From Bradyrhizobium sp. NFR13 (lineage in GTDB: Bacteria > Pseudomonadota > Alphaproteobacteria > Rhizobiales > Xanthobacteraceae), in contig NZ_FOTP01000002.1 in the NCBI RefSeq assembly GCF_900114605.1, positions 868,001 through 932,000 of the forward strand: a stretch of 64,000 nucleotides of DNA, in the 5' to 3' direction. Positions within the stretch are counted from its first letter, which is position 1. The number at the start of each line of letters is the position of its first letter. The notes beneath the pieces were generated by a model. That model searched no databases. It worked only from the letters and a program-made list of their open reading frames with translations, and had not been told where the DNA came from. The translations under genes were made by a program, and so were the position numbers. Below, piece after piece: positions 1 to 64,000 of the stretch.

Positions 1-367
1 GCATCATCACCGACGCCGCCGTGCGATCATCGATCGCGTCAGGAACCGGCACCAGAGACGTGACAGGGATCGCGATTCGCTCCGCATAACTTCCCGGCGC
101 ATAAACCCAGGCGACGCGCTGGCCGGGCCTGATGCCTTCGACACCATCCCCGACCGCCAGCACACGCCCCACACCCTCGACGCCAAGAATTTTGGGATCA
201 GGAATCTCGGTCCAGGCCATGCCCTGGCGCACGCCGATGTCCATGAAGTTCACCCCCGCAAAGACAACCTCGACCAGCGCCTCGCCCGGTCTAGCGAGAG
301 GGGCCGGACGTTCGACATAGTCCAGCACCTCGCGACCGCCCATTCCGGTCATCACAACAGCTCTCAT
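1..367 (-). CDS. Quinone oxidoreductase, zinc-less MDR family (3' part missing)
   Basis: Only the first 122 codons are inside the window; the gene runs off the left edge. The N-terminus has the GroES-like fold of medium-chain dehydrogenases: a region around residues 38-49 reading GVNFMDIGVRQG, then GVEGVGRVLAVGDGV around residues 62-76. The usual zinc-ligand cysteines are absent, which fits the NADPH:quinone reductase branch. Such enzymes reduce quinones or enones with NADPH in the cytoplasm. A TetR gene lies 50 bp upstream on the same strand and probably controls it. The ATG at 365-367 fits the family start. The family call is secure; the substrate cannot be told. Confidence 0.85.
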   Translation of the reverse strand, partial: MRAVVMTGMGGREVLDYVERPAPLARPGEALVEVVFAGVNFMDIGVRQGMAWTEIPDPKILGVEGVGRVLAVGDGVEGIRPGQRVAWVYAPGSYAERIAIPVTSLVPVPDAIDDRTAASVMM

Positions 368-417
368 CACTTGCTCCGTTCTTGAATAATCGTTCCATAA
401 TTTCCCAAAAAAAGGGG

Positions 418-984
418 CTATCGCAGCGCCCTCATGGCCATATCGGACAGCCTGGCCAGAGCCGCGCGTGCAGCGCCGCCCCGTCCCGCGACGCGAATGC
501 CAGCGATGTTCGCAATCAGAAATTCCGAGGTTGCTTCCGGGTCGAGACCAGCGGCGACATCGCCTTCACGCTGCGCATCGCGAATGCGCGCTGCGATGGC
601 AACTCGCAAGCTTTTCGCCAGCAGTCCATTGATCTCCTGAAGGTCAGGTTCGGACACGCCGAATTCATAGATCGAGCCAACGCCAAGACACGGCCGATCG
701 GCTGTTTTCACGACACGGCGCAACATCGCGCCGATGCCATCGATCGCGCGCGGTCCGCTTCGGAGCGCGTCGATATGTGCAGCACATTCGCCCATTCCAT
801 AGCGACGCACAGCCGCGCAATAAAGCTGCCACTTGTCGCCGAAGGCAGCGTAAAGGCTCTGTCGCCCGATCCCCATTGCATCGACGAGCATCTGGGCCGA
901 ACTGCCCTCATATCCATGCCCGCTAAAGACATTGATCGCGCCGTCGAGCGCGGCGTCCGTGTCGAATTCCCGTGGTCTAGCCAT
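418..984 (-). CDS. TetR/AcrR family transcriptional regulator
   Basis: A 188-residue protein when started at the ATG of MARPREF; an upstream TTG would add three residues. The first 55 residues form a TetR helix-turn-helix, with GIGRQSLYAAFGDKWQLY as recognition helix and anchor. The rest is an all-helical ligand-binding part with a cysteine at about residue 78 (RPCLGVGS). It lies 50 bp upstream of the quinone oxidoreductase in the same direction. Autoregulation and control of the oxidoreductase by an electrophile or drug is likely but inferred. No clear ribosome-binding site favours either start. Confidence 0.88.
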   Translation of the reverse strand: MARPREFDTDAALDGAINVFSGHGYEGSSAQMLVDAMGIGRQSLYAAFGDKWQLYCAAVRRYGMGECAAHIDALRSGPRAIDGIGAMLRRVVKTADRPCLGVGSIYEFGVSEPDLQEINGLLAKSLRVAIAARIRDAQREGDVAAGLDPEATSEFLIANIAGIRVAGRGGAARAALARLSDMAMRALR

Positions 985-1107
985 AAACGGCAAGATAGCA
1001 ATTCAGGAACGAATGTTCAATAACTTTATAGCGCCGCGGCACGTAAATTCGATAAACCGGCCCGCGCCGCTGTTGCGGTCCTCAAAGGCTGTCCTGAGGG
1101 ATTCCCG

Positions 1108-1758
1108 TCAGCCGCCCGACGCAGCGGTGAAAACCGCCAATTGAGCGGCGAAAGCACGCTTGTAGGCAGGCCGGGCTTCGCCGCGGGCGACATAGGCGGA
1201 GAGGTTGGGATATTCATCCAACAGGCCCGACGCCCCCAACCTGAGCAGCACCGACACCATCAGCAGGTCACCGGCGCTGAACGCACCGTCGAGCCAGTCG
1301 GCATCGCCAAGGTGCTTGGAAAGTTCGCCCAGCCGCCCGCGGATGCGATCCTTGACCATTGCCAGGCGCTGCTCATACCAGGTCTTGTCGCGTTCCAGGA
1401 GCGTGACGATGACGAGATCGACGATCGGCGGCTCGACCGTATTGAGTGCGGCAAACATCCATGTGACTGCTCGCGCCCGGGCGTTCGCATCATCGGGCAG
1501 CAGGCCAGCATGGCGCTCTGCGATATGGAAGACGATCGCCCCTGACTCGAACAGGACAAGATCGCCCTCCTCGTAGGTCGGAATCTGCCCGAAAGGATGA
1601 CGCGCCTGATGCGGAGGTCCCTTCATCTCATCGAACGAAAGAAGTCGAACGTCGTAAGGCTGATCCACTTCTTCGAGCGCCCAGCGAACGCGCATGTCCC
1701 GCGCCAATCCCCTGCCGCGATCGGGCGACCGTTCAAAGGCGGTAATGGTGGGGTTCAT
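1108..1758 (-). CDS. Glutathione S-transferase family protein
   Basis: A 216-residue cytosolic GST. The N-terminal thioredoxin-like domain (residues 1-85) ends in the glutathione-binding ESGAI motif after a FGQIPTYEEGD loop. A helical C-terminal domain follows, with WLDGAFSAGDLLMVSVLLR as the N-capping box region. The open frame continues about 120 codons upstream, but that part is low-complexity and overlaps other signals; the start at MNPTITAF gives the normal GST length. Likely role: conjugation or isomerisation of electrophiles. Its neighbours are unrelated small modules, so no pathway can be assigned. Confidence 0.85.
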   Translation of the reverse strand: MNPTITAFERSPDRGRGLARDMRVRWALEEVDQPYDVRLLSFDEMKGPPHQARHPFGQIPTYEEGDLVLFESGAIVFHIAERHAGLLPDDANARARAVTWMFAALNTVEPPIVDLVIVTLLERDKTWYEQRLAMVKDRIRGRLGELSKHLGDADWLDGAFSAGDLLMVSVLLRLGASGLLDEYPNLSAYVARGEARPAYKRAFAAQLAVFTAASGG

Positions 1759-1825
1759 AGGCAGACTCCCGGCGAATGCATGCGCTATCCAGTGTGACAT
1801 GGGCCACGACGATGGTCTTCCGCAT
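1733..1825 (-). pseudogene. Possible truncated dihydrofolate-reductase-like (RibD C-terminal) gene start
   Basis: A short frame opens with a good ribosome-binding site (GGGAGAG, 5 nt before ATG) and reads MRKTIVVAHVTLD. This resembles the first strand of RibD C-terminal/dihydrofolate reductase family proteins, which usually continue with G and a loop such as VMQAPGG. Here the similarity stops after about 13 codons, and the frame runs 17 more residues into the start of the glutathione transferase gene. I read it as the 5' stub of a gene lost by deletion. The match is short, so this is tentative. Confidence 0.35.
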
Positions 1826-2017
1826 CGTCTCTCCCGGCTCTTTGTCTCCCAAGGACGCATGACGGGCGGGCTTCCCGACACAGGCGGGCCTTTTTCTCGC
1901 GGCAGCAGCCATAGGGACGGCGAAGCTGGCCGTCCCTCGCCAGGACAGCGGATCGCCAAGCGGGTCCGGAGAATGGATACCGCCCAACGAACACTCCCAG
2001 CCGGCGGTTTCACAGAC

Positions 2018-3007
2018 CTATTGCAACACCATCTCGACGCGGCGGTTGCGGGCGCGGCCATTTTCATTGGCATTGCTGGCAAGCGGTGCGTAGTTCGCCA
2101 CGCCGGATGCGGACAGGCGCTTGCCATCGATCTTGTAGCTGCGCGTCAGGTCATCGATCACCGCCTGTGCGCGCGCCTTCGACAGCGCGAGGTTCACATC
2201 CAGCGTACCCTGATTGTCGGTATGGCCGACGATGAACACGTTTGCGCCGGCATTGGCTTGCAGCACGCGCGCCATCTCGTCGAGTTGCGGTTTGGACTCG
2301 GGCTTGATGGTCGCCTTACCGGTGTCGAAGAACAGTCCATAGAGCGCCACCCTCCCCTCAGCCTGCAGGCCCTTTGCGAGCGCCGCCGCATCCACAGTCA
2401 CCTTGCCGCTATCCATCGCCTTCGGCTCGACGATCTCCACGACTGTAGCGATGTACTTGCTGGCAAGCGCGATGGTGCCAGGCTTCGCTGAGAGGATCGC
2501 CACATGCAGCGTGGTGCCGGATGCATTCAACGTCCCGTACCAATAGCGCTCGCTGCCAATCTCCTGCCATTGCTGCAACAGCGTGATCGGACTCCAGCCT
2601 TCCAGCGACACCTTGGCCAGCTGCGGATTGGCAGGCAGGTCGCGCAGCGGTTTGAAATTCCGTTGACCGCAGTCGTCGGCACATGCATCCAGCTTCGATG
2701 CACCGGCGCGCTCGAGTGCCTGCTCATAATTGCGCTGCACTTCGAGCACCGACTTGCCGGCAGGCGCGAGATAGAACAGCCGCGTCACCCGTCCTTCAAG
2801 CTTGACGACATGAGTGTCTCCGGAGGGAATGCCGGTCTGATCGAAGCTCTTCGCATCCTGGGCGACGAGCCACGATCCGGCATAGCGGCTGAGCACGGCA
2901 TGATCGCGCGCATTCGGCGCGTCGGCAGGCATGCTCTGCGCCATGGCTAGGGAAGCTGAAGCAAGGAGACCAAGAACAGACAGCAGGCGGACAAGGCAGG
3001 CGCGCAT
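2018..3007 (-). CDS. OmpA family protein with DUF4892 domain
   Basis: A 329-residue envelope protein. Residues 1-23 form a signal peptide cut after AMA. Residues 30-190 match the DUF4892 type (HVVKLEGRVTRLFYLAP and a CADDCGQRNF cysteine pair). Residues about 220-329 form an OmpA peptidoglycan-binding domain with FFDTGKATIKPES, VGHTDNQGTLDVNLALSKAR and a closing GRARNRRVEM. The OmpA part should bind diaminopimelate in the cell wall and anchor the protein in the periplasm or outer membrane. There is no lipobox cysteine. The gene has its own upstream region, which carries a 19-nt motif shared with the LysR/OYE promoter (3066-3084). Confidence 0.9.
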   Translation of the reverse strand: MRACLVRLLSVLGLLASASLAMAQSMPADAPNARDHAVLSRYAGSWLVAQDAKSFDQTGIPSGDTHVVKLEGRVTRLFYLAPAGKSVLEVQRNYEQALERAGASKLDACADDCGQRNFKPLRDLPANPQLAKVSLEGWSPITLLQQWQEIGSERYWYGTLNASGTTLHVAILSAKPGTIALASKYIATVVEIVEPKAMDSGKVTVDAAALAKGLQAEGRVALYGLFFDTGKATIKPESKPQLDEMARVLQANAGANVFIVGHTDNQGTLDVNLALSKARAQAVIDDLTRSYKIDGKRLSASGVANYAPLASNANENGRARNRRVEMVLQ

Positions 3008-3065
3008 CGGGACCCTCTCAGGCCGGAATGTAAGCGGAATGCAGATTGCTGCGGAGCTATATCAG

Positions 3066-3084
3066 GACACCATTTTTGGGAACA
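3066..3084. promoter_or_regulatory. Shared 19-nt motif, copy 1 (upstream of the OmpA gene)
   Basis: The sequence gacaccatttttgggaaca lies about 60-77 bp upstream of the OmpA start codon. It matches 16 of 19 positions of a stretch in the LysR/OYE divergent promoter (5759-5777). Shared placement in two promoters of the same neighbourhood suggests a common operator or common promoter part. No protein can be assigned from sequence alone. Confidence 0.4.
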
Positions 3085-3265
3085 GCCGATGCTTTCCCCT
3101 CACTCCCACTCGATTGTTGAGATACCAACCAAGTATTTTATTTTTATGTAACTCCTTCTTCGCAATGAGAAATGCCGGCAGCGGCATACTGCTTTGCGCC
3201 AAGGGGTGGCCATGAAAATCATGCTTCATGGTCGCCTCTCCCTCAAATGCAGAATTCCGTCGCAA

Positions 3266-3853
3266 TCACCCCTGCAGGGCAGGCATGACGACCTCTTGCA
3301 CGATCGCGGTGCCTTCAGGCGTGCTCCAGTCACCTGCGAGTTCGGCAATCACCTGATTGGTGCTGGACAGGGTGACGCCGCCCCGCTCCATCCGGCGCAG
3401 AGCCATGTCGTCGCCCATGCTGCTGGGGGATCCGCCGGCATCGGCGATGACCTGAACCTCATAGCCCTGGCTGACGAGAGTGAGCGCGGGATAAACTGTG
3501 CAGACGTCGTTGGTCACGCCAGCCAGAATTAGCTTGCGCCGTCCGGTCGCGCGCACCGCTTCGGCGAAGTTGGGATCGTCCATGGCATTGACGATGCCGA
3601 GGCGCTTCATGCGTGCACTGAATTCGTCCGGCAGGATTTCCGCCAGTTCGGAAAGCAGCGGCCCCTGCGCATATTCCTCCATACTCGAAGTGAGCACGAC
3701 GGGCATCTTCAGGATGCGCGCGGTCTTTGCGAGCATCAGCGCGTTGCGCTTCATCTCTTCAAAGGGAAGTGACTTCACCCAGCCCATGGTCCCGACCTGA
3801 TGATCGATCAGGAGCATGGCAGCGGTGTCTCCAGTGAAGCGTTTGAATGTCAT
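3266..3853 (-). CDS. Isochorismatase-family cysteine hydrolase
   Basis: A 195-residue cytoplasmic hydrolase. The catalytic aspartate is D17 (MLLIDHQ), the nucleophile is C118 in GVTNDVCTV, and K83 is a candidate for the catalytic lysine. The start at MTFKRF matches the family better than the longer open frame. It is the last gene of an operon with a pirin and an old-yellow-enzyme gene, a set often seen together in Proteobacteria. Family members cleave amides such as nicotinamide, ureidoacrylate or biuret; the substrate here is unknown. Confidence 0.88.
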   Translation of the reverse strand: MTFKRFTGDTAAMLLIDHQVGTMGWVKSLPFEEMKRNALMLAKTARILKMPVVLTSSMEEYAQGPLLSELAEILPDEFSARMKRLGIVNAMDDPNFAEAVRATGRRKLILAGVTNDVCTVYPALTLVSQGYEVQVIADAGGSPSSMGDDMALRRMERGGVTLSSTNQVIAELAGDWSTPEGTAIVQEVVMPALQG

Positions 3854-3893
3854 GATGCTACTCCTTCTTGGATGGTCTTGGTGAAATGTCGTT

Positions 3894-4625
3894 TCAGGAA
3901 ATCGATGCGGATGTTCCCGCAAAGAGCATGATCCTTGCCGGCGCGGCCCGGGCGACAAGGCGGGCCATGTGCTGGCTGTTCTTCGCGGAATAAAACGGCG
4001 CGCCGGAACGCTCCGGATCGAGCATGTCGCCGTCGACGGCGATACGCCCCGTCACGGGCAGCAAGAAGGACATCTCGTTCGCTGGAAACGGGAGGTCCAA
4101 TCCAGCTTCGGGTTCGAGCGCAATGTCGAGCATCGTCACCCTGGTTGTCGGTACCAGTGGCGAAGACATGCCTTCGAAAGTGCCGAGAGGCACGCGAATG
4201 ATTGCTCCCGGGCGCTGGACAACCGGTATCTCGTGTGCGGCAAGGCCGATGGCGGACGGTTCGCCTGTCCGTGCCACGGGAGACAGGGCAACGAATATCT
4301 GAAGCGAGTGGACAGTACGGCCGGGTGTGGCAGGTACTTCCTCATGCACCACGCCGCTGCCGGCTGTGAGCCAGTGCAGTCCGCCCGGTTCGATGAGGTT
4401 GTGGTTACCCAGCGAATCCCGGTTTTCGATGGCGGTCTCTGAATCGCTGAAGACGTAGGAGACCGCCGCGATCCCGGCATGACGGTGCGGCGGGAAGGTC
4501 GGCGCGCTCATCCAGGCGTGGTCGACGCTGATGAACGGCGCGATACGCGCCCCCTCGCCACGCAGCGCATGCGCGCGAAAGTGCAGACCGTGATTGACGC
4601 GCTGCATGACGAGGTGTGTGGACAT
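3894..4625 (-). CDS. Pirin family protein
   Basis: A 243-residue bicupin. The N-terminal cupin keeps the metal ligands: PHRHAGIAAV gives two histidines, and the stretch from GNHNLIEPGG to GVVHEE gives the third histidine and the glutamate. Some pirins oxidise flavonols (quercetinase), and others act as redox-sensing partners. The gene begins 10 bp after the stop of the upstream OYE gene, so the two are almost certainly co-transcribed. Start chosen at MSTHLVMQRVNH, since the upstream frame overlaps the OYE gene. Confidence 0.9.
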   Translation of the reverse strand: MSTHLVMQRVNHGLHFRAHALRGEGARIAPFISVDHAWMSAPTFPPHRHAGIAAVSYVFSDSETAIENRDSLGNHNLIEPGGLHWLTAGSGVVHEEVPATPGRTVHSLQIFVALSPVARTGEPSAIGLAAHEIPVVQRPGAIIRVPLGTFEGMSSPLVPTTRVTMLDIALEPEAGLDLPFPANEMSFLLPVTGRIAVDGDMLDPERSGAPFYSAKNSQHMARLVARAAPARIMLFAGTSASIS

Positions 4626-4635
4626 GGCTCGTCCC

Positions 4636-5697
4636 TCAGGCCGCCATGACCGGATAGTCGGTATACCCCTTTTCGGTACCACCGAAAAAGGTCATGCGAT
4701 CCGCCTCGTGGAACGGAGCGCCGATCTTCAGGCGTTCGATGAAGTCGGGATTGGCAAGGATCATCTGTCCATAGGCTTCGAGATCGGCGAGGCCCGAGGC
4801 GATATCGGTTCCGATCGCATCGCGCGCACGGCCCGGTCTGTTGATGATGAGCGTTCCCTTCCACAGGCGACGGATATCCGCGAGGAGCGCGTCATTGCCC
4901 TGGTCCATGATGTGGAGATAAGCGAGCCCCAGCTTGTCGAGTTCGCCGACGAGATAGCGATAGAGCTCGGGGCCGTCCGGACCTTCGTCGATGCCCCAGA
5001 GCGCGGTTCCGGGCGAAAGGCGAATACTGGTGCGATCCGCACCGATTGCTTCGGCAATTGCCGTTGCCACCTCGATGGCGAAGCGTGCGCGGTTCTCGAT
5101 CGAGCCGCCGTAGCGGTCGGTGCGCTGGTTCGCGCTGGGGGCGAAGAACTGCTGGATCAGGTAGGCGTTGGCGCCGTGGATCTCCACGCCGTCGGCGCCC
5201 GCCTGGATCGCCGAGCGCGCCGCATGGGCGAAGTCCGCAACAGTCTGCGCCACCTCGTCGGTGGAAAGCGCGCGCGGGGTGGGCGCATCCTGCGGGCCGG
5301 TCGGCGTGAACATCTGGGCGCCGGGAGCAATGGCTGAGGGGGCAACGCCCTGCCGGTGGTGCGGGGTGTTGTCCGGATGCGACATGCGTCCGGCGTGCAT
5401 GAGCTGGATGAAGATGTGGCCACCCTTGGCGTGAACTGCATCGGTGATCGGGCGCCAGGCCGCGACGTGCCCGGGGGTGTAGATGCCGGGCGTAGTCATG
5501 TAACCCTGCCCGTCCGAGGAGGGCTGCGTACCCTCAGTCACGATCAGGCCGACGCTGGCGCGCTGCGCATAGTATTCGGTGGCGAGATCGCCCGGCGCGC
5601 CGTCAGCATTGGCGCGACTACGGGTCATCGGCGCCATGACCAGCCGATTGGGAAGGTCGTATCGGCCGAGGCGGACGGGTTCGAAGAGTGTGCTCAC
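4636..5697 (-). CDS. Alkene reductase, old yellow enzyme family
   Basis: A 353-residue FMN-dependent TIM-barrel enzyme. It starts with GTG, preceded by GGAG. N-terminal FEPVRLGRYDLPNRLVMAPM binds FMN. The catalytic pair lies in EIHGANAYLIQQFFAP, followed by the RTDRYGGSIENR signature. It reduces activated C=C bonds, and in some members nitro-esters, with NAD(P)H in the cytoplasm. It is the first gene of an operon with pirin and isochorismatase genes and faces a LysR gene across 105 bp. Control of the operon by that LysR protein is the simplest reading. Confidence 0.92.
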   Translation of the reverse strand: MSTLFEPVRLGRYDLPNRLVMAPMTRSRANADGAPGDLATEYYAQRASVGLIVTEGTQPSSDGQGYMTTPGIYTPGHVAAWRPITDAVHAKGGHIFIQLMHAGRMSHPDNTPHHRQGVAPSAIAPGAQMFTPTGPQDAPTPRALSTDEVAQTVADFAHAARSAIQAGADGVEIHGANAYLIQQFFAPSANQRTDRYGGSIENRARFAIEVATAIAEAIGADRTSIRLSPGTALWGIDEGPDGPELYRYLVGELDKLGLAYLHIMDQGNDALLADIRRLWKGTLIINRPGRARDAIGTDIASGLADLEAYGQMILANPDFIERLKIGAPFHEADRMTFFGGTEKGYTDYPVMAA

Positions 5698-5758
5698 AGT
5701 GTTTCTCCGTTGGTGGATTGCTTGTGAACACTATCGGCACTGGATTAATTGGGATAAA

Positions 5759-5777
5759 GACACCATCTTGGAGAACA
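5759..5777. promoter_or_regulatory. Shared 19-nt motif, copy 2, in the LysR/OYE divergent promoter
   Basis: The sequence gacaccatcttggagaaca lies 25-43 bp upstream of the LysR start and about 60 bp upstream of the OYE start. It is 16/19 identical to the motif upstream of the OmpA gene (3066-3084). A perfect palindrome ccattaatgg follows at 5782-5791. LysR proteins bind in such divergent regions, so this is a candidate operator; the assignment is inference. Confidence 0.45.
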
Positions 5778-5802
5778 TTGGTCCATTAATGGAGCAATAA
5801 AA

Positions 5803-6681
5803 ATGGGCCATCTCGACGACATGGCGTTGTTCGTGGAGGTCGTGAAAACGAAGAGTTTCCGCGGCGCAGCCGAGGCGCTCAACATGCCCAATTCCACGGT
5901 CTCGCGCCGGATCAGTGTGCTCGAGAAAGCCCTTGGCCTACGGCTCCTTCACCGCACGACACGGCGGATCGAACTGACCGAGGCGGGCCAGCTGTATTTC
6001 GAGCGCAGCAAACGCATCGTTGAAGAGGCGCGCCTCGCTCATGTCGAGCTTGGCGATATGCTGGCTCAGCCCACGGGCCTGTTGCGTGCCTCGTTGCCCG
6101 TGGACTTCGCGGTCACCTATCTTGCGCCGCTGGTTGCCGAGTTCGCTCGCCTTCATCCGGGCATTACGTTTGACATCGACCTGACCCCACGCCGGATCGA
6201 CCTCGTCAGCGAACCCTGCGATGTCGCTATTCGGATGGGCGAACCGGAAGATTCACATCTCATCGCAAGGCCGCTGGCACTGCTCCAACCGCAGCTTTAC
6301 GCAGCGCCCGGATATCTTTCGGAGCGAGGTGAACCGCAAACACCTGAAGACCTCGCACAGCACGACTGCATGGGAATGATCAAGGCCGGAACCTGGACAC
6401 TGCTCTCGGGAGACCAGACGCACCTGGTCCGCGTCGGCGGTCGCTTCCAGCTCAACAACGTAGGTATGATCAAGCGTTTATCCACGCTTGGCATGGGCGT
6501 GATCCTCGTTCCCGAGGAAATCGTCGCAGACGAAAAGGCATCAGGCCAATTGCGGCGTATTCTGCCGGAATGGCAAGGCAAGCCGATGCCTGTTTATGCG
6601 CTGACCGAAACCCGCCTGCTCCCGGCGAAGACTCAGCGCTTCATCGACTTCATGCGCGACAAGCTCGCGTCGCGAAGGTGA
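5803..6681 (+). CDS. LysR family transcriptional regulator
   Basis: A 292-residue LysR protein. The winged helix-turn-helix spans residues 1-60 (SFRGAAEALNMPNSTVSRRI). The effector domain starts near residue 90 (LLRASLPVDFAVTYLAP) and ends with LPAKTQRFIDFMRDKL. It is divergent from the OYE-pirin-isochorismatase operon and probably activates it. LysR regulators of OYE genes often respond to electrophiles or quinones, but the ligand cannot be read here. Translation starts at ATG 5803 behind an A-rich leader with only a weak ribosome-binding site. Confidence 0.92.
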   Translation: MGHLDDMALFVEVVKTKSFRGAAEALNMPNSTVSRRISVLEKALGLRLLHRTTRRIELTEAGQLYFERSKRIVEEARLAHVELGDMLAQPTGLLRASLPVDFAVTYLAPLVAEFARLHPGITFDIDLTPRRIDLVSEPCDVAIRMGEPEDSHLIARPLALLQPQLYAAPGYLSERGEPQTPEDLAQHDCMGMIKAGTWTLLSGDQTHLVRVGGRFQLNNVGMIKRLSTLGMGVILVPEEIVADEKASGQLRRILPEWQGKPMPVYALTETRLLPAKTQRFIDFMRDKLASRR

Positions 6682-6980
6682 GCCGAGCGATCGTAACGCC
6701 TCGATCAACGATGCATTTTTTTCCGCGCACGATGACGAACCGCCTCCCCCTATCCGTCAGAAATTTGCGCTCTTGAATTCAAAGCGGAATTTCGCCGGTT
6801 CGGAATCTGCTCGGTTTCAGCGACTATCGGAATTGATCGGTCGATTTTCGAGGTCTCTGCCGAAAGCCACGCGATCGGATCGCCGCAGAAAATGCCGTCA
6901 TCGTCAGTAGCTGTAATTTCAAAGTATCCACCCGGACCAGAGATGATGACAAAACGGCATGGACGTCAGCCTGGTCGAGG

Positions 6981-7943
6981 TCAATCGGCGACTTCCACTT
7001 CCGGAACTGCCGGTTGCCTTTGACCTCCGTCAAGGCGTTGAGCGGCCCGATAGCGGCCGGGTGACAGGCCGAGATGTCGATGGAACAGTTTTGAAAACGC
7101 CGCCGCTGTCTCGTAACCGACCCGGCTCGCAATCCGTGCGATGGGCTCGTCGCTGGTTTCGAGCAGGAACGCCGCTTCTGCCATCCGGCGTTCGATCACA
7201 TAACGGTGCATGGACTGCCCGACGAGCTTGGTGAAGCGGGCCGAAAATACCGAGCGGCCGAGCCCCACGCGATGGCCGAGGTCGCCAAGGGTCCAGGGCC
7301 GCTCCGGGTTTTCGTGCATCAACTTGAGCGCCGGTCCGATATGCGGGTCTGATATTGCCCCGAGCCAGCCGCCTTGTCCGGGACTGAGAGACGCAATCCA
7401 GCTTCGAAGCACCTCGACAAAAAGCACTTCCGTCAGTCGTGAGAGCGCGACGCGCTGGCCAAGACGCTCAAGCGCGGACTCGTTCACCATGCGGCGCAGG
7501 ATTGCTTCGAGCCAGCCACCGTCAGCCGTCGGCTTCAACAGAAGCACGGGCGGAAGTGCTTCCAGCAAGCTGCCGTACAACGGGCGCGACACGGTGAAAT
7601 TGCCACAGATCATGGTCGAGAGCGGCTTTGCACGGCCGCCGTGACGAACGACGCCAAGACGTGCCGACGATCGATCAAGGTCCACGATCCGCAAAGGCTT
7701 CGCCCGGCGATCCGAATAAAACGCATGGGGCGCGCCGCGTGTGATGACGACAAAATCGCCCTCGGTCATGTGGAGTTCTTGTGCCTGTTCGAGCGCGAGG
7801 GTCGCCGAGCCCCGACTGAGATAATGAAACAGGGCGTAGGGACGCGCCGGCAACTCCAGATTCCAGGGATGGCCGAGCTCGAAGTGGAAGAGCAGCGTCC
7901 CTCCGAGACGAACGCGATCGAGCACCTGGGCGAGGATGTCCAT
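6981..7943 (-). CDS. AraC family regulator with N-terminal cupin
   Basis: A 320-residue protein when started at MDILAQVLDRVRLGG. Residues about 1-190 form the AraC-associated cupin domain seen in regulators of oxidoreductases and hydrolases (PYALFHYLSRG, MTEGDFVVITRGAPH). Residues about 215-310 form a double helix-turn-helix (LGRSVFSARFTKLVGQSMHRYV and IASRVGYETAAAFSKLF). It is divergent from the periplasmic hydrolase gene at 8159, the likely target. About 300 bp downstream toward the LysR gene (6682-6980) hold no gene I can support. Confidence 0.9.
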   Translation of the reverse strand: MDILAQVLDRVRLGGTLLFHFELGHPWNLELPARPYALFHYLSRGSATLALEQAQELHMTEGDFVVITRGAPHAFYSDRRAKPLRIVDLDRSSARLGVVRHGGRAKPLSTMICGNFTVSRPLYGSLLEALPPVLLLKPTADGGWLEAILRRMVNESALERLGQRVALSRLTEVLFVEVLRSWIASLSPGQGGWLGAISDPHIGPALKLMHENPERPWTLGDLGHRVGLGRSVFSARFTKLVGQSMHRYVIERRMAEAAFLLETSDEPIARIASRVGYETAAAFSKLFHRHLGLSPGRYRAAQRLDGGQRQPAVPEVEVAD

Positions 7944-8158
7944 GCCGCCGAAGTTAGTCCGGTGGACGGTCGGACACAACATCCGGACGATTGATCCCTA
8001 TCGTCCGCAAAGCCCGCGGAATAGGTCATGTCGCGGCGGGTCGACGTCACGTGTGGCAACCATTTCGTCAACGGCGGATGGAAGAACCGCGACTTGGCTG
8101 GAAACGCCTGTCCATTCCCCGGACCTTGTTCGTCCGACATTCCAACAGGAACCAATCA

Positions 8159-8929
8159 ATGCGAAATCTCCTGCTCTCAGCCGCCACCGTACTCTTGGCC
8201 GGAACGGCATTAGCCGGCTCCGTCCACTCCGCCGAACTGCCCAAGGGAGCAGTCCACAATATCGTGCTCGTGCACGGCGCTTTCGTGGACCAGACGAGTT
8301 GGCAGCCCGTTGCCGATATTCTGACGAAGAAGGGCTACAGCGTCACGCTCGTGGAAAATCCGCTCACCTCGCTTGCCGCCGATGTTGATGCCACCAAGCA
8401 GGCGCTCGCGAAACAGAACGGCAGGACCGTTCTCGTCGGCCATTCATGGGGTGGGGTGGTGATCACGCAAGCCGGCAACGATCCCAAGGTTTCGGCGCTG
8501 GTCTATGTCTCCGCCTTCGCGCCCGAGGTCGGTGAATCCCTGGCATCACTGGCCAAAGCCGGCCCGCCGACCGAAGGCGGCAATGCGATCCATCCCGACG
8601 CAAAGGGCAACCTGTACATCGACCCCAAGGTGTTTCCGTCGGCGGTCGCGGCTGACCTTCCTCCGGAGATCGCCGCGCACCTGGCTAACTCGCAGCTTCC
8701 ATTGAATCACGTTGCGTTCGAGGCTCCCGTCAGTATAGCGGCGTGGCATGACAAGCCGACGTTCTATGTCATCAGCACGAAGGACAAAGTCCTCGCGCCC
8801 GAGGCTCAGAAATCCTTTGCAGCCAGGATCAAGGCTCAGACGACGGAAGTCGCAGGCAGTCATGCCTCGCTCGTTGTTCATGCCAAGCAGGTCGCTGAGG
8901 TCATCGAAAAGGCAGCGCTCGCGAAGTGA
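8159..8929 (+). CDS. Secreted alpha/beta hydrolase
   Basis: A 256-residue protein with a signal peptide (residues 1-25) and an alpha/beta-hydrolase fold. VLVHGAFVDQTSW gives the oxyanion loop. The nucleophile is S96 in VGHSWGG. The catalytic His is probably the one in VAGSHASLVVHA near the C-terminus, with the Asp in STKDKVL. It belongs to the small salicylate-esterase/pheromone-hydrolase-like group often paired with cupin-AraC regulators. Expected location is the periplasm. The open frame extends upstream, but the Met at 8159 gives a proper signal peptide. The substrate is unknown. Confidence 0.9.
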   Translation: MRNLLLSAATVLLAGTALAGSVHSAELPKGAVHNIVLVHGAFVDQTSWQPVADILTKKGYSVTLVENPLTSLAADVDATKQALAKQNGRTVLVGHSWGGVVITQAGNDPKVSALVYVSAFAPEVGESLASLAKAGPPTEGGNAIHPDAKGNLYIDPKVFPSAVAADLPPEIAAHLANSQLPLNHVAFEAPVSIAAWHDKPTFYVISTKDKVLAPEAQKSFAARIKAQTTEVAGSHASLVVHAKQVAEVIEKAALAK

Positions 8930-9087
8930 CGGTATCGCTCCCGGCGCTCGCGCCGGGAGCGCGCACGTGCGCTGAACCGCGATGGCGCACACCGGTCCGC
9001 CAATGCACAGCCCGCGGCAGCATGAACCCTGGCGCGCTCCGGCGCGAGCAGAGGCACCTTATCCATGAGAGTTGTTACGGAGGACAA

Positions 9088-9582
9088 ATGACAATCGCTA
9101 AAGTCGAAGTGGAGCGTTTCAGCCTCACGAGCTCAAGACCATTCGATGCTGTTGTGGCCGCGCTCAAGTCGGCGGTCGGGCAACCCAACATGACCGAGTT
9201 TTTCAAGGAGACGAGGGCGACAAAATCCTTCCCGGATTTAGAACGCGTTGTACATGGCAGCCTCGGTCGAACGGACCTTATGCTCTTCGCAGAATTTGAC
9301 TTGGGCGACATTCTGCGTCGCGAAACTGGGTCCAAGACGCCTCAGATCATACGGCTTGTGGTTGGCAATCCGCTCATCATGAAGGAAATGGTCAAGCACG
9401 TGCCCGATGCTGGCTCCTATGCTCCAGTCACAGTGCTGATCGATGAGCGGCCCGATGGCGTGCACATCTCTTACGACAAAATGGAGAGTTATCTGCTGCG
9501 TTATGCCAACGCGGAAGCTCTAGCCGTCGCCCGGGATCTGGATGCGAAGGTAACAACTTTACTGCGCGAATGCGCCGGCTGA
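9088..9582 (+). CDS. DUF302 domain protein
   Basis: A 164-residue cytoplasmic protein. It starts at ATG 9088 behind a strong site (ACGGAGGACAA); the longer frame upstream is not supported. VERFSLTSSRPFDAVVAALKSAVG and the later LFAEFDLGDILRRETG fit the DUF302 fold, a small alpha/beta domain of unknown biochemical role often found with redox or stress genes. VLIDERPDGVHISYDKMESYL follows in the core. It sits between the hydrolase and an NTF2-like gene on the same strand, with gaps of about 160 and 110 bp. Confidence 0.7.
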   Translation: MTIAKVEVERFSLTSSRPFDAVVAALKSAVGQPNMTEFFKETRATKSFPDLERVVHGSLGRTDLMLFAEFDLGDILRRETGSKTPQIIRLVVGNPLIMKEMVKHVPDAGSYAPVTVLIDERPDGVHISYDKMESYLLRYANAEALAVARDLDAKVTTLLRECAG

Positions 9583-9695
9583 AACATTCTGATGATGTTT
9601 TCGACGATTGAATGTGAATGTCTCACCATTCGCCAATGCAACTGGCACTCACATGCGCCTCACGAATTGTCGAAATGCGGGAAGGAATATTCTGC

Positions 9696-10223
9696 ATGAC
9701 TAAATTACTTCTTGTCACTCTCCTGGCATCGGCTCTTTCCTCCGGCGCTGTCGCCGCGTCGCCCGCCATCGGTAAAGAGCCGCTCGATTCTGCCACGCTG
9801 AATACGATCAAATCGAAATTCGGCACGCTCATGCAATTGGCCAATAGGCACGATTTCCAGGCTCTGCATGATATGTTCTGGCAATCGCCCTCGACCCTAT
9901 TGGTGGCGAAGAGCGCGATCCAGTCAGAGGGGAATTGGGCCGGCTTTTGGGGCAACGAAGCGGTTGATCGGAAGCTGCAGGATATCGGCACCTCCGGTCC
10001 GGTCGTGCTCGAGCCAGATTACTCGAAGCTGAAGGTCGTCGGCCTGACGCTCGACGTCGCCGAGTCCTATGTGCCGATGAACATCACGGTCTCTTATGCG
10101 GGACAGGATGGAACAGCCAGGCCATTTCTAATGATCATCAACTGGCTTCGCGTCGGAGACGACTGGAAGATCGCTTCAGAAATTATTCTGCGGGTGCCGC
10201 CCCTACCCGCCACGAAACGCTAG
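9696..10223 (+). CDS. Secreted NTF2/SnoaL-like protein
   Basis: A 175-residue protein with a signal peptide ending at VAAS (about residue 21). The mature part looks like an NTF2-like cone fold: LMQLANRHDFQALHDMFW is the first helix pair and PFLMIINWLRVGDDWKIASE the final strands. Such domains serve as small-molecule pockets, isomerases or multimerisation modules. No catalytic residues are recognised. Together with the hydrolase and DUF302 genes it may form one accessory unit under the AraC regulator. Start chosen at MTKLLLVTLL because it gives the signal peptide; GGAAGGAATAT precedes it. Confidence 0.65.
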   Translation: MTKLLLVTLLASALSSGAVAASPAIGKEPLDSATLNTIKSKFGTLMQLANRHDFQALHDMFWQSPSTLLVAKSAIQSEGNWAGFWGNEAVDRKLQDIGTSGPVVLEPDYSKLKVVGLTLDVAESYVPMNITVSYAGQDGTARPFLMIINWLRVGDDWKIASEIILRVPPLPATKR

Positions 10224-10265
10224 GCGCCAAGCCTCAACTGTTTGGCACGAAGCCAATAGGTCGAC

Positions 10266-10314
10266 GTGATGTCACACACCACGCGACTGACGCCCTTCAC
10301 CTCGTTGATGATGC
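10266..10314 (-). pseudogene. Detached fragment of the guaA 3' region (direct repeat of 18210-18258)
   Basis: This 49-nt stretch matches the intact guaA at 18210-18258 in 46 positions, in the same orientation. Read on the minus strand it encodes [16 protein letters not shown]; the intact gene has N and Y at the two changed residues, and the third difference is silent. The match begins sharply beside a perfect palindrome (ccccgcgcgggg, 10314-10325). It ends 34 nt before the position of the guaA stop codon. It is too short to be functional and looks like a remnant of integration or recombination at guaA. Confidence 0.85.
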
Positions 10315-10354
10315 CCCGCGCGGGGTGCCCGCTCGTGTACCAGCCCCGCGGCGC

Positions 10355-10384
10355 GGCAGGTGTTACCTGCCAACGCCGTTTTTT
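10355..10384 (+). terminator. Weak hairpin with T-run downstream of the NTF2-like gene
   Basis: A perfect 7-bp stem (ggcaggt/acctgcc, 3-nt loop, 10355-10371) is followed after seven bases by six T residues. It could end plus-strand transcription from the NTF2-like gene 130 bp upstream. The spacer between stem and T-run is longer than usual. Confidence 0.35.
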
Positions 10385-10405
10385 GAACAGCTTTCGCTGC
10401 CCGCC

Positions 10406-13198
10406 TTAGTAGTGGACGGACGCCCCCATCGCACCGACCTTCGGCGGTGCGAACTTGGTCAGATCGATACCTTCGACCGCGGCCTTGTACTCTTCCGCGC
10501 TCGGCGTACGGCCAAGGATCGCTGACAGCACCACGACCGGGGTCGAGGCCAGGAGCGATTCACCCTTCTTCTCGGCGGTATCTTCCACGACGCGGCCCTG
10601 GAACAGACGGGTCGAGGTCGCGAGAACCGTATCGCCCTTCTCCGCCTTTTCTTGGTTGCCCATGCACAGGTTGCAGCCCGGACGTTCGAGATAGAGGATG
10701 TTCTCGTAGGCGGTGCGGTTCGCGGTCTTCGGTTTCACATCGTCGAATTCGAAGCCCGAATACTTCTGCAGGATTTCCCAATCCCCTTCGGCCTTCAGCT
10801 CGTCGATGATGTTGTAGGTCGGCGCAGCAACGACCAGCGGCGCGTTGAAAGCGACCTTGCCCTCGGACTTCTCGATGTTCTTGAGCATCTGGGCAACGAT
10901 CTTCATGTCGCCCTTATGCACCATGCACGAGCCGACGAAGCCGAGATCGACCTTCTTGGTGCCGCCGTAATACGAGATCGGACGGATCGTGTCGTGGGTG
11001 TAGCGGCGCGACACGTCGGCATTGTTGACGTCGGGATCGGCGATCATCGGCTCGTCGATGATGTCGAGATCGACGACGACTTCGGCGAAGTACTTTGCAT
11101 TCGCATCCGGCGTCAGCGCGGGCTTCTCGCCCGAGCGGATCTCGGCGATGCGCGCATCCGCCTTGGCGATCAGGCCCTTCAGGGTCTGGGCCGGATTGTC
11201 CATGCCCTTGTCGATCATGATCTGGATGCGCGACTTGGCGATCTCCAGCGACTCGATCAGCGTTTCGTCCTGCGAGATGCAGATCGACGCCTTGGCCTTC
11301 ATCTCGGCCGTCCAGTCGGTGAAGGTGAAGGCCTGGTCGGCGAGCAGCGTGCCGATATGAACTTCGATGATGCGGCCCTGGAAGACGTTGTCGCCGCACT
11401 GCTGCAGCATCTGCGCCTGGGTCGCATGCACGACGTCGCGGAAGTCCATATAGGGCTTCATCGTGCCCTTGAAGGTCACCTTGACCGATTGCGGGATCGG
11501 CATGGTCGCCTCGCCGGTCGCCAGCGCCAGCGCCACGGTGCCGGAGTCGGCGCCGAACGCGACGCCCTTGGACATGCGGGTGTGGCTGTCGCCGCCGATG
11601 ATGATCGCCCAGTCATCCACGGTGATGTCGTTCAGCACCTTGTGGATCACGTCGGTCATCGAGTGATAGACGCCCTTCGGATCGCGCGCGGTGATCACGC
11701 CAAAGTTGTTCATGAAGGACATGAGCTTCGGGATGTTGACCTGGGCCTTCTTGTCCCAGACGGACGCGGTGTGGCAACCCGATTGATAGGCGCCGTCCAC
11801 GAGCGGCGAGATGACGGTGGCCGCCATCGCTTCCAGCTCCTGCGCGGTCATCAGGCCGGTGGTGTCCTGCGAACCAACGATGTTGACCTTCACGCGAACG
11901 TCCGAGCCGGCATGCAGCACCTTGCCCGGCGTCACGCCGACGGCATTGCGGTTGAAAATCTTCTCGACCGCGGTCAGGCCCTGGCCCTCGACGGTGATTT
12001 CCTTGTTCGGCGCGAAGACAGGAGTCGGTTCGACACCCAGCGTCTCGGCGGCAAAGGTCTGCAGCTTCTTGCCGAAGACGATGGCGTAAGAGCTGCCCGC
12101 CTTCATGAACTCCATCTTCTGCGGCGTGAACGCAGCGGCGACATCGACCAGCTCGTTGCCGGCTTCGTCACGCAGCTTCTTGGCCTTGGCGTCGAGCTTC
12201 AGCACGGTGCCGGTCGCGACCGAGTATTTCTGCTCGAGGATCGGGTTGCCTTCGTTGTTGAGCAGCGGCTTGCCGTCTTCACCGAGTTTCTTCACCCAGT
12301 TCTTCAGGTTGACGCCGATGCCGCCGGTCACGTCCACGGTGGTCGCGAAGATCGGCGAGATGCCGTTGGTGCCGGCGACGACCGGTGCGAAATTGACGAA
12401 GGGCACATAGGGGCTGGCCTGCTTGCCGGTCCACAGCGCCACATTGTTGACGCCGGACATGCGCGACGAGCCGACGCCCATCGTGCCCTTCTCGGCGATC
12501 ATCATCACGCGCTTGTCGGGGTGCTGCGCCTGCAGCGCCTGGATTTCCTTCTGTGCTTCCGGCGTGATCATGCACTGGCCGTGCAGCTCGCGGTCCGAAC
12601 GCGAATGCGCCTGGTTGCCCGGCGACAAGAGGTCGGTCGAGATATCCCCTTCGGCGGCGATATAGGTGACGACCTTGATCTCGTCCTCGACGTCCGGGAG
12701 CTTGGTGAAGAACTCGGCCTTGGCGTAGCTCTCGAGCACGTCCTTGGCGACGGCGTTGCCGGCCTTGCAGGCATCGCGCAGCCGGAACATGTCTGCGTCG
12801 TAGAGGAAGACCTGGGTCTTCAGCACTTCGCCAGCCTGCCTGGCCAGCGTGGCGTCAGCGCCCAGCGCGACGTCGAGCAGCACGCCGATCGAGGGTCCGC
12901 CCTTCATGTGCGACAGCAGTTCCAGCGCGAAACTGGGTGTGATTTCCGGGACGATCGCCTCGCCGAGGATGATTTCCTTGAGGAAGGCGGCCTTGACGCC
13001 CGCGGCGCTCGTGGTGCCCGGCAGGGTGTTGTAGATGAAGAATTTCAGGGCATCGGCGCGGTAGGCGCTGCCGTTGTCCTTGATCAGGGCGATGATTTCG
13101 CCTGTGAGCGCGCCGTCATCGATCGGTTTGGGAGCGAGGTTTTGAGCTTTTCTGCTTTCGATCTCAGCGAGGTAATCTGAATAGAGGCTCATCATCAT
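10406..13198 (-). CDS. acnB: Bifunctional aconitate hydratase 2 / 2-methylisocitrate dehydratase
   Basis: A 930-residue AcnB, longer than the 865-residue E. coli enzyme. The N-terminal HEAT-like helical domain (residues 1-160, FALELLSHMKGGPSIGVLLDVAL) is diagnostic of AcnB rather than AcnA. Candidate iron-sulfur cysteines are in YQSGCHTAS and in the C-terminal GCNLCMGNQ. It interconverts citrate and isocitrate in the TCA cycle and can hydrate 2-methyl-cis-aconitate. Three ATG codons stand in tandem at the start, so the start may shift by one or two residues. It lies inside the interval bounded by the two guaA copies, odd for a core enzyme; a second aconitase elsewhere would explain that. Confidence 0.95.
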   Translation of the reverse strand: MMMSLYSDYLAEIESRKAQNLAPKPIDDGALTGEIIALIKDNGSAYRADALKFFIYNTLPGTTSAAGVKAAFLKEIILGEAIVPEITPSFALELLSHMKGGPSIGVLLDVALGADATLARQAGEVLKTQVFLYDADMFRLRDACKAGNAVAKDVLESYAKAEFFTKLPDVEDEIKVVTYIAAEGDISTDLLSPGNQAHSRSDRELHGQCMITPEAQKEIQALQAQHPDKRVMMIAEKGTMGVGSSRMSGVNNVALWTGKQASPYVPFVNFAPVVAGTNGISPIFATTVDVTGGIGVNLKNWVKKLGEDGKPLLNNEGNPILEQKYSVATGTVLKLDAKAKKLRDEAGNELVDVAAAFTPQKMEFMKAGSSYAIVFGKKLQTFAAETLGVEPTPVFAPNKEITVEGQGLTAVEKIFNRNAVGVTPGKVLHAGSDVRVKVNIVGSQDTTGLMTAQELEAMAATVISPLVDGAYQSGCHTASVWDKKAQVNIPKLMSFMNNFGVITARDPKGVYHSMTDVIHKVLNDITVDDWAIIIGGDSHTRMSKGVAFGADSGTVALALATGEATMPIPQSVKVTFKGTMKPYMDFRDVVHATQAQMLQQCGDNVFQGRIIEVHIGTLLADQAFTFTDWTAEMKAKASICISQDETLIESLEIAKSRIQIMIDKGMDNPAQTLKGLIAKADARIAEIRSGEKPALTPDANAKYFAEVVVDLDIIDEPMIADPDVNNADVSRRYTHDTIRPISYYGGTKKVDLGFVGSCMVHKGDMKIVAQMLKNIEKSEGKVAFNAPLVVAAPTYNIIDELKAEGDWEILQKYSGFEFDDVKPKTANRTAYENILYLERPGCNLCMGNQEKAEKGDTVLATSTRLFQGRVVEDTAEKKGESLLASTPVVVLSAILGRTPSAEEYKAAVEGIDLTKFAPPKVGAMGASVHY

Positions 13199-13503
13199 CC
13201 CAACGTCATGAGGTGGTTGACGCTGAAACGCAGCGCCACCAACCGTTATTGTTAAAACCGGTCTAAAGGCGAATTCGGCTTCGAGTACGTCAATCGGGGC
13301 CGACTGACAAGATACTGCATTGCGGTAAAAATAGCCCTTTAAATTCAGCGTTCAACGGTCAAAACATGACGGCAGGCATGCTTGCCGGGCTGAAATGATG
13401 GTTCTCACCCGACCTGCCGCAAAGAAACGCTCCGAAGACGCGTCCGAAACGTCGGTCTGACCCGCCGCCGTCAGCCAATTGGTGGCCGGCGACCCGCCGC
13501 ACA
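13199..13503. other. Intergenic region between acnB and the LysR gene
   Basis: These 305 bp hold the acnB promoter region. An imperfect inverted repeat (ggtggttg at 13212-13219 and caccaacc at 13235-13242) lies just upstream of acnB and could be an operator. The LysR gene ends at 13504 on the same strand. I see no gene or RNA here; the frames crossing it lack start signals and resemble no protein. Confidence 0.5.
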
Positions 13504-14400
13504 TCAGTCGCGCGATATGGACAGCCCTGCGAGAAGCGGCGCATACGCGGCGAGCCTGCGGGATATGAACTCCGTGAAGAGCCGCACCCGCTTTGTCTTG
13601 CGTGTCTCCCCCTGCGTGAGAAGCCAGAGCGTCCCATGCATGGGCAGGTCGGTGCCCGGCACCCTCACCAGTAGAGGGTCGGCATCTCCAACGAAGCACG
13701 GCAGCTTCGTCATCCCGATCCCTTGCTGCGCCGCTACGATCTGCGCCTCGGCGTCCGGGGTCCTGAACGGAACTCCCGTGGTGTGAACCTCTCCCTCGCG
13801 CGCCCAGCCCGGGAGGCCATGATTGTTGATGACGATCCACCGGATGGGATCAGGCGCGCCCGCACGCCACGCGGCGAGTCGATCGCGAGACATGTAGACG
13901 GCGCTGAACAGCTCCGGTCCCCTCAGGCCGTGAAGATTGAGCGGCAGGGTCTTGCGGTCGGCGACAATGCGGATCGCGACGTCTGCCTCACGGTTAGTCA
14001 GATTCGCCACCTCGCCACTCGACAAGATTTCCATCTCGATGTCCGGATACATACGCGAGAAGTCTGCGAGATCCGGCATGAGCAGGTGTGTGGCGAGGAA
14101 CGGTGGAAGCGTCACCCGCAAAAGCCCGCGCGCGCCCTGGTCGCGACCGAAGACGCGTGTCTCCAACTGGTGCGACGACGCTTCCATCTGATCCGCGAGC
14201 TCGAGGACCTCCTCGCCCGCAGCCGTCAGGCGGTAGCCCGAAGGCAGCTTCTCGAACATCTGCGCTCCGAGCCGTTCCTCCAGTTGGGCGATGCGTCGCA
14301 GCACGGTGGAGTGATTCACGCCGAGGCGCCCGGCGGCGGCCCGAACTGAACCTCCGCGCGCGACGGCAAGAAAGTATCGAACGTCATCCCAGTCGATCAT
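13504..14400 (-). CDS. LysR family transcriptional regulator
   Basis: A 298-residue LysR protein starting at MIDWDDVRYFL, 7 nt after AGGAA. The DNA-binding part spans residues 1-60 (GSVRAAAGRLGVNHSTVLRRI), and the effector domain begins near residue 90 (GLLRVTLPPFLATHLLMP). The N-terminus is typical of the GcvA/DsdC-like branch that starts WDDVRYFLAVA. It is divergent from the SDR/NAD-binding gene pair across 289 bp and is their likely regulator. The open frame upstream of the chosen start has no family similarity. Confidence 0.9.
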   Translation of the reverse strand: MIDWDDVRYFLAVARGGSVRAAAGRLGVNHSTVLRRIAQLEERLGAQMFEKLPSGYRLTAAGEEVLELADQMEASSHQLETRVFGRDQGARGLLRVTLPPFLATHLLMPDLADFSRMYPDIEMEILSSGEVANLTNREADVAIRIVADRKTLPLNLHGLRGPELFSAVYMSRDRLAAWRAGAPDPIRWIVINNHGLPGWAREGEVHTTGVPFRTPDAEAQIVAAQQGIGMTKLPCFVGDADPLLVRVPGTDLPMHGTLWLLTQGETRKTKRVRLFTEFISRRLAAYAPLLAGLSISRD

Positions 14401-14689
14401 GGTGCATTCCTGCGCCACGCGGGACGCCTTTCCAAGGCCAGTGTCTACATTACCGAACGGCATCCGGCACTGGGATAGCAAGAGCGGGCGTTATCGCACA
14501 TGCCGACGCGTGCAGCCCCGTCCGAACGGCGACGTTGATCGTCGCACCTGGCGTCGGCCGTCCAACTGGATCGATTTCGCACCACCGATGTGCGCGCTTC
14601 CGCACTGAACGCCCGACGCCGGCAGACCCATGTCCACGGTCTCGGGGGTCTTCCCCGAACGACCAAGCACGGAGTCTGAAGGAAAAGTC

Positions 14690-15424
14690 ATGGGAAAGCT
14701 TGAAGGTAAGGTTGCAGTTATCACGGGTGGATCGAGCGGCATGGCGCTGGCGAGCGCCAGGCGGTTCGTTGAAGAAGGCGCTTACGTCTTCATCACGGGC
14801 CGAAGGCAGGAGGCGCTCGATGAGGCCGTCAGGCTGATTGGCCGGAACGTGACCGGCGTGCGCGGCGACGCGGCCAATCTCGACGACCTCGACCGCCTGT
14901 TCGACACGGTCAAGCGGGAAAAGGGAGAGATCGACATCCTGTATGCGAGCGCCGGCACGGGCGAAGCCTTGCCACTGGGCGAGATTACCGAGCAGCATTT
15001 CGATGCGACCTTCGGCCTGAATGCGCGCGGCACGCTATTCACGGTGCAAAAGGCGCTGCCGCTGTTCAATGATGGCGGATCGATCTTCATGACCGGATCG
15101 GTTGCGTCGTTGAAAGGCTTTCCTGGTTACAGCGTGTATGCCGCGAGCAAGGCGACGCTGCACGCATTCGCACGCGGGTGGCTCAACGAGCTGAAGGGCA
15201 GAAATATCCGGGTGAACGTGCTGCACCCCGGGCCGATCGCCACACCGATGCAGGACCAGGTCCTCACCGAGGAGGCGAAGCAGATGTTCGAATCCCTGAT
15301 CCCGCGGGGAAAGATGGGGCGTCCCGAGGAAATCGCGGCGGTCGCGCTGTTTCTTGCTTCAGACGATTCGAGCTTCGTGAATGGGCTGGAGCTGTCTGTC
15401 GACGGCGGCTTCTCGGCGATCTGA
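14690..15424 (+). CDS. Short-chain dehydrogenase/reductase
   Basis: A 244-residue classical SDR. The cofactor motif is TGGSSGMA (residues 12-19), with M where most have I. The NAG-like motif is changed to YASAGTG, and the catalytic pair is Y150/K154 (YAASK) with the serine in MTGSVAS. FITGRRQEALDEA suggests NADP preference through the arginines. Start at ATG 14690 behind GAAGGAAAAG. The NAD(P)-binding gene follows after 16 bp, so the two form an operon probably controlled by the divergent LysR gene. The substrate is unknown. Confidence 0.92.
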   Translation: MGKLEGKVAVITGGSSGMALASARRFVEEGAYVFITGRRQEALDEAVRLIGRNVTGVRGDAANLDDLDRLFDTVKREKGEIDILYASAGTGEALPLGEITEQHFDATFGLNARGTLFTVQKALPLFNDGGSIFMTGSVASLKGFPGYSVYAASKATLHAFARGWLNELKGRNIRVNVLHPGPIATPMQDQVLTEEAKQMFESLIPRGKMGRPEEIAAVALFLASDDSSFVNGLELSVDGGFSAI

Positions 15425-15440
15425 AAATCGGAGAAGCATC

Positions 15441-16040
15441 ATGAGCTACGCGATTATAGGATTCGGCAAGATAGGCCAGGCCCTCGCCCACGCCTTCGCC
15501 CGTAAGAACATCGAGGTGACCGTCGCGAGCCGCCGGCCGCCCGAGGCGTTGGCGACACAGGCTCGGGCGATTGGACCCACGGTGGTCGCCAAGTCGCTGC
15601 GGGATGCACTCGAGGCCGACACGATCATCCTGGCGGTCCCGTTCGGCGAGCATCGCGAGGTTGCGAAGGCCCTGCCGAACTGGAAAGGCAAGACGGTCAT
15701 CGACGCGATGAACGCGTTTCCAGTCCCTGAAGAGCTGGACGGTCTGCCGTCCTCCGCCTTCGTTGCGAAGTCGTTCACCGGCGCCAGGCTCGTCAAAGGC
15801 TTCAATCACCTGATTGCAGCCACACTGGCGACCGATCCGGTCGTCACAGGCGGCCACCGGGTCGTCTTTCTGTCTGGTGACGACGAGGATGCGATCGCTC
15901 CCGTGGCGGATTTGGCCAAACAACTCGGCTTCGCCCCCGTCAAGCTCGGAAAGCTCAACGAGGGTGGCGCGCTGGTGCACGCACGCGGCCGCAGCTGGGG
16001 CCAGCTCATCTTCCAGGATTTGTTCAAGAAGGAGCAGTGA
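15441..16040 (+). CDS. NADPH-dependent F420 reductase-like oxidoreductase
   Basis: A 199-residue Rossmann protein. GFGKIGQALAHAFA (residues 7-20) binds the dinucleotide, and VASRRPPE suggests NADP. ILAVPFGEHREVAKAL and TVIDAMNAF match the F420-dependent NADP oxidoreductase family, which in Proteobacteria is often used without F420. It lies 16 bp after the SDR gene behind GGAGAAGC and is surely co-transcribed. The short distance and shared cofactor type suggest one redox pathway; the substrate is not readable. Confidence 0.85.
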   Translation: MSYAIIGFGKIGQALAHAFARKNIEVTVASRRPPEALATQARAIGPTVVAKSLRDALEADTIILAVPFGEHREVAKALPNWKGKTVIDAMNAFPVPEELDGLPSSAFVAKSFTGARLVKGFNHLIAATLATDPVVTGGHRVVFLSGDDEDAIAPVADLAKQLGFAPVKLGKLNEGGALVHARGRSWGQLIFQDLFKKEQ

Positions 16041-16187
16041 TCGATCTACGACCGTGTGATCGACGCCGAGAATTGGTCGCGCGCGCTCACTTCGAGCAGC
16101 GCGCGACCGAATATTTGAAGGCCACAAAGTTGCGAAGATCGGGAGTGCCGCCGCCGCAAGATATGATCCTGGCTGATCCGATGGTAG

Positions 16188-17357
16188 CTAAAGGTCAAGC
16201 TCGCCGTCGCGGAGTTTTCGGTCACGTTCCGAAATTTCGGCATCGTCGGCTGGGAATATCGTTGCCATGCCATCATTGGCTGCCCTTATCTGAACCTCAT
16301 CGACAAAGGCCTGCAGTTTGTCGTGATAGTCTTGAAAGGCGGCGGTGTAATCGGCGCCGTACCGTTCCAATGCTTCAGCAAGCCGTCCCGCCCCGATGAT
16401 CGCCATCGAGCCGCCCATGCCTGCCACCGGTGATACGCAGTAGCCTGCGTCACCCACGAGAGCGACCCGCCCTTTCGACCAAAACGGCATCCGAATCTGG
16501 TTGATCCTGTCAAAGTAAAAATCGTCGGCGGCGTCTACATGCGTCAGGGCGGCCGGCACCTTCCAGCCTAGCCCATCGAAATGGTCATGGATCATCGCTC
16601 GCTGCTGCGCGCGATCGAGATAGTCGTATTCGATTTCGCCCTCGGTGCGAAACGCGAGGCCAATGTCGGTTCGATCGTCGTAGCCGTTCAGCATTGCCGT
16701 TCGGCGTGGCACGCTGAACACCTGCGATACGTTGGACGGCAATATGCCCGTCACCGGCACGACCTTCAGATAGACATAACCTCCCATGAAGTAAGTGAAA
16801 TTCTTCTCGGCGCCGAACACCAACTTCCTCGTGTTGGAGCGATTGCCGTCGCAGCCAAACACCAGGGCATAGGTGCGCCGCGTCCCGTCATCCAACGTGA
16901 CCGTGACGCCTTCAGGACCATCATCGAGCTGTTTGATCGACCTGCCGAACAGCAACTCGACCGATCCATCGATCCCCGCGAAGAGGATTTCCAGCAGATC
17001 ATCACGGTGTATCTCAAACCGGGTGCGCGGCGGCGCATCCAAGCCGGTTTCGAGACCAAAGCCGCCAAGCGTGTGATCCTGAGCGTCCTTGAACTCAAAC
17101 GCACGCGGGGGCAGCGCCTTGGCTCGAACAGCATCGAACATGCCCATGCGTTCGAGAATGCCGACGGTCTCGCCCTCGATGTCGACCGGCGTCCCGCCTT
17201 TGCGAAGCCCGCTTGCAACCTCGACCACCGTGACCCGGTAGCCCAGTCGGTTGAGCCAATAAGCCGTCGCCAAGCCCGCGAAGCTTGCGCCACTGACCAG
17301 CACAGGGGCCTCGGAAGGCGTGTGAGGATTCTGGACGGAAACAGGTTCGTCGACCAT
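16188..17357 (-). CDS. FAD-dependent monooxygenase (PHBH-like)
   Basis: A 389-residue class A flavoprotein hydroxylase. The Rossmann motif is GASFAGLATAYWLNRLGYRV (around residue 25), the middle motif is FGCDGNRSNTR, and the C-terminal FAD motif is ALVGDAGYCVSPVAGMGG. Such enzymes hydroxylate aromatic or antibiotic substrates with NAD(P)H and O2. The start at MVDEPVSV is supported by GGAG 6 nt upstream; another ATG lies 12 nt earlier without a site. It is divergent from a TetR gene across 77 bp with strong palindromes. This layout resembles TetX/RdmE-type monooxygenase loci. Confidence 0.92.
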   Translation of the reverse strand: MVDEPVSVQNPHTPSEAPVLVSGASFAGLATAYWLNRLGYRVTVVEVASGLRKGGTPVDIEGETVGILERMGMFDAVRAKALPPRAFEFKDAQDHTLGGFGLETGLDAPPRTRFEIHRDDLLEILFAGIDGSVELLFGRSIKQLDDGPEGVTVTLDDGTRRTYALVFGCDGNRSNTRKLVFGAEKNFTYFMGGYVYLKVVPVTGILPSNVSQVFSVPRRTAMLNGYDDRTDIGLAFRTEGEIEYDYLDRAQQRAMIHDHFDGLGWKVPAALTHVDAADDFYFDRINQIRMPFWSKGRVALVGDAGYCVSPVAGMGGSMAIIGAGRLAEALERYGADYTAAFQDYHDKLQAFVDEVQIRAANDGMATIFPADDAEISERDRKLRDGELDL

Positions 17358-17385
17358 AGAAGACTCCATGGGAGATGGATATTTA

Positions 17386-17418
17386 GATATATCGAATCCC
17401 AATATATACTGAGTATAT
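17386..17418. promoter_or_regulatory. Candidate TetR operators between the monooxygenase and TetR genes
   Basis: The AT-rich divergent intergenic region holds a perfect inverted repeat atatac-tga-gtatat (17404-17418) and a second palindrome gatatatc (17386-17393). TetR proteins bind 15-nt palindromes of this kind in the promoter of the divergent target gene. The AT content is far above the surroundings. Binding by the adjacent TetR protein is inferred. Confidence 0.6.
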
Positions 17419-17434
17419 TTAAGGGCAAGGCCTG

Positions 17435-18073
17435 ATGGACGAAAAAGACGACCGACGCACGCGCAAGCGTTTGGCAACCCGCCAGAGCATCTCGGACACG
17501 GCAACCCGTCTGTTCCTTGAGCGGGGCTTCGATTCCGTAACGATCGACGAAATCGCTGCAGCTGCTGACGTGGGCCGTATGACGGTCTTCAATCATTTCC
17601 CCCGGAAAGAGGACATGTTCTTCGACCGCGAGGAAGAGATTCAGGCGTTGGCCTTCGACGCTATTCGCAAACGTGGGCCCGGCGTCTCGCCGATCGAAGC
17701 GACCCGCAAACTGGCGCATGACCTTGTTACGCAGGATCATGAGTTTGTGATGCTGTCCGGAGACACGAGTTGGTTCATCAAGACGGCCATGGCCAGTGAG
17801 GCGCTCAAGGCGCGCGCGCGGGAGATGCGAGACGATTTTACCCGCGCATTAGCAATCGTGTTGGCCGATACCAGCAACCAACCAACCGGTGATCCGAACG
17901 CTCATCTTGCAGCCGGACTCATCGTATCCACCTGGAACGTCGCCTTCAGTGAAGCGCAGAAACTCTTTGATCGCACGCGCGACGCGGGCGAGGCGAAGCG
18001 GTGCTTCCTTGCGGTAATCGACCGCGGGACCGCTGGGGCAGCCGCAGCCCTCGCAAAGACTGCTTACGCTTGA
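17435..18073 (+). CDS. TetR/AcrR family transcriptional regulator
   Basis: A 212-residue TetR regulator. Residues 10-60 form the helix-turn-helix, with SVTIDEIAAAADVGRMTVFN and the FNHFPRKEDMFF anchor. The remaining part is helical and divergent, as usual for ligand-binding domains. It is divergent from the FAD monooxygenase and most likely represses it and itself through the palindromes at 17386-17418. Start at ATG 17435 behind AAGG. It is the last gene before the guaA 3' end, about 100 bp away. Confidence 0.92.
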   Translation: MDEKDDRRTRKRLATRQSISDTATRLFLERGFDSVTIDEIAAAADVGRMTVFNHFPRKEDMFFDREEEIQALAFDAIRKRGPGVSPIEATRKLAHDLVTQDHEFVMLSGDTSWFIKTAMASEALKARAREMRDDFTRALAIVLADTSNQPTGDPNAHLAAGLIVSTWNVAFSEAQKLFDRTRDAGEAKRCFLAVIDRGTAGAAAALAKTAYA

Positions 18074-18175
18074 TTTGGCCGCATTTATCGAGCCTCGCGG
18101 CGAAAATCGCTGATCGAGATTAGACTGGGGAAGAACGGGGATTGGCTACACCCTTTAGCGTGCCTTCCTCTTACC

Positions 18176-19783
18176 CTATTCCCACTCGATCGTGCCCGGC
18201 GGCTTGCTTGTGATATCATACACCACGCGATTGACGCCCTTCACCTCGTTGATGATGCGCGTCGCCGTCTCGCCGAGGAACTTCATGTCGAACGCATAGA
18301 AGTCCGCGGTCATGCCGTCGGTCGAGGTCACGGCGCGCAGGCCGACGACGTATTCATAGGTGCGGCCGTCGCCCATCACGCCGACGGTCTTCACCGGCAG
18401 CAGCACGGCAAAGGCCTGCCAGATGGTGTCGTAGAGACCGGCCTTGCGGATCTGGTCGATATAGACCGCATCGGCCTCGCGCAGGATATCGAGTTTCTCG
18501 CGCGTGATCTCACCGGGGCAGCGGATCGCGAGGCCGGGGCCCGGGAACGGGTGGCGGCCGACAAAGATGTCCGGCAGGCCGAGCTCGCGGCCGAGATCGC
18601 GCACCTCATCCTTGAACAGTTCGCGCAGCGGCTCGACCAGCTTCATGTTCATGCGCGCCGGAAGGCCGCCGACATTGTGATGCGACTTGATGGTGACCGA
18701 AGGTCCGCCGGTGAAGGAGACGCTCTCGATCACGTCGGGATAGAGCGTGCCTTGCGCGAGGAAATCCGCGCCGCCGATCTTCTTGGCTTCGGCATCGAAC
18801 ACGTCGATGAACAGACGGCCGATGGTCTTGCGCTTCACCTCGGGATCGGTGACGCCTTCGAGCTCACCCAAGAATGTCTTGGACGCATCCACATGCACCA
18901 GCGGGATATTGTAGTGGTGCCGGAACAGATCGACGACGGTCTTGGCCTCGTCCTTGCGCAGCATGCCGTGATCGACAAATACGCACGTCAACTGGTCGCC
19001 GATCGCTTCATGGATCAGCACGGCTGCGACGGCGCTATCGACGCCGCCTGACAGACCGCAGATCACCTTGCCCTTGCCGACCTGGGCGCGGATCTTCTCG
19101 ATCGCTTCCTCGCGGAAGGCGCGCATGGTCCAGTCGCCGGTGAAACCGGCGATGTTGCGCACGAAGTTGCGGATCAGTTTTGCGCCGTCCGGCGTATGCG
19201 CGACTTCCGGGTGGAACTGCATCGCATAGAACTTGCGGACATCGTCAGCGATGATCGAGATCGGCGAGCCCGGCGCTTTCGCGACAGCACGGAAACCATC
19301 GGGCATCTTGGTGACGCGGTCGCCATGGCTCATCCAGACGTCGTATTTGCCGCCCTTCTCCCACACGCCCTCGAACAGCGCGCAGTCGTCAGTAATCTCG
19401 ATGGCAGCGCGGCCGAATTCGCGGTGATGGCCGGCTTCGACGGTGCCGCCGAGCTGCTGCGCCATGGTCTGTTCGCCGTAGCAGATGCCCAGCACCGGCA
19501 CGCCAGCGGTGAGGATCGACAGCGGCGCCGACGGCGCGTTGTCGTCGAGCACCGAGGCCGGGCCGCCTGACAGGATCACGGCTTTCGGCTTCATCTCGGC
19601 GAAGGCAGCCTCCGCCTTGTTGAACGGCACGATTTCCGAATAGACGCCCTCCTCGCGGACGCGCCGCGCGATCAGCTGCGTCACCTGGGAGCCGAAATCG
19701 ACGATCAGAATCTTGTCATGCGCCGCAGCCACATGGGGGGACGGATCGGCGGGCGAAGATGAGGTTTTGCTGGGGGCTGTCAT
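18176..19783 (-). CDS. guaA: GMP synthase (glutamine-hydrolysing)
   Basis: A 535-residue enzyme that aminates XMP to GMP with glutamine and ATP. The class I glutaminase domain (about residues 23-215) has its nucleophile Cys in LGICYGEQ and the His in QFHPEVAHT. The ATP-pyrophosphatase P-loop is [12 protein letters not shown], and the dimerisation domain ends at PPGTIEWE. The N-terminus carries about 20 extra residues before [11 protein letters not shown]. It follows rsmB by 64 bp on the same strand. Its 3' end is a known integration site for genomic islands, and a fragment of this region recurs at 10266-10314. Confidence 0.98.
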
Positions 19784-19847
19784 AGCGAGGAATTACGCGA
19801 CTCACGGCGGGGTCGCAATGCCGGAATTCGCATTGTCCTGCCGAAAA

Positions 19848-21152
19848 CTATGCCTTTTTGCGTGTCATCACCGACACGAAAAACCCGTCCGTTCCGGTCC
19901 GCCGCGGGGTCATCAGCAGGCCTTCCGGGCTCTGATACGTCGCAGCGGCGAAATCCTCGGCCTTGTCCCACAGCACCGACATCACCTGCGCCGGCGGGAC
20001 CACCGAAAACTCCGGCTGGCGGGCGGTAAAGGCGCGGATCTGGTCGCGGTTTTCCTGCGGGAGCACCGAACAGGTCACATAGGCGATCCGGCCGCCCGGC
20101 TTCACCAGCGCCACCGCGCGGTCGAGGACCTCGGCCTGGTCCTTGATCCGGACCTCGAGGGCGCCTGGCCGCATCCGCCATTTGGCGTCGGGATTGCGGC
20201 GCCAGGTGCCGGTGCCGGTGCATGGCGCATCGATCAGCACGAGGTCTGCGGAGTTGTGAATGTCGCTGAGCGTATCATCCGGGCCCTTCGGGGTGCGAAT
20301 ATCGGCATTGTGGATGCCGGCGCGTGACAGCCGCTCGTGGATCGGCGCGAGCTGGCGCTTGTCGGCGTCGGTGGCGATCAACCGGCCCTTGCCCTGCATC
20401 ATCGCCGCCAGCGCCAACGTCTTGCCGCCGGCGCCCGCGCAGAGATCGATCACCTGTTCGCCCGGCTTGGCATTGGCGAGCAGCGCCGCAAGCTGCGAGC
20501 CCTCGTCCTGCACCTCGATGCCGCCCTTGATGAAATCCTCCTCGGCATGGACGCCGGGATTGCGCGCATCGGCGCCGAGATCGATCCGCAGGCCCAGCGG
20601 CGACCACGGCGTCTCGGTGGCGCCGAGATGGCGGAGCGAGCCCAGCACCTTCTCGCGCTTGGCCTTCAGCGTATTGACGCGCAGATCCAGCGGCGCGCGG
20701 CTGGCCATGGCGGTGGCTTCCGCCACGCGGTCGTCGCCGAACACCTCGGCCAACTGGCCGTCGAGCCATTCCGGATAATCGCCGGCAATATGCGCCGGCG
20801 CCCCCGCCGTCGTCCGCGACGCCAGCGCGGCGCGCTCCGCGTCCGACAGCGGCTCCGGTGCGAAACGGCTGCCGTCGCACAGCGCGGCAATCGTCTCCAC
20901 GTCCATGCTGCGCTCGGCCTTGAGCATACCCAGCACCCGCGCCCGCGATGTGTCGTCGTCCATGATCCAGGCACTGGAGGCCCGCCGCCGCAGCACGTCC
21001 CAGACCAGCCCTGAAATGCCGGCCCGGTCGCCGGAGCCGGCGAAGCGGTGTGCGGTGCCCCATTCCTTCAGCGCCTTGGCGGCGGGGACACGCTGGGTGT
21101 CGATAGCCTCGATCACTTCGATCGCGGCGGAGAGGCGTGCAGCGGGAGTCAT
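19848..21152 (-). CDS. rsmB: 16S rRNA m5C methyltransferase, RsmB/Nop2 family
   Basis: A 434-residue protein. Residues 1-150 form the NusB-like RNA-binding helices. The methyltransferase domain follows with the SAM motif DLCAGAGGKTLALAAMM, the DAPCTGTGTWRRNPD motif and the catalytic TCSVLPQEN. It methylates a cytosine in 16S rRNA (C967 in E. coli) before subunit assembly. The start at MTPAARLSAAIEVI removes an upstream extension without similarity. It stands 64 bp before guaA on the same strand, a pairing common in rhizobia. Confidence 0.93.
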   Translation of the reverse strand: MTPAARLSAAIEVIEAIDTQRVPAAKALKEWGTAHRFAGSGDRAGISGLVWDVLRRRASSAWIMDDDTSRARVLGMLKAERSMDVETIAALCDGSRFAPEPLSDAERAALASRTTAGAPAHIAGDYPEWLDGQLAEVFGDDRVAEATAMASRAPLDLRVNTLKAKREKVLGSLRHLGATETPWSPLGLRIDLGADARNPGVHAEEDFIKGGIEVQDEGSQLAALLANAKPGEQVIDLCAGAGGKTLALAAMMQGKGRLIATDADKRQLAPIHERLSRAGIHNADIRTPKGPDDTLSDIHNSADLVLIDAPCTGTGTWRRNPDAKWRMRPGALEVRIKDQAEVLDRAVALVKPGGRIAYVTCSVLPQENRDQIRAFTARQPEFSVVPPAQVMSVLWDKAEDFAAATYQSPEGLLMTPRRTGTDGFFVSVMTRKKA

Positions 21153-21193
21153 GGCAATCTTTCGACGGAGAGAGGCGCGGCGCCCGCCCCCGA

Positions 21194-21544
21194 TCAGATC
21201 AGGAGAAGCATCCGTAGCGCGAAGTAGAACCACATCGCCAACAACACAAGCGCGCTGGCGAGCCAGGCCTGCGATCCCCGGCTATTGGCGATGAATCCGG
21301 CGCCCACGAAGCGGGCGATGACGAAGATCCAGGACAGGCAGACCAGCACCAGATCGATCTTGCGCAGCGGCAGTCCGATGGCGATCAGCGCATAGAACAG
21401 CAGATCGAGCTGCGGAGCGGTATTCGGCAGGTCGCCGGCATCATTGCGGCTCAGCACGCCGCCGCGCCGGCCGGTCCAGAAAAAGGCACCCAGCGTGATG
21501 GCCACAAGCACGAAGACCGGCAGCAAAACCCATTGAATCGACAT
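21194..21544 (-). CDS. MAPEG family membrane protein
   Basis: A 116-residue protein with about four membrane helices. The first is VLLPVFVLVAITLGAFFW, followed by a cytoplasmic loop with RRGGVLSRND. LDLLFYALIAIGLPLRKIDL leads into the last two helices, as in membrane-associated eicosanoid/glutathione metabolism proteins. Bacterial members are mostly uncharacterised, and a glutathione-linked role is possible. ATG 21544 is preceded by GAGGAAATTTCA. It is upstream of rsmB on the same strand by 41 bp and may be co-transcribed with it. Confidence 0.75.
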   Translation of the reverse strand: MSIQWVLLPVFVLVAITLGAFFWTGRRGGVLSRNDAGDLPNTAPQLDLLFYALIAIGLPLRKIDLVLVCLSWIFVIARFVGAGFIANSRGSQAWLASALVLLAMWFYFALRMLLLI

Positions 21545-21754
21545 TGAAATTTCCTCAGCCACGGGGATTCGAGGCCGCGCGGCACCCGCCTGCGCTCTCA
21601 TCCTCTCCCCGGGGAACATGACGAATAACCAGCCCCAAAAGTTCCCTGCGGGTCCATCCGGCCGCATTGAACCGGCGAGGCGGCGACCGACACCCATTTT
21701 CAGATGCAGCCCACTGGCGCGCCACCCTCAAGAGTCATGCCGGAGAGCCCTGCC

Positions 21755-22396
21755 ATGGCCTATCTCGATGCCCTCTTTGCCATGCTGACGCCCGGCGATC
21801 CCGACAGCTGGGCCGGCCTCATGATGTCCACGCTGGCCGGCGCCGCTGCAGCGCTCGCGGTGGCTATCCTGCTGAATCTCTATTTCCGAGCCCGGTATCG
21901 CTCGGTCCATGACGTGGTCCACCACGGCGTCGCGGCGCTGGCCGTGCTGGGCCTGCTGGCCTTCGCCGCCACCGACATGCGCCACACGGCACTGGGCTAT
22001 CTCGGCATCAATCCGACCAGACCCGCCGTCGAATTCGAAATCCGCCTGCCCGACGCGGTCGCGGCGAAGATCATCGCGGAAGCCACGCAGATCGAATTGC
22101 ATACCGACCGCAACCAGGCCCTCGCCGCCATCAGCGAAGGCCCGACTTTCACGAACAAGGGCGAGAGCATTCTCAGGGGTACGGTGCCACTGAAATTTCG
22201 CACCGCGCAGCGTGTGATGATCGTGAACGTGCCGGGCGAAGCACCGCTGATCTTCAAACTGCGTCTGGCCGCCAGCCCGAGCCACTCCACCGAATTCAGC
22301 CCGTGGCATCTGGTCGATCAAGTGAGCGCCTCAGCCCGTGCAGGCAAGACGGCCCGCGCCAACGACGGCTATGCAATCAGATATCGCGTGATCTAG
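21755..22396 (+). CDS. Hypothetical protein with two N-terminal membrane helices
   Basis: A 213-residue protein that I do not recognise. Two hydrophobic segments (residues about 22-42 and 55-72) are followed by a soluble part that is probably periplasmic (VEFEIRLPDAVAAKIIAEAT onward). ATG 21755 has a good site, CGGAGAGCC. Its stop codon TAG at 22394-22396 coincides with the border of a decayed IS5-family element. If that border is right, the element supplied the last base of the stop and cut about 16 codons from the original gene, which would have ended at 23238. Confidence 0.7.
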   Translation: MAYLDALFAMLTPGDPDSWAGLMMSTLAGAAAALAVAILLNLYFRARYRSVHDVVHHGVAALAVLGLLAFAATDMRHTALGYLGINPTRPAVEFEIRLPDAVAAKIIAEATQIELHTDRNQALAAISEGPTFTNKGESILRGTVPLKFRTAQRVMIVNVPGEAPLIFKLRLAASPSHSTEFSPWHLVDQVSASARAGKTARANDGYAIRYRVI

Positions 22397-23151
22397 GGCG
22401 TGGTCTCATAAGCGCGCAGCCAAATCCGAATGGCTGCGAGCTTTATGAAGGCGAGGTAATTTGCGGAATTTGTCATATCGGGTGGCGACGCGCCGGCATT
22501 GCTTTATCCTATTGAAGAAACGCTCCACCAAATTGCGTGCCTGATACAGATATGGGCTAAAGCAGATTGGGTCTCTACGATTTCGCTTCGGAGGAATGTT
22601 AGCCCACGCACCTCGGTTACCGGCGATGCCCTAATCCAGTCTGCATCGTACCCTCGATCAGCCAACAACATCGCGCCTGATTTTAGATCAGACAGCAGCT
22701 CGGTGACGAGGCGGTTGTCGTGGGCCTCACCGGTCGTCAGTTCAAGGCGAACCGGCATTCCGTTGCTATCGACGCAAGCGTGTATTTTGGTCGTCAGCCC
22801 ACCTCTTAACCTGCCCATCAGCCTTGTTTCGGCCCCTCCCGCGCAGCGCCGTGCTGATATACTCGGACAATGGAGGTGTCGATCATCTGGACAGAGCCAT
22901 CACGGGGTTTCCGCGAGGGCCTCCATGATCGAGTCCCAGATTCCAGCCATCCGCCAACGAACAAACCGATTGTAGTAGGTCGTGTAAGGCCCAAAGGTCT
23001 CTGGCAGATCGCGCCATGGAGCTCCCGACCGCAATATCCAGAAGATGCCGTTGAGGACCCGCCGGTCGTCGACCCTCGGCACGTCCCGCGGCTTGTTCGG
23101 AAGGAACGGCCTGATGGCAGTCCACTCAAAGTCCGTGAGTTCATATCTCAT
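22393..23151 (-). pseudogene. Decayed IS5-family transposase with several frameshifts
   Basis: The protein pieces match an IS5 (IS427/IS1031-like) transposase but in changing frames. The start MRYELTDFEWTAIRPFLPN to EALAETP (23151-22900) is in one frame. DGSVQMIDTSIVRVYQHGA is in a second. GRLRGGLTTKIHACVD to DADWIRAS is in a third (22818 down to about 22640). GAWANIPPKRNRRDPICFSP follows in another, and the closing NYLAFIKLAAIRIWLRAYE in yet another. One change near 22818 could be a programmed shift; the rest show that the gene is dead. Catalytic stretches around ADRGYDADW and RNLVERFFN are still visible. Confidence 0.85.
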
Positions 23152-23186
23152 GGTTCGAGGCCCCGGTTCGGAAGCTTGAATCATGT
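22396..23186 (-). mobile_element. IS5-family insertion sequence remnant (about 790 bp)
   Basis: The element is defined by the broken transposase and by a possible 3-bp CTA target duplication at 22393-22395 and 23187-23189. Its ends (gggcgtggtctca inward from the left and acatgattca inward from the right) are only weakly inverted, with transition differences. The length fits the IS427 group. Border positions are tentative by a few bases. Confidence 0.6.
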
Positions 23187-23431
23187 CTATCTGAGTGTTC
23201 GCAACACAGAACGGCCAGGTCAGAGATGGGTCGGATAACGGACATGCTGCCGACATGCCAAAAGCAACGCGAATGACCCCGGGCCGACATGCTTGCCACC
23301 CCCGATACTTGCCCGCATGAACCAAACCGCAGGACCGGGCCACTAACGCACAGCAGTTTGGCCGGTTTTCACTGCCATCGCTTTCGGGTGTGGCACGGTT
23401 CGGACGTCACCTTGGCGGATTGGACTCGTCA

Positions 23432-24091
23432 ATGCCCCTTCTCGACTTGCTCTACCTCGTTGTCGTCGAGCCGCTATTGCCGCTGCTGGCCGGCGCCGGC
23501 CTGTACATGCTGACCCGTTCCCACTTGATCGCGGCAGGCCTTTCCGCCCTCGGCTTCGGCGCTTGGGGAGGCTTGTACTTCTCTCGCTTGTCACTAAGCG
23601 GCCCTTTGTCGGGCGCGCTCTACGGATTAGGAGTCGACGGCGTCACCAACGGGTTATTAGCGTTGGCCGGCAGCGGCTACGTGCGCCTGATCGGAGCGGA
23701 GGCGCGACGCCTCGGCACGGAGCGGACGGCAATCGTGCACGGCGTCGGCATCGCCTTCGCAGCGACAGCATTTGTTCTGCTCTTTGTGACGCATGGCTCG
23801 GACAAGGTCGGGATCGGGCTCTATCTCTTAATGCTCGCGTGGTCGCTCGGGGCCGTGGCTGCAACCGGCAACTTCGGCGGTGTCGTCGCCACGATGGCGT
23901 TGGTGATGGTCGCCATGGTGCATGGCATCTGGGGCGCCGCAATCGCCAGTGGTGTCCGCGATGCCGGCCAAGCCTATATCGCGATCTTCATCGTGCCGCC
24001 GTTGCTGGTGCCTGTTCTCGCGATCGCCGCCTTTGGCAGGTGGCTCGGCGGCACCCTCCGAGTGCGTGGAAGCCATGGGCGACCAGGATAG
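23432..24091 (+). CDS. Hypothetical integral membrane protein
   Basis: A 219-residue hydrophobic protein with about six or seven membrane helices, starting with LLDLLYLVVVEPLLPLLAGA and including the glycine-rich SALGFGAWGGLYFS. I do not recognise a family. The start at MPLLDLL is the first reasonable one, but no strong ribosome-binding site precedes it. The 245 bp between the IS remnant and this gene hold nothing I can name. It stands alone: the next gene is a phosphodiesterase 206 bp downstream on the same strand. It could have arrived with foreign DNA near the IS. Confidence 0.6.
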   Translation: MPLLDLLYLVVVEPLLPLLAGAGLYMLTRSHLIAAGLSALGFGAWGGLYFSRLSLSGPLSGALYGLGVDGVTNGLLALAGSGYVRLIGAEARRLGTERTAIVHGVGIAFAATAFVLLFVTHGSDKVGIGLYLLMLAWSLGAVAATGNFGGVVATMALVMVAMVHGIWGAAIASGVRDAGQAYIAIFIVPPLLVPVLAIAAFGRWLGGTLRVRGSHGRPG

Positions 24092-24297
24092 GTGGGCCGC
24101 GCGGATTAATATCGCCTGTTGGCACAAAAGGGACCTGAGGCGATGTAGAACTTGAGTCTGCAATGTGCCGAATAGCGGAAACGGTTGAGCTTGCTTGCGA
24201 GCCTCAATTTATGAGTACACGCTCTAATCTTTCGGCCGCGCGAGCCATCTGGCTGACATCCGGCACGGTTACACTCCCCTTCAGAGGAGTTCCCGCC

Positions 24298-25146
24298 ATG
24301 TCCGAATTCCGCCTGATCCAGATCACCGATACACATCTCGGCGCACGTTTTCCGCAATTCGTCGCAAATTTCCAGCGCGTCAGCGCGTTCATCGATGCAG
24401 CAAAGCCGGACCTCGTCATCAATAGTGGCGATCTTGCCTTCGATGGCCCGGGCCATCCCGATGACCTGGCCTTCGCCAGGTCACAGCATGACGCCCTTCC
24501 CGTCGCCTGCCGCTATCTGCCGGGCAATCACGACATCGGCGACAACCCGACTCTGGTCGCCCCGCCGCCAAGCCAACTGATTTCCGAGCAGAACCGGCAG
24601 GCATTCGTGTCGGTCTTTGGACACGACCGCTGGCGCTTCAACGCGGCCGGCTGGTGTTTCATCGGTCTGAACTCGTTGATCATGAATAGCGGGCTCGCCT
24701 GCGAAGAGGAGCAGTTCGACTGGCTCGCCTCGCAACTGTCGGGCCTGAACGGACGACCGCTGGCGCTGTTCGTCCACAAGCCGCTATTTCTGAATGCCCC
24801 GGACGATCCGGAACTGGCCGCGACGTCGATCCGCTATGTCCCGATGCCGGCGCGCCGTCGTCTCATCGATCTGCTGGACCCTGTCGATCTGCGGCTCGTC
24901 GCCTGCGGTCATGTCCACCAGCGGCGCGACACCACATGGCGCGGCGTCAGGCACATCTGGGCGCCATCGAGCAGTTTCATCATTCGTGCAGAGGACAAGC
25001 AGGAGACGATCGGCATCAAGGAAGTCGGGCTCGTGGAGTACAGTTTCCAGCCCGGCGGCTTTAAAGTTCGTCACAGCCGCGCGCCGGGCCAGACTGACAT
25101 CGATCTGTTCACCGTCATCAATGCGGACGGCACAGTGCGCCCGTAG
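24298..25146 (+). CDS. Metallophosphoesterase (CpdA/Icc-like)
   Basis: A 282-residue calcineurin-like phosphoesterase. The dimetal motifs are in order: D11 and H13 in QITDTHLG, D in NSGDLAFDG, GNHD, H in FVHKPLF, and GHVH near residue 202. This pattern fits class III cyclic nucleotide phosphodiesterases (CpdA) but also other phosphodiesterases. It starts at ATG 24298 behind AGAGGAGTT; the longer frame upstream is not needed. If it cleaves cAMP it would act on the same pool as the class III cyclase at 61151, but that link is speculative. Confidence 0.88.
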   Translation: MSEFRLIQITDTHLGARFPQFVANFQRVSAFIDAAKPDLVINSGDLAFDGPGHPDDLAFARSQHDALPVACRYLPGNHDIGDNPTLVAPPPSQLISEQNRQAFVSVFGHDRWRFNAAGWCFIGLNSLIMNSGLACEEEQFDWLASQLSGLNGRPLALFVHKPLFLNAPDDPELAATSIRYVPMPARRRLIDLLDPVDLRLVACGHVHQRRDTTWRGVRHIWAPSSSFIIRAEDKQETIGIKEVGLVEYSFQPGGFKVRHSRAPGQTDIDLFTVINADGTVRP

Positions 25147-25174
25147 GGATGACAGTCTTGAAGGCGTATCCGCC

Positions 25175-26197
25175 TTACGCCTTATCCGCGCCGACGCGCA
25201 CGAGCTGCTTGCCGAAGTTCTTGCCCTTCAGCAGCCCCATGAAAGCCGTCGGCGCGTTATCGAGACCTTCAGTGACGTGTTCCTTGTACTTCACCTTGCC
25301 CTCGCGCACCCACTGCGACATGTCGCGCAGGAAGTCGCCATGCATCGATGCGAAGTCGCGCACGATGAAGCCGCGGAAGTTGAGGCGCTTGGTCAGCACG
25401 TTGCGCATCATCGCGCCGGCCCATTTCGGCGCCTCCGACGTCGTGTCGTTATACTGCGCGATCAGCCCGCACACCGGAATACGCGCGAAGAAGTTCAGCA
25501 GCGGAAATACCGCCTCGAACACCGCACCACCGACATTCTCGAAATACACATCGATGCCGTTGGGGCATGCGGCCTTCAGCTTCGCCGGAAAATCCGGATC
25601 GTAATGATCGAGGCACTCGTCGAAGCCGAGTTCGTCCTTCACATAGCGGCACTTGTCGGCACCGCCTGCGATGCCGATGGCGCGTGCGCCCTTGATCTTT
25701 GCGATCTGGCCGACTGCAGAGCCCACAGCACCTGATGCCGCGGCAACGACCACCGTCTCGCCCGCCTGCGGATTTCCGATCGCCAGCAGGCCGGTATAGG
25801 CGGTCATGCCGGGCATGCCGAGAATGCCGACGGCGGTCGAGATCGGTGCCAGCTTCGGATCGAGCTTGCGCAGTCCCTTGCCATCGGAGATCGCATGGGT
25901 CTGCCAGCCGGCATGAGCCAGCACGATATCGCCCTTGGCAAAGCCCGGATTGTTCGAGGCGATCACCTCGCACACGGTGCCGCCTTCCATCACGCCATCC
26001 ACCGGCACCGGCGCGGCATAGGACGGGCCGTCATTCATGCGCCCACGCATATAGGGATCGAGCGACAGCCAGATCGTGCGCAGCAGCACCTCGCCTGCGC
26101 CTGGCGTCGGCACTGCATAATCCTCGATACGGAAATTCGATGGGCCGGGCTCACCGTGCGGGCGCGATGCGAGAACGACGCGTTTGGCTGCTGACAT
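25175..26197 (-). CDS. NADP-dependent oxidoreductase, leukotriene B4 dehydrogenase-like MDR family
   Basis: A 340-residue MDR enzyme without catalytic zinc. Typical stretches are LSLDPYMRGRMND (about residues 44-56), GMPGMTAYTGLL, the cofactor motif AAASGAVGSAVGQIAK, and YFENVGG. These belong to the YfmJ/CurA-like 2-alkenal reductase group, which reduces alkenals and alkenones with NADPH. ATG 26197 lies behind GGAGAAG. The gene converges with the phosphoesterase, and a strong terminator ends the transcript that precedes it upstream. Confidence 0.93.
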   Translation of the reverse strand: MSAAKRVVLASRPHGEPGPSNFRIEDYAVPTPGAGEVLLRTIWLSLDPYMRGRMNDGPSYAAPVPVDGVMEGGTVCEVIASNNPGFAKGDIVLAHAGWQTHAISDGKGLRKLDPKLAPISTAVGILGMPGMTAYTGLLAIGNPQAGETVVVAAASGAVGSAVGQIAKIKGARAIGIAGGADKCRYVKDELGFDECLDHYDPDFPAKLKAACPNGIDVYFENVGGAVFEAVFPLLNFFARIPVCGLIAQYNDTTSEAPKWAGAMMRNVLTKRLNFRGFIVRDFASMHGDFLRDMSQWVREGKVKYKEHVTEGLDNAPTAFMGLLKGKNFGKQLVRVGADKA

Positions 26198-26228
26198 AGG
26201 GACTTCTCCGTTTCTCTTTCTTGATCGC

Positions 26229-26264
26229 AAAAAAATGCGGCGCGCGATGATCGCGCGCCGCATT
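26229..26264 (-). terminator. Rho-independent terminator after the gene at 26286-26912
   Basis: A perfect 14-bp stem (26234-26247 with 26251-26264, 3-nt loop) is followed on the minus strand by a run of seven T. It lies 22 bp after the stop of the hypothetical gene and just before the oxidoreductase gene, separating the two transcripts. Confidence 0.9.
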
Positions 26265-26285
26265 CAAAACGTAAACCGGCAAATA

Positions 26286-26912
26286 TCAGGCGGTGAGTTT
26301 CGCGAGCACCTTGTCGAATGCTGCAGCTGCGCTGTCGAGATCCTTGAAGGACAGACCGCCATCGGCCGACTGCTTCTGCGCCGCCGTTGCCGTCGGGCGG
26401 ATTTCAGCCACCGGCTTGCCACCATCGAGCATGCTCAGCGGCGCGATGACCTGAAATTCATGCGCCTCGATCGGCTGATCCTTCAGCAGGAACACGCTGA
26501 GCGACGCGATATCCGTGCCGCGACGGTAGGAGATGTAGCGATCGACTGCGACCGAGCCGTCGCGCTGCATACCGCCGAGCTTGGCATGGCCATCGGAGCC
26601 GAGCAGCTTGTGCGCCTTGAAGCCCTTCACGCCTTCGGACTTCGCCTTCGCGGTCGCTTCGGAGAGATCGTATTTCTCGGCCATCGCCTTGCCGACGGTT
26701 GCGAGCTCCGCCGACATGTCATGCTCGAACTGCTTGGCCTCGCTGCGCGGCTGGCCGATCCTGCGCGGCTTGTCGGCGTTACGCTTGGCGAGCTCGGTGG
26801 TGCAAAGCTCAACCAGCGCCGTGACCTCGCGGCGTGTGGCGTTCTCACGCAGGTTTTTCAGTTGTGCGGTGTCGAGAGCCGCAATGCGTTCGTCCGTCCA
26901 TTCAATGGCCAT
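26286..26912 (-). CDS. Hypothetical protein, soluble, alanine/lysine-rich
   Basis: A 208-residue protein that I do not recognise, starting at MAIEWTDERIAALDTAQLKN; the TTG three codons earlier is less likely. The first 60 residues are helical and charged (LRENATRREVTALVELCTTE). The middle part has FKAHKLLGSDGHAKLGGMQRDG and YRRGTDIASLSVFLLKDQP. No signal peptide or membrane segment is seen. Normal codon use and a strong terminator directly downstream show a genuine gene. The nearest neighbour, guaB, lies 274 bp upstream on the same strand. Confidence 0.7.
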   Translation of the reverse strand: MAIEWTDERIAALDTAQLKNLRENATRREVTALVELCTTELAKRNADKPRRIGQPRSEAKQFEHDMSAELATVGKAMAEKYDLSEATAKAKSEGVKGFKAHKLLGSDGHAKLGGMQRDGSVAVDRYISYRRGTDIASLSVFLLKDQPIEAHEFQVIAPLSMLDGGKPVAEIRPTATAAQKQSADGGLSFKDLDSAAAAFDKVLAKLTA

Positions 26913-26953
26913 AGTATCCAACGTTCTTTTCTGCGGGTGTTACTTCGACGCGT

Positions 26954-26989
26954 GACGAGGTCATTGTCGAAGACGAGGTCATTGTCGAA
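26954..26989. repeat. Perfect tandem duplication of 18 nt
   Basis: The unit gacgaggtcattgtcgaa occurs twice without a gap (26954-26971 and 26972-26989) in the region upstream of the hypothetical gene. It is probably a slipped-strand duplication. The rest of 26913-27186 shows no gene. Confidence 0.9.
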
Positions 26990-27186
26990 AATGAGCATCA
27001 CAACGCGACGCGGAGCCAGGCTCCGACGCCGGGTTTGTTCGCCCCTGGAAATCCATACCCGGGACATCCATGGCCGACAGCGCACGTGACGCGCGAACAA
27101 TAGCGCGTTTTCGCCGATCTGTGGGGCTCAATTTAGGCAGTGATGCCTATGCGGCACTGCGAAAGTGCCTGAGATCACGCATATAG

Positions 27187-28982
<1,796 letters not shown>

Positions 28983-30458
28983 ATGAACAAAGAACGCCTG
29001 ATCCCGCTCATCGTCGCCTCCGCTCTGTTCATGGAAAACATGGACTCCACGGTAATCGCGACGTCGCTGCCGGCCATCGCCGCCGATATCGGCACCAGTC
29101 CGCTGACGCTGAAGCTGGCGATCACCTCCTATCTGCTCTCGCTCGCGGTGTTCATTCCGGCCTCCGGCTGGACCGCCGACCGCTTCGGCGCACGCGCGGT
29201 GTTCTCCATCGCCATCGGCGTGTTCATGGTCGGCTCGATCGGCTGCGCGCTGTCGCAATCGGTCACTCATTTCGTCATCGCCCGCATCATCCAGGGCCTC
29301 GGCGGCGCCATGATGACGCCGGTGGGACGCCTCGTGCTGCTGCGCTCCATCGACAAGAGCGCGCTCGTCAGTGCCATGGCGTGGATGACGGTGCCGGCGC
29401 TGATCGGCCCGGTGATCGGACCGCCGCTGGGCGGTTTCATCACCACCTACTTCTCGTGGCACTGGATCTTCCTGATCAACCTTCCGATCGGCTGCCTCGG
29501 CATCTATCTGGCGCTGCGCTACATCGACCCGATCCGCTCGGAGGATCCGGAGCGCTTCGATCTGCTAGGTCTCGTGCTGGCCGGCATCGGCCTCGCCGGC
29601 ATCGCCTTCGGCCTTTCGGTCGCGGGCCTCAATCTGCTGCCATGGCCCATCGTCGCCGCACTGGTCGGCATCGGCACGGTGTCGATGACCCTCTATGTGA
29701 TCCACGCCCGGCGCACGGCATCCCCGGTGCTGGACTTCTCACTGATGCGGCTGGTGACCTTGCGCGCCGCCATCATCGGCGGCTTCCTGTTCCGGCTCGG
29801 CATCGGCGCATTGCCGTTCCTGCTGCCGCTCTTGATGCAGGTCGGCTTCGGCCTGTCGCCGTTCCAGTCGGGCATGGTGACCTTCGGCTCGGCGGTGGGC
29901 GCCATGGGCATGAAGACGCTTGCGGCGCGCATCATCCGCGCCTTCGGCTTCCGCAATGTGATGACCGTCAACGCCGTGGTGAGCTCGATATTCCTCGCCG
30001 CCTGTGCGCTGTTCACGGCGACCACACCGCTGATGCTGATCCTGATTATCCTGGTGGTCGGCGGCTTCTTCCGCTCGCTCGAATTCACCGCGATCAACAC
30101 GGTCGCCTATGCCGAAGTGGAGACGGCACAGATGAGCCGCGCCACCACGCTGGTCAGCGTCAATCAGCAGCTGTCGATCTCCGCCGGCGTCGCGATCGGC
30201 GCCTTCTCGGTGGAATCCACCATGCTGATGCGCGGCATGACCGAATTGTCCGCGGCCGACTTTGCACCGGCCTTCCTCGTGGTGTCCGTGATCTCGGCAG
30301 CCTCGGCCTGGTTCTTCTGGCAGATGCCGGACGACGCCGGCCACGAAATCTCCGGCCGCAAGGTGATCGATATCGCCAGCCGCAAGGGCGAGGCAAAAGC
30401 CGCTGTCAAAGCGGCCAGCGAAGGCACCGCAGATGCAAGGGATCAGAAGCTGGGGTGA
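28983..30458 (+). CDS. MFS drug efflux transporter, DHA2 (EmrB/QacA-like) family
   Basis: A 491-residue transporter with about 14 membrane helices. It starts LIVASALFMENMDSTVIATSL, which includes motif D1 of the DHA2 family. Motif A is GWTADRFGARAVF, and motif C is in ALIGPVIGPPLGGFIT. Family members export drugs and hydrophobic cations using the proton gradient, often with an EmrA-type adaptor that is absent here. A small membrane protein gene follows after 3 bp and may be a companion. Frequent neighbour of guaB in this group of bacteria; the substrate is unknown. Confidence 0.92.
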   Translation: MNKERLIPLIVASALFMENMDSTVIATSLPAIAADIGTSPLTLKLAITSYLLSLAVFIPASGWTADRFGARAVFSIAIGVFMVGSIGCALSQSVTHFVIARIIQGLGGAMMTPVGRLVLLRSIDKSALVSAMAWMTVPALIGPVIGPPLGGFITTYFSWHWIFLINLPIGCLGIYLALRYIDPIRSEDPERFDLLGLVLAGIGLAGIAFGLSVAGLNLLPWPIVAALVGIGTVSMTLYVIHARRTASPVLDFSLMRLVTLRAAIIGGFLFRLGIGALPFLLPLLMQVGFGLSPFQSGMVTFGSAVGAMGMKTLAARIIRAFGFRNVMTVNAVVSSIFLAACALFTATTPLMLILIILVVGGFFRSLEFTAINTVAYAEVETAQMSRATTLVSVNQQLSISAGVAIGAFSVESTMLMRGMTELSAADFAPAFLVVSVISAASAWFFWQMPDDAGHEISGRKVIDIASRKGEAKAAVKAASEGTADARDQKLG

Positions 30459-30461
30459 GTT

Positions 30462-30725
30462 GTGACGCGCTCGCAATGGGCCATAGGTCTCGCCACGATC
30501 GTCCTCACGATCATCGCCGGCGTCATGTCGTTCGAATATGTGAACAAGCGATTTCCGCCGAAACCCGCGCCGGCTGAACGGACGACCGCGCAGGACGCCA
30601 AAGATCAGACCGATCCGTCTGCCGCCAAACCACCAGGCGCCTGCGTCGAGCGCGATGGATCATGGCGAAACTGGTCATGGCCCAACGTGCCGATGCTGTC
30701 GCCGAAGTGCGAGAGCGCGAAGTGA
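30462..30725 (+). CDS. Small single-pass membrane protein
   Basis: An 87-residue protein starting with GTG 3 bp after the efflux gene, with GGGGTGAG as the likely ribosome-binding site inside the preceding stop region. One membrane helix (residues about 7-25, IGLATIVLTIIAGVMSF) is followed by a proline-rich linker and a short tail with two cysteines (PPGACVERDG and SPKCESAK) and tryptophans (WRNWSWPN). No family is recognised. The tight coupling suggests translation with the exporter. Confidence 0.65.
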   Translation: MTRSQWAIGLATIVLTIIAGVMSFEYVNKRFPPKPAPAERTTAQDAKDQTDPSAAKPPGACVERDGSWRNWSWPNVPMLSPKCESAK

Positions 30726-30737
30726 ACAACTGCCCGA

Positions 30738-31448
30738 TCAGTTGTCGTGCTCACCGAGCCGGTGATCACCCGCCACGCCGCGAAAGCCCATCGCCAGCAC
30801 ATAGCGCTCCGACGAGTCCTTGCGGCTTGCGGCCGGCTTCACATGTTTCACCGTTGCGAAGTCGCGCTTGAGCTGGGTCATCAGCGTGGCGTCGGCGCCG
30901 CTCTGGAACACCTTGGCGACGAATGTGCCGCCGGGCTTGAGCACGTCGGCGGCAAAGGCCGCAGCGTCCTCGACGAGGCCGACGATGCGCAGCTGATCGG
31001 TCTTGCGATGACCGGTGGTGTTGGCCGCCATGTCCGACATCACCACGTCGGCTAGACCGCCCATCATCGCCTTCAATCTGTCGGGCGCATCATTGTCGAG
31101 AAAGTCCATCTGGGCGAAGGTCACGCCGACGATCTCCGGCATTTCCAGGAGATCGATGGCGACCACCTGCCCCTTGCCTTCGGCCGAGCCGACGCGCCGC
31201 GCGGCGATCTGGCTCCAGCCGCCAGGTGCGGCGCCGAGATCGACCACCGACAGGCCGGGCTTGAGAAAGCGGTATTTGTCGTCGATCTCGATGATCTTGT
31301 AGGCCGCGCGCGATCGCAGGCCGTCCTTCTTGGCCTGCTGCACATAGGGGTCATTGAGCTGACGGTCGAGCCAGAGCTTCGACGACAGTTTCAGCCTGCC
31401 GGCGCTCTTGACTTGGACGCGCATGCGCCCGGTGGTGTCTTTGGCCAT
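30738..31448 (-). CDS. rlmE: 23S rRNA 2'-O-ribose methyltransferase
   Basis: A 236-residue FtsJ/RrmJ enzyme that methylates U2552 in the 23S A-loop. SAM motif I is VVDLGAAPGGWSQIAARR. The catalytic K-D-K-E tetrad can be followed: K near residue 51 (AAYKIIEID), D in DVVMSDMAANTTGH, K in FVAKVFQSGAD, E in SSERYVLA. The start at MAKDTTGRMRV removes an unsupported extension. It follows ppx by 90 bp on the same strand, as in many rhizobia. Confidence 0.95.
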   Translation of the reverse strand: MAKDTTGRMRVQVKSAGRLKLSSKLWLDRQLNDPYVQQAKKDGLRSRAAYKIIEIDDKYRFLKPGLSVVDLGAAPGGWSQIAARRVGSAEGKGQVVAIDLLEMPEIVGVTFAQMDFLDNDAPDRLKAMMGGLADVVMSDMAANTTGHRKTDQLRIVGLVEDAAAFAADVLKPGGTFVAKVFQSGADATLMTQLKRDFATVKHVKPAASRKDSSERYVLAMGFRGVAGDHRLGEHDN

Positions 31449-31538
31449 CGGTAATTGCTTGCTTTCAGGTGTTCGCGCTTCCCTTAGCACGGCATGGCGG
31501 GAAACCCGAATATTCGCTCTGAATCGGAGAAATCGGGC

Positions 31539-32618
31539 TCAGGAAACCCGGATCGCGCCGTCCTCGCGCATCATTTCCACCAGCATGCCCTCGCGCAGCC
31601 CCCGATCGGCAACGCGCAGCCGTGGCAGCGGGAAAGCGTTACGGATGGCGTCCAGAATGGCACAGCCGCACAGGACGAGATCGGCGCGGTCGGGGCCGAT
31701 GCACTGATTGGCCGCGCGTTCCGCATAGGTCATGTCGAGCAGCCTGGAGATGGTCTCGTCGAGTTCGGCATTGCTGAGCCAGATGCCGTCGATACGCCGG
31801 CGATCATAGCGGGCCAGCCCCTGATAGACGCCGGCCAGCGTGGTCACCGTGCCCGAGGTGCCCAGCATATGCATCCCGTCGAGATCACCGGCATGTTCCG
31901 CGGCGAACGGCGCCACGTGCCTGGCGACCTCTGCAATCATCTGCGTGTAGCTCTCGCGGGTCACGTGCTTGCCACCGAATTTCTCGGCCAGCGTCACCAC
32001 GCCGAGCGGGATCGACATCCACGCCTTGATCAGCGGCCGGCCCGAGGGATTATGAAGATCGCGTTCGATACGCACCAGTTCCGATGAGCCGCCGCCGATA
32101 TCGAACAGGATGGCGCCGCGGCCCTGCGGATCGATCAGCGGCGAACAGCCGATCACGGCCAGTGCCGCTTCGGTCTCGCGATCGATGATCTCAAGCGTGA
32201 TGCCCGTTTCGCGCGCCACCTGATTGAGAAACGCGTCTGAATTCGATGCCGCGCGGCAGGCCTCCGTCGCGATCAGCCGCAGCCGCTGCGCATCCCGCGC
32301 GCGGATCTTGTCGCGGCAGATGCTGAGCGCCGAAATCGCCCGGGCAATCGCCGCGTCGCTGATGACGCCGGATGTCGAGACGCCCTCGCCCAGCCGGATG
32401 ATCCGCGAAAACGAATCGACCACGCGAAAGCTGTCGCCCGTGGGACAGGCGATCAGCAGACGGCAATTATTGGTTCCGAGATCGAGCGCGGCATAGGTGT
32501 TGGCGCATGCGGCTTCGCGCGCGCCGTCAGCCATTGCAGCAACCAATCCCTGCACACCCTCGCTTGGCCGAGCGTTGTCCACTGCATGGCCGCCGCGAAG
32601 CCGCGTGTCATCATCCAT
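31539..32618 (-). CDS. ppx: Exopolyphosphatase / pppGpp phosphatase, Ppx/GppA family
   Basis: A 359-residue protein of the ASKHA fold. Phosphate loop 1 is ALDLGTNNCRLLIA (about residue 46), the second motif is RETEAALAVIGC, and phosphate loop 2 is FDIGGGSSELV. It lacks the long C-terminal HD domain of E. coli Ppx, as usual for short alphaproteobacterial forms. It hydrolyses polyphosphate or pppGpp, linking phosphate and stringent responses. About 40 residues before the fold are low-complexity, so translation may start later. The next gene downstream is rlmE. Confidence 0.9.
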   Translation of the reverse strand: MDDDTRLRGGHAVDNARPSEGVQGLVAAMADGAREAACANTYAALDLGTNNCRLLIACPTGDSFRVVDSFSRIIRLGEGVSTSGVISDAAIARAISALSICRDKIRARDAQRLRLIATEACRAASNSDAFLNQVARETGITLEIIDRETEAALAVIGCSPLIDPQGRGAILFDIGGGSSELVRIERDLHNPSGRPLIKAWMSIPLGVVTLAEKFGGKHVTRESYTQMIAEVARHVAPFAAEHAGDLDGMHMLGTSGTVTTLAGVYQGLARYDRRRIDGIWLSNAELDETISRLLDMTYAERAANQCIGPDRADLVLCGCAILDAIRNAFPLPRLRVADRGLREGMLVEMMREDGAIRVS

Positions 32619-32824
32619 TCAATCTGTCTTTCCGCGACCGCTCCGGCCGAGATGGAAATATTCTTTCACGGAAAGTTTAGCAGGGCACAGGATCAGCGCA
32701 ACCTTGGCGCAGCCCCATGCCCAAACGTGCGTTGTCGTACAGCTAACGCTGCCTTATCTGAGGGGGCCGCTGAGGCGCCAGACCGCGCCAAATCCTGAAA
32801 TCATCCATATTTGACGGATTCACC

Positions 32825-35197
32825 ATGCAAGATTTTACCGGCTCGCCCGTCGACAACACGATCGCCATGCAGAAATACGGGGTCGGCCAGCCGGTGCGGC
32901 GCAAGGAAGACGACACCCTCGTCCGTGGCAAAGGTAAATACACCGACGATATGAACCTGCCCGGCCAGCTTTATGCCTGGATCGTCCGCAGTCCCCATGC
33001 CCATGGCGTGATCCGCGGGATCGACACCGAGGCCGCCAGGGCGATGCCGGGTGTCCGCGGCGTCTGGACCGGACGTGACCTCGAAGCCGCCAATTACGGC
33101 CCCTTTACCTGCGGCCTGCCGCTCAAGAGCCATGACGGCACCCCGCTGTTCCAGACCAATCGCCATGCCTTGATGACCGACAAGGTGCGCTATGTCGGCG
33201 ATCCCGTCGCCTTCGTGGTGGCTGAAACTGTCGCCCAGGCGCGCGATGCCGCCGAAGCCGTCGTGCTCGACATCGACGCCCTGCCCGCCGTCACCGACTG
33301 CGAAGCTGCAACCAGACCCGGCGCGCCGCAGCTTTACGATCACATCCCGAACAATGTCGCGCTCGACTATCACTATGGCGACACCGCCGCCGTCGAGGCC
33401 GCCTTTGCATCGGCAGCGCATGTCACCAAGCTCGACATCGAGAACACCCGCGTCGCCGTGGTGTCCATGGAGCCGCGCTGCGCGCTCGCCACTTACGAAA
33501 AATCCGGCGGCCGCTACGTGATCCAGGTGCCGACCCAGGGCGTTGCCGGCAACCGCAACACGCTGGCCAAGAACCTCAACGTCGCGCCCGACAAGGTCCG
33601 TATCCTGACCGGCAATGTCGGCGGATCGTTCGGCATGAAGAATATCAGCTATCCCGAATATATCTGCCTGCTGCATGCGGCGAAGGAACTGGGCAAACCG
33701 GTGAAGTGGCTCGACGAGCGCTCCTCCAGCTTCCTCTCCGACAGCCAGGGCCGCGCCCAGGACATTCACGCCGAACTCGCGCTCGACAAGGACGGCAAGT
33801 TTCTCGCGGTGCGTCTGAAAGGCTACGGCAATCTCGGCGCCTATATCACCGGCGTATCGCCGAGCCCGCTGTCGCTCAACACCGGCAAGAACCTCGCCAG
33901 CGTCTACAAGACACCGCTGCTGTCGGTGGACATCAAATGCGTCCTCACCAACACAACGCTGATGGGCGCCTATCGCGGCGCTGGCCGCCCCGAGGCCAAC
34001 TACTTCATGGAGCGGCTGATCGACCGCGCCGCCGACGAGATGGGCATCGACCGCCTGACCCTGCGGAAGCGCAATTTCATCAAGCCGTCGCAACTGCCTT
34101 TCGCAGCCGCGTCCGGCGTCACCTATGACAGCGGCGATTTCCAGGGCGTGTTCGACAAGGCGCTGGAAATCTCCGATCATGCCGGCTTCGCCAAGCGCAA
34201 GAAGGACAGCCGTAAAAACGGCAAACTCCGCGGCATCGCCGTCGGCTCCTATCTCGAAGTCACCGCGCCGCCGTCAGGCGAACTCGGCAAACTGACCTTC
34301 GGCGAGGATGGCACCGTGACACTGACGACCGGCACGCTGGATTACGGCCAGGGCCACGCCACGCCCTTCGCGCAAGTGCTGTCGTCCCAACTCGGTGTAC
34401 CGTTCGACGCCATTCGCCTCGAGCAGAACGACAGCGATCTCGTCCGCATGGGCAACGGCACCGGCGGCTCGCGCTCGATCACCGCATCGGGCCAGGCCAT
34501 CGTCGAAGCCTCGGACCTTGTCATTGCCAAGGGCAAGGCTGCCGCCGCGCATCTGATGGAAGCATCCGAAGCCGATATCGAGTTCAAGGCCGGCCGCTTC
34601 ACCATTGCCGGCACCGACCGCTCCATCGACATCATGGAACTGTCGCAGCGTGTGCGCGACGGCAAGATGCCGGACGGCGTGCCGTCGTCGCTCGACGTCG
34701 ACCACACCTCATCGGATGTGCCCTCGACCTTCCCGAACGGCTGCCATGTCGCCGAAGTCGAGATCGATCCCGACACCGGCGTGCTGACCATCGTCAATTA
34801 CGCGGCGGTCAACGACTTCGGCACCATCGTCAATCCGATGATCGTCGCCGGCCAGTTGCATGGCGGCGTCGCGCAGGGCATCGGCCAGGCGCTGATGGAG
34901 AAAGTCAGCTACGACGCCTCGGGCCAGCCGATCACCGGCTCGTTCATGGACTATGCCATGCCGCGCGCCGGCGATATCCCGCCGATGCAGGTCGGCGACC
35001 ATCCCTCGCCCGCCAAGACCAATCCGCTTGGCAGCAAGGGCTGTGGTGAGGCCGGTTGTGCCGGCTCGCTCTGCACCATCGTCAACGCGGTGGTCGATGC
35101 ACTCAGCGATTACGGCGTCACCCATATCGACATGCCGCTGACCCCCGAGCGCATCTGGCGCGCGATCCAGGACGGCAAGCAGAGCAAGGCGGCGTAA
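32825..35197 (+). CDS. Xanthine dehydrogenase-family molybdenum hydroxylase, large subunit (CoxL-like, form II type)
   Basis: A 790-residue molybdopterin-binding subunit. The N-terminal hammerhead domain is GKGKYTDDMNLPGQLYAWIV. The active-site loop reads AYRGAGRPEANYFMERLI, the form II signature rather than AYXCSFR of true CO dehydrogenase. Further motifs are GNVGGSFGMKN and KGCGEAGCAGS near the C-terminus. Such enzymes hydroxylate aldehydes or N-heterocycles using molybdenum, and need a 2Fe-2S subunit and usually an FAD subunit. Neither is present in this window, so the partner genes must lie elsewhere or be missing. A clean terminator follows 17 bp after the stop. Confidence 0.93.
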   Translation: MQDFTGSPVDNTIAMQKYGVGQPVRRKEDDTLVRGKGKYTDDMNLPGQLYAWIVRSPHAHGVIRGIDTEAARAMPGVRGVWTGRDLEAANYGPFTCGLPLKSHDGTPLFQTNRHALMTDKVRYVGDPVAFVVAETVAQARDAAEAVVLDIDALPAVTDCEAATRPGAPQLYDHIPNNVALDYHYGDTAAVEAAFASAAHVTKLDIENTRVAVVSMEPRCALATYEKSGGRYVIQVPTQGVAGNRNTLAKNLNVAPDKVRILTGNVGGSFGMKNISYPEYICLLHAAKELGKPVKWLDERSSSFLSDSQGRAQDIHAELALDKDGKFLAVRLKGYGNLGAYITGVSPSPLSLNTGKNLASVYKTPLLSVDIKCVLTNTTLMGAYRGAGRPEANYFMERLIDRAADEMGIDRLTLRKRNFIKPSQLPFAAASGVTYDSGDFQGVFDKALEISDHAGFAKRKKDSRKNGKLRGIAVGSYLEVTAPPSGELGKLTFGEDGTVTLTTGTLDYGQGHATPFAQVLSSQLGVPFDAIRLEQNDSDLVRMGNGTGGSRSITASGQAIVEASDLVIAKGKAAAAHLMEASEADIEFKAGRFTIAGTDRSIDIMELSQRVRDGKMPDGVPSSLDVDHTSSDVPSTFPNGCHVAEVEIDPDTGVLTIVNYAAVNDFGTIVNPMIVAGQLHGGVAQGIGQALMEKVSYDASGQPITGSFMDYAMPRAGDIPPMQVGDHPSPAKTNPLGSKGCGEAGCAGSLCTIVNAVVDALSDYGVTHIDMPLTPERIWRAIQDGKQSKAA

Positions 35198-35213
35198 GCC
35201 ATACCATTTCAAC

Positions 35214-35246
35214 AAAAAGCCCCGCGATCACATCGCGGGGCTTTTT
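35214..35246. terminator. Bidirectional rho-independent terminator
   Basis: A perfect 15-bp stem (aaaaagccccgcgat with its complement, 3-nt loop) has T-runs on both strands. It ends the molybdenum hydroxylase transcript on the plus strand and the secreted-protein gene (35287-35730) on the minus strand. Confidence 0.92.
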
Positions 35247-35286
35247 CGTCTGCTGTGCGTCACTGCTGGTGATCAGCAGTCGCCCC

Positions 35287-35730
35287 CTAGCTCTTCGTCC
35301 CGTATTTCCGTGCAAAATCCCGGCCGGAGCGGGCGATGCAGACCGCAGCCTGCCCCTGATACATCGAGCCCTCGTTCTTCTCGGCGATCTTGTTGCATTT
35401 CGCGCGCGCCTTCTCATAGGCAGCTTTCGTGGCGGCAAGCGCCTTGGGCAGAAAGCGCGGTTCGCATTTCGACAGCACGATGTCGGACAGCGCATTGTCG
35501 CCGGATGAACCGAGCTGGCAGAGCTCCAGAATCCGATATGCGCCTTCGCAGCTGAACTCAGTTTTCATCGCGGCGGTGACGGCCTGGGGAAAACCGCCGG
35601 CTTTCGTGATCGCGGCTTCGGAGACCGGGCATTCATTGGCGGCGAAAGCGGATGCGCTGGAAGCAACAAGCAGCGCGATGGCTGTAAGACTGTGACGAAA
35701 ACGAACCCGACCATGGGGCAACGGCTGCAT
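35287..35730 (-). CDS. Small secreted cysteine-containing protein
   Basis: A 147-residue protein with a signal peptide (basic MQPLPHGRVRFRH, then LTAIALLVASSASAFAA). The mature part of about 115 residues has six cysteines (NECPVSEA, EFSCEGAY, LELCQLGS, LSKCEPRF, RAKCNKIA, AAVCIARSG), likely three disulfides in the periplasm. I do not recognise a family. It is bracketed by two terminators, so it forms a single-gene transcript. No function can be given. Confidence 0.75.
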   Translation of the reverse strand: MQPLPHGRVRFRHSLTAIALLVASSASAFAANECPVSEAAITKAGGFPQAVTAAMKTEFSCEGAYRILELCQLGSSGDNALSDIVLSKCEPRFLPKALAATKAAYEKARAKCNKIAEKNEGSMYQGQAAVCIARSGRDFARKYGTKS

Positions 35731-35750
35731 GTGGTTTCACCTACTCAAAG

Positions 35751-35782
35751 AAAAATCCCGCGGCTTGCGTCGCGGGATTTTT
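35751..35782 (-). terminator. Rho-independent terminator after hppA
   Basis: A perfect 12-bp stem (35751-35762 with 35771-35782, 8-nt loop) whose A/T-rich base gives a T-run on the minus strand. It lies 20 bp after the hppA stop codon. Confidence 0.9.
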
Positions 35783-35802
35783 GCATTCGGCATCGCGGTC
35801 GT

Positions 35803-37923
35803 CTAGTGCGCCAGGATCGCCAGCAACAACAGCGCCACGATGTTGGTGATCTTGATCATCGGATTCACCGCGGGGCCTGCCGTGTCCTTGTAGGGATCGC
35901 CGACAGTGTCGCCGGTCACCGCCGCCTTGTGCGCGTCGGAGCCCTTGCCACCGAAGTGACCGTCCTCGATGTACTTCTTCGCATTGTCCCAGGCGCCGCC
36001 GCCCGAGGTCATCGAGATCGCCACAAAGAGGCCCGTGACGATCACGCCGAGCAGCATCGCGCCGACCGCCGAGAACGCTGCCGACTTGCCGGCCGGGCCG
36101 CCGCCGGCGATGGCGTAGATGATGAAGTAGACGACGATGGGCGACAGCACCGGAAGCAGCGACGGGATGATCATTTCCTTGATCGCTGCCTTGGTCAGCA
36201 GGTCCACGGCCTTGCCGTAATCCGGCTTGTCGGTGCCCTGCATAATGCCCGGCTTCTCGCGGAACTGACGCCGCACTTCCTCGACGATGGCGCCGGCCGC
36301 ACGGCCCACAGCCGTCATGCCCATCGCACCGAACAGATAGGGCAACAGACCGCCGAACAGCAGGCCGACAACCACATAGGGATTGTTCAGCGAGAAGTCC
36401 GGCAGCACGTCCTTGAAGTACGGATACTTCGCGGCATTGGCGATGAAGAATTTGAGATCTTCATTATAGGCCGCGAACAGCACCAGTGCGCCCAGACCCG
36501 CCGAGCCGATGGCGTAGCCCTTGGTGACCGCCTTCGTGGTGTTGCCAACCGCGTCGAGCGCGTCGGTGGCCTTGCGGACTTCCTTCGGCAATCCAGCCAT
36601 TTCGGCAATGCCACCGGCATTGTCGGTGACCGGGCCGAAGGCATCGAGCGCCACGATCATGCCGGCCAGCGCCAGCATGGTCGTGGTGGCGATGGCAATG
36701 CCGAACAGGCCCGCGAGGCTGTAGGTGACGAGAATGCCGGCGATGATGACGATGGCAGGACCAGCCGTCGCTTCCATCGAGATCGCCAGACCCTGAATCA
36801 CGTTGGTGCCGTGACCGGTGACCGACGACTGCGCGATGGACTTCACCGGACGATATTCGGTGCCGGTGTAGTATTCGGTGATCCAGATGATCAGGCCGGT
36901 CACGACCAGACCAACCACGCCGCATTGAAACAATGCAAGGCCAGTGTATTTGACACCCGCCAGCGGGCCGAAGCCGACCAGCCAGTGAATGGCCAGCGCG
37001 ACACCGAACAGCGACAACACGCCGGTGGCGATCAGGCCCTTGTACAGCGCCCCCATGATCGACTGGCTCGCGCCGAGCTTCACGAAGAAGGTGCCGATGA
37101 TCGAGGTGATGATGCAGATGCCGCCAATGGCCAGCGGCAGCGTCATCATGTTCACCAGCAGTGGCGAGCTCGCAAAGAAGATCGCGGCCAGCACCATGGT
37201 GGCCACAGCCGTGACCGCATAGGTCTCGAACAGGTCGGCGGCCATGCCGGCACAGTCGCCGACATTGTCACCCACATTATCGGCGATGGTCGCCGGGTTG
37301 CGTGGGTCGTCCTCGGGAATGCCGGCTTCGACCTTGCCGACCAGATCGCCGCCGACATCAGCACCCTTGGTGAAGATGCCGCCGCCGAGACGCGCGAAGA
37401 TCGAGATCAGCGATGCGCCGAAGCCGAGTGCCACCAGCGCGTCGATGACCGTACGGCTGTTGGCGGCGAGGCCCAGACCCTGAGTGAGGTAAGCGAAGTA
37501 GATGGTGACGCCTAGCAGCGCCAGACCCGCCACCAGCATGCCGGTGATGGCACCGGCCTTGAAGGCGAGCTCAAGGCCGCCGGCCAGCGAACTGGTCGCC
37601 GCCTGTGCGGTGCGGACATTGGCACGCACCGAGACGTTCATGCCGATGAAGCCTGCTGCACCCGACAGCACGGCGCCGATCAGGAAGCCGATCGCGACAA
37701 GCATACCGAGAAAATAAGCCAGCAGCGCGAAGATCACGACGCCGACGATGCCAATGGTGAGATATTGTCGCTTCAGATAGGCCTGTGCGCCCTCCCGCAC
37801 AGCCGCTGCAATTTCCTGCATCCGTGCGTTACCCGCATCGGCCTTCAACACAGAACTCGTCGCCCAGATCGCGTAAACGATCGACAGTGCCCCGCAGAGC
37901 ACGATCACCCACAATGCTGTCAT
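35803..37923 (-). CDS. hppA: Membrane-bound proton-translocating pyrophosphatase
   Basis: A 706-residue H+-PPase with about 15-16 membrane helices. It couples hydrolysis of pyrophosphate to proton pumping across the inner membrane. The pyrophosphate-binding motif is [20 protein letters not shown], followed by [12 protein letters not shown]. Near residue 463 the sequence reads [10 protein letters not shown]; lysine here (alanine in K+-dependent enzymes) marks the K+-independent class. The start at [14 protein letters not shown] gives the first helix; the longer frame is not supported. Its own promoter is likely in the 203-bp gap after thiL. Confidence 0.97.
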
Positions 37924-37971
37924 GGAATCTGCCTCAGTCCTTCCTGCCCGGCGCCTTGTTATTTGGCGCAT

Positions 37972-38007
37972 AAAAAGGAGGCCTGCCCAGCACGTGAGGA
38001 CGGCCTC
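37972..38007 (-). terminator. Possible terminator after the thiL operon
   Basis: On the minus strand a 6-bp stem (gaggcc/ggcctc) with an 18-nt loop is followed by ctttttat, about 120 bp after the thiL stop and before hppA. The long loop makes it weak. A second stem (gcgcc/ggcgc, 37951-37969) lies in the hppA leader. Confidence 0.4.
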
Positions 38008-38126
38008 TCGTTTGACGAGCATGGCAAAATCGGTATCGGCGTGCAACGCCGGTCACGCGACTAAAGCGGGAATTTTGGAGGAGATGTAGGGCAGATCGCC
38101 GGGAGCGAGCGACCTGCACTAAAGTC

Positions 38127-39125
38127 TCAGAAGTGACTGTAGGACAGGCGCTTCAATACGATGTCCCTGCCCGCCCGGTCGACGAAACGCGGCGACGACG
38201 CACCTGCAACAATCGTCCCGATGACAGTGACCGGCACGCCCGTTTGTTGTGCAGCCTGCGCGAAGGCAGGCATATGATTCCCGGGAATGGTGCAGAGGAT
38301 TTCGTAGTCGTCGCCGCCGGCAATAAGGGCTTCGAGGTCGACCACGCCGCTATTCAGCAGCGCCTTCGCTGGAGCGGAGAATGGGATGGCCGGCGCATCG
38401 ATCACGGCGGAGACACCCGACACGCCACAGAGCTTGGCGAGGTCTCCGGCCAGCCCGTCGGAGACATCCATCGATGCCGTCGCGAAATCGCGCACCGCCA
38501 AAGCCAGCGCGTTGCGCGGCTGCGGAACGCGATAGCGCGTCACGAGCGCGTCACGCGCCTTGCTGTCATCAGCCAGCGCCGTCGCGACCGCGCCGCCCTT
38601 CAGCGCCCCAAGGCCGAGCGCGGCATCCCCGATCGTGCCACTCACGATCACGCGGTCACCGACCGCCGCGCCTTTGCGTCGGACCATGCGGCCTTCCGGC
38701 ACGCGGCCGAACGCAGTCACGGAAACCATCAGCGGTCCCGGCGTCGAGACAGTATCGCCGCCAAGCAGCGCGCATCCGAATGTCGCGATGTCTTCGCCCA
38801 GTCCATGCGCGAATTCGGTGAGCCATGCCTCATCATGCGCCCGCAGCGCCAGGGTCAGCACGAAGCCGGCCGGCGTCGCGCCCTTGGCGGCGAGGTCCGA
38901 GAGGTTCACCCGCAGTGCCTTGCGCGCGATGGTGTCGGGGGGATCGTCGGGGAGAAAATGCACGCCTTCGACAATGGCGTCGGTGTTGACGACGATGTCC
39001 TCGCCGTCAGCCTTCAGCACCGCAGCGTCGTCGGTCAGGCCGAACGCGCCGGGATTACGCGCCAATGGTTTGAAGTAGCGCGCGATCAGGGAGTCTTCGC
39101 CGGATGCGCTGGACCCGGCTGACAT
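38127..39125 (-). CDS. thiL: Thiamine-monophosphate kinase
   Basis: A 332-residue kinase making thiamine diphosphate from the monophosphate. Motifs in order: GEDSLIARYFKPLA, FGLTDDAAVL, NTDAIVEGVHFLP with metal-binding aspartates, LRVNLSDLAAKGATP, CALLGGDTVSTPGP, and MDVSDGLAGDLAKLC. Length and order fit ThiL, of the PurM/SelD fold. It begins 2 bp after the nusB stop and is the last gene of the glyA-to-thiL operon. nusB-thiL is a widely conserved pair. Confidence 0.96.
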   Translation of the reverse strand: MSAGSSASGEDSLIARYFKPLARNPGAFGLTDDAAVLKADGEDIVVNTDAIVEGVHFLPDDPPDTIARKALRVNLSDLAAKGATPAGFVLTLALRAHDEAWLTEFAHGLGEDIATFGCALLGGDTVSTPGPLMVSVTAFGRVPEGRMVRRKGAAVGDRVIVSGTIGDAALGLGALKGGAVATALADDSKARDALVTRYRVPQPRNALALAVRDFATASMDVSDGLAGDLAKLCGVSGVSAVIDAPAIPFSAPAKALLNSGVVDLEALIAGGDDYEILCTIPGNHMPAFAQAAQQTGVPVTVIGTIVAGASSPRFVDRAGRDIVLKRLSYSHF

Positions 39126-39127
39126 GG

Positions 39128-39640
39128 TCAGTGTCCTGCGCGCGAAAACTCTTCCGCGCGAAATTGCCGGGCGATCTGGTCGAGCACGGCATTGACCATG
39201 CCGGTCTCGTCGCCTTCGACGAAGGCATGCGCGACGTCGACATATTCCGACACCACGACGCGGCCGGGAATGTCCTTGCGATGTTCCAGCTCATAGGCGC
39301 CGGCGCGCATCACCGCGCGCAGGATGGCCTCGATCCGCTGCAGCGGCCAGCCGCGCGACAGCGCGTCGTCAATCAGCGGATCGAGCTTGTTCTGGTCGCG
39401 CACCACGCCTGACACGATGTCACGGAAGAACGCCTCTTCGGCGGGGAGATATTGGTCGCCCTCGATCTCGCTGCCAAGCCAGAAGCTCTCGAATTCGGCG
39501 AAGACGTCGTTGATGCCGGAGCCGCCCACATCCATCTGATAGAGCGCCTGCACGGCGGCGAGACGCGCGGCGCCGCGGCGATTGGCCTTGCGGTCGCCTT
39601 TGGGGATCGGCTTCTTGAAGTCGGCTTTCTTGTCAGCCAT
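39128..39640 (-). CDS. nusB: Transcription antitermination factor NusB
   Basis: A 170-residue all-helical RNA-binding protein that joins NusE at boxA of rRNA operons. The family core is RRGAARLAAVQALYQMDVGG, then LDPLIDDALSRGWPLQRIEAILRAVMRAG, and VVSEYVDVAHAFVEGDETGMVNAVLD. A basic N-terminal tail of about 20 residues precedes the fold. It sits 3 bp after ribH and 2 bp before thiL, so it is translated within the riboflavin/thiamine operon. This linkage of rib genes with nusB is common in Proteobacteria. Confidence 0.96.
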   Translation of the reverse strand: MADKKADFKKPIPKGDRKANRRGAARLAAVQALYQMDVGGSGINDVFAEFESFWLGSEIEGDQYLPAEEAFFRDIVSGVVRDQNKLDPLIDDALSRGWPLQRIEAILRAVMRAGAYELEHRKDIPGRVVVSEYVDVAHAFVEGDETGMVNAVLDQIARQFRAEEFSRAGH

Positions 39641-39643
39641 GTC

Positions 39644-40135
39644 TCAGGCCTTCGCCAGACGGCGCTTGATGCGCAGCACCGACAGCGCGGCGCGGGCCGC
39701 ATCGCCGCCCTTGTTCAGTTCACCGGCGCGCGCACGCGCCCAGGCCTGCTCGTCGGTATCCACCGTGATGATCCCGTTGCCGAGCGGCAGGCGCAGATCG
39801 ACCGACAGGTCCATCAGGCCGCGCGAGGACTCCATCGAGACGATCTCGAAATGGAACGTCTCGCCGCGCACCACGCAGCCGAGCGCAATTGCCGCTTCGT
39901 AAGGCTTGCCGCTTTTCGCAGCAGCATCGACCGCAATCGCGATGGTCGACGGAATTTCCAGCGCACCCGGCACCGTCAATACGTCGTAACTGACGCCAGC
40001 CGCCTTCAGTTCAACGATCGCGCCTTCCAGCAGCGCATCCTGAATGTCGTCATAGAACCGCGCCTCGACGATCAGGACGCGTGCGCCCGTGATGTCGGTC
40101 TGGTCCTGCAAATGAGCGCGTCGCGCGTCTGCCAT
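39644..40135 (-). CDS. ribH: 6,7-dimethyl-8-ribityllumazine synthase
   Basis: A 163-residue lumazine synthase. It condenses 5-amino-6-ribitylaminouracil with dihydroxybutanone phosphate. Motifs: [20 protein letters not shown] at the substrate phosphate side, [12 protein letters not shown], and [14 protein letters not shown] with the active-site histidine. The C-terminus [10 protein letters not shown] is usual for the family. The protein forms pentamers or an icosahedral shell. It follows ribE by 90 bp on the same strand; no FMN riboswitch fits in that gap. Confidence 0.96.
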
Positions 40136-40225
40136 CGGTATTCCGTCGAATTTGCGAGAATTGTTTGATTGCGCAGGGTTTTAGGCGCAGCGGCGCCATA
40201 TGCCAAGGGCCGATAGAGCCTCGAA

Positions 40226-40837
40226 TTACCTCATTTCGCTCAGCCGCGCCGCGTAGCGGGCCATTAGGTCGACCTCGATATTGACCTCGGCTCCCGCCTC
40301 CCATGCCTTGCCCAGCGTGGTGACGCTCAGCGTATGCGGAATGATCAGCACCGCGAATTGCACGTCGTCGACGGTATTCACCGTCAGCGACACGCCATCC
40401 AGCGTGATCGAGCCCTTGGTAGCGATGAAACGCGCCAGTTCGCGCGTGGTGCGGAAGGTGATCCGTGCCATGTCCGGCAGGTTTTCGCGCGACACGATGG
40501 TCGCGATGCCGTCGGCATGGCCGGCGACGATATGGCCGCCGAGTTCATCGCCGATCTTCAGCGCGCGTTCGAGATTAAGCCTGGTGCCCGCCTGCCAGTG
40601 TTTCGCCGTGGTCATGCCCAGCGTCTCGGCGGCAGCGTCCACGTCAAACCAGGTTTTGCCATTGGTCACGCCGGAGCCGACCACCGTGAGGCACACGCCG
40701 TTACAGGCGATCGAGGCGCCATCGGCAATGGTGGTCTGATCGTAGTCGCAGAGAATGCGCAGCCGGTGCAACTGGCCCTGTGCGACCTGCTGCAGGCTCT
40801 CGATCTCGCCGATGTCGGTGACAATGCCGGTGAACAT
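40226..40837 (-). CDS. ribE: Riboflavin synthase, alpha chain
   Basis: A 203-residue enzyme with two tandem lumazine-binding barrels. Domain 1 starts [15 protein letters not shown] and includes ASIACNGVCLTV. Domain 2 covers about residues 98-190 with GSITLDGVSLTVN. It dismutates two lumazines to riboflavin as a trimer. The ATG overlaps the ribD stop by one base (TAATG), so the two are translationally coupled. The flavins made here are used by the flavoenzymes seen elsewhere in the window, such as the OYE and the FAD monooxygenase. Confidence 0.96.
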   Translation of the reverse strand: MFTGIVTDIGEIESLQQVAQGQLHRLRILCDYDQTTIADGASIACNGVCLTVVGSGVTNGKTWFDVDAAAETLGMTTAKHWQAGTRLNLERALKIGDELGGHIVAGHADGIATIVSRENLPDMARITFRTTRELARFIATKGSITLDGVSLTVNTVDDVQFAVLIIPHTLSVTTLGKAWEAGAEVNIEVDLMARYAARLSEMR

Positions 40838-41991
40838 TAGCTTCTCTCGTAGATGGTCAGAGTATCGTTCTCGATGGCCTCGCTAGCACGCTGCACGAAG
40901 TCCGGCGACCCGGTGATCGCCGATAGCGGCAATGCATCCAGCGCGGCAACGCCGCCCTCGCCGATATCTTTGACGCCGCGAAACAGCCAGACCTCGTCGA
41001 CAAGACCCGCAGCCAGGAAGGACGACGCGACCTTCGATCCGCCTTCCACCAGCAGCTTCGTGATCCCCTTCCCGGACAAACTATGCAGCACGGCCGGCAA
41101 GTCCAGTCCCGGCGGAGGCGCTGTGGTCGTGGGCACACGCAGCACCTGCGCACCGGCAGCGCCGAGCGCCATTGCGGCGGGTGCTTCCGACAGGCTCGAT
41201 GTCATCACCCAGAGCGGCGTCGTGCGCGCCGAATGCACGAGTTTGCTGTTACCGGAGATACGCAGCGCACGGTCGAGCACCACGCGGACCGGTGAGCGTT
41301 TCGCCATGCCGGGCAGACGACAGGTCAGTTCGGGATCATCGGCCAGCACCGTGCCCATGCCGACCAACACTGCGTCGCATTGCGCGCGCAAGAGATGCAC
41401 GCGCGACCGCACCATCTCGCCGGTGACGGCAACGGGCCTGTGACCGACCGCCGCGATCTTGTCGTCCGGCGACACCGCGAGCTTCAGCACCACATGCGGA
41501 CGCCTGTCGCGCACGCGGCGGAAGTGCCCGGTATGATCACGTGCGGCTTGCTCGGCACACAGACCGACATCGACCCTGATACCGGCGGCGCGCAGCCGCG
41601 CATGGCCCTGGCCCGCGACCTCCGGATTGGGATCCTCGATGGCCGCCACCACGCGCGCGATGCCCGCAGCGACGATGGCGTCCGCGCAAGGCGGCGACTT
41701 GCCGAAATGCGAACACGGCTCCAGCGTCACATAGAGCGTCGCGCCGCGTGCGGCTGCGCCTGCCTGCGCCAATGCGACAGGCTCGGCATGCGGGCGGCCG
41801 CCCGGCTGGGTCCAGCCGCGGCCGATAATCACGCCGTCCTTCACAATGACCGCACCGACGGCGGGATTGGGCCAGGTCCGCCCCTGCCCGCGCCGGCCGA
41901 GTGTCAGCGCCAGCTGCATGAAGCGCAGGTCGGTGGCTTTCGCCTCTTGGGATTTCTGCGCGTATTGATCTTCCAGGATCCGGAAGATCAT
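40837..41991 (-). CDS. ribD: Bifunctional riboflavin biosynthesis deaminase/reductase
   Basis: A 384-residue fusion. The deaminase domain (residues about 25-165) has the zinc site: [11 protein letters not shown] and [15 protein letters not shown]. The reductase domain follows from about residue 170 ([20 protein letters not shown], later [18 protein letters not shown]). It carries out the second and third steps of riboflavin synthesis from GTP. The start at 41991 overlaps the nrdR stop by 4 bp (ATGA). A later start at [10 protein letters not shown] would give the usual N-terminus, so the first 27 residues are uncertain. Confidence 0.95.
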
Positions 41992-42470
41992 TTTCGGACC
42001 ACCACCGGCCGGTCGTCATCGTCGGCATGCAGCTCGCCGAGCACCGCCTCGAAATCCTTGGCCTCGCGGAAATTGCGATAGACCGAGGCGAAGCGCACAT
42101 AAGCGACATCGTCGAGGGAGCGCAGATGCTCCATCACGATCTCGCCGATAGTTTCCGAGGAAATCTCCGCCTCGCCGCCGCTTTCCAGCTCGCGCACGAT
42201 GGCCGACACCATGGTCTCGACGCGCTCCGGGTCCACCGGGCGCTTGCGCAACGAGATCGACAGCGAGCGCACCAGCTTGTCGCGATCGAACGGCACGCGG
42301 CGGCCGTTGCGCTTGATCACCGTGAGTTCGCGCAGTTGAACGCGCTCGAAGGTCGTGAAGCGGAAGTTGCAGGTGACGCAGACGCGCCGCCTGCGGATCA
42401 CGGCGGAATCTTCCGCGGGACGCGAGTCCTTCACCTGCGTATCGAGGCTATTGCAGTTCGGACAGCGCAT
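41988..42470 (-). CDS. nrdR: Transcriptional repressor NrdR
   Basis: A 160-residue regulator. The zinc ribbon has the cysteine pairs CPNC and CVTC within residues 1-40. It is followed by an ATP-cone domain ([20 protein letters not shown], residues 49-140) that senses ATP/dATP. It represses ribonucleotide reductase genes when dATP is high. The start [13 protein letters not shown] is the conserved family start; seven extra residues in the open frame are dropped. It follows glyA by 72 bp and overlaps ribD by 4 bp. The extreme C-terminus is acidic (DADDDDR-like). Confidence 0.97.
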
Positions 42471-42542
42471 TCCCAACAACCTTCCAGACACTCGTTCCTG
42501 CGCGACCTTCTGACCGCGCAGGCCTTCTAATCGTCGCAGGTC

Positions 42543-43844
42543 TTACTGATAGATCGGGAAACGATCCGTCAGCGCCTTGACCTTGTCCTTCACGGCCGCT
42601 TCCACCAGCGGCGCGCTGCCGTCACCGGACTGCGCCACGGCGCTCAGCACTTCGGCAATCATCTCGCCGGTCGCCTTGAATTCGGCGATGCCGAAACCAC
42701 GCGTGGTCGCGGCGGGCGTACCGAGACGGATGCCCGAGGTGATCCACGGCTTTTCCGGATCGAACGGCACGCCGTTCTTGTTGCAGGTGATGCCCGCGCG
42801 AACCAGCGCCTTCTCCGAGACGTTGCCCTTCAGGCCCTTCGGCCGGAGGTCGACGAGCATCAGATGGTTATCGGTGCCGCCGGAGACAATATCGTAGCCC
42901 TGCGCGCGCAGCGTTTCGGCCAGCGCCTTGGCGTTCTCGACGACGTTCTTTGCATAGACCTTGAAGTCCGGCTGCAGCGCTTCCTTGAAGGCCACAGCCT
43001 TGGCTGCGATGACATGCATCAAGGGGCCGCCCTGCAGACCCGGGAAGATCGCCGAGTTCAGCTTCTTGTGCAGCGCCTCGTCATTGGTGAGGATCAGGCC
43101 GCCGCGCGGGCCGCGCAGCGACTTGTGCGTGGTCGTCGTGGTGACATGGGCATGCGGCACCGGCGAGGCATGAACGCCGCCGGCGACGAGGCCAGCAAAG
43201 TGAGCCATGTCGACCAGCAGATAGGCGCCGACGCTGTCGGCGATCTCGCGGAAGCGCTTGAAGTCCCACGACCGCGAATAGGCCGAGCCGCCGGCGATGA
43301 TCAGCTTCGGCTTCACTTCCTCGGCCTGCTTGGCGATCGCATCCATGTCGAGGATCTGGTCGTCCTTGCGCACGGTGTAGTGCACCGGCTTGAACCACTT
43401 GCCGGACATGTTGACGGGCGAGCCGTGGGTGAGATGGCCGCCGGCCGCGAGGTCGAGACCCATGAAGGTATCGCCGGGCTGCAGCAGCGCCAGGAACACG
43501 GCCTGGTTCATCTGGCTACCGGAATTCGGTTGCACATTGGCGAACTGGGCGCCGAACAGTTTCTTGGCGCGCTCGATCGCCAGCGTTTCCGCAACGTCGA
43601 CGAATTCGCAGCCGCCATAGTAGCGCGCGCCCGGATAGCCCTCGGCATATTTGTTGGTCATCACCGAGCCCTGCGCCTCCATCACGGCGCGGCTGACGAT
43701 GTTTTCCGACGCAATCAGCTCGATCTCGTGACGCTGGCGACCGAGTTCACCCTTGATCGCCTCGGCAATCTCAGGATCGGCCTGAGCAAGCGTGGCGGAG
43801 AAGAACGAGTCGGGCGCGGAGCCGGTTTTGGCCGAAGTGGTCAT
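42543..43844 (-). CDS. glyA: Serine hydroxymethyltransferase
   Basis: A 433-residue PLP enzyme that interconverts serine and glycine and charges tetrahydrofolate with a one-carbon unit. Motifs: [33 protein letters not shown], the PLP lysine in [16 protein letters not shown], and [20 protein letters not shown] near the C-terminus. It is the first gene of the run glyA-nrdR-ribD-ribE-ribH-nusB-thiL. The region upstream (43845-44036) separates it from a glutathione transferase gene on the same strand. Confidence 0.98.
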
Positions 43845-44036
43845 AGGGTAATATCTCCACCGCCGCGGCCTTGATTCAGCGTGCGGACGGTCACGAGTGG
43901 CGATCAGGAAACGGTGCCCCGAATACCATATCTGGCTGGCGGGGCCAAGGTTTTGCGGTTCAAGGCGCGATATTTAGGCAGCGGCAGCATATGCGGCGAT
44001 TGCACATGCCGATCGCCTTAGTGAGGCAGAATCCCC

Positions 44037-44663
44037 CTATTTCGCCAGCCGGTATGCCCCGCCCTTCTCCACACTGCGCCGGAACGCCGGGCGGGCATGC
44101 ATCCGGCCGATCCAGGCGGCCAGATCGGGATAGACCTTGAGCCGGTCGAAACTGCCAGCGACCTCGGCGACGAAGCTCATCTGGATGTCTGCCCCGGTCA
44201 GGCTGTCGCCAACGAAGAACGCGCGGCCCTTCAGCGCACGGTCGGCGTAACCGAGATGCCGGGCCATCTCGCCGTCGATCCGCGGTTGCAACGGCGCCCC
44301 GGCCTCTTTCAAGCGCGACACGTAGAGATTGAGCATCAGCGGCAACATCGCTGAGCCCTCGGCATAATGCAGCCATTCGAGATAGGCCTCGTACTCTGCG
44401 CTGCCTTCCGCGGGCCGCATCGCGCCCTTGCCATAACGGCGGATGATGTAATCCACCACCGCCGCGGACTCCGCGATGGTAATATCGCCATCGACGATCA
44501 CAGGCGACTTGCCGAGCGGATGCACGACCTCCAGCTCCGGCGGCGCCAGCCGCGTCTGCGCATCGCGCTGATAGGTTGTCAGCTCATAGGGCGCGCCGAG
44601 CTCCTCCAGCAGCCAGATGATCCGCTGCGAGCGCGAGTCGTTGAGATGATGAAGCGTGAGCAT
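44037..44663 (-). CDS. Glutathione S-transferase family protein
   Basis: A 208-residue GST starting at MLTLHHLNDSRSQRIIWLLE, the usual thioredoxin-like first strand and helix. PLGKSPVIVDGDITIAESAAVVDYI binds glutathione (ESAA box). The helical domain has FFVGDSLTGADIQMSFV as the N-cap motif. A glutathione conjugation or peroxidase role is likely. It shares no operon with its neighbours. It differs clearly from the GST at 1108, which belongs to another subgroup. Confidence 0.92.
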   Translation of the reverse strand: MLTLHHLNDSRSQRIIWLLEELGAPYELTTYQRDAQTRLAPPELEVVHPLGKSPVIVDGDITIAESAAVVDYIIRRYGKGAMRPAEGSAEYEAYLEWLHYAEGSAMLPLMLNLYVSRLKEAGAPLQPRIDGEMARHLGYADRALKGRAFFVGDSLTGADIQMSFVAEVAGSFDRLKVYPDLAAWIGRMHARPAFRRSVEKGGAYRLAK

Positions 44664-44904
44664 CGGCGTGTCCTTGTGTTGTCCCTGGCCCGATCTGTAC
44701 ATCGTCGGCGTGAGAGAAGTCTTCGAGGATTATTGTTCGGAAGCCCCATCGATTGCGATGATACAGCGAACAAGAAAATCTTCGGGGGCTTTTCCATGCT
44801 AGTCTGCCGGGAAGGTGACTATCCGTAATTGTGGAGAGGTTCGGGCCCCTTCCCCTCCGCACCAAACCAAGCCGCCAACCTGAGGCCTTTCGCAGGAGGT
44901 TGAG

Positions 44905-45273
44905 ATGGACGATATACGGGCCGCCCTGGAGCGTCATTGGACTGCATCGGACGCGAACGATTTCGATATCGAGCATGACATCTACCATGAGGATGCGATG
45001 CTTTATTATCCTCAATCGGGGGAGCGCATCCGCGGTCGGCACAACATTCAGATGAGCCGACTTGTCCAGCCCAACGAGAAACGTTTTACGGTTCGGCGGA
45101 TTATCGGCAGCGGCGACTTATGGGTCACCGAATTCGTCCTGACCTATGACGGCATGCCATCCTACGCGGTGAGCATCATGGAGTTCCACGAAGGACGGGT
45201 GGCCAACGAAACGCAGTATTTCGCCGATCGGTTTGAACCTGCAGTCTCGCGCGCGCATCTTGTCGAGCGATAG
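44905..45273 (+). CDS. NTF2/SnoaL-like protein
   Basis: A 122-residue protein with the pattern of a SnoaL-type cone fold. An N-terminal helix (RAALERHWTASDANDF) leads to IYHEDAMLYYPQSGERIRGR, then a strand set (RRIIGSGDLWVTEFVLTYDG) and ISIM-like VSIMEFHEGRVANETQYFAD. Conserved acidic and histidine residues line the pocket in this family (nuclear transport factor 2-like). AGGAGG lies 8 nt before the ATG. No signal peptide. Neighbours do not indicate a pathway, and the substrate is unknown. Confidence 0.85.
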   Translation: MDDIRAALERHWTASDANDFDIEHDIYHEDAMLYYPQSGERIRGRHNIQMSRLVQPNEKRFTVRRIIGSGDLWVTEFVLTYDGMPSYAVSIMEFHEGRVANETQYFADRFEPAVSRAHLVER

Positions 45274-45347
45274 TTCGAGGTTACCGGCCGCGATGACAGC
45301 GCTTCGATGCGCGCACGTAGGATGAACGCGCTGCACGCCCCGCGCTT

Positions 45348-45402
45348 GTCATTCCGGGGCGCGGCCGGCACTTGCCGGACGCGGACCCGGAATCCCGGAA
45401 TG
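45348..45402. repeat. GTCATTCCGG-type palindromic repeat, copy 1
   Basis: A 55-nt element opening with gtcattccgg and closing with ccggaatg, with an internal dyad (gccggcacttgccggac). It is the same family as the longer copy 70 bp downstream. REP-like elements of this type are common between genes in Bradyrhizobium. Confidence 0.7.
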
Positions 45403-45421
45403 TTCAGCGCGGTTGAAGACT

Positions 45422-45487
45422 CCCAAACTGTCATTCCGGGTTCGTCTGCGCGAAGGCGCGCAGCCGCCCCCGGAATGACAGTTTGGG
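45422..45487. repeat. GTCATTCCGG-type palindromic repeat, copy 2, with perfect 19-bp arms
   Basis: Arms 45422-45440 and 45469-45487 are perfectly complementary over 19 bp. The 28-nt centre holds a further stem (ctgcgc/gcgcag). The element can form a branched hairpin in RNA or a cruciform in DNA. It may end transcription of the NTF2-like gene. Confidence 0.85.
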
Positions 45488-45499
45488 GCAGCAAATAGC

Positions 45500-46110
45500 A
45501 CCAAACATTTTTTCCTATCTCCCATTGACAATATCCCCGCCAGGTTTATATTCCCTTCTGTCCTGCCCCACCGAGAGGGGCGATCGCGATCGTCACGTTC
45601 GCGGGGTGGGATGCGGTGGACGCCGGAGATGCGGCGTTACGCGGTTCATGGGTGACGTCTGTCTTCAGGCAGGACGAATCTGCGCCAGCACTGCCACTGG
45701 CAAGGACACGGTCGGCCTTGAGATGGAAAGATCCCTGGACAGTGTGACGGACGACCAAATCGAAATGCGTCCGGCTCAAGTGCTTGAGGCTCCCTTCCCA
45801 TCGCCTTGGGACTTTAATTCGGTGATCGGATCGTTCGCTGAGGCAAAGTGCAAGCAAGTCGAAAAAACACCGCAGGCGGAACGCTGGGCACTTGCCTGAC
45901 GCTTCCGAAAGTCCTGATGCACATTACCCTTGCGGAAGACCGCATTCGCATCAGGCCCAAGGGTGCAACGGGCACCCGGCGTTCCGCACGCCCTCTCACA
46001 AGGGGGGCGGGAATGCGACAGACGACGGCGCCCCCGCGCCGCTAACAACAGGGGCGATGTCGCATGTCTGGAGAGCAGTGGCTGTTTGACAGTTGAATCC
46101 GTGAGTGACG
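45500..46110. repeat. Degenerate copy of a long dispersed Bradyrhizobium-type intergenic repeat
   Basis: I recognise two stretches from a repeat family that is widely scattered in Bradyrhizobium genomes and often mis-annotated as small proteins. One is at the left (ttctgtcctgcccca, then gcgatcgtcacgttcgcg and ggggtgggatgcggtggacg, 45555-45620). One is at the right (gggtgcaacgggcacccggc, then ccctctcac and tttgacagttgaatc, 45960-46100). The middle 330 bp do not match what I remember, so this copy is either rearranged or decayed. No credible coding frame is present. Confidence 0.6.
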
Positions 46111-46137
46111 TGACGCGCGATCGGCGCCACACCCGCC

Positions 46138-46250
46138 GCCGTCATGCGCGGCGCATGGCGGGTATCCACGCCTTGGCCACACACAAAGCAAGACGTGGAT
46201 GGCCGGGACATCTAGCGAAGCTCGCTTCGCTGCCCGGCCATGACGACTGA
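46138..46250. repeat. Dispersed palindromic repeat, copy A (related to 62467-62552)
   Basis: The stretch contains gcgggtatccacgccttggc, agacgtggatggccggga and a closing dyad tggccggg/cccggcca (46199-46242). The reverse complement aligns with 62467-62552: both read ccggccatccacgtct, a short spacer, caaggcgtgg and tacccg. This shows a repeat family with copies in opposite orientation 16 kb apart. Confidence 0.75.
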
Positions 46251-46322
46251 AAGTGATGAGCTAGATTGCAGGTCTTAGGATGGGGTTTCGCGAAGACACT
46301 CACCCCATTCTACGACCGACGC

Positions 46323-46568
46323 TTACAGCCCGGTAAACCCGGCCTTCACCGGATCGTTGCTGCCATCAAGCTCGCGCAAATAAGTCAGCCCGAACACCGT
46401 CAACCTGTGTGGATCTTTCTCGCCGCCGTCGAACAGCGACTGCACATAATCGGTTACCTTGGCGCGGGCTTCGTTCGATGCCGCTTCGGTGCGGCTCATC
46501 ATCAGGTCATAGGTGTGCATGATGCGGTCGATGGCAGTCTGCATGTCGTCATTTTCCCCATTGGACAT
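46323..46568 (-). CDS. Small hypothetical protein, helical
   Basis: An 81-residue soluble protein (MSNGENDDMQTAIDRIMHTY). The core is a helix pair (MMSRTEAASNEARAKVTDYVQSLFDGG) ending in LTVFGLTYLRELDGS. No family is recognised. It starts 12 bp after the stop of the 76-residue gene at 46580, so the two probably form an operon. An inner start at MQTAIDRI, preceded by GGGGA, is also possible. Confidence 0.6.
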   Translation of the reverse strand: MSNGENDDMQTAIDRIMHTYDLMMSRTEAASNEARAKVTDYVQSLFDGGEKDPHRLTVFGLTYLRELDGSNDPVKAGFTGL

Positions 46569-46579
46569 CAGAAGATCGG

Positions 46580-46810
46580 CTACGCCGCCTCAGGCCGCTC
46601 AGCCTGGAATTGCGCGATGGCTTTGTTCGCAAGGCGCAGCTTGTTGCCCTCGCCGCGATAAAACATCCGGACGATGATCTCGAGCAACCGCTCATTGGTG
46701 AGGTAAGTGTCGGGCATGGCGCCGGACCTGCGCAGATAGTTCGCAGCAATGGCATAGGCATCGCCGACCGCTTCGACATTCAGAACCTTCAGATCGCGTT
46801 CGACCAGCAT
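46580..46810 (-). CDS. Small hypothetical protein
   Basis: A 76-residue protein (MLVERDLKVLNVEAVGDAYA) that I do not recognise. It is predicted to be helical and soluble: AIAANYLRRSGAMPDTYLTN, LEIIVRMFYRGEGNKLRLANKA. GGATCAAGCG lies before the ATG. The following gene, 12 bp away, is also small, so this may be a two-gene unit of interacting proteins. It does not clearly match a known toxin-antitoxin family. Confidence 0.6.
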   Translation of the reverse strand: MLVERDLKVLNVEAVGDAYAIAANYLRRSGAMPDTYLTNERLLEIIVRMFYRGEGNKLRLANKAIAQFQAERPEAA

Positions 46811-46896
46811 CGCTTGATCCCTTCCGATGAAGCGATAAGCCGCGAGAGGGAACTTGGTTCCGTTGGAAAGGAAATTTCGCGAGATGCTTCAGCGGC

Positions 46897-47033
46897 AAGC
46901 GTAGGATGAGTAGAGCCAATAGGTCGCGCAAAGCGTGATGATAAATTCCGCGAACCCCGTCATGATTTGGCAGGAGCAATGATGGGTTTCACTTCGCCAC
47001 GATGCGCCTGCGCTCTACCCATCCTACGAGCTT
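46897..47033. repeat. Long imperfect inverted repeat (CGTAGGATGGGTAGAGC family)
   Basis: Arms at 46900-46916 and 47012-47028 are complementary in 16 of 17 positions and frame about 95 bp. The arm sequence is one that I know as a frequent intergenic repeat in Bradyrhizobium and relatives. The rest of 46811-47171 shows no gene. The element sits between a two-gene unit and the ldtR terminator. Confidence 0.75.
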
Positions 47034-47048
47034 GGCGTGACGCCAAAG

Positions 47049-47074
47049 AAAAAGGCGCCCTGCTAGGGCGCCTT
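47049..47074 (-). terminator. Rho-independent terminator downstream of ldtR
   Basis: A perfect 10-bp stem (47052-47061 with 47065-47074, 3-nt loop) is followed on the minus strand by tttctttgg. It lies about 100 bp after the ldtR stop codon. Confidence 0.85.
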
Positions 47075-47171
47075 GATCAATTTCAGTGTCGCATGCGTCT
47101 TCTGCGCATTTCGACGTGCTTTCGGAGGGCAATCCGTCGGCAGTGGTTCGGCAACTTGGAAGTCGAAAGTC

Positions 47172-47684
47172 TCAGAGACGATACAGGATCTGGTCGGTCC
47201 AGAAGCGCTCGAGGCGATGCAGCGACTTGTTGAGGGTCGCGAATTCCTCGTTGGAGATACCACCGACCTGCTCCACCGTCTTGACGTGCTTCTGATACAG
47301 TGCGTCGACGATGTGGCGGATTTCCTGGCCCTGCGCCGTCAGACGAATGCGAACCGAGCGACGATCGACGCGCGAGCGCTGATGATCGAGGAAGCCGAGT
47401 TCGACGAGCTTCTTCAGGTTGTAGGACACGTTGGAGCCGAGATAGTAACCGCGGGTGCGCAGTTCGCCGGCGGTCAGTTCCTTGTCGCCGATATTGTAGA
47501 GCAGCAGCGCCTGCACCGAATTGATATCAGCGCGGCCGCGGCGATCGAATTCATCCTTGATGACGTCGAGCAGGCGGCGATGCAGACGCTCCACCAACGT
47601 CAAGGCTTCCAGATAAAGCGGCTGAACCGGCGCCTGGCCCGGAACGAGATCGACGCTTTCCACCGTCGCAACGGTCTTCATCAT
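47172..47684 (-). CDS. ldtR: MarR-family transcriptional regulator, LdtR-like
   Basis: A 170-residue winged-helix regulator. The DNA-binding part is INSVQALLLYNIGDKELTAG, RTRGYYLGSNVSYNLKKLVELGFLDHQRS and the wing VDRRSVRIRLTAQG. The long N-terminal helix starts LYLEALTLVERLHRRLLDV. This matches LdtR of Liberibacter and rhizobia, which controls L,D-transpeptidase and stress genes. A strong terminator follows. Start at the first of two ATG codons (MMKTVATVE) behind AGGGGTAGT. The upstream 339 bp are free of genes and include its promoter. Confidence 0.9.
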   Translation of the reverse strand: MMKTVATVESVDLVPGQAPVQPLYLEALTLVERLHRRLLDVIKDEFDRRGRADINSVQALLLYNIGDKELTAGELRTRGYYLGSNVSYNLKKLVELGFLDHQRSRVDRRSVRIRLTAQGQEIRHIVDALYQKHVKTVEQVGGISNEEFATLNKSLHRLERFWTDQILYRL

Positions 47685-48023
47685 GACACTACCCCTGTTG
47701 TCGTTTTTATCGACTTATTCGACGAAACTTGTGTCCCGTCTGATAGGGCCAACTTAAGGGGGAGCGTTTGAAGAACCGCTTAAATAAGACAATAAAGAGA
47801 TCATGAATTTGAGACAGTGAATCTGAGATTAAGCCGGTGAAACAAGGGGTTTTCGCAAGGTTTGATTCACGCTGCAGAGCCCATGTTCCAGCTTTGTCCG
47901 CCCGATCTGTCGCATAGCGGAACAGCTTGCCTAAAATTCGAAACACTCGCGTAAGACTCGTAACCGGCCCGTTAGGGTGACCGAAATCTTACCGCGAATG
48001 CCCCGAAAATTAATTCGACAATT
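47685..48023. other. Intergenic region upstream of ldtR
   Basis: These 339 bp lie between ldtR and the 3' end of the acyl-CoA synthetase gene, both on the minus strand. The sequence is less GC-rich than its neighbours and has AT-rich stretches near 47780-47830, suitable for the ldtR promoter. I see no gene or repeat in it. Confidence 0.5.
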
Positions 48024-49589
48024 TTACGCAACTCCGCGCGTTCGCCCTTCCCAATATGGTGCGCGCAGAGCCTTGCGATCGATCTTGCCGAGGCCCGTCA
48101 CGGGGATCTCATTGACGAAATCGATGCTCTTCGGCGACCACGGCGCGCCGCGCTTGTCTTTCACATGCGCCTGCAGTTCCTCCGCAGAGTTATTCGCGCC
48201 GGCTTTCAGCACGACAAAGGCCTTCACCGCCTCGCCCCACTTCGCATCGGGGATGCCGATCACCGCGGCGGACGCCACCGCATGATGCGCCATCAAGGCA
48301 TCCTCGACTTCGCGCGGATAGATGTTGAAGCCGCCGGAGATGATCATGTCCTTGGTGCGATCGACGATATAGAAAAAGCCGTCAGCATCCTTCACCGCGA
48401 CATCGCCGGTATGCAGCCAGCCGCCGCGGAACGCGTCTTCGGTGGCATCCTGCCGTTTCCAGTAACCATCCATTACCAGCGAACCGCGCACGCAGATCTC
48501 GCCGGGTTCCCCTGTCGCCACTTCGCGCATCTCGGCGTCGAACAGTTTGACCTCGACCATCGGATTGGCGCGGCCGCAGGAACCGAGACGGCCCGGCTTG
48601 CTGTCGTCGTGATCGATCTTGCGCATGGTGGTGATGATCTGCGGCGCTTCGGTCTGGCCATAGAGCTGCACGAACACATTGCCGAAAATCCCGACGCCCT
48701 CGCGCAGCCGGTCCGGCGACATCGGCGCCGCGCCATAGACGATCATGTCCAGCGACGACATGTCGTATTTCGCGCGCAGGTCAGGCGCATCGATCAGCGC
48801 ATAGATCAGCGTCGGTACCAGGAAGGTCGCGGTGATCTTCTCCTCATGCACCACGCGGCAATAGGTCTCCGCATCGAAGCCCTGTACCAGCCGCGCGAAG
48901 CCGCCGCGCAGCATCACCGGAAACAGCGTGATGCCGGCCGCGTGGCTGATCGGGGTTGCGGCGAGATAACGGATATCCGCCGGCCAGTCCCAGTCCGCAT
49001 AGATCGCCAGCGCCATCGCCACGATCACGCGATGCGGCAGCATCACGCCCTTGGAACGGCCGGTGGTGCCGCCGGTATAAGCGAGCCAGCAAATGTCGCT
49101 GACACTGCTCTCGTCCATCAATGGCGCCGTCGTCGCGCCCGGCAGTTCGGCCAGCAGATCGCGCGCGCCATCAAGCGCGCCGAACGACAGCAGATGTTTC
49201 AGGCCCGGCACGCGGCTGCGCAATGCAAGGCCCCGCGCGGCGAACTTGCCGGCCTCCACGATCAGCGCCGAGATTTCGGCATCTTCGAGAATGAAGGCGT
49301 GATCGTCCTCGGCGGCCATCGGATGCAGCGGCGTATAGCGCAGGCCCATCACGGCGGCGGCGGAGATCGCAGCCCAGCTCTCGGCGCGGTTGCCGGAGAG
49401 GATGGACAGCGCATCGCCCTTCTTCAGACCAAGGCTGCGGAACAGGCTGATGAAGCGCGCGACCACGTTGCCGAATTCACGGTAGCTCCAGCGGACATTG
49501 CCGTCAGCGAGCGCGGGCCGGTCGCCATAGCGGGCAATGGCGCTGACAATGATGCTGCCAGCGGTGCCGCCGGAATAAAGCTGGTTCAA
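48024..49589 (-). CDS. Acyl-CoA synthetase (AMP-forming ligase)
   Basis: A 521-residue class I adenylate-forming enzyme. The ATP loop is YTGGTTGRSKGVMLPH, the second motif is YGQTEAPQ, the hinge region has GWLHTGDVAVKDADGFFYIV and DRTKDMIISGGFNIYPREVE, and the C-terminal catalytic lysine is in VTGLGKIDRKAL. It activates a fatty or aryl acid to its CoA ester. The likely start is TTG 49589 (reading MNQLYSGG), just 4 nt after GGGAGGT; the first ATG comes far too late and the longer frame runs into the next gene. The substrate is not certain. Confidence 0.9.
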   Translation of the reverse strand: MNQLYSGGTAGSIIVSAIARYGDRPALADGNVRWSYREFGNVVARFISLFRSLGLKKGDALSILSGNRAESWAAISAAAVMGLRYTPLHPMAAEDDHAFILEDAEISALIVEAGKFAARGLALRSRVPGLKHLLSFGALDGARDLLAELPGATTAPLMDESSVSDICWLAYTGGTTGRSKGVMLPHRVIVAMALAIYADWDWPADIRYLAATPISHAAGITLFPVMLRGGFARLVQGFDAETYCRVVHEEKITATFLVPTLIYALIDAPDLRAKYDMSSLDMIVYGAAPMSPDRLREGVGIFGNVFVQLYGQTEAPQIITTMRKIDHDDSKPGRLGSCGRANPMVEVKLFDAEMREVATGEPGEICVRGSLVMDGYWKRQDATEDAFRGGWLHTGDVAVKDADGFFYIVDRTKDMIISGGFNIYPREVEDALMAHHAVASAAVIGIPDAKWGEAVKAFVVLKAGANNSAEELQAHVKDKRGAPWSPKSIDFVNEIPVTGLGKIDRKALRAPYWEGRTRGVA

Positions 49590-49644
49590 AATGACCTCCC
49601 TGAATGCAGGGCCTTCTGCGAGGCCTCTGCTTGACGTCTTGAGC

Positions 49645-50124
49645 CTATGGCGGTCGTTCGCGTGCCGCCATCCATGCCAGCGCAAGGTAGCCTGCGAGAA
49701 ACGCAGCCTGCACGCCGACGACCAGGAGGTTACCGCCATAGATGGTCGGAAACATCAGCTCGATGACCGCCATGGACACCACGGTCGTCAGCCAGACAAC
49801 GGCGCCCCAGGGCGTCGCGAGCCAGAGGCCGACGGCGCTAACCAGTTCGATGACGGCGAAATAGACCGTGGCGGTCTGCCAGCCCATGGTCTGGACCTCG
49901 AAGGCCTCATCCTCGGTGCCGACAAAGCCAGTCACCTGCGCCCAGTGATAGAGGCCCTGCATCATCGAGACGACGGCCATCACGCGCAGGAACAGGACCA
50001 GACGCCGGGTCCAGACGTTCTCGTCGGATTCGATGCGTCCGGACGAGATCGCCGCAACCGACATGGCATGGTCCCGCGACGTGGGGTCTCTCGACCCGAG
50101 GTCGCGCGGCATCTGCTCAGACAT
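49645..50124 (-). CDS. DUF6163-like four-helix membrane protein
   Basis: A 159-residue protein with a soluble N-terminal tail of about 40 residues and four membrane helices (LVLFLRVMAVVSMMQGLY, TATVYFAVIELVSAVGLWLA, GAVVWLTTVVSMAVIELMF, LLVVGVQAAFLAGYLALAWM). The pattern is that of DUF6163 proteins found near hemB in rhizobia; function unknown. It is divergent from hemB, and the acyl-CoA synthetase follows 55 bp downstream on the same strand. Assignment is from memory of the family pattern. Confidence 0.65.
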   Translation of the reverse strand: MSEQMPRDLGSRDPTSRDHAMSVAAISSGRIESDENVWTRRLVLFLRVMAVVSMMQGLYHWAQVTGFVGTEDEAFEVQTMGWQTATVYFAVIELVSAVGLWLATPWGAVVWLTTVVSMAVIELMFPTIYGGNLLVVGVQAAFLAGYLALAWMAARERPP

Positions 50125-50235
50125 GCGAATGCGATCTCACGGGTGGGAACTGGACGTTTGGGCGACGGTTCAGGCGATTCATTGGGGGCTTTTTGTGGGC
50201 CTTTGGGCCTGCAAAATCAATGACCCAGCGCATGA

Positions 50236-51384
<1,149 letters not shown>

Positions 51385-51510
51385 GCGCATCCGCGCCCGG
51401 CCCTCGCCTGATTTACGTCATGGACAGTCTGTAACGATTCCGCGCACTTGCTGCGCGGTCTGGTGATATCCATGTGATGCACCGTGAGGATGCAAACGGA
51501 GGGATGCGTC

Positions 51511-52095
51511 ATGTCTGATACCGGCCCGAATGCTGGCGGCCCTAACAACAACGGAAGCTGGCAAGGCGACACCTGGCGCAGTGCCGGTACCCCGCCCCGC
51601 ACCCATGCCTTCGATCCCTATGCGCAGCCGGATTTGTTCCGCGGCGTGTTGATGCGCCGCGTTGTCGCCTTCCTGATCGATCTCGTGGTGCTGTCGATTC
51701 CGATCGTACTCGCGGTGATCTTTATCGCGGTGTTCGGCGTCGTCACCCTCGGCCTTGGCTGGGCGCTGTTCTGGCTGATCTCGCCGGCAACCGTGATCTG
51801 GCCAATCGTCTATTACGGCATGTCGCTTGGCGGCCCGCATTCGGCCACCTGGGGCATGCGAATGATGGACCTGCAGATGCGCACCTTCTCGGGTAGCCCC
51901 GGCTACTTCGTGCTCGGTGCGGCGCATGCGGTGCTGTTCTGGGCCTCGGTGTCGCTGCTCACGCCGCTGGTGCTGGTGGTTGGGCTGCTCAATGGCCGTC
52001 GTCAGCTGCTGCACGACCTCGTGCTGGGAACCGTGGTGGTGAATAATTCCGTGGTCCGCGCCGCTTACGCCCAGCCGCCCGGCCGCGCCTACTAA
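51511..52095 (+). CDS. RDD family membrane protein
   Basis: A 194-residue protein. About 45 polar residues (GPNAGGPNNNGSWQ) are followed by the RDD domain. The motif arginine and aspartates are in LMRRVVAFLIDLVVLSI (first helix), and further helices include VFGVVTLGLGWALFWLI and AHAVLFWASVSLLTPLVLV. The closing stretch NGRRQLLHDLVLGTVVV is typical. Start ATG 51511 lies behind GGAGGGA. RDD proteins are poorly understood, and some may transport ions. It is followed by bpt after 90 bp on the same strand. Confidence 0.88.
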   Translation: MSDTGPNAGGPNNNGSWQGDTWRSAGTPPRTHAFDPYAQPDLFRGVLMRRVVAFLIDLVVLSIPIVLAVIFIAVFGVVTLGLGWALFWLISPATVIWPIVYYGMSLGGPHSATWGMRMMDLQMRTFSGSPGYFVLGAAHAVLFWASVSLLTPLVLVVGLLNGRRQLLHDLVLGTVVVNNSVVRAAYAQPPGRAY

Positions 52096-52185
52096 TAGCC
52101 AGCAACTCGACCGGGCAAAGCGATTGACCGTTTGCCCGGCTGGCGCGATGCTACGCCAAACTGCTTCGGAGACCGACGGCAACCC

Positions 52186-52962
52186 GTGACCCAACACTCG
52201 CGCGATACTCCGCAATTCTATCTGACGGCGCCGTCGCCGTGCCCCTATCTGCCGGGCCGGCACGAACGGAAAGTTTTCACCCATCTGGTCGGCGACAAGG
52301 CCGGCGATCTCAACGACCTGCTCACCCATGGCGGCTTCCGGCGCAGCCAGTCGATCGCCTATCGCCCGGCCTGCGACCAGTGCCGCGCCTGCGTGTCCGT
52401 CCGTGTCATCGCCAACGAATTCAAGCCGTCGCGCAACTTTCGCAAGATCTTGGCGCGCAATGCCGACGTGATCGGCGAGCAGCGCAACGCGGTCCCGACC
52501 TCCGAACAGTATTCGGTGTTCCGCGCTTATCTCGACCAGCGCCATCGCCATGGCGGCATGGCCGACATGACGGTGCTCGATTACGCGATGATGGTGGAGG
52601 ACTCGCATGTCGAGACCCGCATCATCGAATATCGCCGACGCGGCGCTGACACCGGCATCACCGGCCGCGGCGAGGACCTGCTCGCGGTCGCGCTGACCGA
52701 TGTGCTCAGCGATGGGCTGTCGATGGTCTATTCGTTCTTCGAGCCCGGCGAGGAAAGCCGTTCGCTCGGCACCTTCATGATCCTCGACCACATCGCCCGC
52801 GCCAGGCGGCTCGGCCTGCCTTACGTCTATCTCGGCTACTGGATCGAGGGCTCGAAGAAGATGGACTACAAGGGCCGCTATCTGCCGCAGCAGCGGCTCG
52901 CGCCATCAGGATGGCTGCGCGTGGACGCGACGGGCGAAACGATGCCCGAGCCGCAGGATTAG
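52186..52962 (+). CDS. bpt: Aspartate/glutamate leucyltransferase (Bpt/Ate family)
   Basis: A 258-residue aminoacyl-tRNA-protein transferase of the bacterial N-end rule. It attaches leucine or arginine to N-terminal Asp/Glu, marking proteins for ClpAP. Signature parts: [37 protein letters not shown] with the CDQCRAC cysteines, and [20 protein letters not shown]. The GTG at 52186 fits the conserved [13 protein letters not shown] start; the site upstream (GGAG) is rather far. It converges with mntH, and their 3' ends overlap by 4 bp. Confidence 0.93.
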
Positions 52963-54344
52963 CCGCCCGCGAAGAAATCCACCACCAGCTTCGCATTCAG
53001 CACGATGATGACAACCGCCGTGATCGCAGCAAGCGCTGTGATCCAGCGCGGCGCGACGAACGGTCCCATCTTGCTCCGGCTCGCCGTGAATAGCACCAGC
53101 GGCACCACAGCGAACGGCAGTTGCAGGCTCAGCACGACCTGACTGAGGATCAGGAGTTGCCCTGTCCCCTTCTCGCCGTACCAGATGGTGACAACGACGG
53201 CCGGGACGATGGCGATCATCCGTGTGATCATGCGGCGGAGCCACGGCGCGAGGCGCAGATTGATGAAGCCTTCCATCACGATCTGGCCCGCCAGCGTTGC
53301 CGTGATCGTCGAGTTCAGACCGCAGCACAGCAGCGCGATGGCAAACAAGGTCGGGGCGAGGCTTGAGCCCAGCAAGGGCGCCAGAAACGCATGCGCCTGA
53401 TCGAGTTCGGCGACGTCGGTCTTGCCGGTCTTGTTGAATGTCGCAGCCGCCAGGATCAGGATCGACGCATTGATGGTGAGCGCAAGACAAAGCGCGATGG
53501 TGGAATCGATCGTTGCGAGCTTGATCGCCTCTTTCTTCTCGGGAAGACTCTCGCCGTAGCCGCGGGTCTGCACGAGGCCGGAATGCAGATAGAGATTATG
53601 CGGCATCACCGTTGCGCCGAGGATACCAAGCGCTAGGAAGAGCATTTCCTTGTTGGCGACGATCTCGGTCGTCGGCGCAAAACCGCGGATCACCGCGCCC
53701 CAATCGGGATCGGCCATGGCAATCTGGATCGCAAAACACGCCGCGATGACGCCGAGCAACGCCACCACGAAGGCCTCGATCCAGCGAAAGCCGAACGCCT
53801 GCAAGGCCAAGATCAGGAACACGTCGAGCGCCGTAATGATGACGCCGATCTCGAGTGGAATGCCGAACAGTAGGTTGAGGCCGATAGCGGTGCCAATCAC
53901 CTCGGCGAGGTCGGTGGCTGTAATCGCGATCTCCGCTGACAGCCACAGCGCCCACGACACCACCCGCGGATAGGAATCGCGGCAAGCCTGCGCCAAATCG
54001 CGCCCCGCCCCGACACCCAGACGCGCGCAGAGCGACTGCAGCACGATGGCCATCAGGTTGGAGACCAGCGCCACCGTCAGCAGCGCGTAACCAAACTTCG
54101 AGCCGCCGGCGAGCGACGTTGCCCAGTTGCCGGGGTCCATATAGCCGACCGCGACCAGGTAGCCCGGTCCGAGAAACGCCAGCAGCTTGCGCCAGAACGA
54201 GCCGTTTTTGACCGTCTGGATCGAGCCGAACATGCCCGCGAGCGACGGGTCGCCCCGCCTCGAACGCCAGCCTGGCTGGTCGACGGCGTCATTTGAGGCG
54301 TTCACAAGCGGCTCGGCGGTAATGGCGGGCGATTTGGCATCCAT
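52959..54344 (-). CDS. mntH: Nramp-family divalent metal transporter (Mn2+)
   Basis: A 461-residue proton-coupled metal importer with about 11 membrane helices. The metal site is in helix 1 ([20 protein letters not shown] motif) and helix 6 ([16 protein letters not shown] motif). The N-terminal 40 residues are polar and cytoplasmic. It imports Mn2+, sometimes Fe2+. A Mur-like palindrome lies 30 bp upstream of its start, which is the expected manganese control in rhizobia. The gene ends inside the convergent bpt gene. Confidence 0.96.
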
Positions 54345-54373
54345 TCCGCCAAGATGGCCGATATTCGAGCTTA

Positions 54374-54390
54374 TTGCAACTCATTTGCAA
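54374..54390. promoter_or_regulatory. Candidate Mur (Fur-family) box upstream of mntH
   Basis: A perfect 6-5-6 inverted repeat, ttgcaactcatttgcaa, 30-46 bp before the mntH start codon. Manganese-responsive sites of rhizobial mntH genes have similar TGCAA/TTGCA half-sites. Binding by Mur is inferred from this likeness and from the gene it precedes. Confidence 0.6.
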
Positions 54391-54548
54391 GTGCATCTGG
54401 CCGTCGATTTAGAACATCGAATTTCGATTCCGAGGCCCGGCGGAACAGATGACTCTTAATCACCGGCATCACCGGCTCCACCTTGTCGGTTAACGGGTGG
54501 CTGCACCGAGCCTGAGCGGAGATGCTGATTTCAAATCCAGGAACCGCC

Positions 54549-55808
54549 ATGACCCACTCGCCCACCGACCGATTGCCCCCGACCTTCAACCGCCTCGCCT
54601 GGTCGAACCTCACGGCGCAGTCGGCCGAACAGGTCGCGCTGGCGGCGGCGCCGATCATCGCCGTGCTGCTGCTGGGTGTCGGCGAAGGCCAGACCGGACT
54701 GCTGCAGACCGCGCTGACCCTGCCCTTCGTGCTGTTCGCCATTCCCGCCGGCCTGCTCGCCGACCGGATGTCGCGCCGCACCCTGATGGCCGGAGCCGAG
54801 GCGCTGCGCGCGATCGCACTGTTGCTGACCCTGGGGCTGATCTGGTTCGGCGCGCTGACGATGTCGCTGCTCGCCTTGCTCGGCTTCGTCGCGGTGTGCG
54901 GCACCGTGGTCTACAGCGTCGCCGCGCCGTCGCTCGTGCCATCGCTGGTCGTGCCGCAATTGCTCGGCGCGGCGAATGCACGGATCGAACTCGCGCGCAC
55001 CGTGGCTTTTGCAAGCGGTCCTGCCATCGGCGGCGCGCTCGTCGGTTTTACCGGTGCCGCGCCTGCCTTCGGCTTTGCCGCAGCACTGTCGATCATCGCG
55101 GTCGCCTTGCTATCAGGCATCCACGAGCCCCCGCGCACGACCATCCGACAACGCAAGCCGATGCAGGATATCGCCGAAGGCCTGTCCTTTGTCTGCTATC
55201 ATCAGTATTTGCGGCCGGTCTTCATCACGCAGTTCATCTTCAGTGCCGCCTCCTTCATGGTCCTCGCGGTCTTCGTGCCTTACGCGGTTCGCCGTCTCGG
55301 CCTCTCCGCCTCCGGCGTCGGCGTGACACTGGCGATGTATGGCGTCGGCATGGTGATCGGCGCCCTGCTGGCGACGCGCGTGATGAAGCGGCTGCCGTTC
55401 GGAACCGTGATCGCGCTCGGACCCGTTACCGGCTTCGTCGCCTCCGTCGTGATGGCACTGACCACATGGATCCCTTCGCCGGCTTTGGCGGGCCTCAGCT
55501 TCTTCCTGCTCGGCGTCGGCCCGATACTGTGGGTGATCTCCACGGCAACGTTGCGACAGTCCGTAACGCCGCCGAGCCTGCTCGGACGCGTCTCCGCGAT
55601 CAACATCCTGAGCTACGGCGCCCGTCCGATCGGGACCGGCATCGCTGCCGTTGTCGGCGGACTCTATCACGCGGAGGCGTGCCTCTACCTCGCCGTCGCG
55701 GGCTTCGCCTGGCAGGCCGTGGTGATCCTGACTTCGCCCGCAGTGACGATGGACCGGCAGCCGGACATGGTCGGCGATGGGACCGGACGCATTCCGACGA
55801 AAGTCTAG
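54549..55808 (+). CDS. MFS transporter (enterobactin exporter/MFS_3-like)
   Basis: A 419-residue transporter with about 12 membrane helices. RLAWSNLTAQSAEQVALAAA is the first segment, and motif A-like AGLLADRMSRRTLMAGAE follows helix 2. The central loop (GIHEPPRTTIRQRKPMQDIA) and the second half (FITQFIFSAASFMVLAVFV) fit the EntS-like group of exporters. The start at MTHSPTDRLPP is preceded by CCAGGAACC. It is divergent from mntH across 205 bp. The substrate is unknown. Confidence 0.88.
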   Translation: MTHSPTDRLPPTFNRLAWSNLTAQSAEQVALAAAPIIAVLLLGVGEGQTGLLQTALTLPFVLFAIPAGLLADRMSRRTLMAGAEALRAIALLLTLGLIWFGALTMSLLALLGFVAVCGTVVYSVAAPSLVPSLVVPQLLGAANARIELARTVAFASGPAIGGALVGFTGAAPAFGFAAALSIIAVALLSGIHEPPRTTIRQRKPMQDIAEGLSFVCYHQYLRPVFITQFIFSAASFMVLAVFVPYAVRRLGLSASGVGVTLAMYGVGMVIGALLATRVMKRLPFGTVIALGPVTGFVASVVMALTTWIPSPALAGLSFFLLGVGPILWVISTATLRQSVTPPSLLGRVSAINILSYGARPIGTGIAAVVGGLYHAEACLYLAVAGFAWQAVVILTSPAVTMDRQPDMVGDGTGRIPTKV

Positions 55809-56006
55809 CAGGCTTGGCGTAATTCATCTGTAGTTCGCACCCGCTCACAGTCTCCCCGCGCTGCAGCAAGGATAGTTAGTGTAGTTGCGCCGCGTCGAAG
55901 CGTCGCAGCAAAGCGAACCTTCTTGCCAAAGCTGCAAGCAAGCCTTTGTCTTGCCACTAATCAACAAGGTCAGTCCGCAAAAGGACGACCATTCGGGGAG
56001 AACACA

Positions 56007-57140
56007 ATGGCTTCATCCAAGGACAGGACTCCGTCTCGGCGCCGCTTTCTGAAGGTCGCCACCGCCAGCGCGACTGCAAGCGTCATGGCACCAGCGATCG
56101 CCCAGGCGCAGGGACCGATCAATATGCGCTGGCAGAGCACATGGCCGGCCAAGGACATCTTCCACGAATACGCGCTCGACTACGCCAAGAAGGTCAACGA
56201 CATGACCGGCGGCGACCTCAAGATCGAGGTGCTTCCGGCCGGCGCTGTGGTCCCGGCCTTCGGCCTGCTCGATGCGGTCTCCAAAGGCACGCTCGACGGC
56301 GGCCACGGCGTGATGGTCTATCACTACGGCAAGCAGACCGCGTTGGCGCTGTGGGGCTCCGGCCCGGCCTATGCGATGGATGCCAACATGCTGCTGGCCT
56401 GGCACAAATTCGGCGGCGGCAAGGAGCTGTTGGCCAAGCTCTATGCGTCGATCGGCGCGAATGTGGTGTCGCTGCCTTACGGGCCGATGCCGACCCAGCC
56501 GCTCGGCTGGTTCAAGAAGCCGGTCACCAAGGCCGATGATCTCAAGGGTGTGAAATTCCGCACCGTCGGCATCTCCATTGACGTGTTCACTGGTCTAGGC
56601 GCCGCGGTGAACGCATTGCCCGGCGGCGAAATCGTCTCGGCGATGGATCGCGGCCTGCTCGATGCGGCCGAATTCAACAATGCCTCGTCGGATCGCATCC
56701 TCGGTTTCCCCGACGTTTCCAAGACCTGCATGCTGCAGAGCTACCACCAGAATGCCGAACAGTTTGAAATCCTGTTCAACAAGACCAAATATGACGCCCT
56801 GCCGGAGAAGCTGCGGGCAATCATCTCGGGCGCCGCCGATGCGGCCGGTCAGGAAATGTCCTGGAAGGCCATCGACCGCTATTCACAGGACTATGCGGAG
56901 ATGCAGAGCAAGGACAAGGTCAAGTTCTACAAGACGCCGGACTCGATCCTGCAGAAGCAGCTCGAAGTCTATGACGAGGTCGTCGCCAAGAAGTCGGCCG
57001 AAAATCCTCTCTTCAAGGAAATCTCCGAATCCCAGCAGGCCTTCGCCAAGCGCGCCACGCAGTGGGAGCAGGACACGGTCGTGAATCGTCGCATGGCCTA
57101 TAATCATTACTTCGGCCCGAACGCGAAGAAGAAGACCTGA
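56007..57140 (+). CDS. TRAP transporter substrate-binding protein (DctP family)
   Basis: A 377-residue periplasmic binding protein. The N-terminus SRRRFLKVATASATASVM is a twin-arginine (Tat) signal cut near residue 34 (AQAQG). The mature protein has the DctP pattern: IEVLPAGAVVPAFGLLDAVSKG, KGVKFRTVGISIDVFTGLGA and a substrate-contact arginine around KFRT. Members of this Tat-exported group often bind 2-oxo or lactate-like acids, sometimes as calcium salts. The start at MASSKDR, after CGGGGAGAAC, is preferred over the longer frame. The permease genes follow after a hairpin and 131 bp. Confidence 0.93.
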   Translation: MASSKDRTPSRRRFLKVATASATASVMAPAIAQAQGPINMRWQSTWPAKDIFHEYALDYAKKVNDMTGGDLKIEVLPAGAVVPAFGLLDAVSKGTLDGGHGVMVYHYGKQTALALWGSGPAYAMDANMLLAWHKFGGGKELLAKLYASIGANVVSLPYGPMPTQPLGWFKKPVTKADDLKGVKFRTVGISIDVFTGLGAAVNALPGGEIVSAMDRGLLDAAEFNNASSDRILGFPDVSKTCMLQSYHQNAEQFEILFNKTKYDALPEKLRAIISGAADAAGQEMSWKAIDRYSQDYAEMQSKDKVKFYKTPDSILQKQLEVYDEVVAKKSAENPLFKEISESQQAFAKRATQWEQDTVVNRRMAYNHYFGPNAKKKT

Positions 57141-57165
57141 CGCCATCAGGCGCACATGCCTCGCG

Positions 57166-57190
57166 TCATCCGGGACCCTCTCCCGGATGA
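57166..57190 (+). terminator. Stem-loop between the TRAP binding-protein and small-permease genes
   Basis: A perfect 9-bp stem (catccggga/tcccggatg, 5-nt loop), extended by one A-T pair, lies 25 bp after the binding-protein stop. There is no T-run, so it is more likely a partial attenuator or RNA-stabilising element. That would keep binding protein in excess over permease. REP-like origin is possible. Confidence 0.55.
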
Positions 57191-57271
57191 TGCCTTGCTG
57201 TTGCCGCTTGCAGTACATCCGCGCCGGACGAAATCTACATCGACGTTTCCTGCATCAGTGGCCTGAATGAC

Positions 57272-57940
57272 ATGACTTCCGAGCGCTTCCTGCATTCCAT
57301 TGACGGTATCAGCACATTCACCGGCAAGGCCGCGGCCTGGCTCATTTTGGGATTGATGGGCCTCGTCTGCGCCGAAGTGTTCAAGCGCTATATGCTGAAC
57401 ATGCCGACCGCATGGATCTTCGACGCGTCGAACATGCTCTATGGCACCCTGTTCATGCTGTGCGGCGCCTATACGCTGGCGCAGAACGGCCACGTCCGTG
57501 GCGACTTTCTATACAGCTCGATGCGGCCGCGCACGCAGGCCTCGCTCGATCTCGTGCTCTACATCGTGTTCTTCCTGCCTGGCATTGCCGCGCTGGTCTA
57601 TGCGGGCTGGGACTATGCGGGCGACAGCTGGCGTATCCGCGAGCACTCTAACGTCACGGCGGACGGACCGCCTGTCTATCATTTCAAGGCGATGATCCCG
57701 CTGGCCGGCGCATTACTGATGTTACAGGGCCTCGCCGAAATCACCCGTGCCGTGATTTGCCTGAAGACAGGCGTGTGGCCGAGCCGGCTCAAGGACGTGT
57801 CCGAAATCGATGTCGTCGGGGAGCAACTCGCCCATAGCGAATACGTCGATGATGACGTGCGCAGAAATGCCATCGCGCAGGCGCAGGAGATCGAGGAAAG
57901 CGCACGCCAGCGCGGCATGGGTGGGGAGACGCAGAAATGA
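57272..57940 (+). CDS. TRAP transporter small permease subunit (DctQ family)
   Basis: A 222-residue protein with four membrane helices, the first two being AAAWLILGLMGLVCAEVFKRYM and LYGTLFMLCGAYTLAQNGHV. GHVRGDFLYSSM is the family motif after helix 2. The C-terminal 60 residues form a cytoplasmic tail longer than usual (LKDVSEIDVVGEQLAHSEYV). It pairs with the DctM subunit, whose gene overlaps by 4 bp. Start ATG 57272; no strong ribosome-binding site is seen. Confidence 0.92.
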   Translation: MTSERFLHSIDGISTFTGKAAAWLILGLMGLVCAEVFKRYMLNMPTAWIFDASNMLYGTLFMLCGAYTLAQNGHVRGDFLYSSMRPRTQASLDLVLYIVFFLPGIAALVYAGWDYAGDSWRIREHSNVTADGPPVYHFKAMIPLAGALLMLQGLAEITRAVICLKTGVWPSRLKDVSEIDVVGEQLAHSEYVDDDVRRNAIAQAQEIEESARQRGMGGETQK

Positions 57941-59799
57941 GCGATCCTGCACTCGGCCTCCTGATGCTCGTCCTCATCGTTGTCGTGATCATGCTGGGCT
58001 TCCCCACGGCTTTCACGCTGATGGGTCTCGGCATGTTCTTCGGCTTCTTCGCCTATTACCGCGCAGGCGAATCCTGGGCCGATAACCACATCTTCGATCT
58101 GATGGTCCAGCGCACCTATGGCGCCATGACCAATGACGTCCTGATCTCCATCCCGCTCTTCGTGCTGATGGGCTATGTGATGGAACGCGGCGCGCTGGTC
58201 GACAAGATGTTCTATTCGATCCAGCTCGCCTTCCGCCGCGTCCCAGCCTCGCTGGCGGTGGCGACGCTGATCGTCTGCACATTCTGGGGCATTGCCTCGG
58301 GCCTCGTCGGCGCCGTCGTCGTGCTAATGGGCGTGATCGCCTTCAATCCGATGCTGAAGGCCGGCTACGACGTCAAGCTGGCGTCCGGCGTTATCACGGC
58401 CGGCGGCACGCTGGGCATCCTGATCCCGCCCTCAGTGATGATCATCGTCTATGCCGCTGTCGCCGGACAGTCTGTCGTGAAGCTCTATGCCGCGGCGATG
58501 TTTCCGGGCTTCTTCCTGGCCTTCCTCTATCTCGTCTACATCATCGGCTGGGCGCTGCTGAACCCGAAGATCGCGCCGAAGCTACCCGAGAGCGAAACAC
58601 GCGTACCCATCCGGCCGTGGATCGCCGATCTGCAGCAAGCCTATTCGCACAAGATGCTGCCGGCCCTGCTGACGGCCGCCGTGGCACCGTCACGCGCCAT
58701 GGCGCTGACCATGGACGGCGCGCGGGTCAGCTACACGACGATTCTAAAGAATCTCGGCTTTGCTTTGGTACCACTGGTCCTGGCGCTGGCCACGCTATGG
58801 GCCGCGTGGTGGTATGTCGTCATCCATCCGCAGCCCGACGCCCCCGCGCCCGCCGCGATCACCGAGCGGGTTCAGCCCGGCGATGCCGGCACGGCCGCAC
58901 CTGAAGAAGAAAAACTGGAGGAGCTCGGCGCCGCCCAGTCAGGCTCGGCGAAACAGAGCGAACCGGAAGTGCTGCAGCAGATGGGCAATGCCGATCTGCA
59001 AAACAGTCCGACGAATGCGCCGGTCGATGCCGGACCACCGCCGGAATTCTACACCTACTTCGCCTTCACGGCGGCCATCATCGCGCTGATGCTGTTCTAT
59101 TATTACTGGACCATGGGCGCCGCGCAGTTCGAGGTGCTACGGCTCCTGACATCGTCCGTCATGCCGCTCGGCATTCTGACCGCTGTCGTATTGGCCGTGA
59201 TCCTGCTCGGCATCACCACGGCAACGGAGTCCGCCGCCGTCGGAGCTGCCGGCGCGTTCCTGCTTGCCTTCCAGGCGCGCACGTTGGACTGGAAGCGCAC
59301 CAAGGAGGCCGTGTTCCTGACCGCCAAGACTACCTCCATGGTGTGCTGGCTGTTCGTCGGCTCGGCGCTCTTTTCCGCAGTGTTCGCCATTCTCGGCGGA
59401 CAGGCGCTGCTGGAGAGCTGGGTGCTGTCGCTGAACCTGACGCCGGTCCAGTTCATGATCCTGTCGCAGGCCATCATCTTCATCCTCGGCTGGCCGCTGG
59501 AATGGACGGAGATCATCGTGATCTTCGTGCCGATTTTCCTGCCGATGCTGAAGCATTTCGGCATCGACCCGATCTTGTGGGGTGTGCTCGTTTTCGTGAA
59601 CCTGCAGGCCGCCTTCCTGTCGCCGCCGGTCGCGATGTCTGCCTTCTATCTGAAGGGCGTCGCGCCATCGCATGTGACACTGAACCAGATCTTCTCCGGC
59701 ATGATGCCCTATATGGTCATCGTCATCATCTGCATGGTGCTGATGTATATCTGGCCCGGCCTGACGCTGTGGCTGCCGAATTACCTGTACGGCAACTGA
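57937..59799 (+). CDS. TRAP transporter large permease subunit (DctM family), extended form
   Basis: A 620-residue subunit; ordinary DctM proteins have about 430. The N-terminal half (residues 1-225) has the usual helices with TFWGIASGLVGAVVVLMGVI and GGTLGILIPPSVMIIVYAAV. Residues about 240-395 are an insertion: an amphipathic stretch, a helix ALVPLVLALATLWAAWWYVV, a 70-residue acidic proline/alanine linker (297-367), and a helix FYTYFAFTAAIIALMLFYYY. The second half then resumes with LGITTATESAAVGAAGAFLL and ends at LPNYLYGN. It catalyses sodium-driven uptake with the binding protein above. The insertion is the oddity. Confidence 0.92.
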   Translation: MSDPALGLLMLVLIVVVIMLGFPTAFTLMGLGMFFGFFAYYRAGESWADNHIFDLMVQRTYGAMTNDVLISIPLFVLMGYVMERGALVDKMFYSIQLAFRRVPASLAVATLIVCTFWGIASGLVGAVVVLMGVIAFNPMLKAGYDVKLASGVITAGGTLGILIPPSVMIIVYAAVAGQSVVKLYAAAMFPGFFLAFLYLVYIIGWALLNPKIAPKLPESETRVPIRPWIADLQQAYSHKMLPALLTAAVAPSRAMALTMDGARVSYTTILKNLGFALVPLVLALATLWAAWWYVVIHPQPDAPAPAAITERVQPGDAGTAAPEEEKLEELGAAQSGSAKQSEPEVLQQMGNADLQNSPTNAPVDAGPPPEFYTYFAFTAAIIALMLFYYYWTMGAAQFEVLRLLTSSVMPLGILTAVVLAVILLGITTATESAAVGAAGAFLLAFQARTLDWKRTKEAVFLTAKTTSMVCWLFVGSALFSAVFAILGGQALLESWVLSLNLTPVQFMILSQAIIFILGWPLEWTEIIVIFVPIFLPMLKHFGIDPILWGVLVFVNLQAAFLSPPVAMSAFYLKGVAPSHVTLNQIFSGMMPYMVIVIICMVLMYIWPGLTLWLPNYLYGN

Positions 59800-59889
59800 G
59801 CCAGCCTGCAACCGGCGGGAAGAAGGCGGTCGTACGAACATCCTCCCAGAATACCGCATGACTGCCCTGCTCTTTGCAGGCCGCATTAT

Positions 59890-59903
59890 ATGATGTACAT
59901 CAT
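59890..59903. promoter_or_regulatory. Perfect 14-nt palindrome upstream of the Bcr/CflA-type gene
   Basis: The palindrome atgatgtacatcat lies 21-34 bp before the start codon, in an AT-rich promoter. It resembles GntR-type operators with an ATGTACAT core. No regulator gene lies next to it. Confidence 0.6.
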
Positions 59904-59924
59904 TTATAAAATGAGGACCATCAT

Positions 59925-61154
59925 ATGACCGACCGCACGGCAGACGCCATGGCAGACACCCCACCGCAGGAAGCAGCATCCTCCACCGCACTGCAGATCG
60001 CGGTCCTCGCGGGGCTGGCCTCGATGGGTACCCTGGCGACCAACATTCTCCTGCCATCGCTGCCACAGATGGCGGTATCGTTGCAGGTAACGACGCCCGC
60101 GGTCACGGCATCGATCACCGTGTTTTTGCTGGTCTTCGCCCTTGGGCAATTGCTGGTCGGGCCGATCTCCGACCGTTACGGGCGTCGCATGCCGGTGCTG
60201 GCCGGTTTCGCTGTCTTCATTATCGGCAGCATCTGGTGTGGCGTCTCGACTGATCTTCCTTCGCTACTGGTCGGCCGCGCGATCCAGGCCGCCGGCGCCT
60301 GTTCGACCTCGGTTCTCTCGCGCGCCATCGCCCGCGACCTGTTCAGCGGCGCAGCGCTGGCACGCGCACTCACCTTGGTGATGATCGCGCAGGCCGCAGC
60401 CCCCGGCTTCTCCCCGCTGCTCGGTGGCGGGCTCGATTATTTTTTCGGATGGCGTTCAGAATTTGTTTTCGTTGGCGCCTTCGCGTTGTTGTCGGCGCTC
60501 AGCTATGTCCTGGTGCTCGGCGAAACCCACAACACGACGCGCATCCCGCTCAATCCGCTCGCCGTCAGTACAACCTATCTCAAGCTTTCGGTGAACCGCC
60601 ACTTCCTGATCCCGGCCGCCACGGTGGGCCTGATCATGGGTGGACTGTTCTCGATCTTCTCCGCAGCACCTCGCATTCTCATTGAGGGCTACGGCTTCAC
60701 ACCGATTGCGCTCGGGCTGTTCTTTGCGGGCACCGTGCTGGTCGTGTTCGGCTCGGGCATGCTGGCCGCCCGCCTCGCCCCACGCTTCGGGCTGGATCGG
60801 GCCATTCGCTATGGATTGCTGATCGCGTTCATCGGCAGCATCGCGGTGCTCGCAACCGCCTACTTCCACGGCAACGTTGTCACCTTCATCGCCGCGACTT
60901 GCGTGTTCCTGCTGGGCATGGGCGTAGTCAATCCGCTCGGCACGGCGCAGGCGCTGTCGCCGTTCGGCACCCATGCCGGCGCCGCCTCGGCACTGCTCGG
61001 CTTCTGGCAGATGATGGGGGCCGCGATCGGCGTATCCCTGTCGGCCACGATCGTGCCGCAGGCCGCATTGGCGCTCGGCATTGTTCTCGGTGCAGCCTGC
61101 CTGATCGCCATCGTGCTCTACACGATGCGCCAGCCAGCCACTGCGGTCAGCTAA
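59925..61154 (+). CDS. MFS exporter, Bcr/CflA (DHA1) family
   Basis: A 409-residue transporter with about 12 membrane helices. A polar N-terminus of 20 residues precedes ALQIAVLAGLASMGTLATNI. The DHA1 motif A is GPISDRYGRRMPVLAGF after helix 2, and LVMIAQAAAPGFSPLLGGGL is motif C. The group exports bicyclomycin, chloramphenicol or amino acid derivatives. GAGGACC precedes the ATG. A perfect palindrome sits at the promoter and suggests tight control. Its 3' end overlaps the convergent cyclase gene by 4 bp. Confidence 0.92.
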   Translation: MTDRTADAMADTPPQEAASSTALQIAVLAGLASMGTLATNILLPSLPQMAVSLQVTTPAVTASITVFLLVFALGQLLVGPISDRYGRRMPVLAGFAVFIIGSIWCGVSTDLPSLLVGRAIQAAGACSTSVLSRAIARDLFSGAALARALTLVMIAQAAAPGFSPLLGGGLDYFFGWRSEFVFVGAFALLSALSYVLVLGETHNTTRIPLNPLAVSTTYLKLSVNRHFLIPAATVGLIMGGLFSIFSAAPRILIEGYGFTPIALGLFFAGTVLVVFGSGMLAARLAPRFGLDRAIRYGLLIAFIGSIAVLATAYFHGNVVTFIAATCVFLLGMGVVNPLGTAQALSPFGTHAGAASALLGFWQMMGAAIGVSLSATIVPQAALALGIVLGAACLIAIVLYTMRQPATAVS

Positions 61155-62434
61155 CGGGCCAGATAGCGCTCATAGCCGCCACGTACGACCTCGTCGCTGT
61201 CGATCTCGGGATCCAGCGTGTAGAGATCCTGCGCGCGGCCGATGCCGCGCAGAGCATAACGGCCGGTGGACACCAAATATTTGCGGCCGGCGCTATCCAG
61301 TCCACTCTGGAAGGCCGATGACGTCAGTAGCGGCCGATCGACCGACGAGCACATCGAAGCGATGCGGCTCACCTCGTTGACCGACGGACCGACCACGGTG
61401 AAATCCAGCCGCTCGTCGCTGCCGATATTGCCATAGAACACCTCGCCCTCGTGCAGGCCGACATAGGCCGTGGTGACCGGACGATCCGCAGCCTGACGCC
61501 TGGTATTCAGCGCGGCGATGTTCTTGCGAAACTGATGCTCGGCGCGCAGCGCGTTGCGCTTGGCCTGCCCCATGTCATCGGCTGTGAACATCGCAAGCAC
61601 GCCGTCGCCGATCAGCTTCAGCACATCGCCACCGGACTCATGGATCGCGTTGATGGACGCCTCGGCATAGTCGTTCAGGAAGGGAATGATCTCGTCAGGA
61701 CCGATCGCCTCGCCGATCCCCGTCGAATTGCGCAGATCGGAGAACCACAGAACTGCCTTGATACGTTCGGTCACGCCGCGCGTGATCCTGCCCCGGAGCA
61801 CCTGTTCGGCGGCGTCGCGGCCGAGATAGACGCGCCCGAGGGTCCGGGCAATCTCCATCTGCGCCACGGCCTTTAACGCCAGGCCGAGCAAAGGAACGAG
61901 CTCGCGCAGCGCCGCCATCTGATCCTCGTCGAAACCGGCCTCGCGGCGGGTCGTCCAATGCGAATAGACGCAGTCCATGTTTCCCATGGAGCCCTGTTCG
62001 CCAAACCTGTGCACGAAGACGGCGCCATGCCGGTGCCCGTTGTCGCGCAGGGTCTGGATCATGTTGAACCGTTCAGCGATAGCCGGGTCGAACAGATCGA
62101 GGCACATCTCGCTATGCCCCTCTTCCAGCATGTGGAAGAACACCGAGCGGCGCCAAGCTTCCGCAGCGTCGCCGGTCGCCGTCGAGCCATATTCGAACAT
62201 CTCGCTTTCATTGCTCGGCCTGTCGCTCCAGCGAAAGCCGCGCCCCTCGAACAGCGGATGCAGTGTGTCGAGAAAAACCTGCCCGCGCGACAGCTCGATC
62301 CCCATGGCAAGGCAGCGTTCACAAAAGCCGCGGATCAGTTCGCTTTCAGGCGAGCCGGTGAGGCCCTGGCCGGTGAGCCAGTTCATCAGTTCGATACGGG
62401 GGGCAGTGTCCATTCCCAAGCTTTCTTCCGTCAT
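61151..62434 (-). CDS. Class III adenylate/guanylate cyclase
   Basis: A 427-residue cyclase. The catalytic domain covers about residues 215-395. First metal aspartate in LWFSDLRNST, second in GDGVLAMF (after GGDVLKLI), substrate region ERLDFTVVGPSVNEVSRI with the transition-state N and R. Residues 1-210 form an N-terminal domain with several cysteines and histidines (FCERCLAMGIELSRGQVFLD, HMLEEGHSEMCLDLFD) that is not a recognised sensor type here. It most likely makes cAMP. It may start at ATG 62413 instead. The soluble form suggests cytoplasmic control by a ligand on the N-terminal part. Confidence 0.9.
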   Translation of the reverse strand: MTEESLGMDTAPRIELMNWLTGQGLTGSPESELIRGFCERCLAMGIELSRGQVFLDTLHPLFEGRGFRWSDRPSNESEMFEYGSTATGDAAEAWRRSVFFHMLEEGHSEMCLDLFDPAIAERFNMIQTLRDNGHRHGAVFVHRFGEQGSMGNMDCVYSHWTTRREAGFDEDQMAALRELVPLLGLALKAVAQMEIARTLGRVYLGRDAAEQVLRGRITRGVTERIKAVLWFSDLRNSTGIGEAIGPDEIIPFLNDYAEASINAIHESGGDVLKLIGDGVLAMFTADDMGQAKRNALRAEHQFRKNIAALNTRRQAADRPVTTAYVGLHEGEVFYGNIGSDERLDFTVVGPSVNEVSRIASMCSSVDRPLLTSSAFQSGLDSAGRKYLVSTGRYALRGIGRAQDLYTLDPEIDSDEVVRGGYERYLAR

Positions 62435-62466
62435 GACGGACTAATCCCGCCTGCGGTGCCGGAGCA

Positions 62467-62552
62467 ACTTCGCAGCGAAGGTCCGGCCATCCACGTCTCT
62501 CGTGCCATTGTGTCAAGGCGTGGGTACCCGACACAAGGCCGGGTATCATGGT
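62467..62552. repeat. Dispersed palindromic repeat, copy B (related to 46138-46250)
   Basis: This stretch reads ccggccatccacgtctctcg, a short spacer, caaggcgtgggtacccg and aaggccgggtatcatgg. It aligns with the reverse complement of the 46.1-kb element. It lies between the cyclase and RND genes, with the two arms of ccgg type at its ends. It makes no coding frame. Confidence 0.75.
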
Positions 62553-62563
62553 ATTATTGGCAA

Positions 62564-64000
62564 TCACGCATGCGCCCCCAGATCCTTTTGCGTGACCACC
62601 ACCGAGCCCGGGAACAGGCGCCGGATCAAGATATAGAAGATCGGCGTGAAAATCAGACCGAAGATGGTGACACCGATCATGCCGAAGAACACCGCCACAC
62701 CAACCGCCTGACGCATCTCCGAGCCCGAACCCGACGAGATCACCAGCGGCAGCACGCCGAGAATGAAGGCGAAGGACGTCATCAGGATCGGGCGGATACG
62801 AAGGCGACAAGCCTCGATCACGGCTTCGAGTTGCTCGCGGCCTTCCTGCTCGATATCCCTGGCGAATTCGACGATCAGGATCGCGTTCTTCGCAGCCAGT
62901 CCCACCAGCACGACAAAGCCGATCTGGGTGAGGATGTTGATGTCCTGCCCCATGATCCGCACGCCGATGGTTGCCGCAAACAGGCACATCGGCACGATCA
63001 GGATGACCGCAAAGGGCAGCGACCAGCTGCCATACTGCGCAGCCAGAACGAGATAGACGAACAGCACGCAGATCGGGAACACGTAGAGGCCCGCATTGCC
63101 CCCGGTCACCTGCTGATAGGACAGATCCGTCCATTCGAAGGTAAAGCCGCTCGGCAGCGTCTCGTCGGCGAGCTTCTTCATGGTATTGAGCGCCGTCGTC
63201 GAGCTGACGCCGGGCAGCGTATCACCCTGGAGTTCGGAGGCGGAATAAAGGTTATAGCGCGGCACGCGGTCGGGGCCTGCCGTGTCCCTGAAGTTCACCA
63301 CGCTACCCAGCAGCACCATGTTGCCATCGGCATTGCGGGTCTGCAGCCGCGTCAGATCAGACCGCTCCTTCCGGAATGGCAGATCGGCCTGCGCCGTGAC
63401 GTGATAGGTGCGGCCAAGAATATTGAAGTCGTTGACATAGGCCGAACCGAAATAGGTTTGAATCGCCTCATTGACGTTCTGAACGGGCACGTTGAGCATC
63501 TGTGCCTTCTGGCGATCGATCTCGACGAACACCTGGGGCGTGTTCGCACTGAAGGGCGAGAACACGGCAGTGAGGCCGGGCGCCTTGCGCGCGGCATTGA
63601 CCAGTTCTTCGGTCGCCTTCTCGAGGAGGTCAGGACCCCTGCCCTGATTGTCGAGAATGCGCATGGCGAAGCCACCACCGGTGCCAATGCCCGGCACCGC
63701 GGGCGGCGGCACCACGATCACCAGCGCGCCTTCGATAGCGGCCAATCGCTTGCGCAATTCGGCCGTGATCTTGGTCGCGGTGTTCCCATGTTTGGCGCGT
63801 TCCTCTGCATCGTCAAATACAGGGAACAACGCCGCAGCATTCGAGGCCTGCGTACGCGTCGCACCGTTGAAGCCGGCGAAGGATGGCACGCGAACGACGC
63901 CCGGAACCTCAAGCGCGATGCGCTCGATCTGTCGCACGATCTCCGTGGTGCGACTGAGGGATGCCGCGCCGGGCAATTGCACGACGACAATGACATAGCC
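62564..64000 (-). CDS. RND efflux pump inner-membrane permease (AcrB/MexB family), C-terminal part
   Basis: The last 478 residues of a hydrophobe/amphiphile exporter; the 5' part lies beyond the right edge. The visible part begins in the porter region (GYVIVVVQLPGAASLSR). It includes RILDNQGRG, NVNEAIQTYFGSAYVNDFNI and the second half of the membrane domain (YVFPICVLFVYLVLAAQYGS, GLAAKNAILIVEFARD with the conserved helix-11 region, ILGVLPLVIS). It ends at DLGAHA. Such pumps work as trimers with a membrane-fusion protein and an outer-membrane channel, whose genes are not in the window. Confidence 0.93.
   Translation of the reverse strand, partial: GYVIVVVQLPGAASLSRTTEIVRQIERIALEVPGVVRVPSFAGFNGATRTQASNAAALFPVFDDAEERAKHGNTATKITAELRKRLAAIEGALVIVVPPPAVPGIGTGGGFAMRILDNQGRGPDLLEKATEELVNAARKAPGLTAVFSPFSANTPQVFVEIDRQKAQMLNVPVQNVNEAIQTYFGSAYVNDFNILGRTYHVTAQADLPFRKERSDLTRLQTRNADGNMVLLGSVVNFRDTAGPDRVPRYNLYSASELQGDTLPGVSSTTALNTMKKLADETLPSGFTFEWTDLSYQQVTGGNAGLYVFPICVLFVYLVLAAQYGSWSLPFAVILIVPMCLFAATIGVRIMGQDINILTQIGFVVLVGLAAKNAILIVEFARDIEQEGREQLEAVIEACRLRIRPILMTSFAFILGVLPLVISSGSGSEMRQAVGVAVFFGMIGVTIFGLIFTPIFYILIRRLFPGSVVVTQKDLGAHA

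Follow-up and report, generated by a model that had tools for sequence, protein, structure and literature searches.

The window, the 64,000-nucleotide stretch analysed here (contig NZ_FOTP01000002.1 of Bradyrhizobium sp. NFR13, positions 868,001 to 932,000), carries the GMP synthase gene guaA on its minus strand (18176-19783, placed from its ORF and protein end), followed downstream by a row of small gene blocks. guaA is the docking gene of this row and its 3' end is the functional outer site (site 0, 18176-18190, minus), which was found by pattern search and has the core GAGTGGGA at 18180-18187, as in the genomic island GIsul2. Segment 1 (about 16143-18175) consists of a FAD-binding monooxygenase gene (16188-17504, minus) and a TetR regulator gene (17435-18073, plus), the two spanning 16188-18073. 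Segment 2 contains genes for an NAD(P)-binding F420-type oxidoreductase (15381-16040, plus; PF03807), a short-chain dehydrogenase (SDR; 14630-15424, plus), a LysR regulator (13504-14481, minus) and the second aconitase, AcnB (10406-13198, minus), and is followed by site 1 (10261-10314, minus), a displaced and split guaA 3' end that has lost its core. Segment 3 (6981-10223) comprises an ORF without a Pfam family (9618-10223), a DUF302 gene (8926-9582), an alpha/beta hydrolase gene (7991-8929) and an AraC-type regulator gene (6981-7982, minus). Site 2 (6685-6724, minus), an island arm without a core, separates it from segment 4 (4636-6681), which holds a LysR gene (5803-6681, plus) and an old-yellow-enzyme type oxidoreductase gene (4636-5697, minus). 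The row ends at site 3 (3096-3134, minus), where an arm is joined to an intact core and ACAATCGAGTGGGAGTGA at 3100-3117 supplies the guaA 3' end that is missing from site 1; an OmpA-like gene (2018-3007, minus) lies in the flank beyond.

The core is thus present on the same strand at 18180-18187 and 3104-3111 and absent from the internal sites 1 and 2, so that att-type sites with a retained core (18176-18190 and 3100-3114) bound the array as a whole and not its single segments. No integrase, relaxase or transfer genes were detected by Pfam among the main array proteins and part of the small ORFs, or with PF00589, and the window contains no tRNA genes. The G+C content is ordinary (60.2-62.3% in the segments, 62.8% in the backbone, whose 5-kb windows range from 59.7 to 64.8%), and base composition was uninformative as an island sign. 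A preceding sequence-only reading of this DNA had named the FAD-binding monooxygenase, TetR, NAD(P)-binding, SDR, LysR and AcnB genes correctly, and its statement that the block behind guaA contains no integrase also held, the only PF00589 match on the contig (E 1e-6) lying about 0.87 Mb from guaA. At the same threshold there was no PF00589 match near guaA, no GIsul2-family integrase belonging to the array was found, and no integrase-bearing neighbour of the array was seen in the window's genome.

Positions 10266-10314 repeat positions 18210-18258 of guaA (minus) in the same orientation with 46 of 49 nucleotides identical, and the ungapped match reaches 56 nt at 89% identity (repeat family D3). 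The copy corresponds to guaA coding sequence for 16 residues, stops short of the last 34 nt of the gene including the stop codon, and, set against guaA alleles with TCG as serine codon, gains 5 nt and reaches 10261. The repeat itself is real, and these are its only two close copies in the genome: a 36-nt pattern derived from it, with up to 3 mismatches, occurs at two places only in the window and gave no match in 100 shuffled windows, and a BLAST search of the 6.22-Mb genome returned no third good copy, the next best of 13 matches being 19 nt long.

The absence of the last 34 nt had been counted against a guaA island; the missing gene end was found about 7 kb away, at 3100-3117. Among the 18 genomes of the genus, which we take to be Tardiphaga, G016 and G003 have an unsplit guaA 3'-end remnant of 63-66 nt, complete with stop codon, directly behind acnB, and in G016 this remnant stands between acnB and the same OmpA-like gene that flanks the array in the window. 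The alignment of the window with G016 passes through acnB, stops at position 12551 of G016 and restarts at 12581, both inside the remnant, and then continues into the OmpA-like gene; at the break point the window has an additional 7.2 kb, absent from G016 at that place. In the window, the upstream part of the remnant lies at 10261-10314, its last 18 nt (encoding TIEWE and the stop) at 3100-3117, and 11 nt are gone, with the split point at the core GAGTGGGA of known guaA islands such as GIsul2. A remnant split by inserted DNA explains the 34 missing nucleotides, and from the comparison of these alleles the fragment appears to end short of its stop codon because later DNA was inserted inside it.

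These observations bear on the simplest explanation, one island lying between the 49-nt copies (10266-18258) with nothing outside them belonging to it. Two copies with accessory cargo between them are what such an island would leave, but the rest of the copy lies with an intact core at 3100-3117, the allele of G016 is unsplit, and a further site occurs at 6685-6724; the split remnant and site 3 contradict a single island, which was rejected and which we regard as very improbable. The earlier proposal of an old, partly deleted and integrase-less scar at the guaA 3' end thus survives, without its single 8-kb island: the outer sites are 18176-18190 and 3100-3114, 15 kb apart, and the 49-nt copy is a guaA 3' end that has been displaced, an internal marker and not the end of an island. 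With the missing guaA end and the further sites taken together, the locus is best read as a tandem array of islands at guaA, decayed and without integrases.

No guaA copy was found in G004 and G008, though both hold segment 2. They present the oxidoreductase, SDR, LysR and acnB order without a guaA fragment, an arrangement that the sequence-only reading had held to speak against an island; the TetR and monooxygenase part of the order it described is absent from both. The copy was probably lost in these two genomes, which cease to be homologous to the window next to acnB, at about the same point. In both (loci L042 and L043), 74-80 nt that are 85-86% like the start of gene F9, presumably a serine hydrolase as read by eye from its sequence, adjoin acnB at the position where the guaA copy would be expected. 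Worn guaA 3' ends were also seen in G017 (L038, 17472-17562), where the end precedes a gene that we take, again by eye, to be tenA, and in G012 (L055, 9365-9456). Segment 1 has no plus-strand blastn match longer than 60 nt in G016, G003, G004, G008, G017 or G012, relatives that have segment 2 in whole or in part, and homology with all six restarts at 7858-7958 in coordinates oriented in the direction of guaA (24001 minus the window coordinate; blastn). Entry of the newest DNA next to guaA would produce this pattern.

The pattern ATCGAGTGGGARTRR, with one mismatch allowed, has two matches in the window (18176-18190 and 3100-3114, each on the minus strand), a number reached in none of 100 shuffles. 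By itself the 8-mer GAGTGGGA occurs in the window about as often as chance predicts (2 times, against 1.86 expected), and the argument therefore depends on the longer pattern and on the arm profile. Across 296 family genomes, ACAATYGAGTGGGARTRR identified 40 sites in 34 genomes, and the reversed-pattern control none. At least 11 of the 40 are native guaA ends. Among the other 29, 13 sites could be placed in 11 genomes with guaA on the same contig (G000, G017, G109 with three, G034, G148, G059, G054, G152, G061, G142 and G019), and all 13 lie downstream of guaA, on its strand and 0.7-100 kb away; for the remaining 16, guaA lies on a different contig or its place was not found, and 4 of these could be guaA ends. 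In G005, G014 and G054 the end of guaA does not contain GAGTGGGA exactly, yet G054 has both an integrase and a far site.

The DNA ahead of the core was compared for 33 of the 40 sites that lay in retrieved loci, with one dropped for masked bases and the window's own left out. Twelve arms are guaA-like (11 native ends and the copy in G034), versus 19 sites from 17 genomes that share a different, conserved arm with the consensus gaAAAaAaTTTGCgCcGcaAaATCAACGcGTTAngATGGCTCaGA ahead of ACAATCGAGTGGGA. A profile of these 19 sites, which includes one Tardiphaga (G017) and excludes the window, gave a sole significant match in the window, at 3134-3096 (E = 6.4e-7; next 0.38). The site-3 arm fits the consensus in part only, with an ungapped score of 4.35 that is equalled or exceeded at 7 of 127,910 window positions; leave-one-out scores were 11-53 for 18 of the 19 sites and -9.5 for G152. 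At site 2 (6685-6724) the arm is present and homology is lost just ahead of the core, and the homologous DNA of G012, 95% alike there, runs on into a complete arm and a core with one change. By ungapped arm matrix, site 2 ranks 2nd of 127,954 positions over columns 19-43 and 4th and 7th over two other column sets; it was absent from the matches of the gapped arm profile at E up to 20. The assignment of site 2 draws mainly on G012, whose homologous DNA has the site in complete form. Arm plus GAGTGGGA is a site motif that locates island ends where no integrase is left.

Further sites occur in other genomes. In G017 a complete one separates the segment 2 LysR gene from the first ORF of segment 3, and in G109, which belongs to another genus, five GAGTGGGA sites stand in a row behind that of guaA itself, three of them arm-type; its array includes, between guaA and a guaA 3' copy, relatives of the oxidoreductase (90%), SDR and LysR (85%) of segment 2. 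Segments 3 and 4 might alternatively have come by an unrelated event, a transposon or end joining, that happened to hit the 66-nt remnant, which would agree with the near junction, where the core is absent and 11 nt of guaA are missing. Since the far junction consists of an island arm and the exact core, and segment 3 has a site at its end in G012 and one ahead of it in G017, we consider such an event very improbable.

The 3' end of guaA is variable ground in the genus at large. Gene F9, conserved on the far side of the array, has a match in 13 of the 18 genus genomes, with at least 82% identity in 11, and shares a contig with the guaA end in 10. The distance between guaA and F9 is 1.05 kb in G015, 2.9 kb in G002, 3.1 kb in G013 (which has two guaA copies, the distance being taken from the second, at a contig end), 7.0 kb in G001, 8.7 kb in G008, 9.6 kb in G004, 11.5 kb in G003, 14.6 kb in G016, 14.7 kb in G005 and, in the genome of the window, 19.0 kb, with F9 lying just beyond the window's edge. 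PF00589 (E 1e-6) gave no match in any of these ten gaps. When at most six candidates per genome were scored, more than one match to the 100-nt guaA 3' end was found in 16 of the 136 family genomes with a match, and in 1 of 132 (two extra 23-nt matches) for the guaB control. All 13 guaA copies lying on the contig of guaA in 11 genomes are downstream of guaA and in its orientation (G000, G003, G016, G012, G017 with two, G027, G034, G047, G068 with two, G109 and G054, as listed), a count that leaves out the second matches of G019, G022, G057 and G126 as well as copies on other contigs in G013, G065, G085, G138 and one more of G027.

Integrases are found at guaA in relatives of the window. P4-like integrases (PF13356, PF22022, PF00589) lie directly behind guaA in G054, G085 and G097, and all five genomes with a displaced site 58-100 kb off (G148, G059, G152, G142 and G054) have an integrase behind guaA that is 74-100% like those three; the guaA-side integrase of G126 is 45% alike. 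The guaA-side integrases of relatives carry Arm-DNA-bind_3 (PF13356), which we take to mark a P4-like build as opposed to IntI. Six genomes with sites at most 15.1 kb away (G000, G017, G109, G034, G061 and G019) have no integrase between guaA and the site, as checked with PF00589, except in G061, where the check was by tblastn with three integrases only. Six integrase loci in the window's own genome were compared with the guaA integrases, and two were 25-28% alike and four gave no match (E 1e-8). An integrase 52 kb behind guaA in G007 was set aside, being 25-26% like the guaA integrases. The G054 integrase shares 59% identity with one encoded on a 148,955-bp Acinetobacter baumannii ATCC 17978 plasmid; this plasmid record would be pAB3, named as a carrier of GIsul2 (PMC9376610). 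A separate record from Sphingomonas parapaucimobilis (p5, L193) is a 3,975-bp circle in which a whole guaA is accompanied by alpA and a guaA-type integrase; it may have been excised or may be an assembly artefact.

The sequence-only reading had also doubted an island on the ground that the block contains a core enzyme, a doubt that dissolves on comparison. An acnA-type aconitase (TIGR01341) is present in 18 of 18 Tardiphaga genomes and acnB in 9 of 18 (5 from the family-wide search and 4 of 13 from a second genus search), always on the contig of guaA and within 1-6 kb behind it. The view of acnB as a core enzyme was accordingly rejected: it is accessory cargo in Tardiphaga. In the family at large, acnB occurs in 8 of 119 genomes, including the 5 Tardiphaga of that search, and in G023 and G097 acnB and guaA are on separate contigs. 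A quick tree of 35 proteins, for which 25 of 80 acnB loci were chosen by hand, places the eight Tardiphaga AcnB rows in one clade (SH-aLRT 99) next to Rhizobiaceae (86), with the two other family members falling elsewhere. Among the 80 acnB loci of other genera (L074-L153, with flanks of up to 10 kb, several shorter), guaA or a fragment of it was found only at L074, which proved to be a Tardiphaga robiniae record; the other 79 show no guaA, no fragment and no tblastn match (E 1e-15) to three guaA-side integrases, so acnB is not seen tied to guaA in these loci. Relatives of the window's AcnB (10406-13198) that are 80-93% identical occur in Rhizobium, Acetobacter, Sphingomonas and Flavobacterium, and it is a patchily distributed second aconitase in the family.

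Homologous recombination anchored in guaA could also have brought in donor downstream DNA with stray guaA 3' pieces, with no integrase acting on these segments. The window's AcnB is nearest to that of G005 (97%), and its GuaA to those of G004, G008, G016 and G003 (98%; G005 95%), which is in keeping with such an exchange, as is the guaA-like arm of site 1; the Sphingomonas circle with its whole guaA and integrase adds that guaA pieces may travel. The conserved non-guaA arm, the single orientation and the same core at displaced sites in many genera are left unexplained by this route, and we judge it very improbable.

We infer instead, with good confidence, that repeated integrase-mediated insertions of islands at the guaA 3' end, with GAGTGGGA as core, gave the row of blocks, and that the 49 nt are site 1, split later. 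Under this explanation islands would attach at the guaA 3' end through a tyrosine integrase that is a relative of the GIsul2 enzyme, and repeated site-specific insertions would have produced the order segment 1, segment 2, site 1, segment 3, site 2, segment 4, site 3, flank. Site 1 would be the copy of the guaA 3' end left at the far end of segment 2, and segments 3 and 4 would have been inserted later at the core inside this copy, leaving its parts at 10261-10314 and 3100-3117; sites 1 and 2 would since have lost their cores. The sites, their order and their orientation are observed in the window itself, and the unsplit allele, the conserved arm and the integrase beside guaA where sites are far away are observed in other genomes; the order of the insertion events is deduced, a GIsul2-related integrase would have made the window's joins, and the blocks would either have travelled in trans or have shed their integrases. 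With their cores gone, sites 1 and 2 do not reveal the exact products of an integrase. Simple integration does not predict that site 1 has a guaA-like arm in place of the usual island arm; as a guess, a circle carrying part of guaA, as in the L193 record, would explain it.

Related arrangements have been described. GIsul2 is an island at guaA with the core GAGTGGGA, for which an account is given of three sites in a row (attL, attLR and attR) and of units inserted in attR (PMC9376610). The window resembles it in the gene end, the core and the several sites in a row, and, in relatives of the window, in a related integrase beside guaA, the units at GIsul2 likewise sitting at the attR of a guaA island (PMC9376610). 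Unlike GIsul2 as outlined there, the window has no integrase, replication or transfer genes among the proteins scanned, its internal cores are lost, and its cargo consists of small oxidoreductase and regulator sets plus acnB (PMC9376610). The ssrA islands of Dehalococcoides are similarly tandem islands behind one essential gene, with direct repeats all downstream within 100 kb and 15 islands without an integration module, but they use ssrA and a serine recombinase in place of guaA and a tyrosine integrase (PMC3146451). CIMEs, described as decayed islands that keep attL and attR, share with the window blocks between att sites that have no integrase or transfer genes and are stacked by accretion; unlike theirs, the window's internal sites are degenerate, and CIME-like cis-mobilisation is putative here (PMC5704250). 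Mesorhizobium ICEs likewise use guaA as an island site in Rhizobiales, specified by the integrase, although those at guaA are reported as large conjugative elements with the integrase IntG, unlike the array in the window (PMC8627217). Tandem integrase-less islands behind one gene, and islands at guaA, are therefore already known, and the window's locus is a new, decayed case; no description of its array turned up among the papers listed for Tardiphaga, genomic islands and guaA. With the successive insertions recognised, the 49-nt repeat becomes a legible history at one gene end, with before and after states in related species, and the supposed core enzyme AcnB becomes accessory cargo.

A broader proposal, which we advance tentatively and hold to be possible but rather doubtful, is that guaA anchors a cassette system in the family, in which small integrase-less blocks, some with a single main ORF, each with a conserved arm of about 45 nt plus a core at its end and all in one orientation, would be moved in trans by the GIsul2-family integrases of visiting islands. 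Candidate examples would be the blocks of G019, G061 and G109 and the window's three site-bounded stretches behind guaA. If such transfer in trans takes place, guaA would serve the family as a collecting point resembling an integron. In G061 (L199, 976-11565), guaA is followed by a 1.4-kb block with a single main ORF, of 348 aa and without a Pfam or PADLOC match, and then by a 9.1-kb block in which PDC-M54A and PDC-S36, both candidate defence families, are matched and HipA-like and PIN-domain ORFs occur. In G019 (L200, 807-2221), a 1.4-kb block with one ankyrin-repeat ORF lies between guaA and a complete arm-type site.
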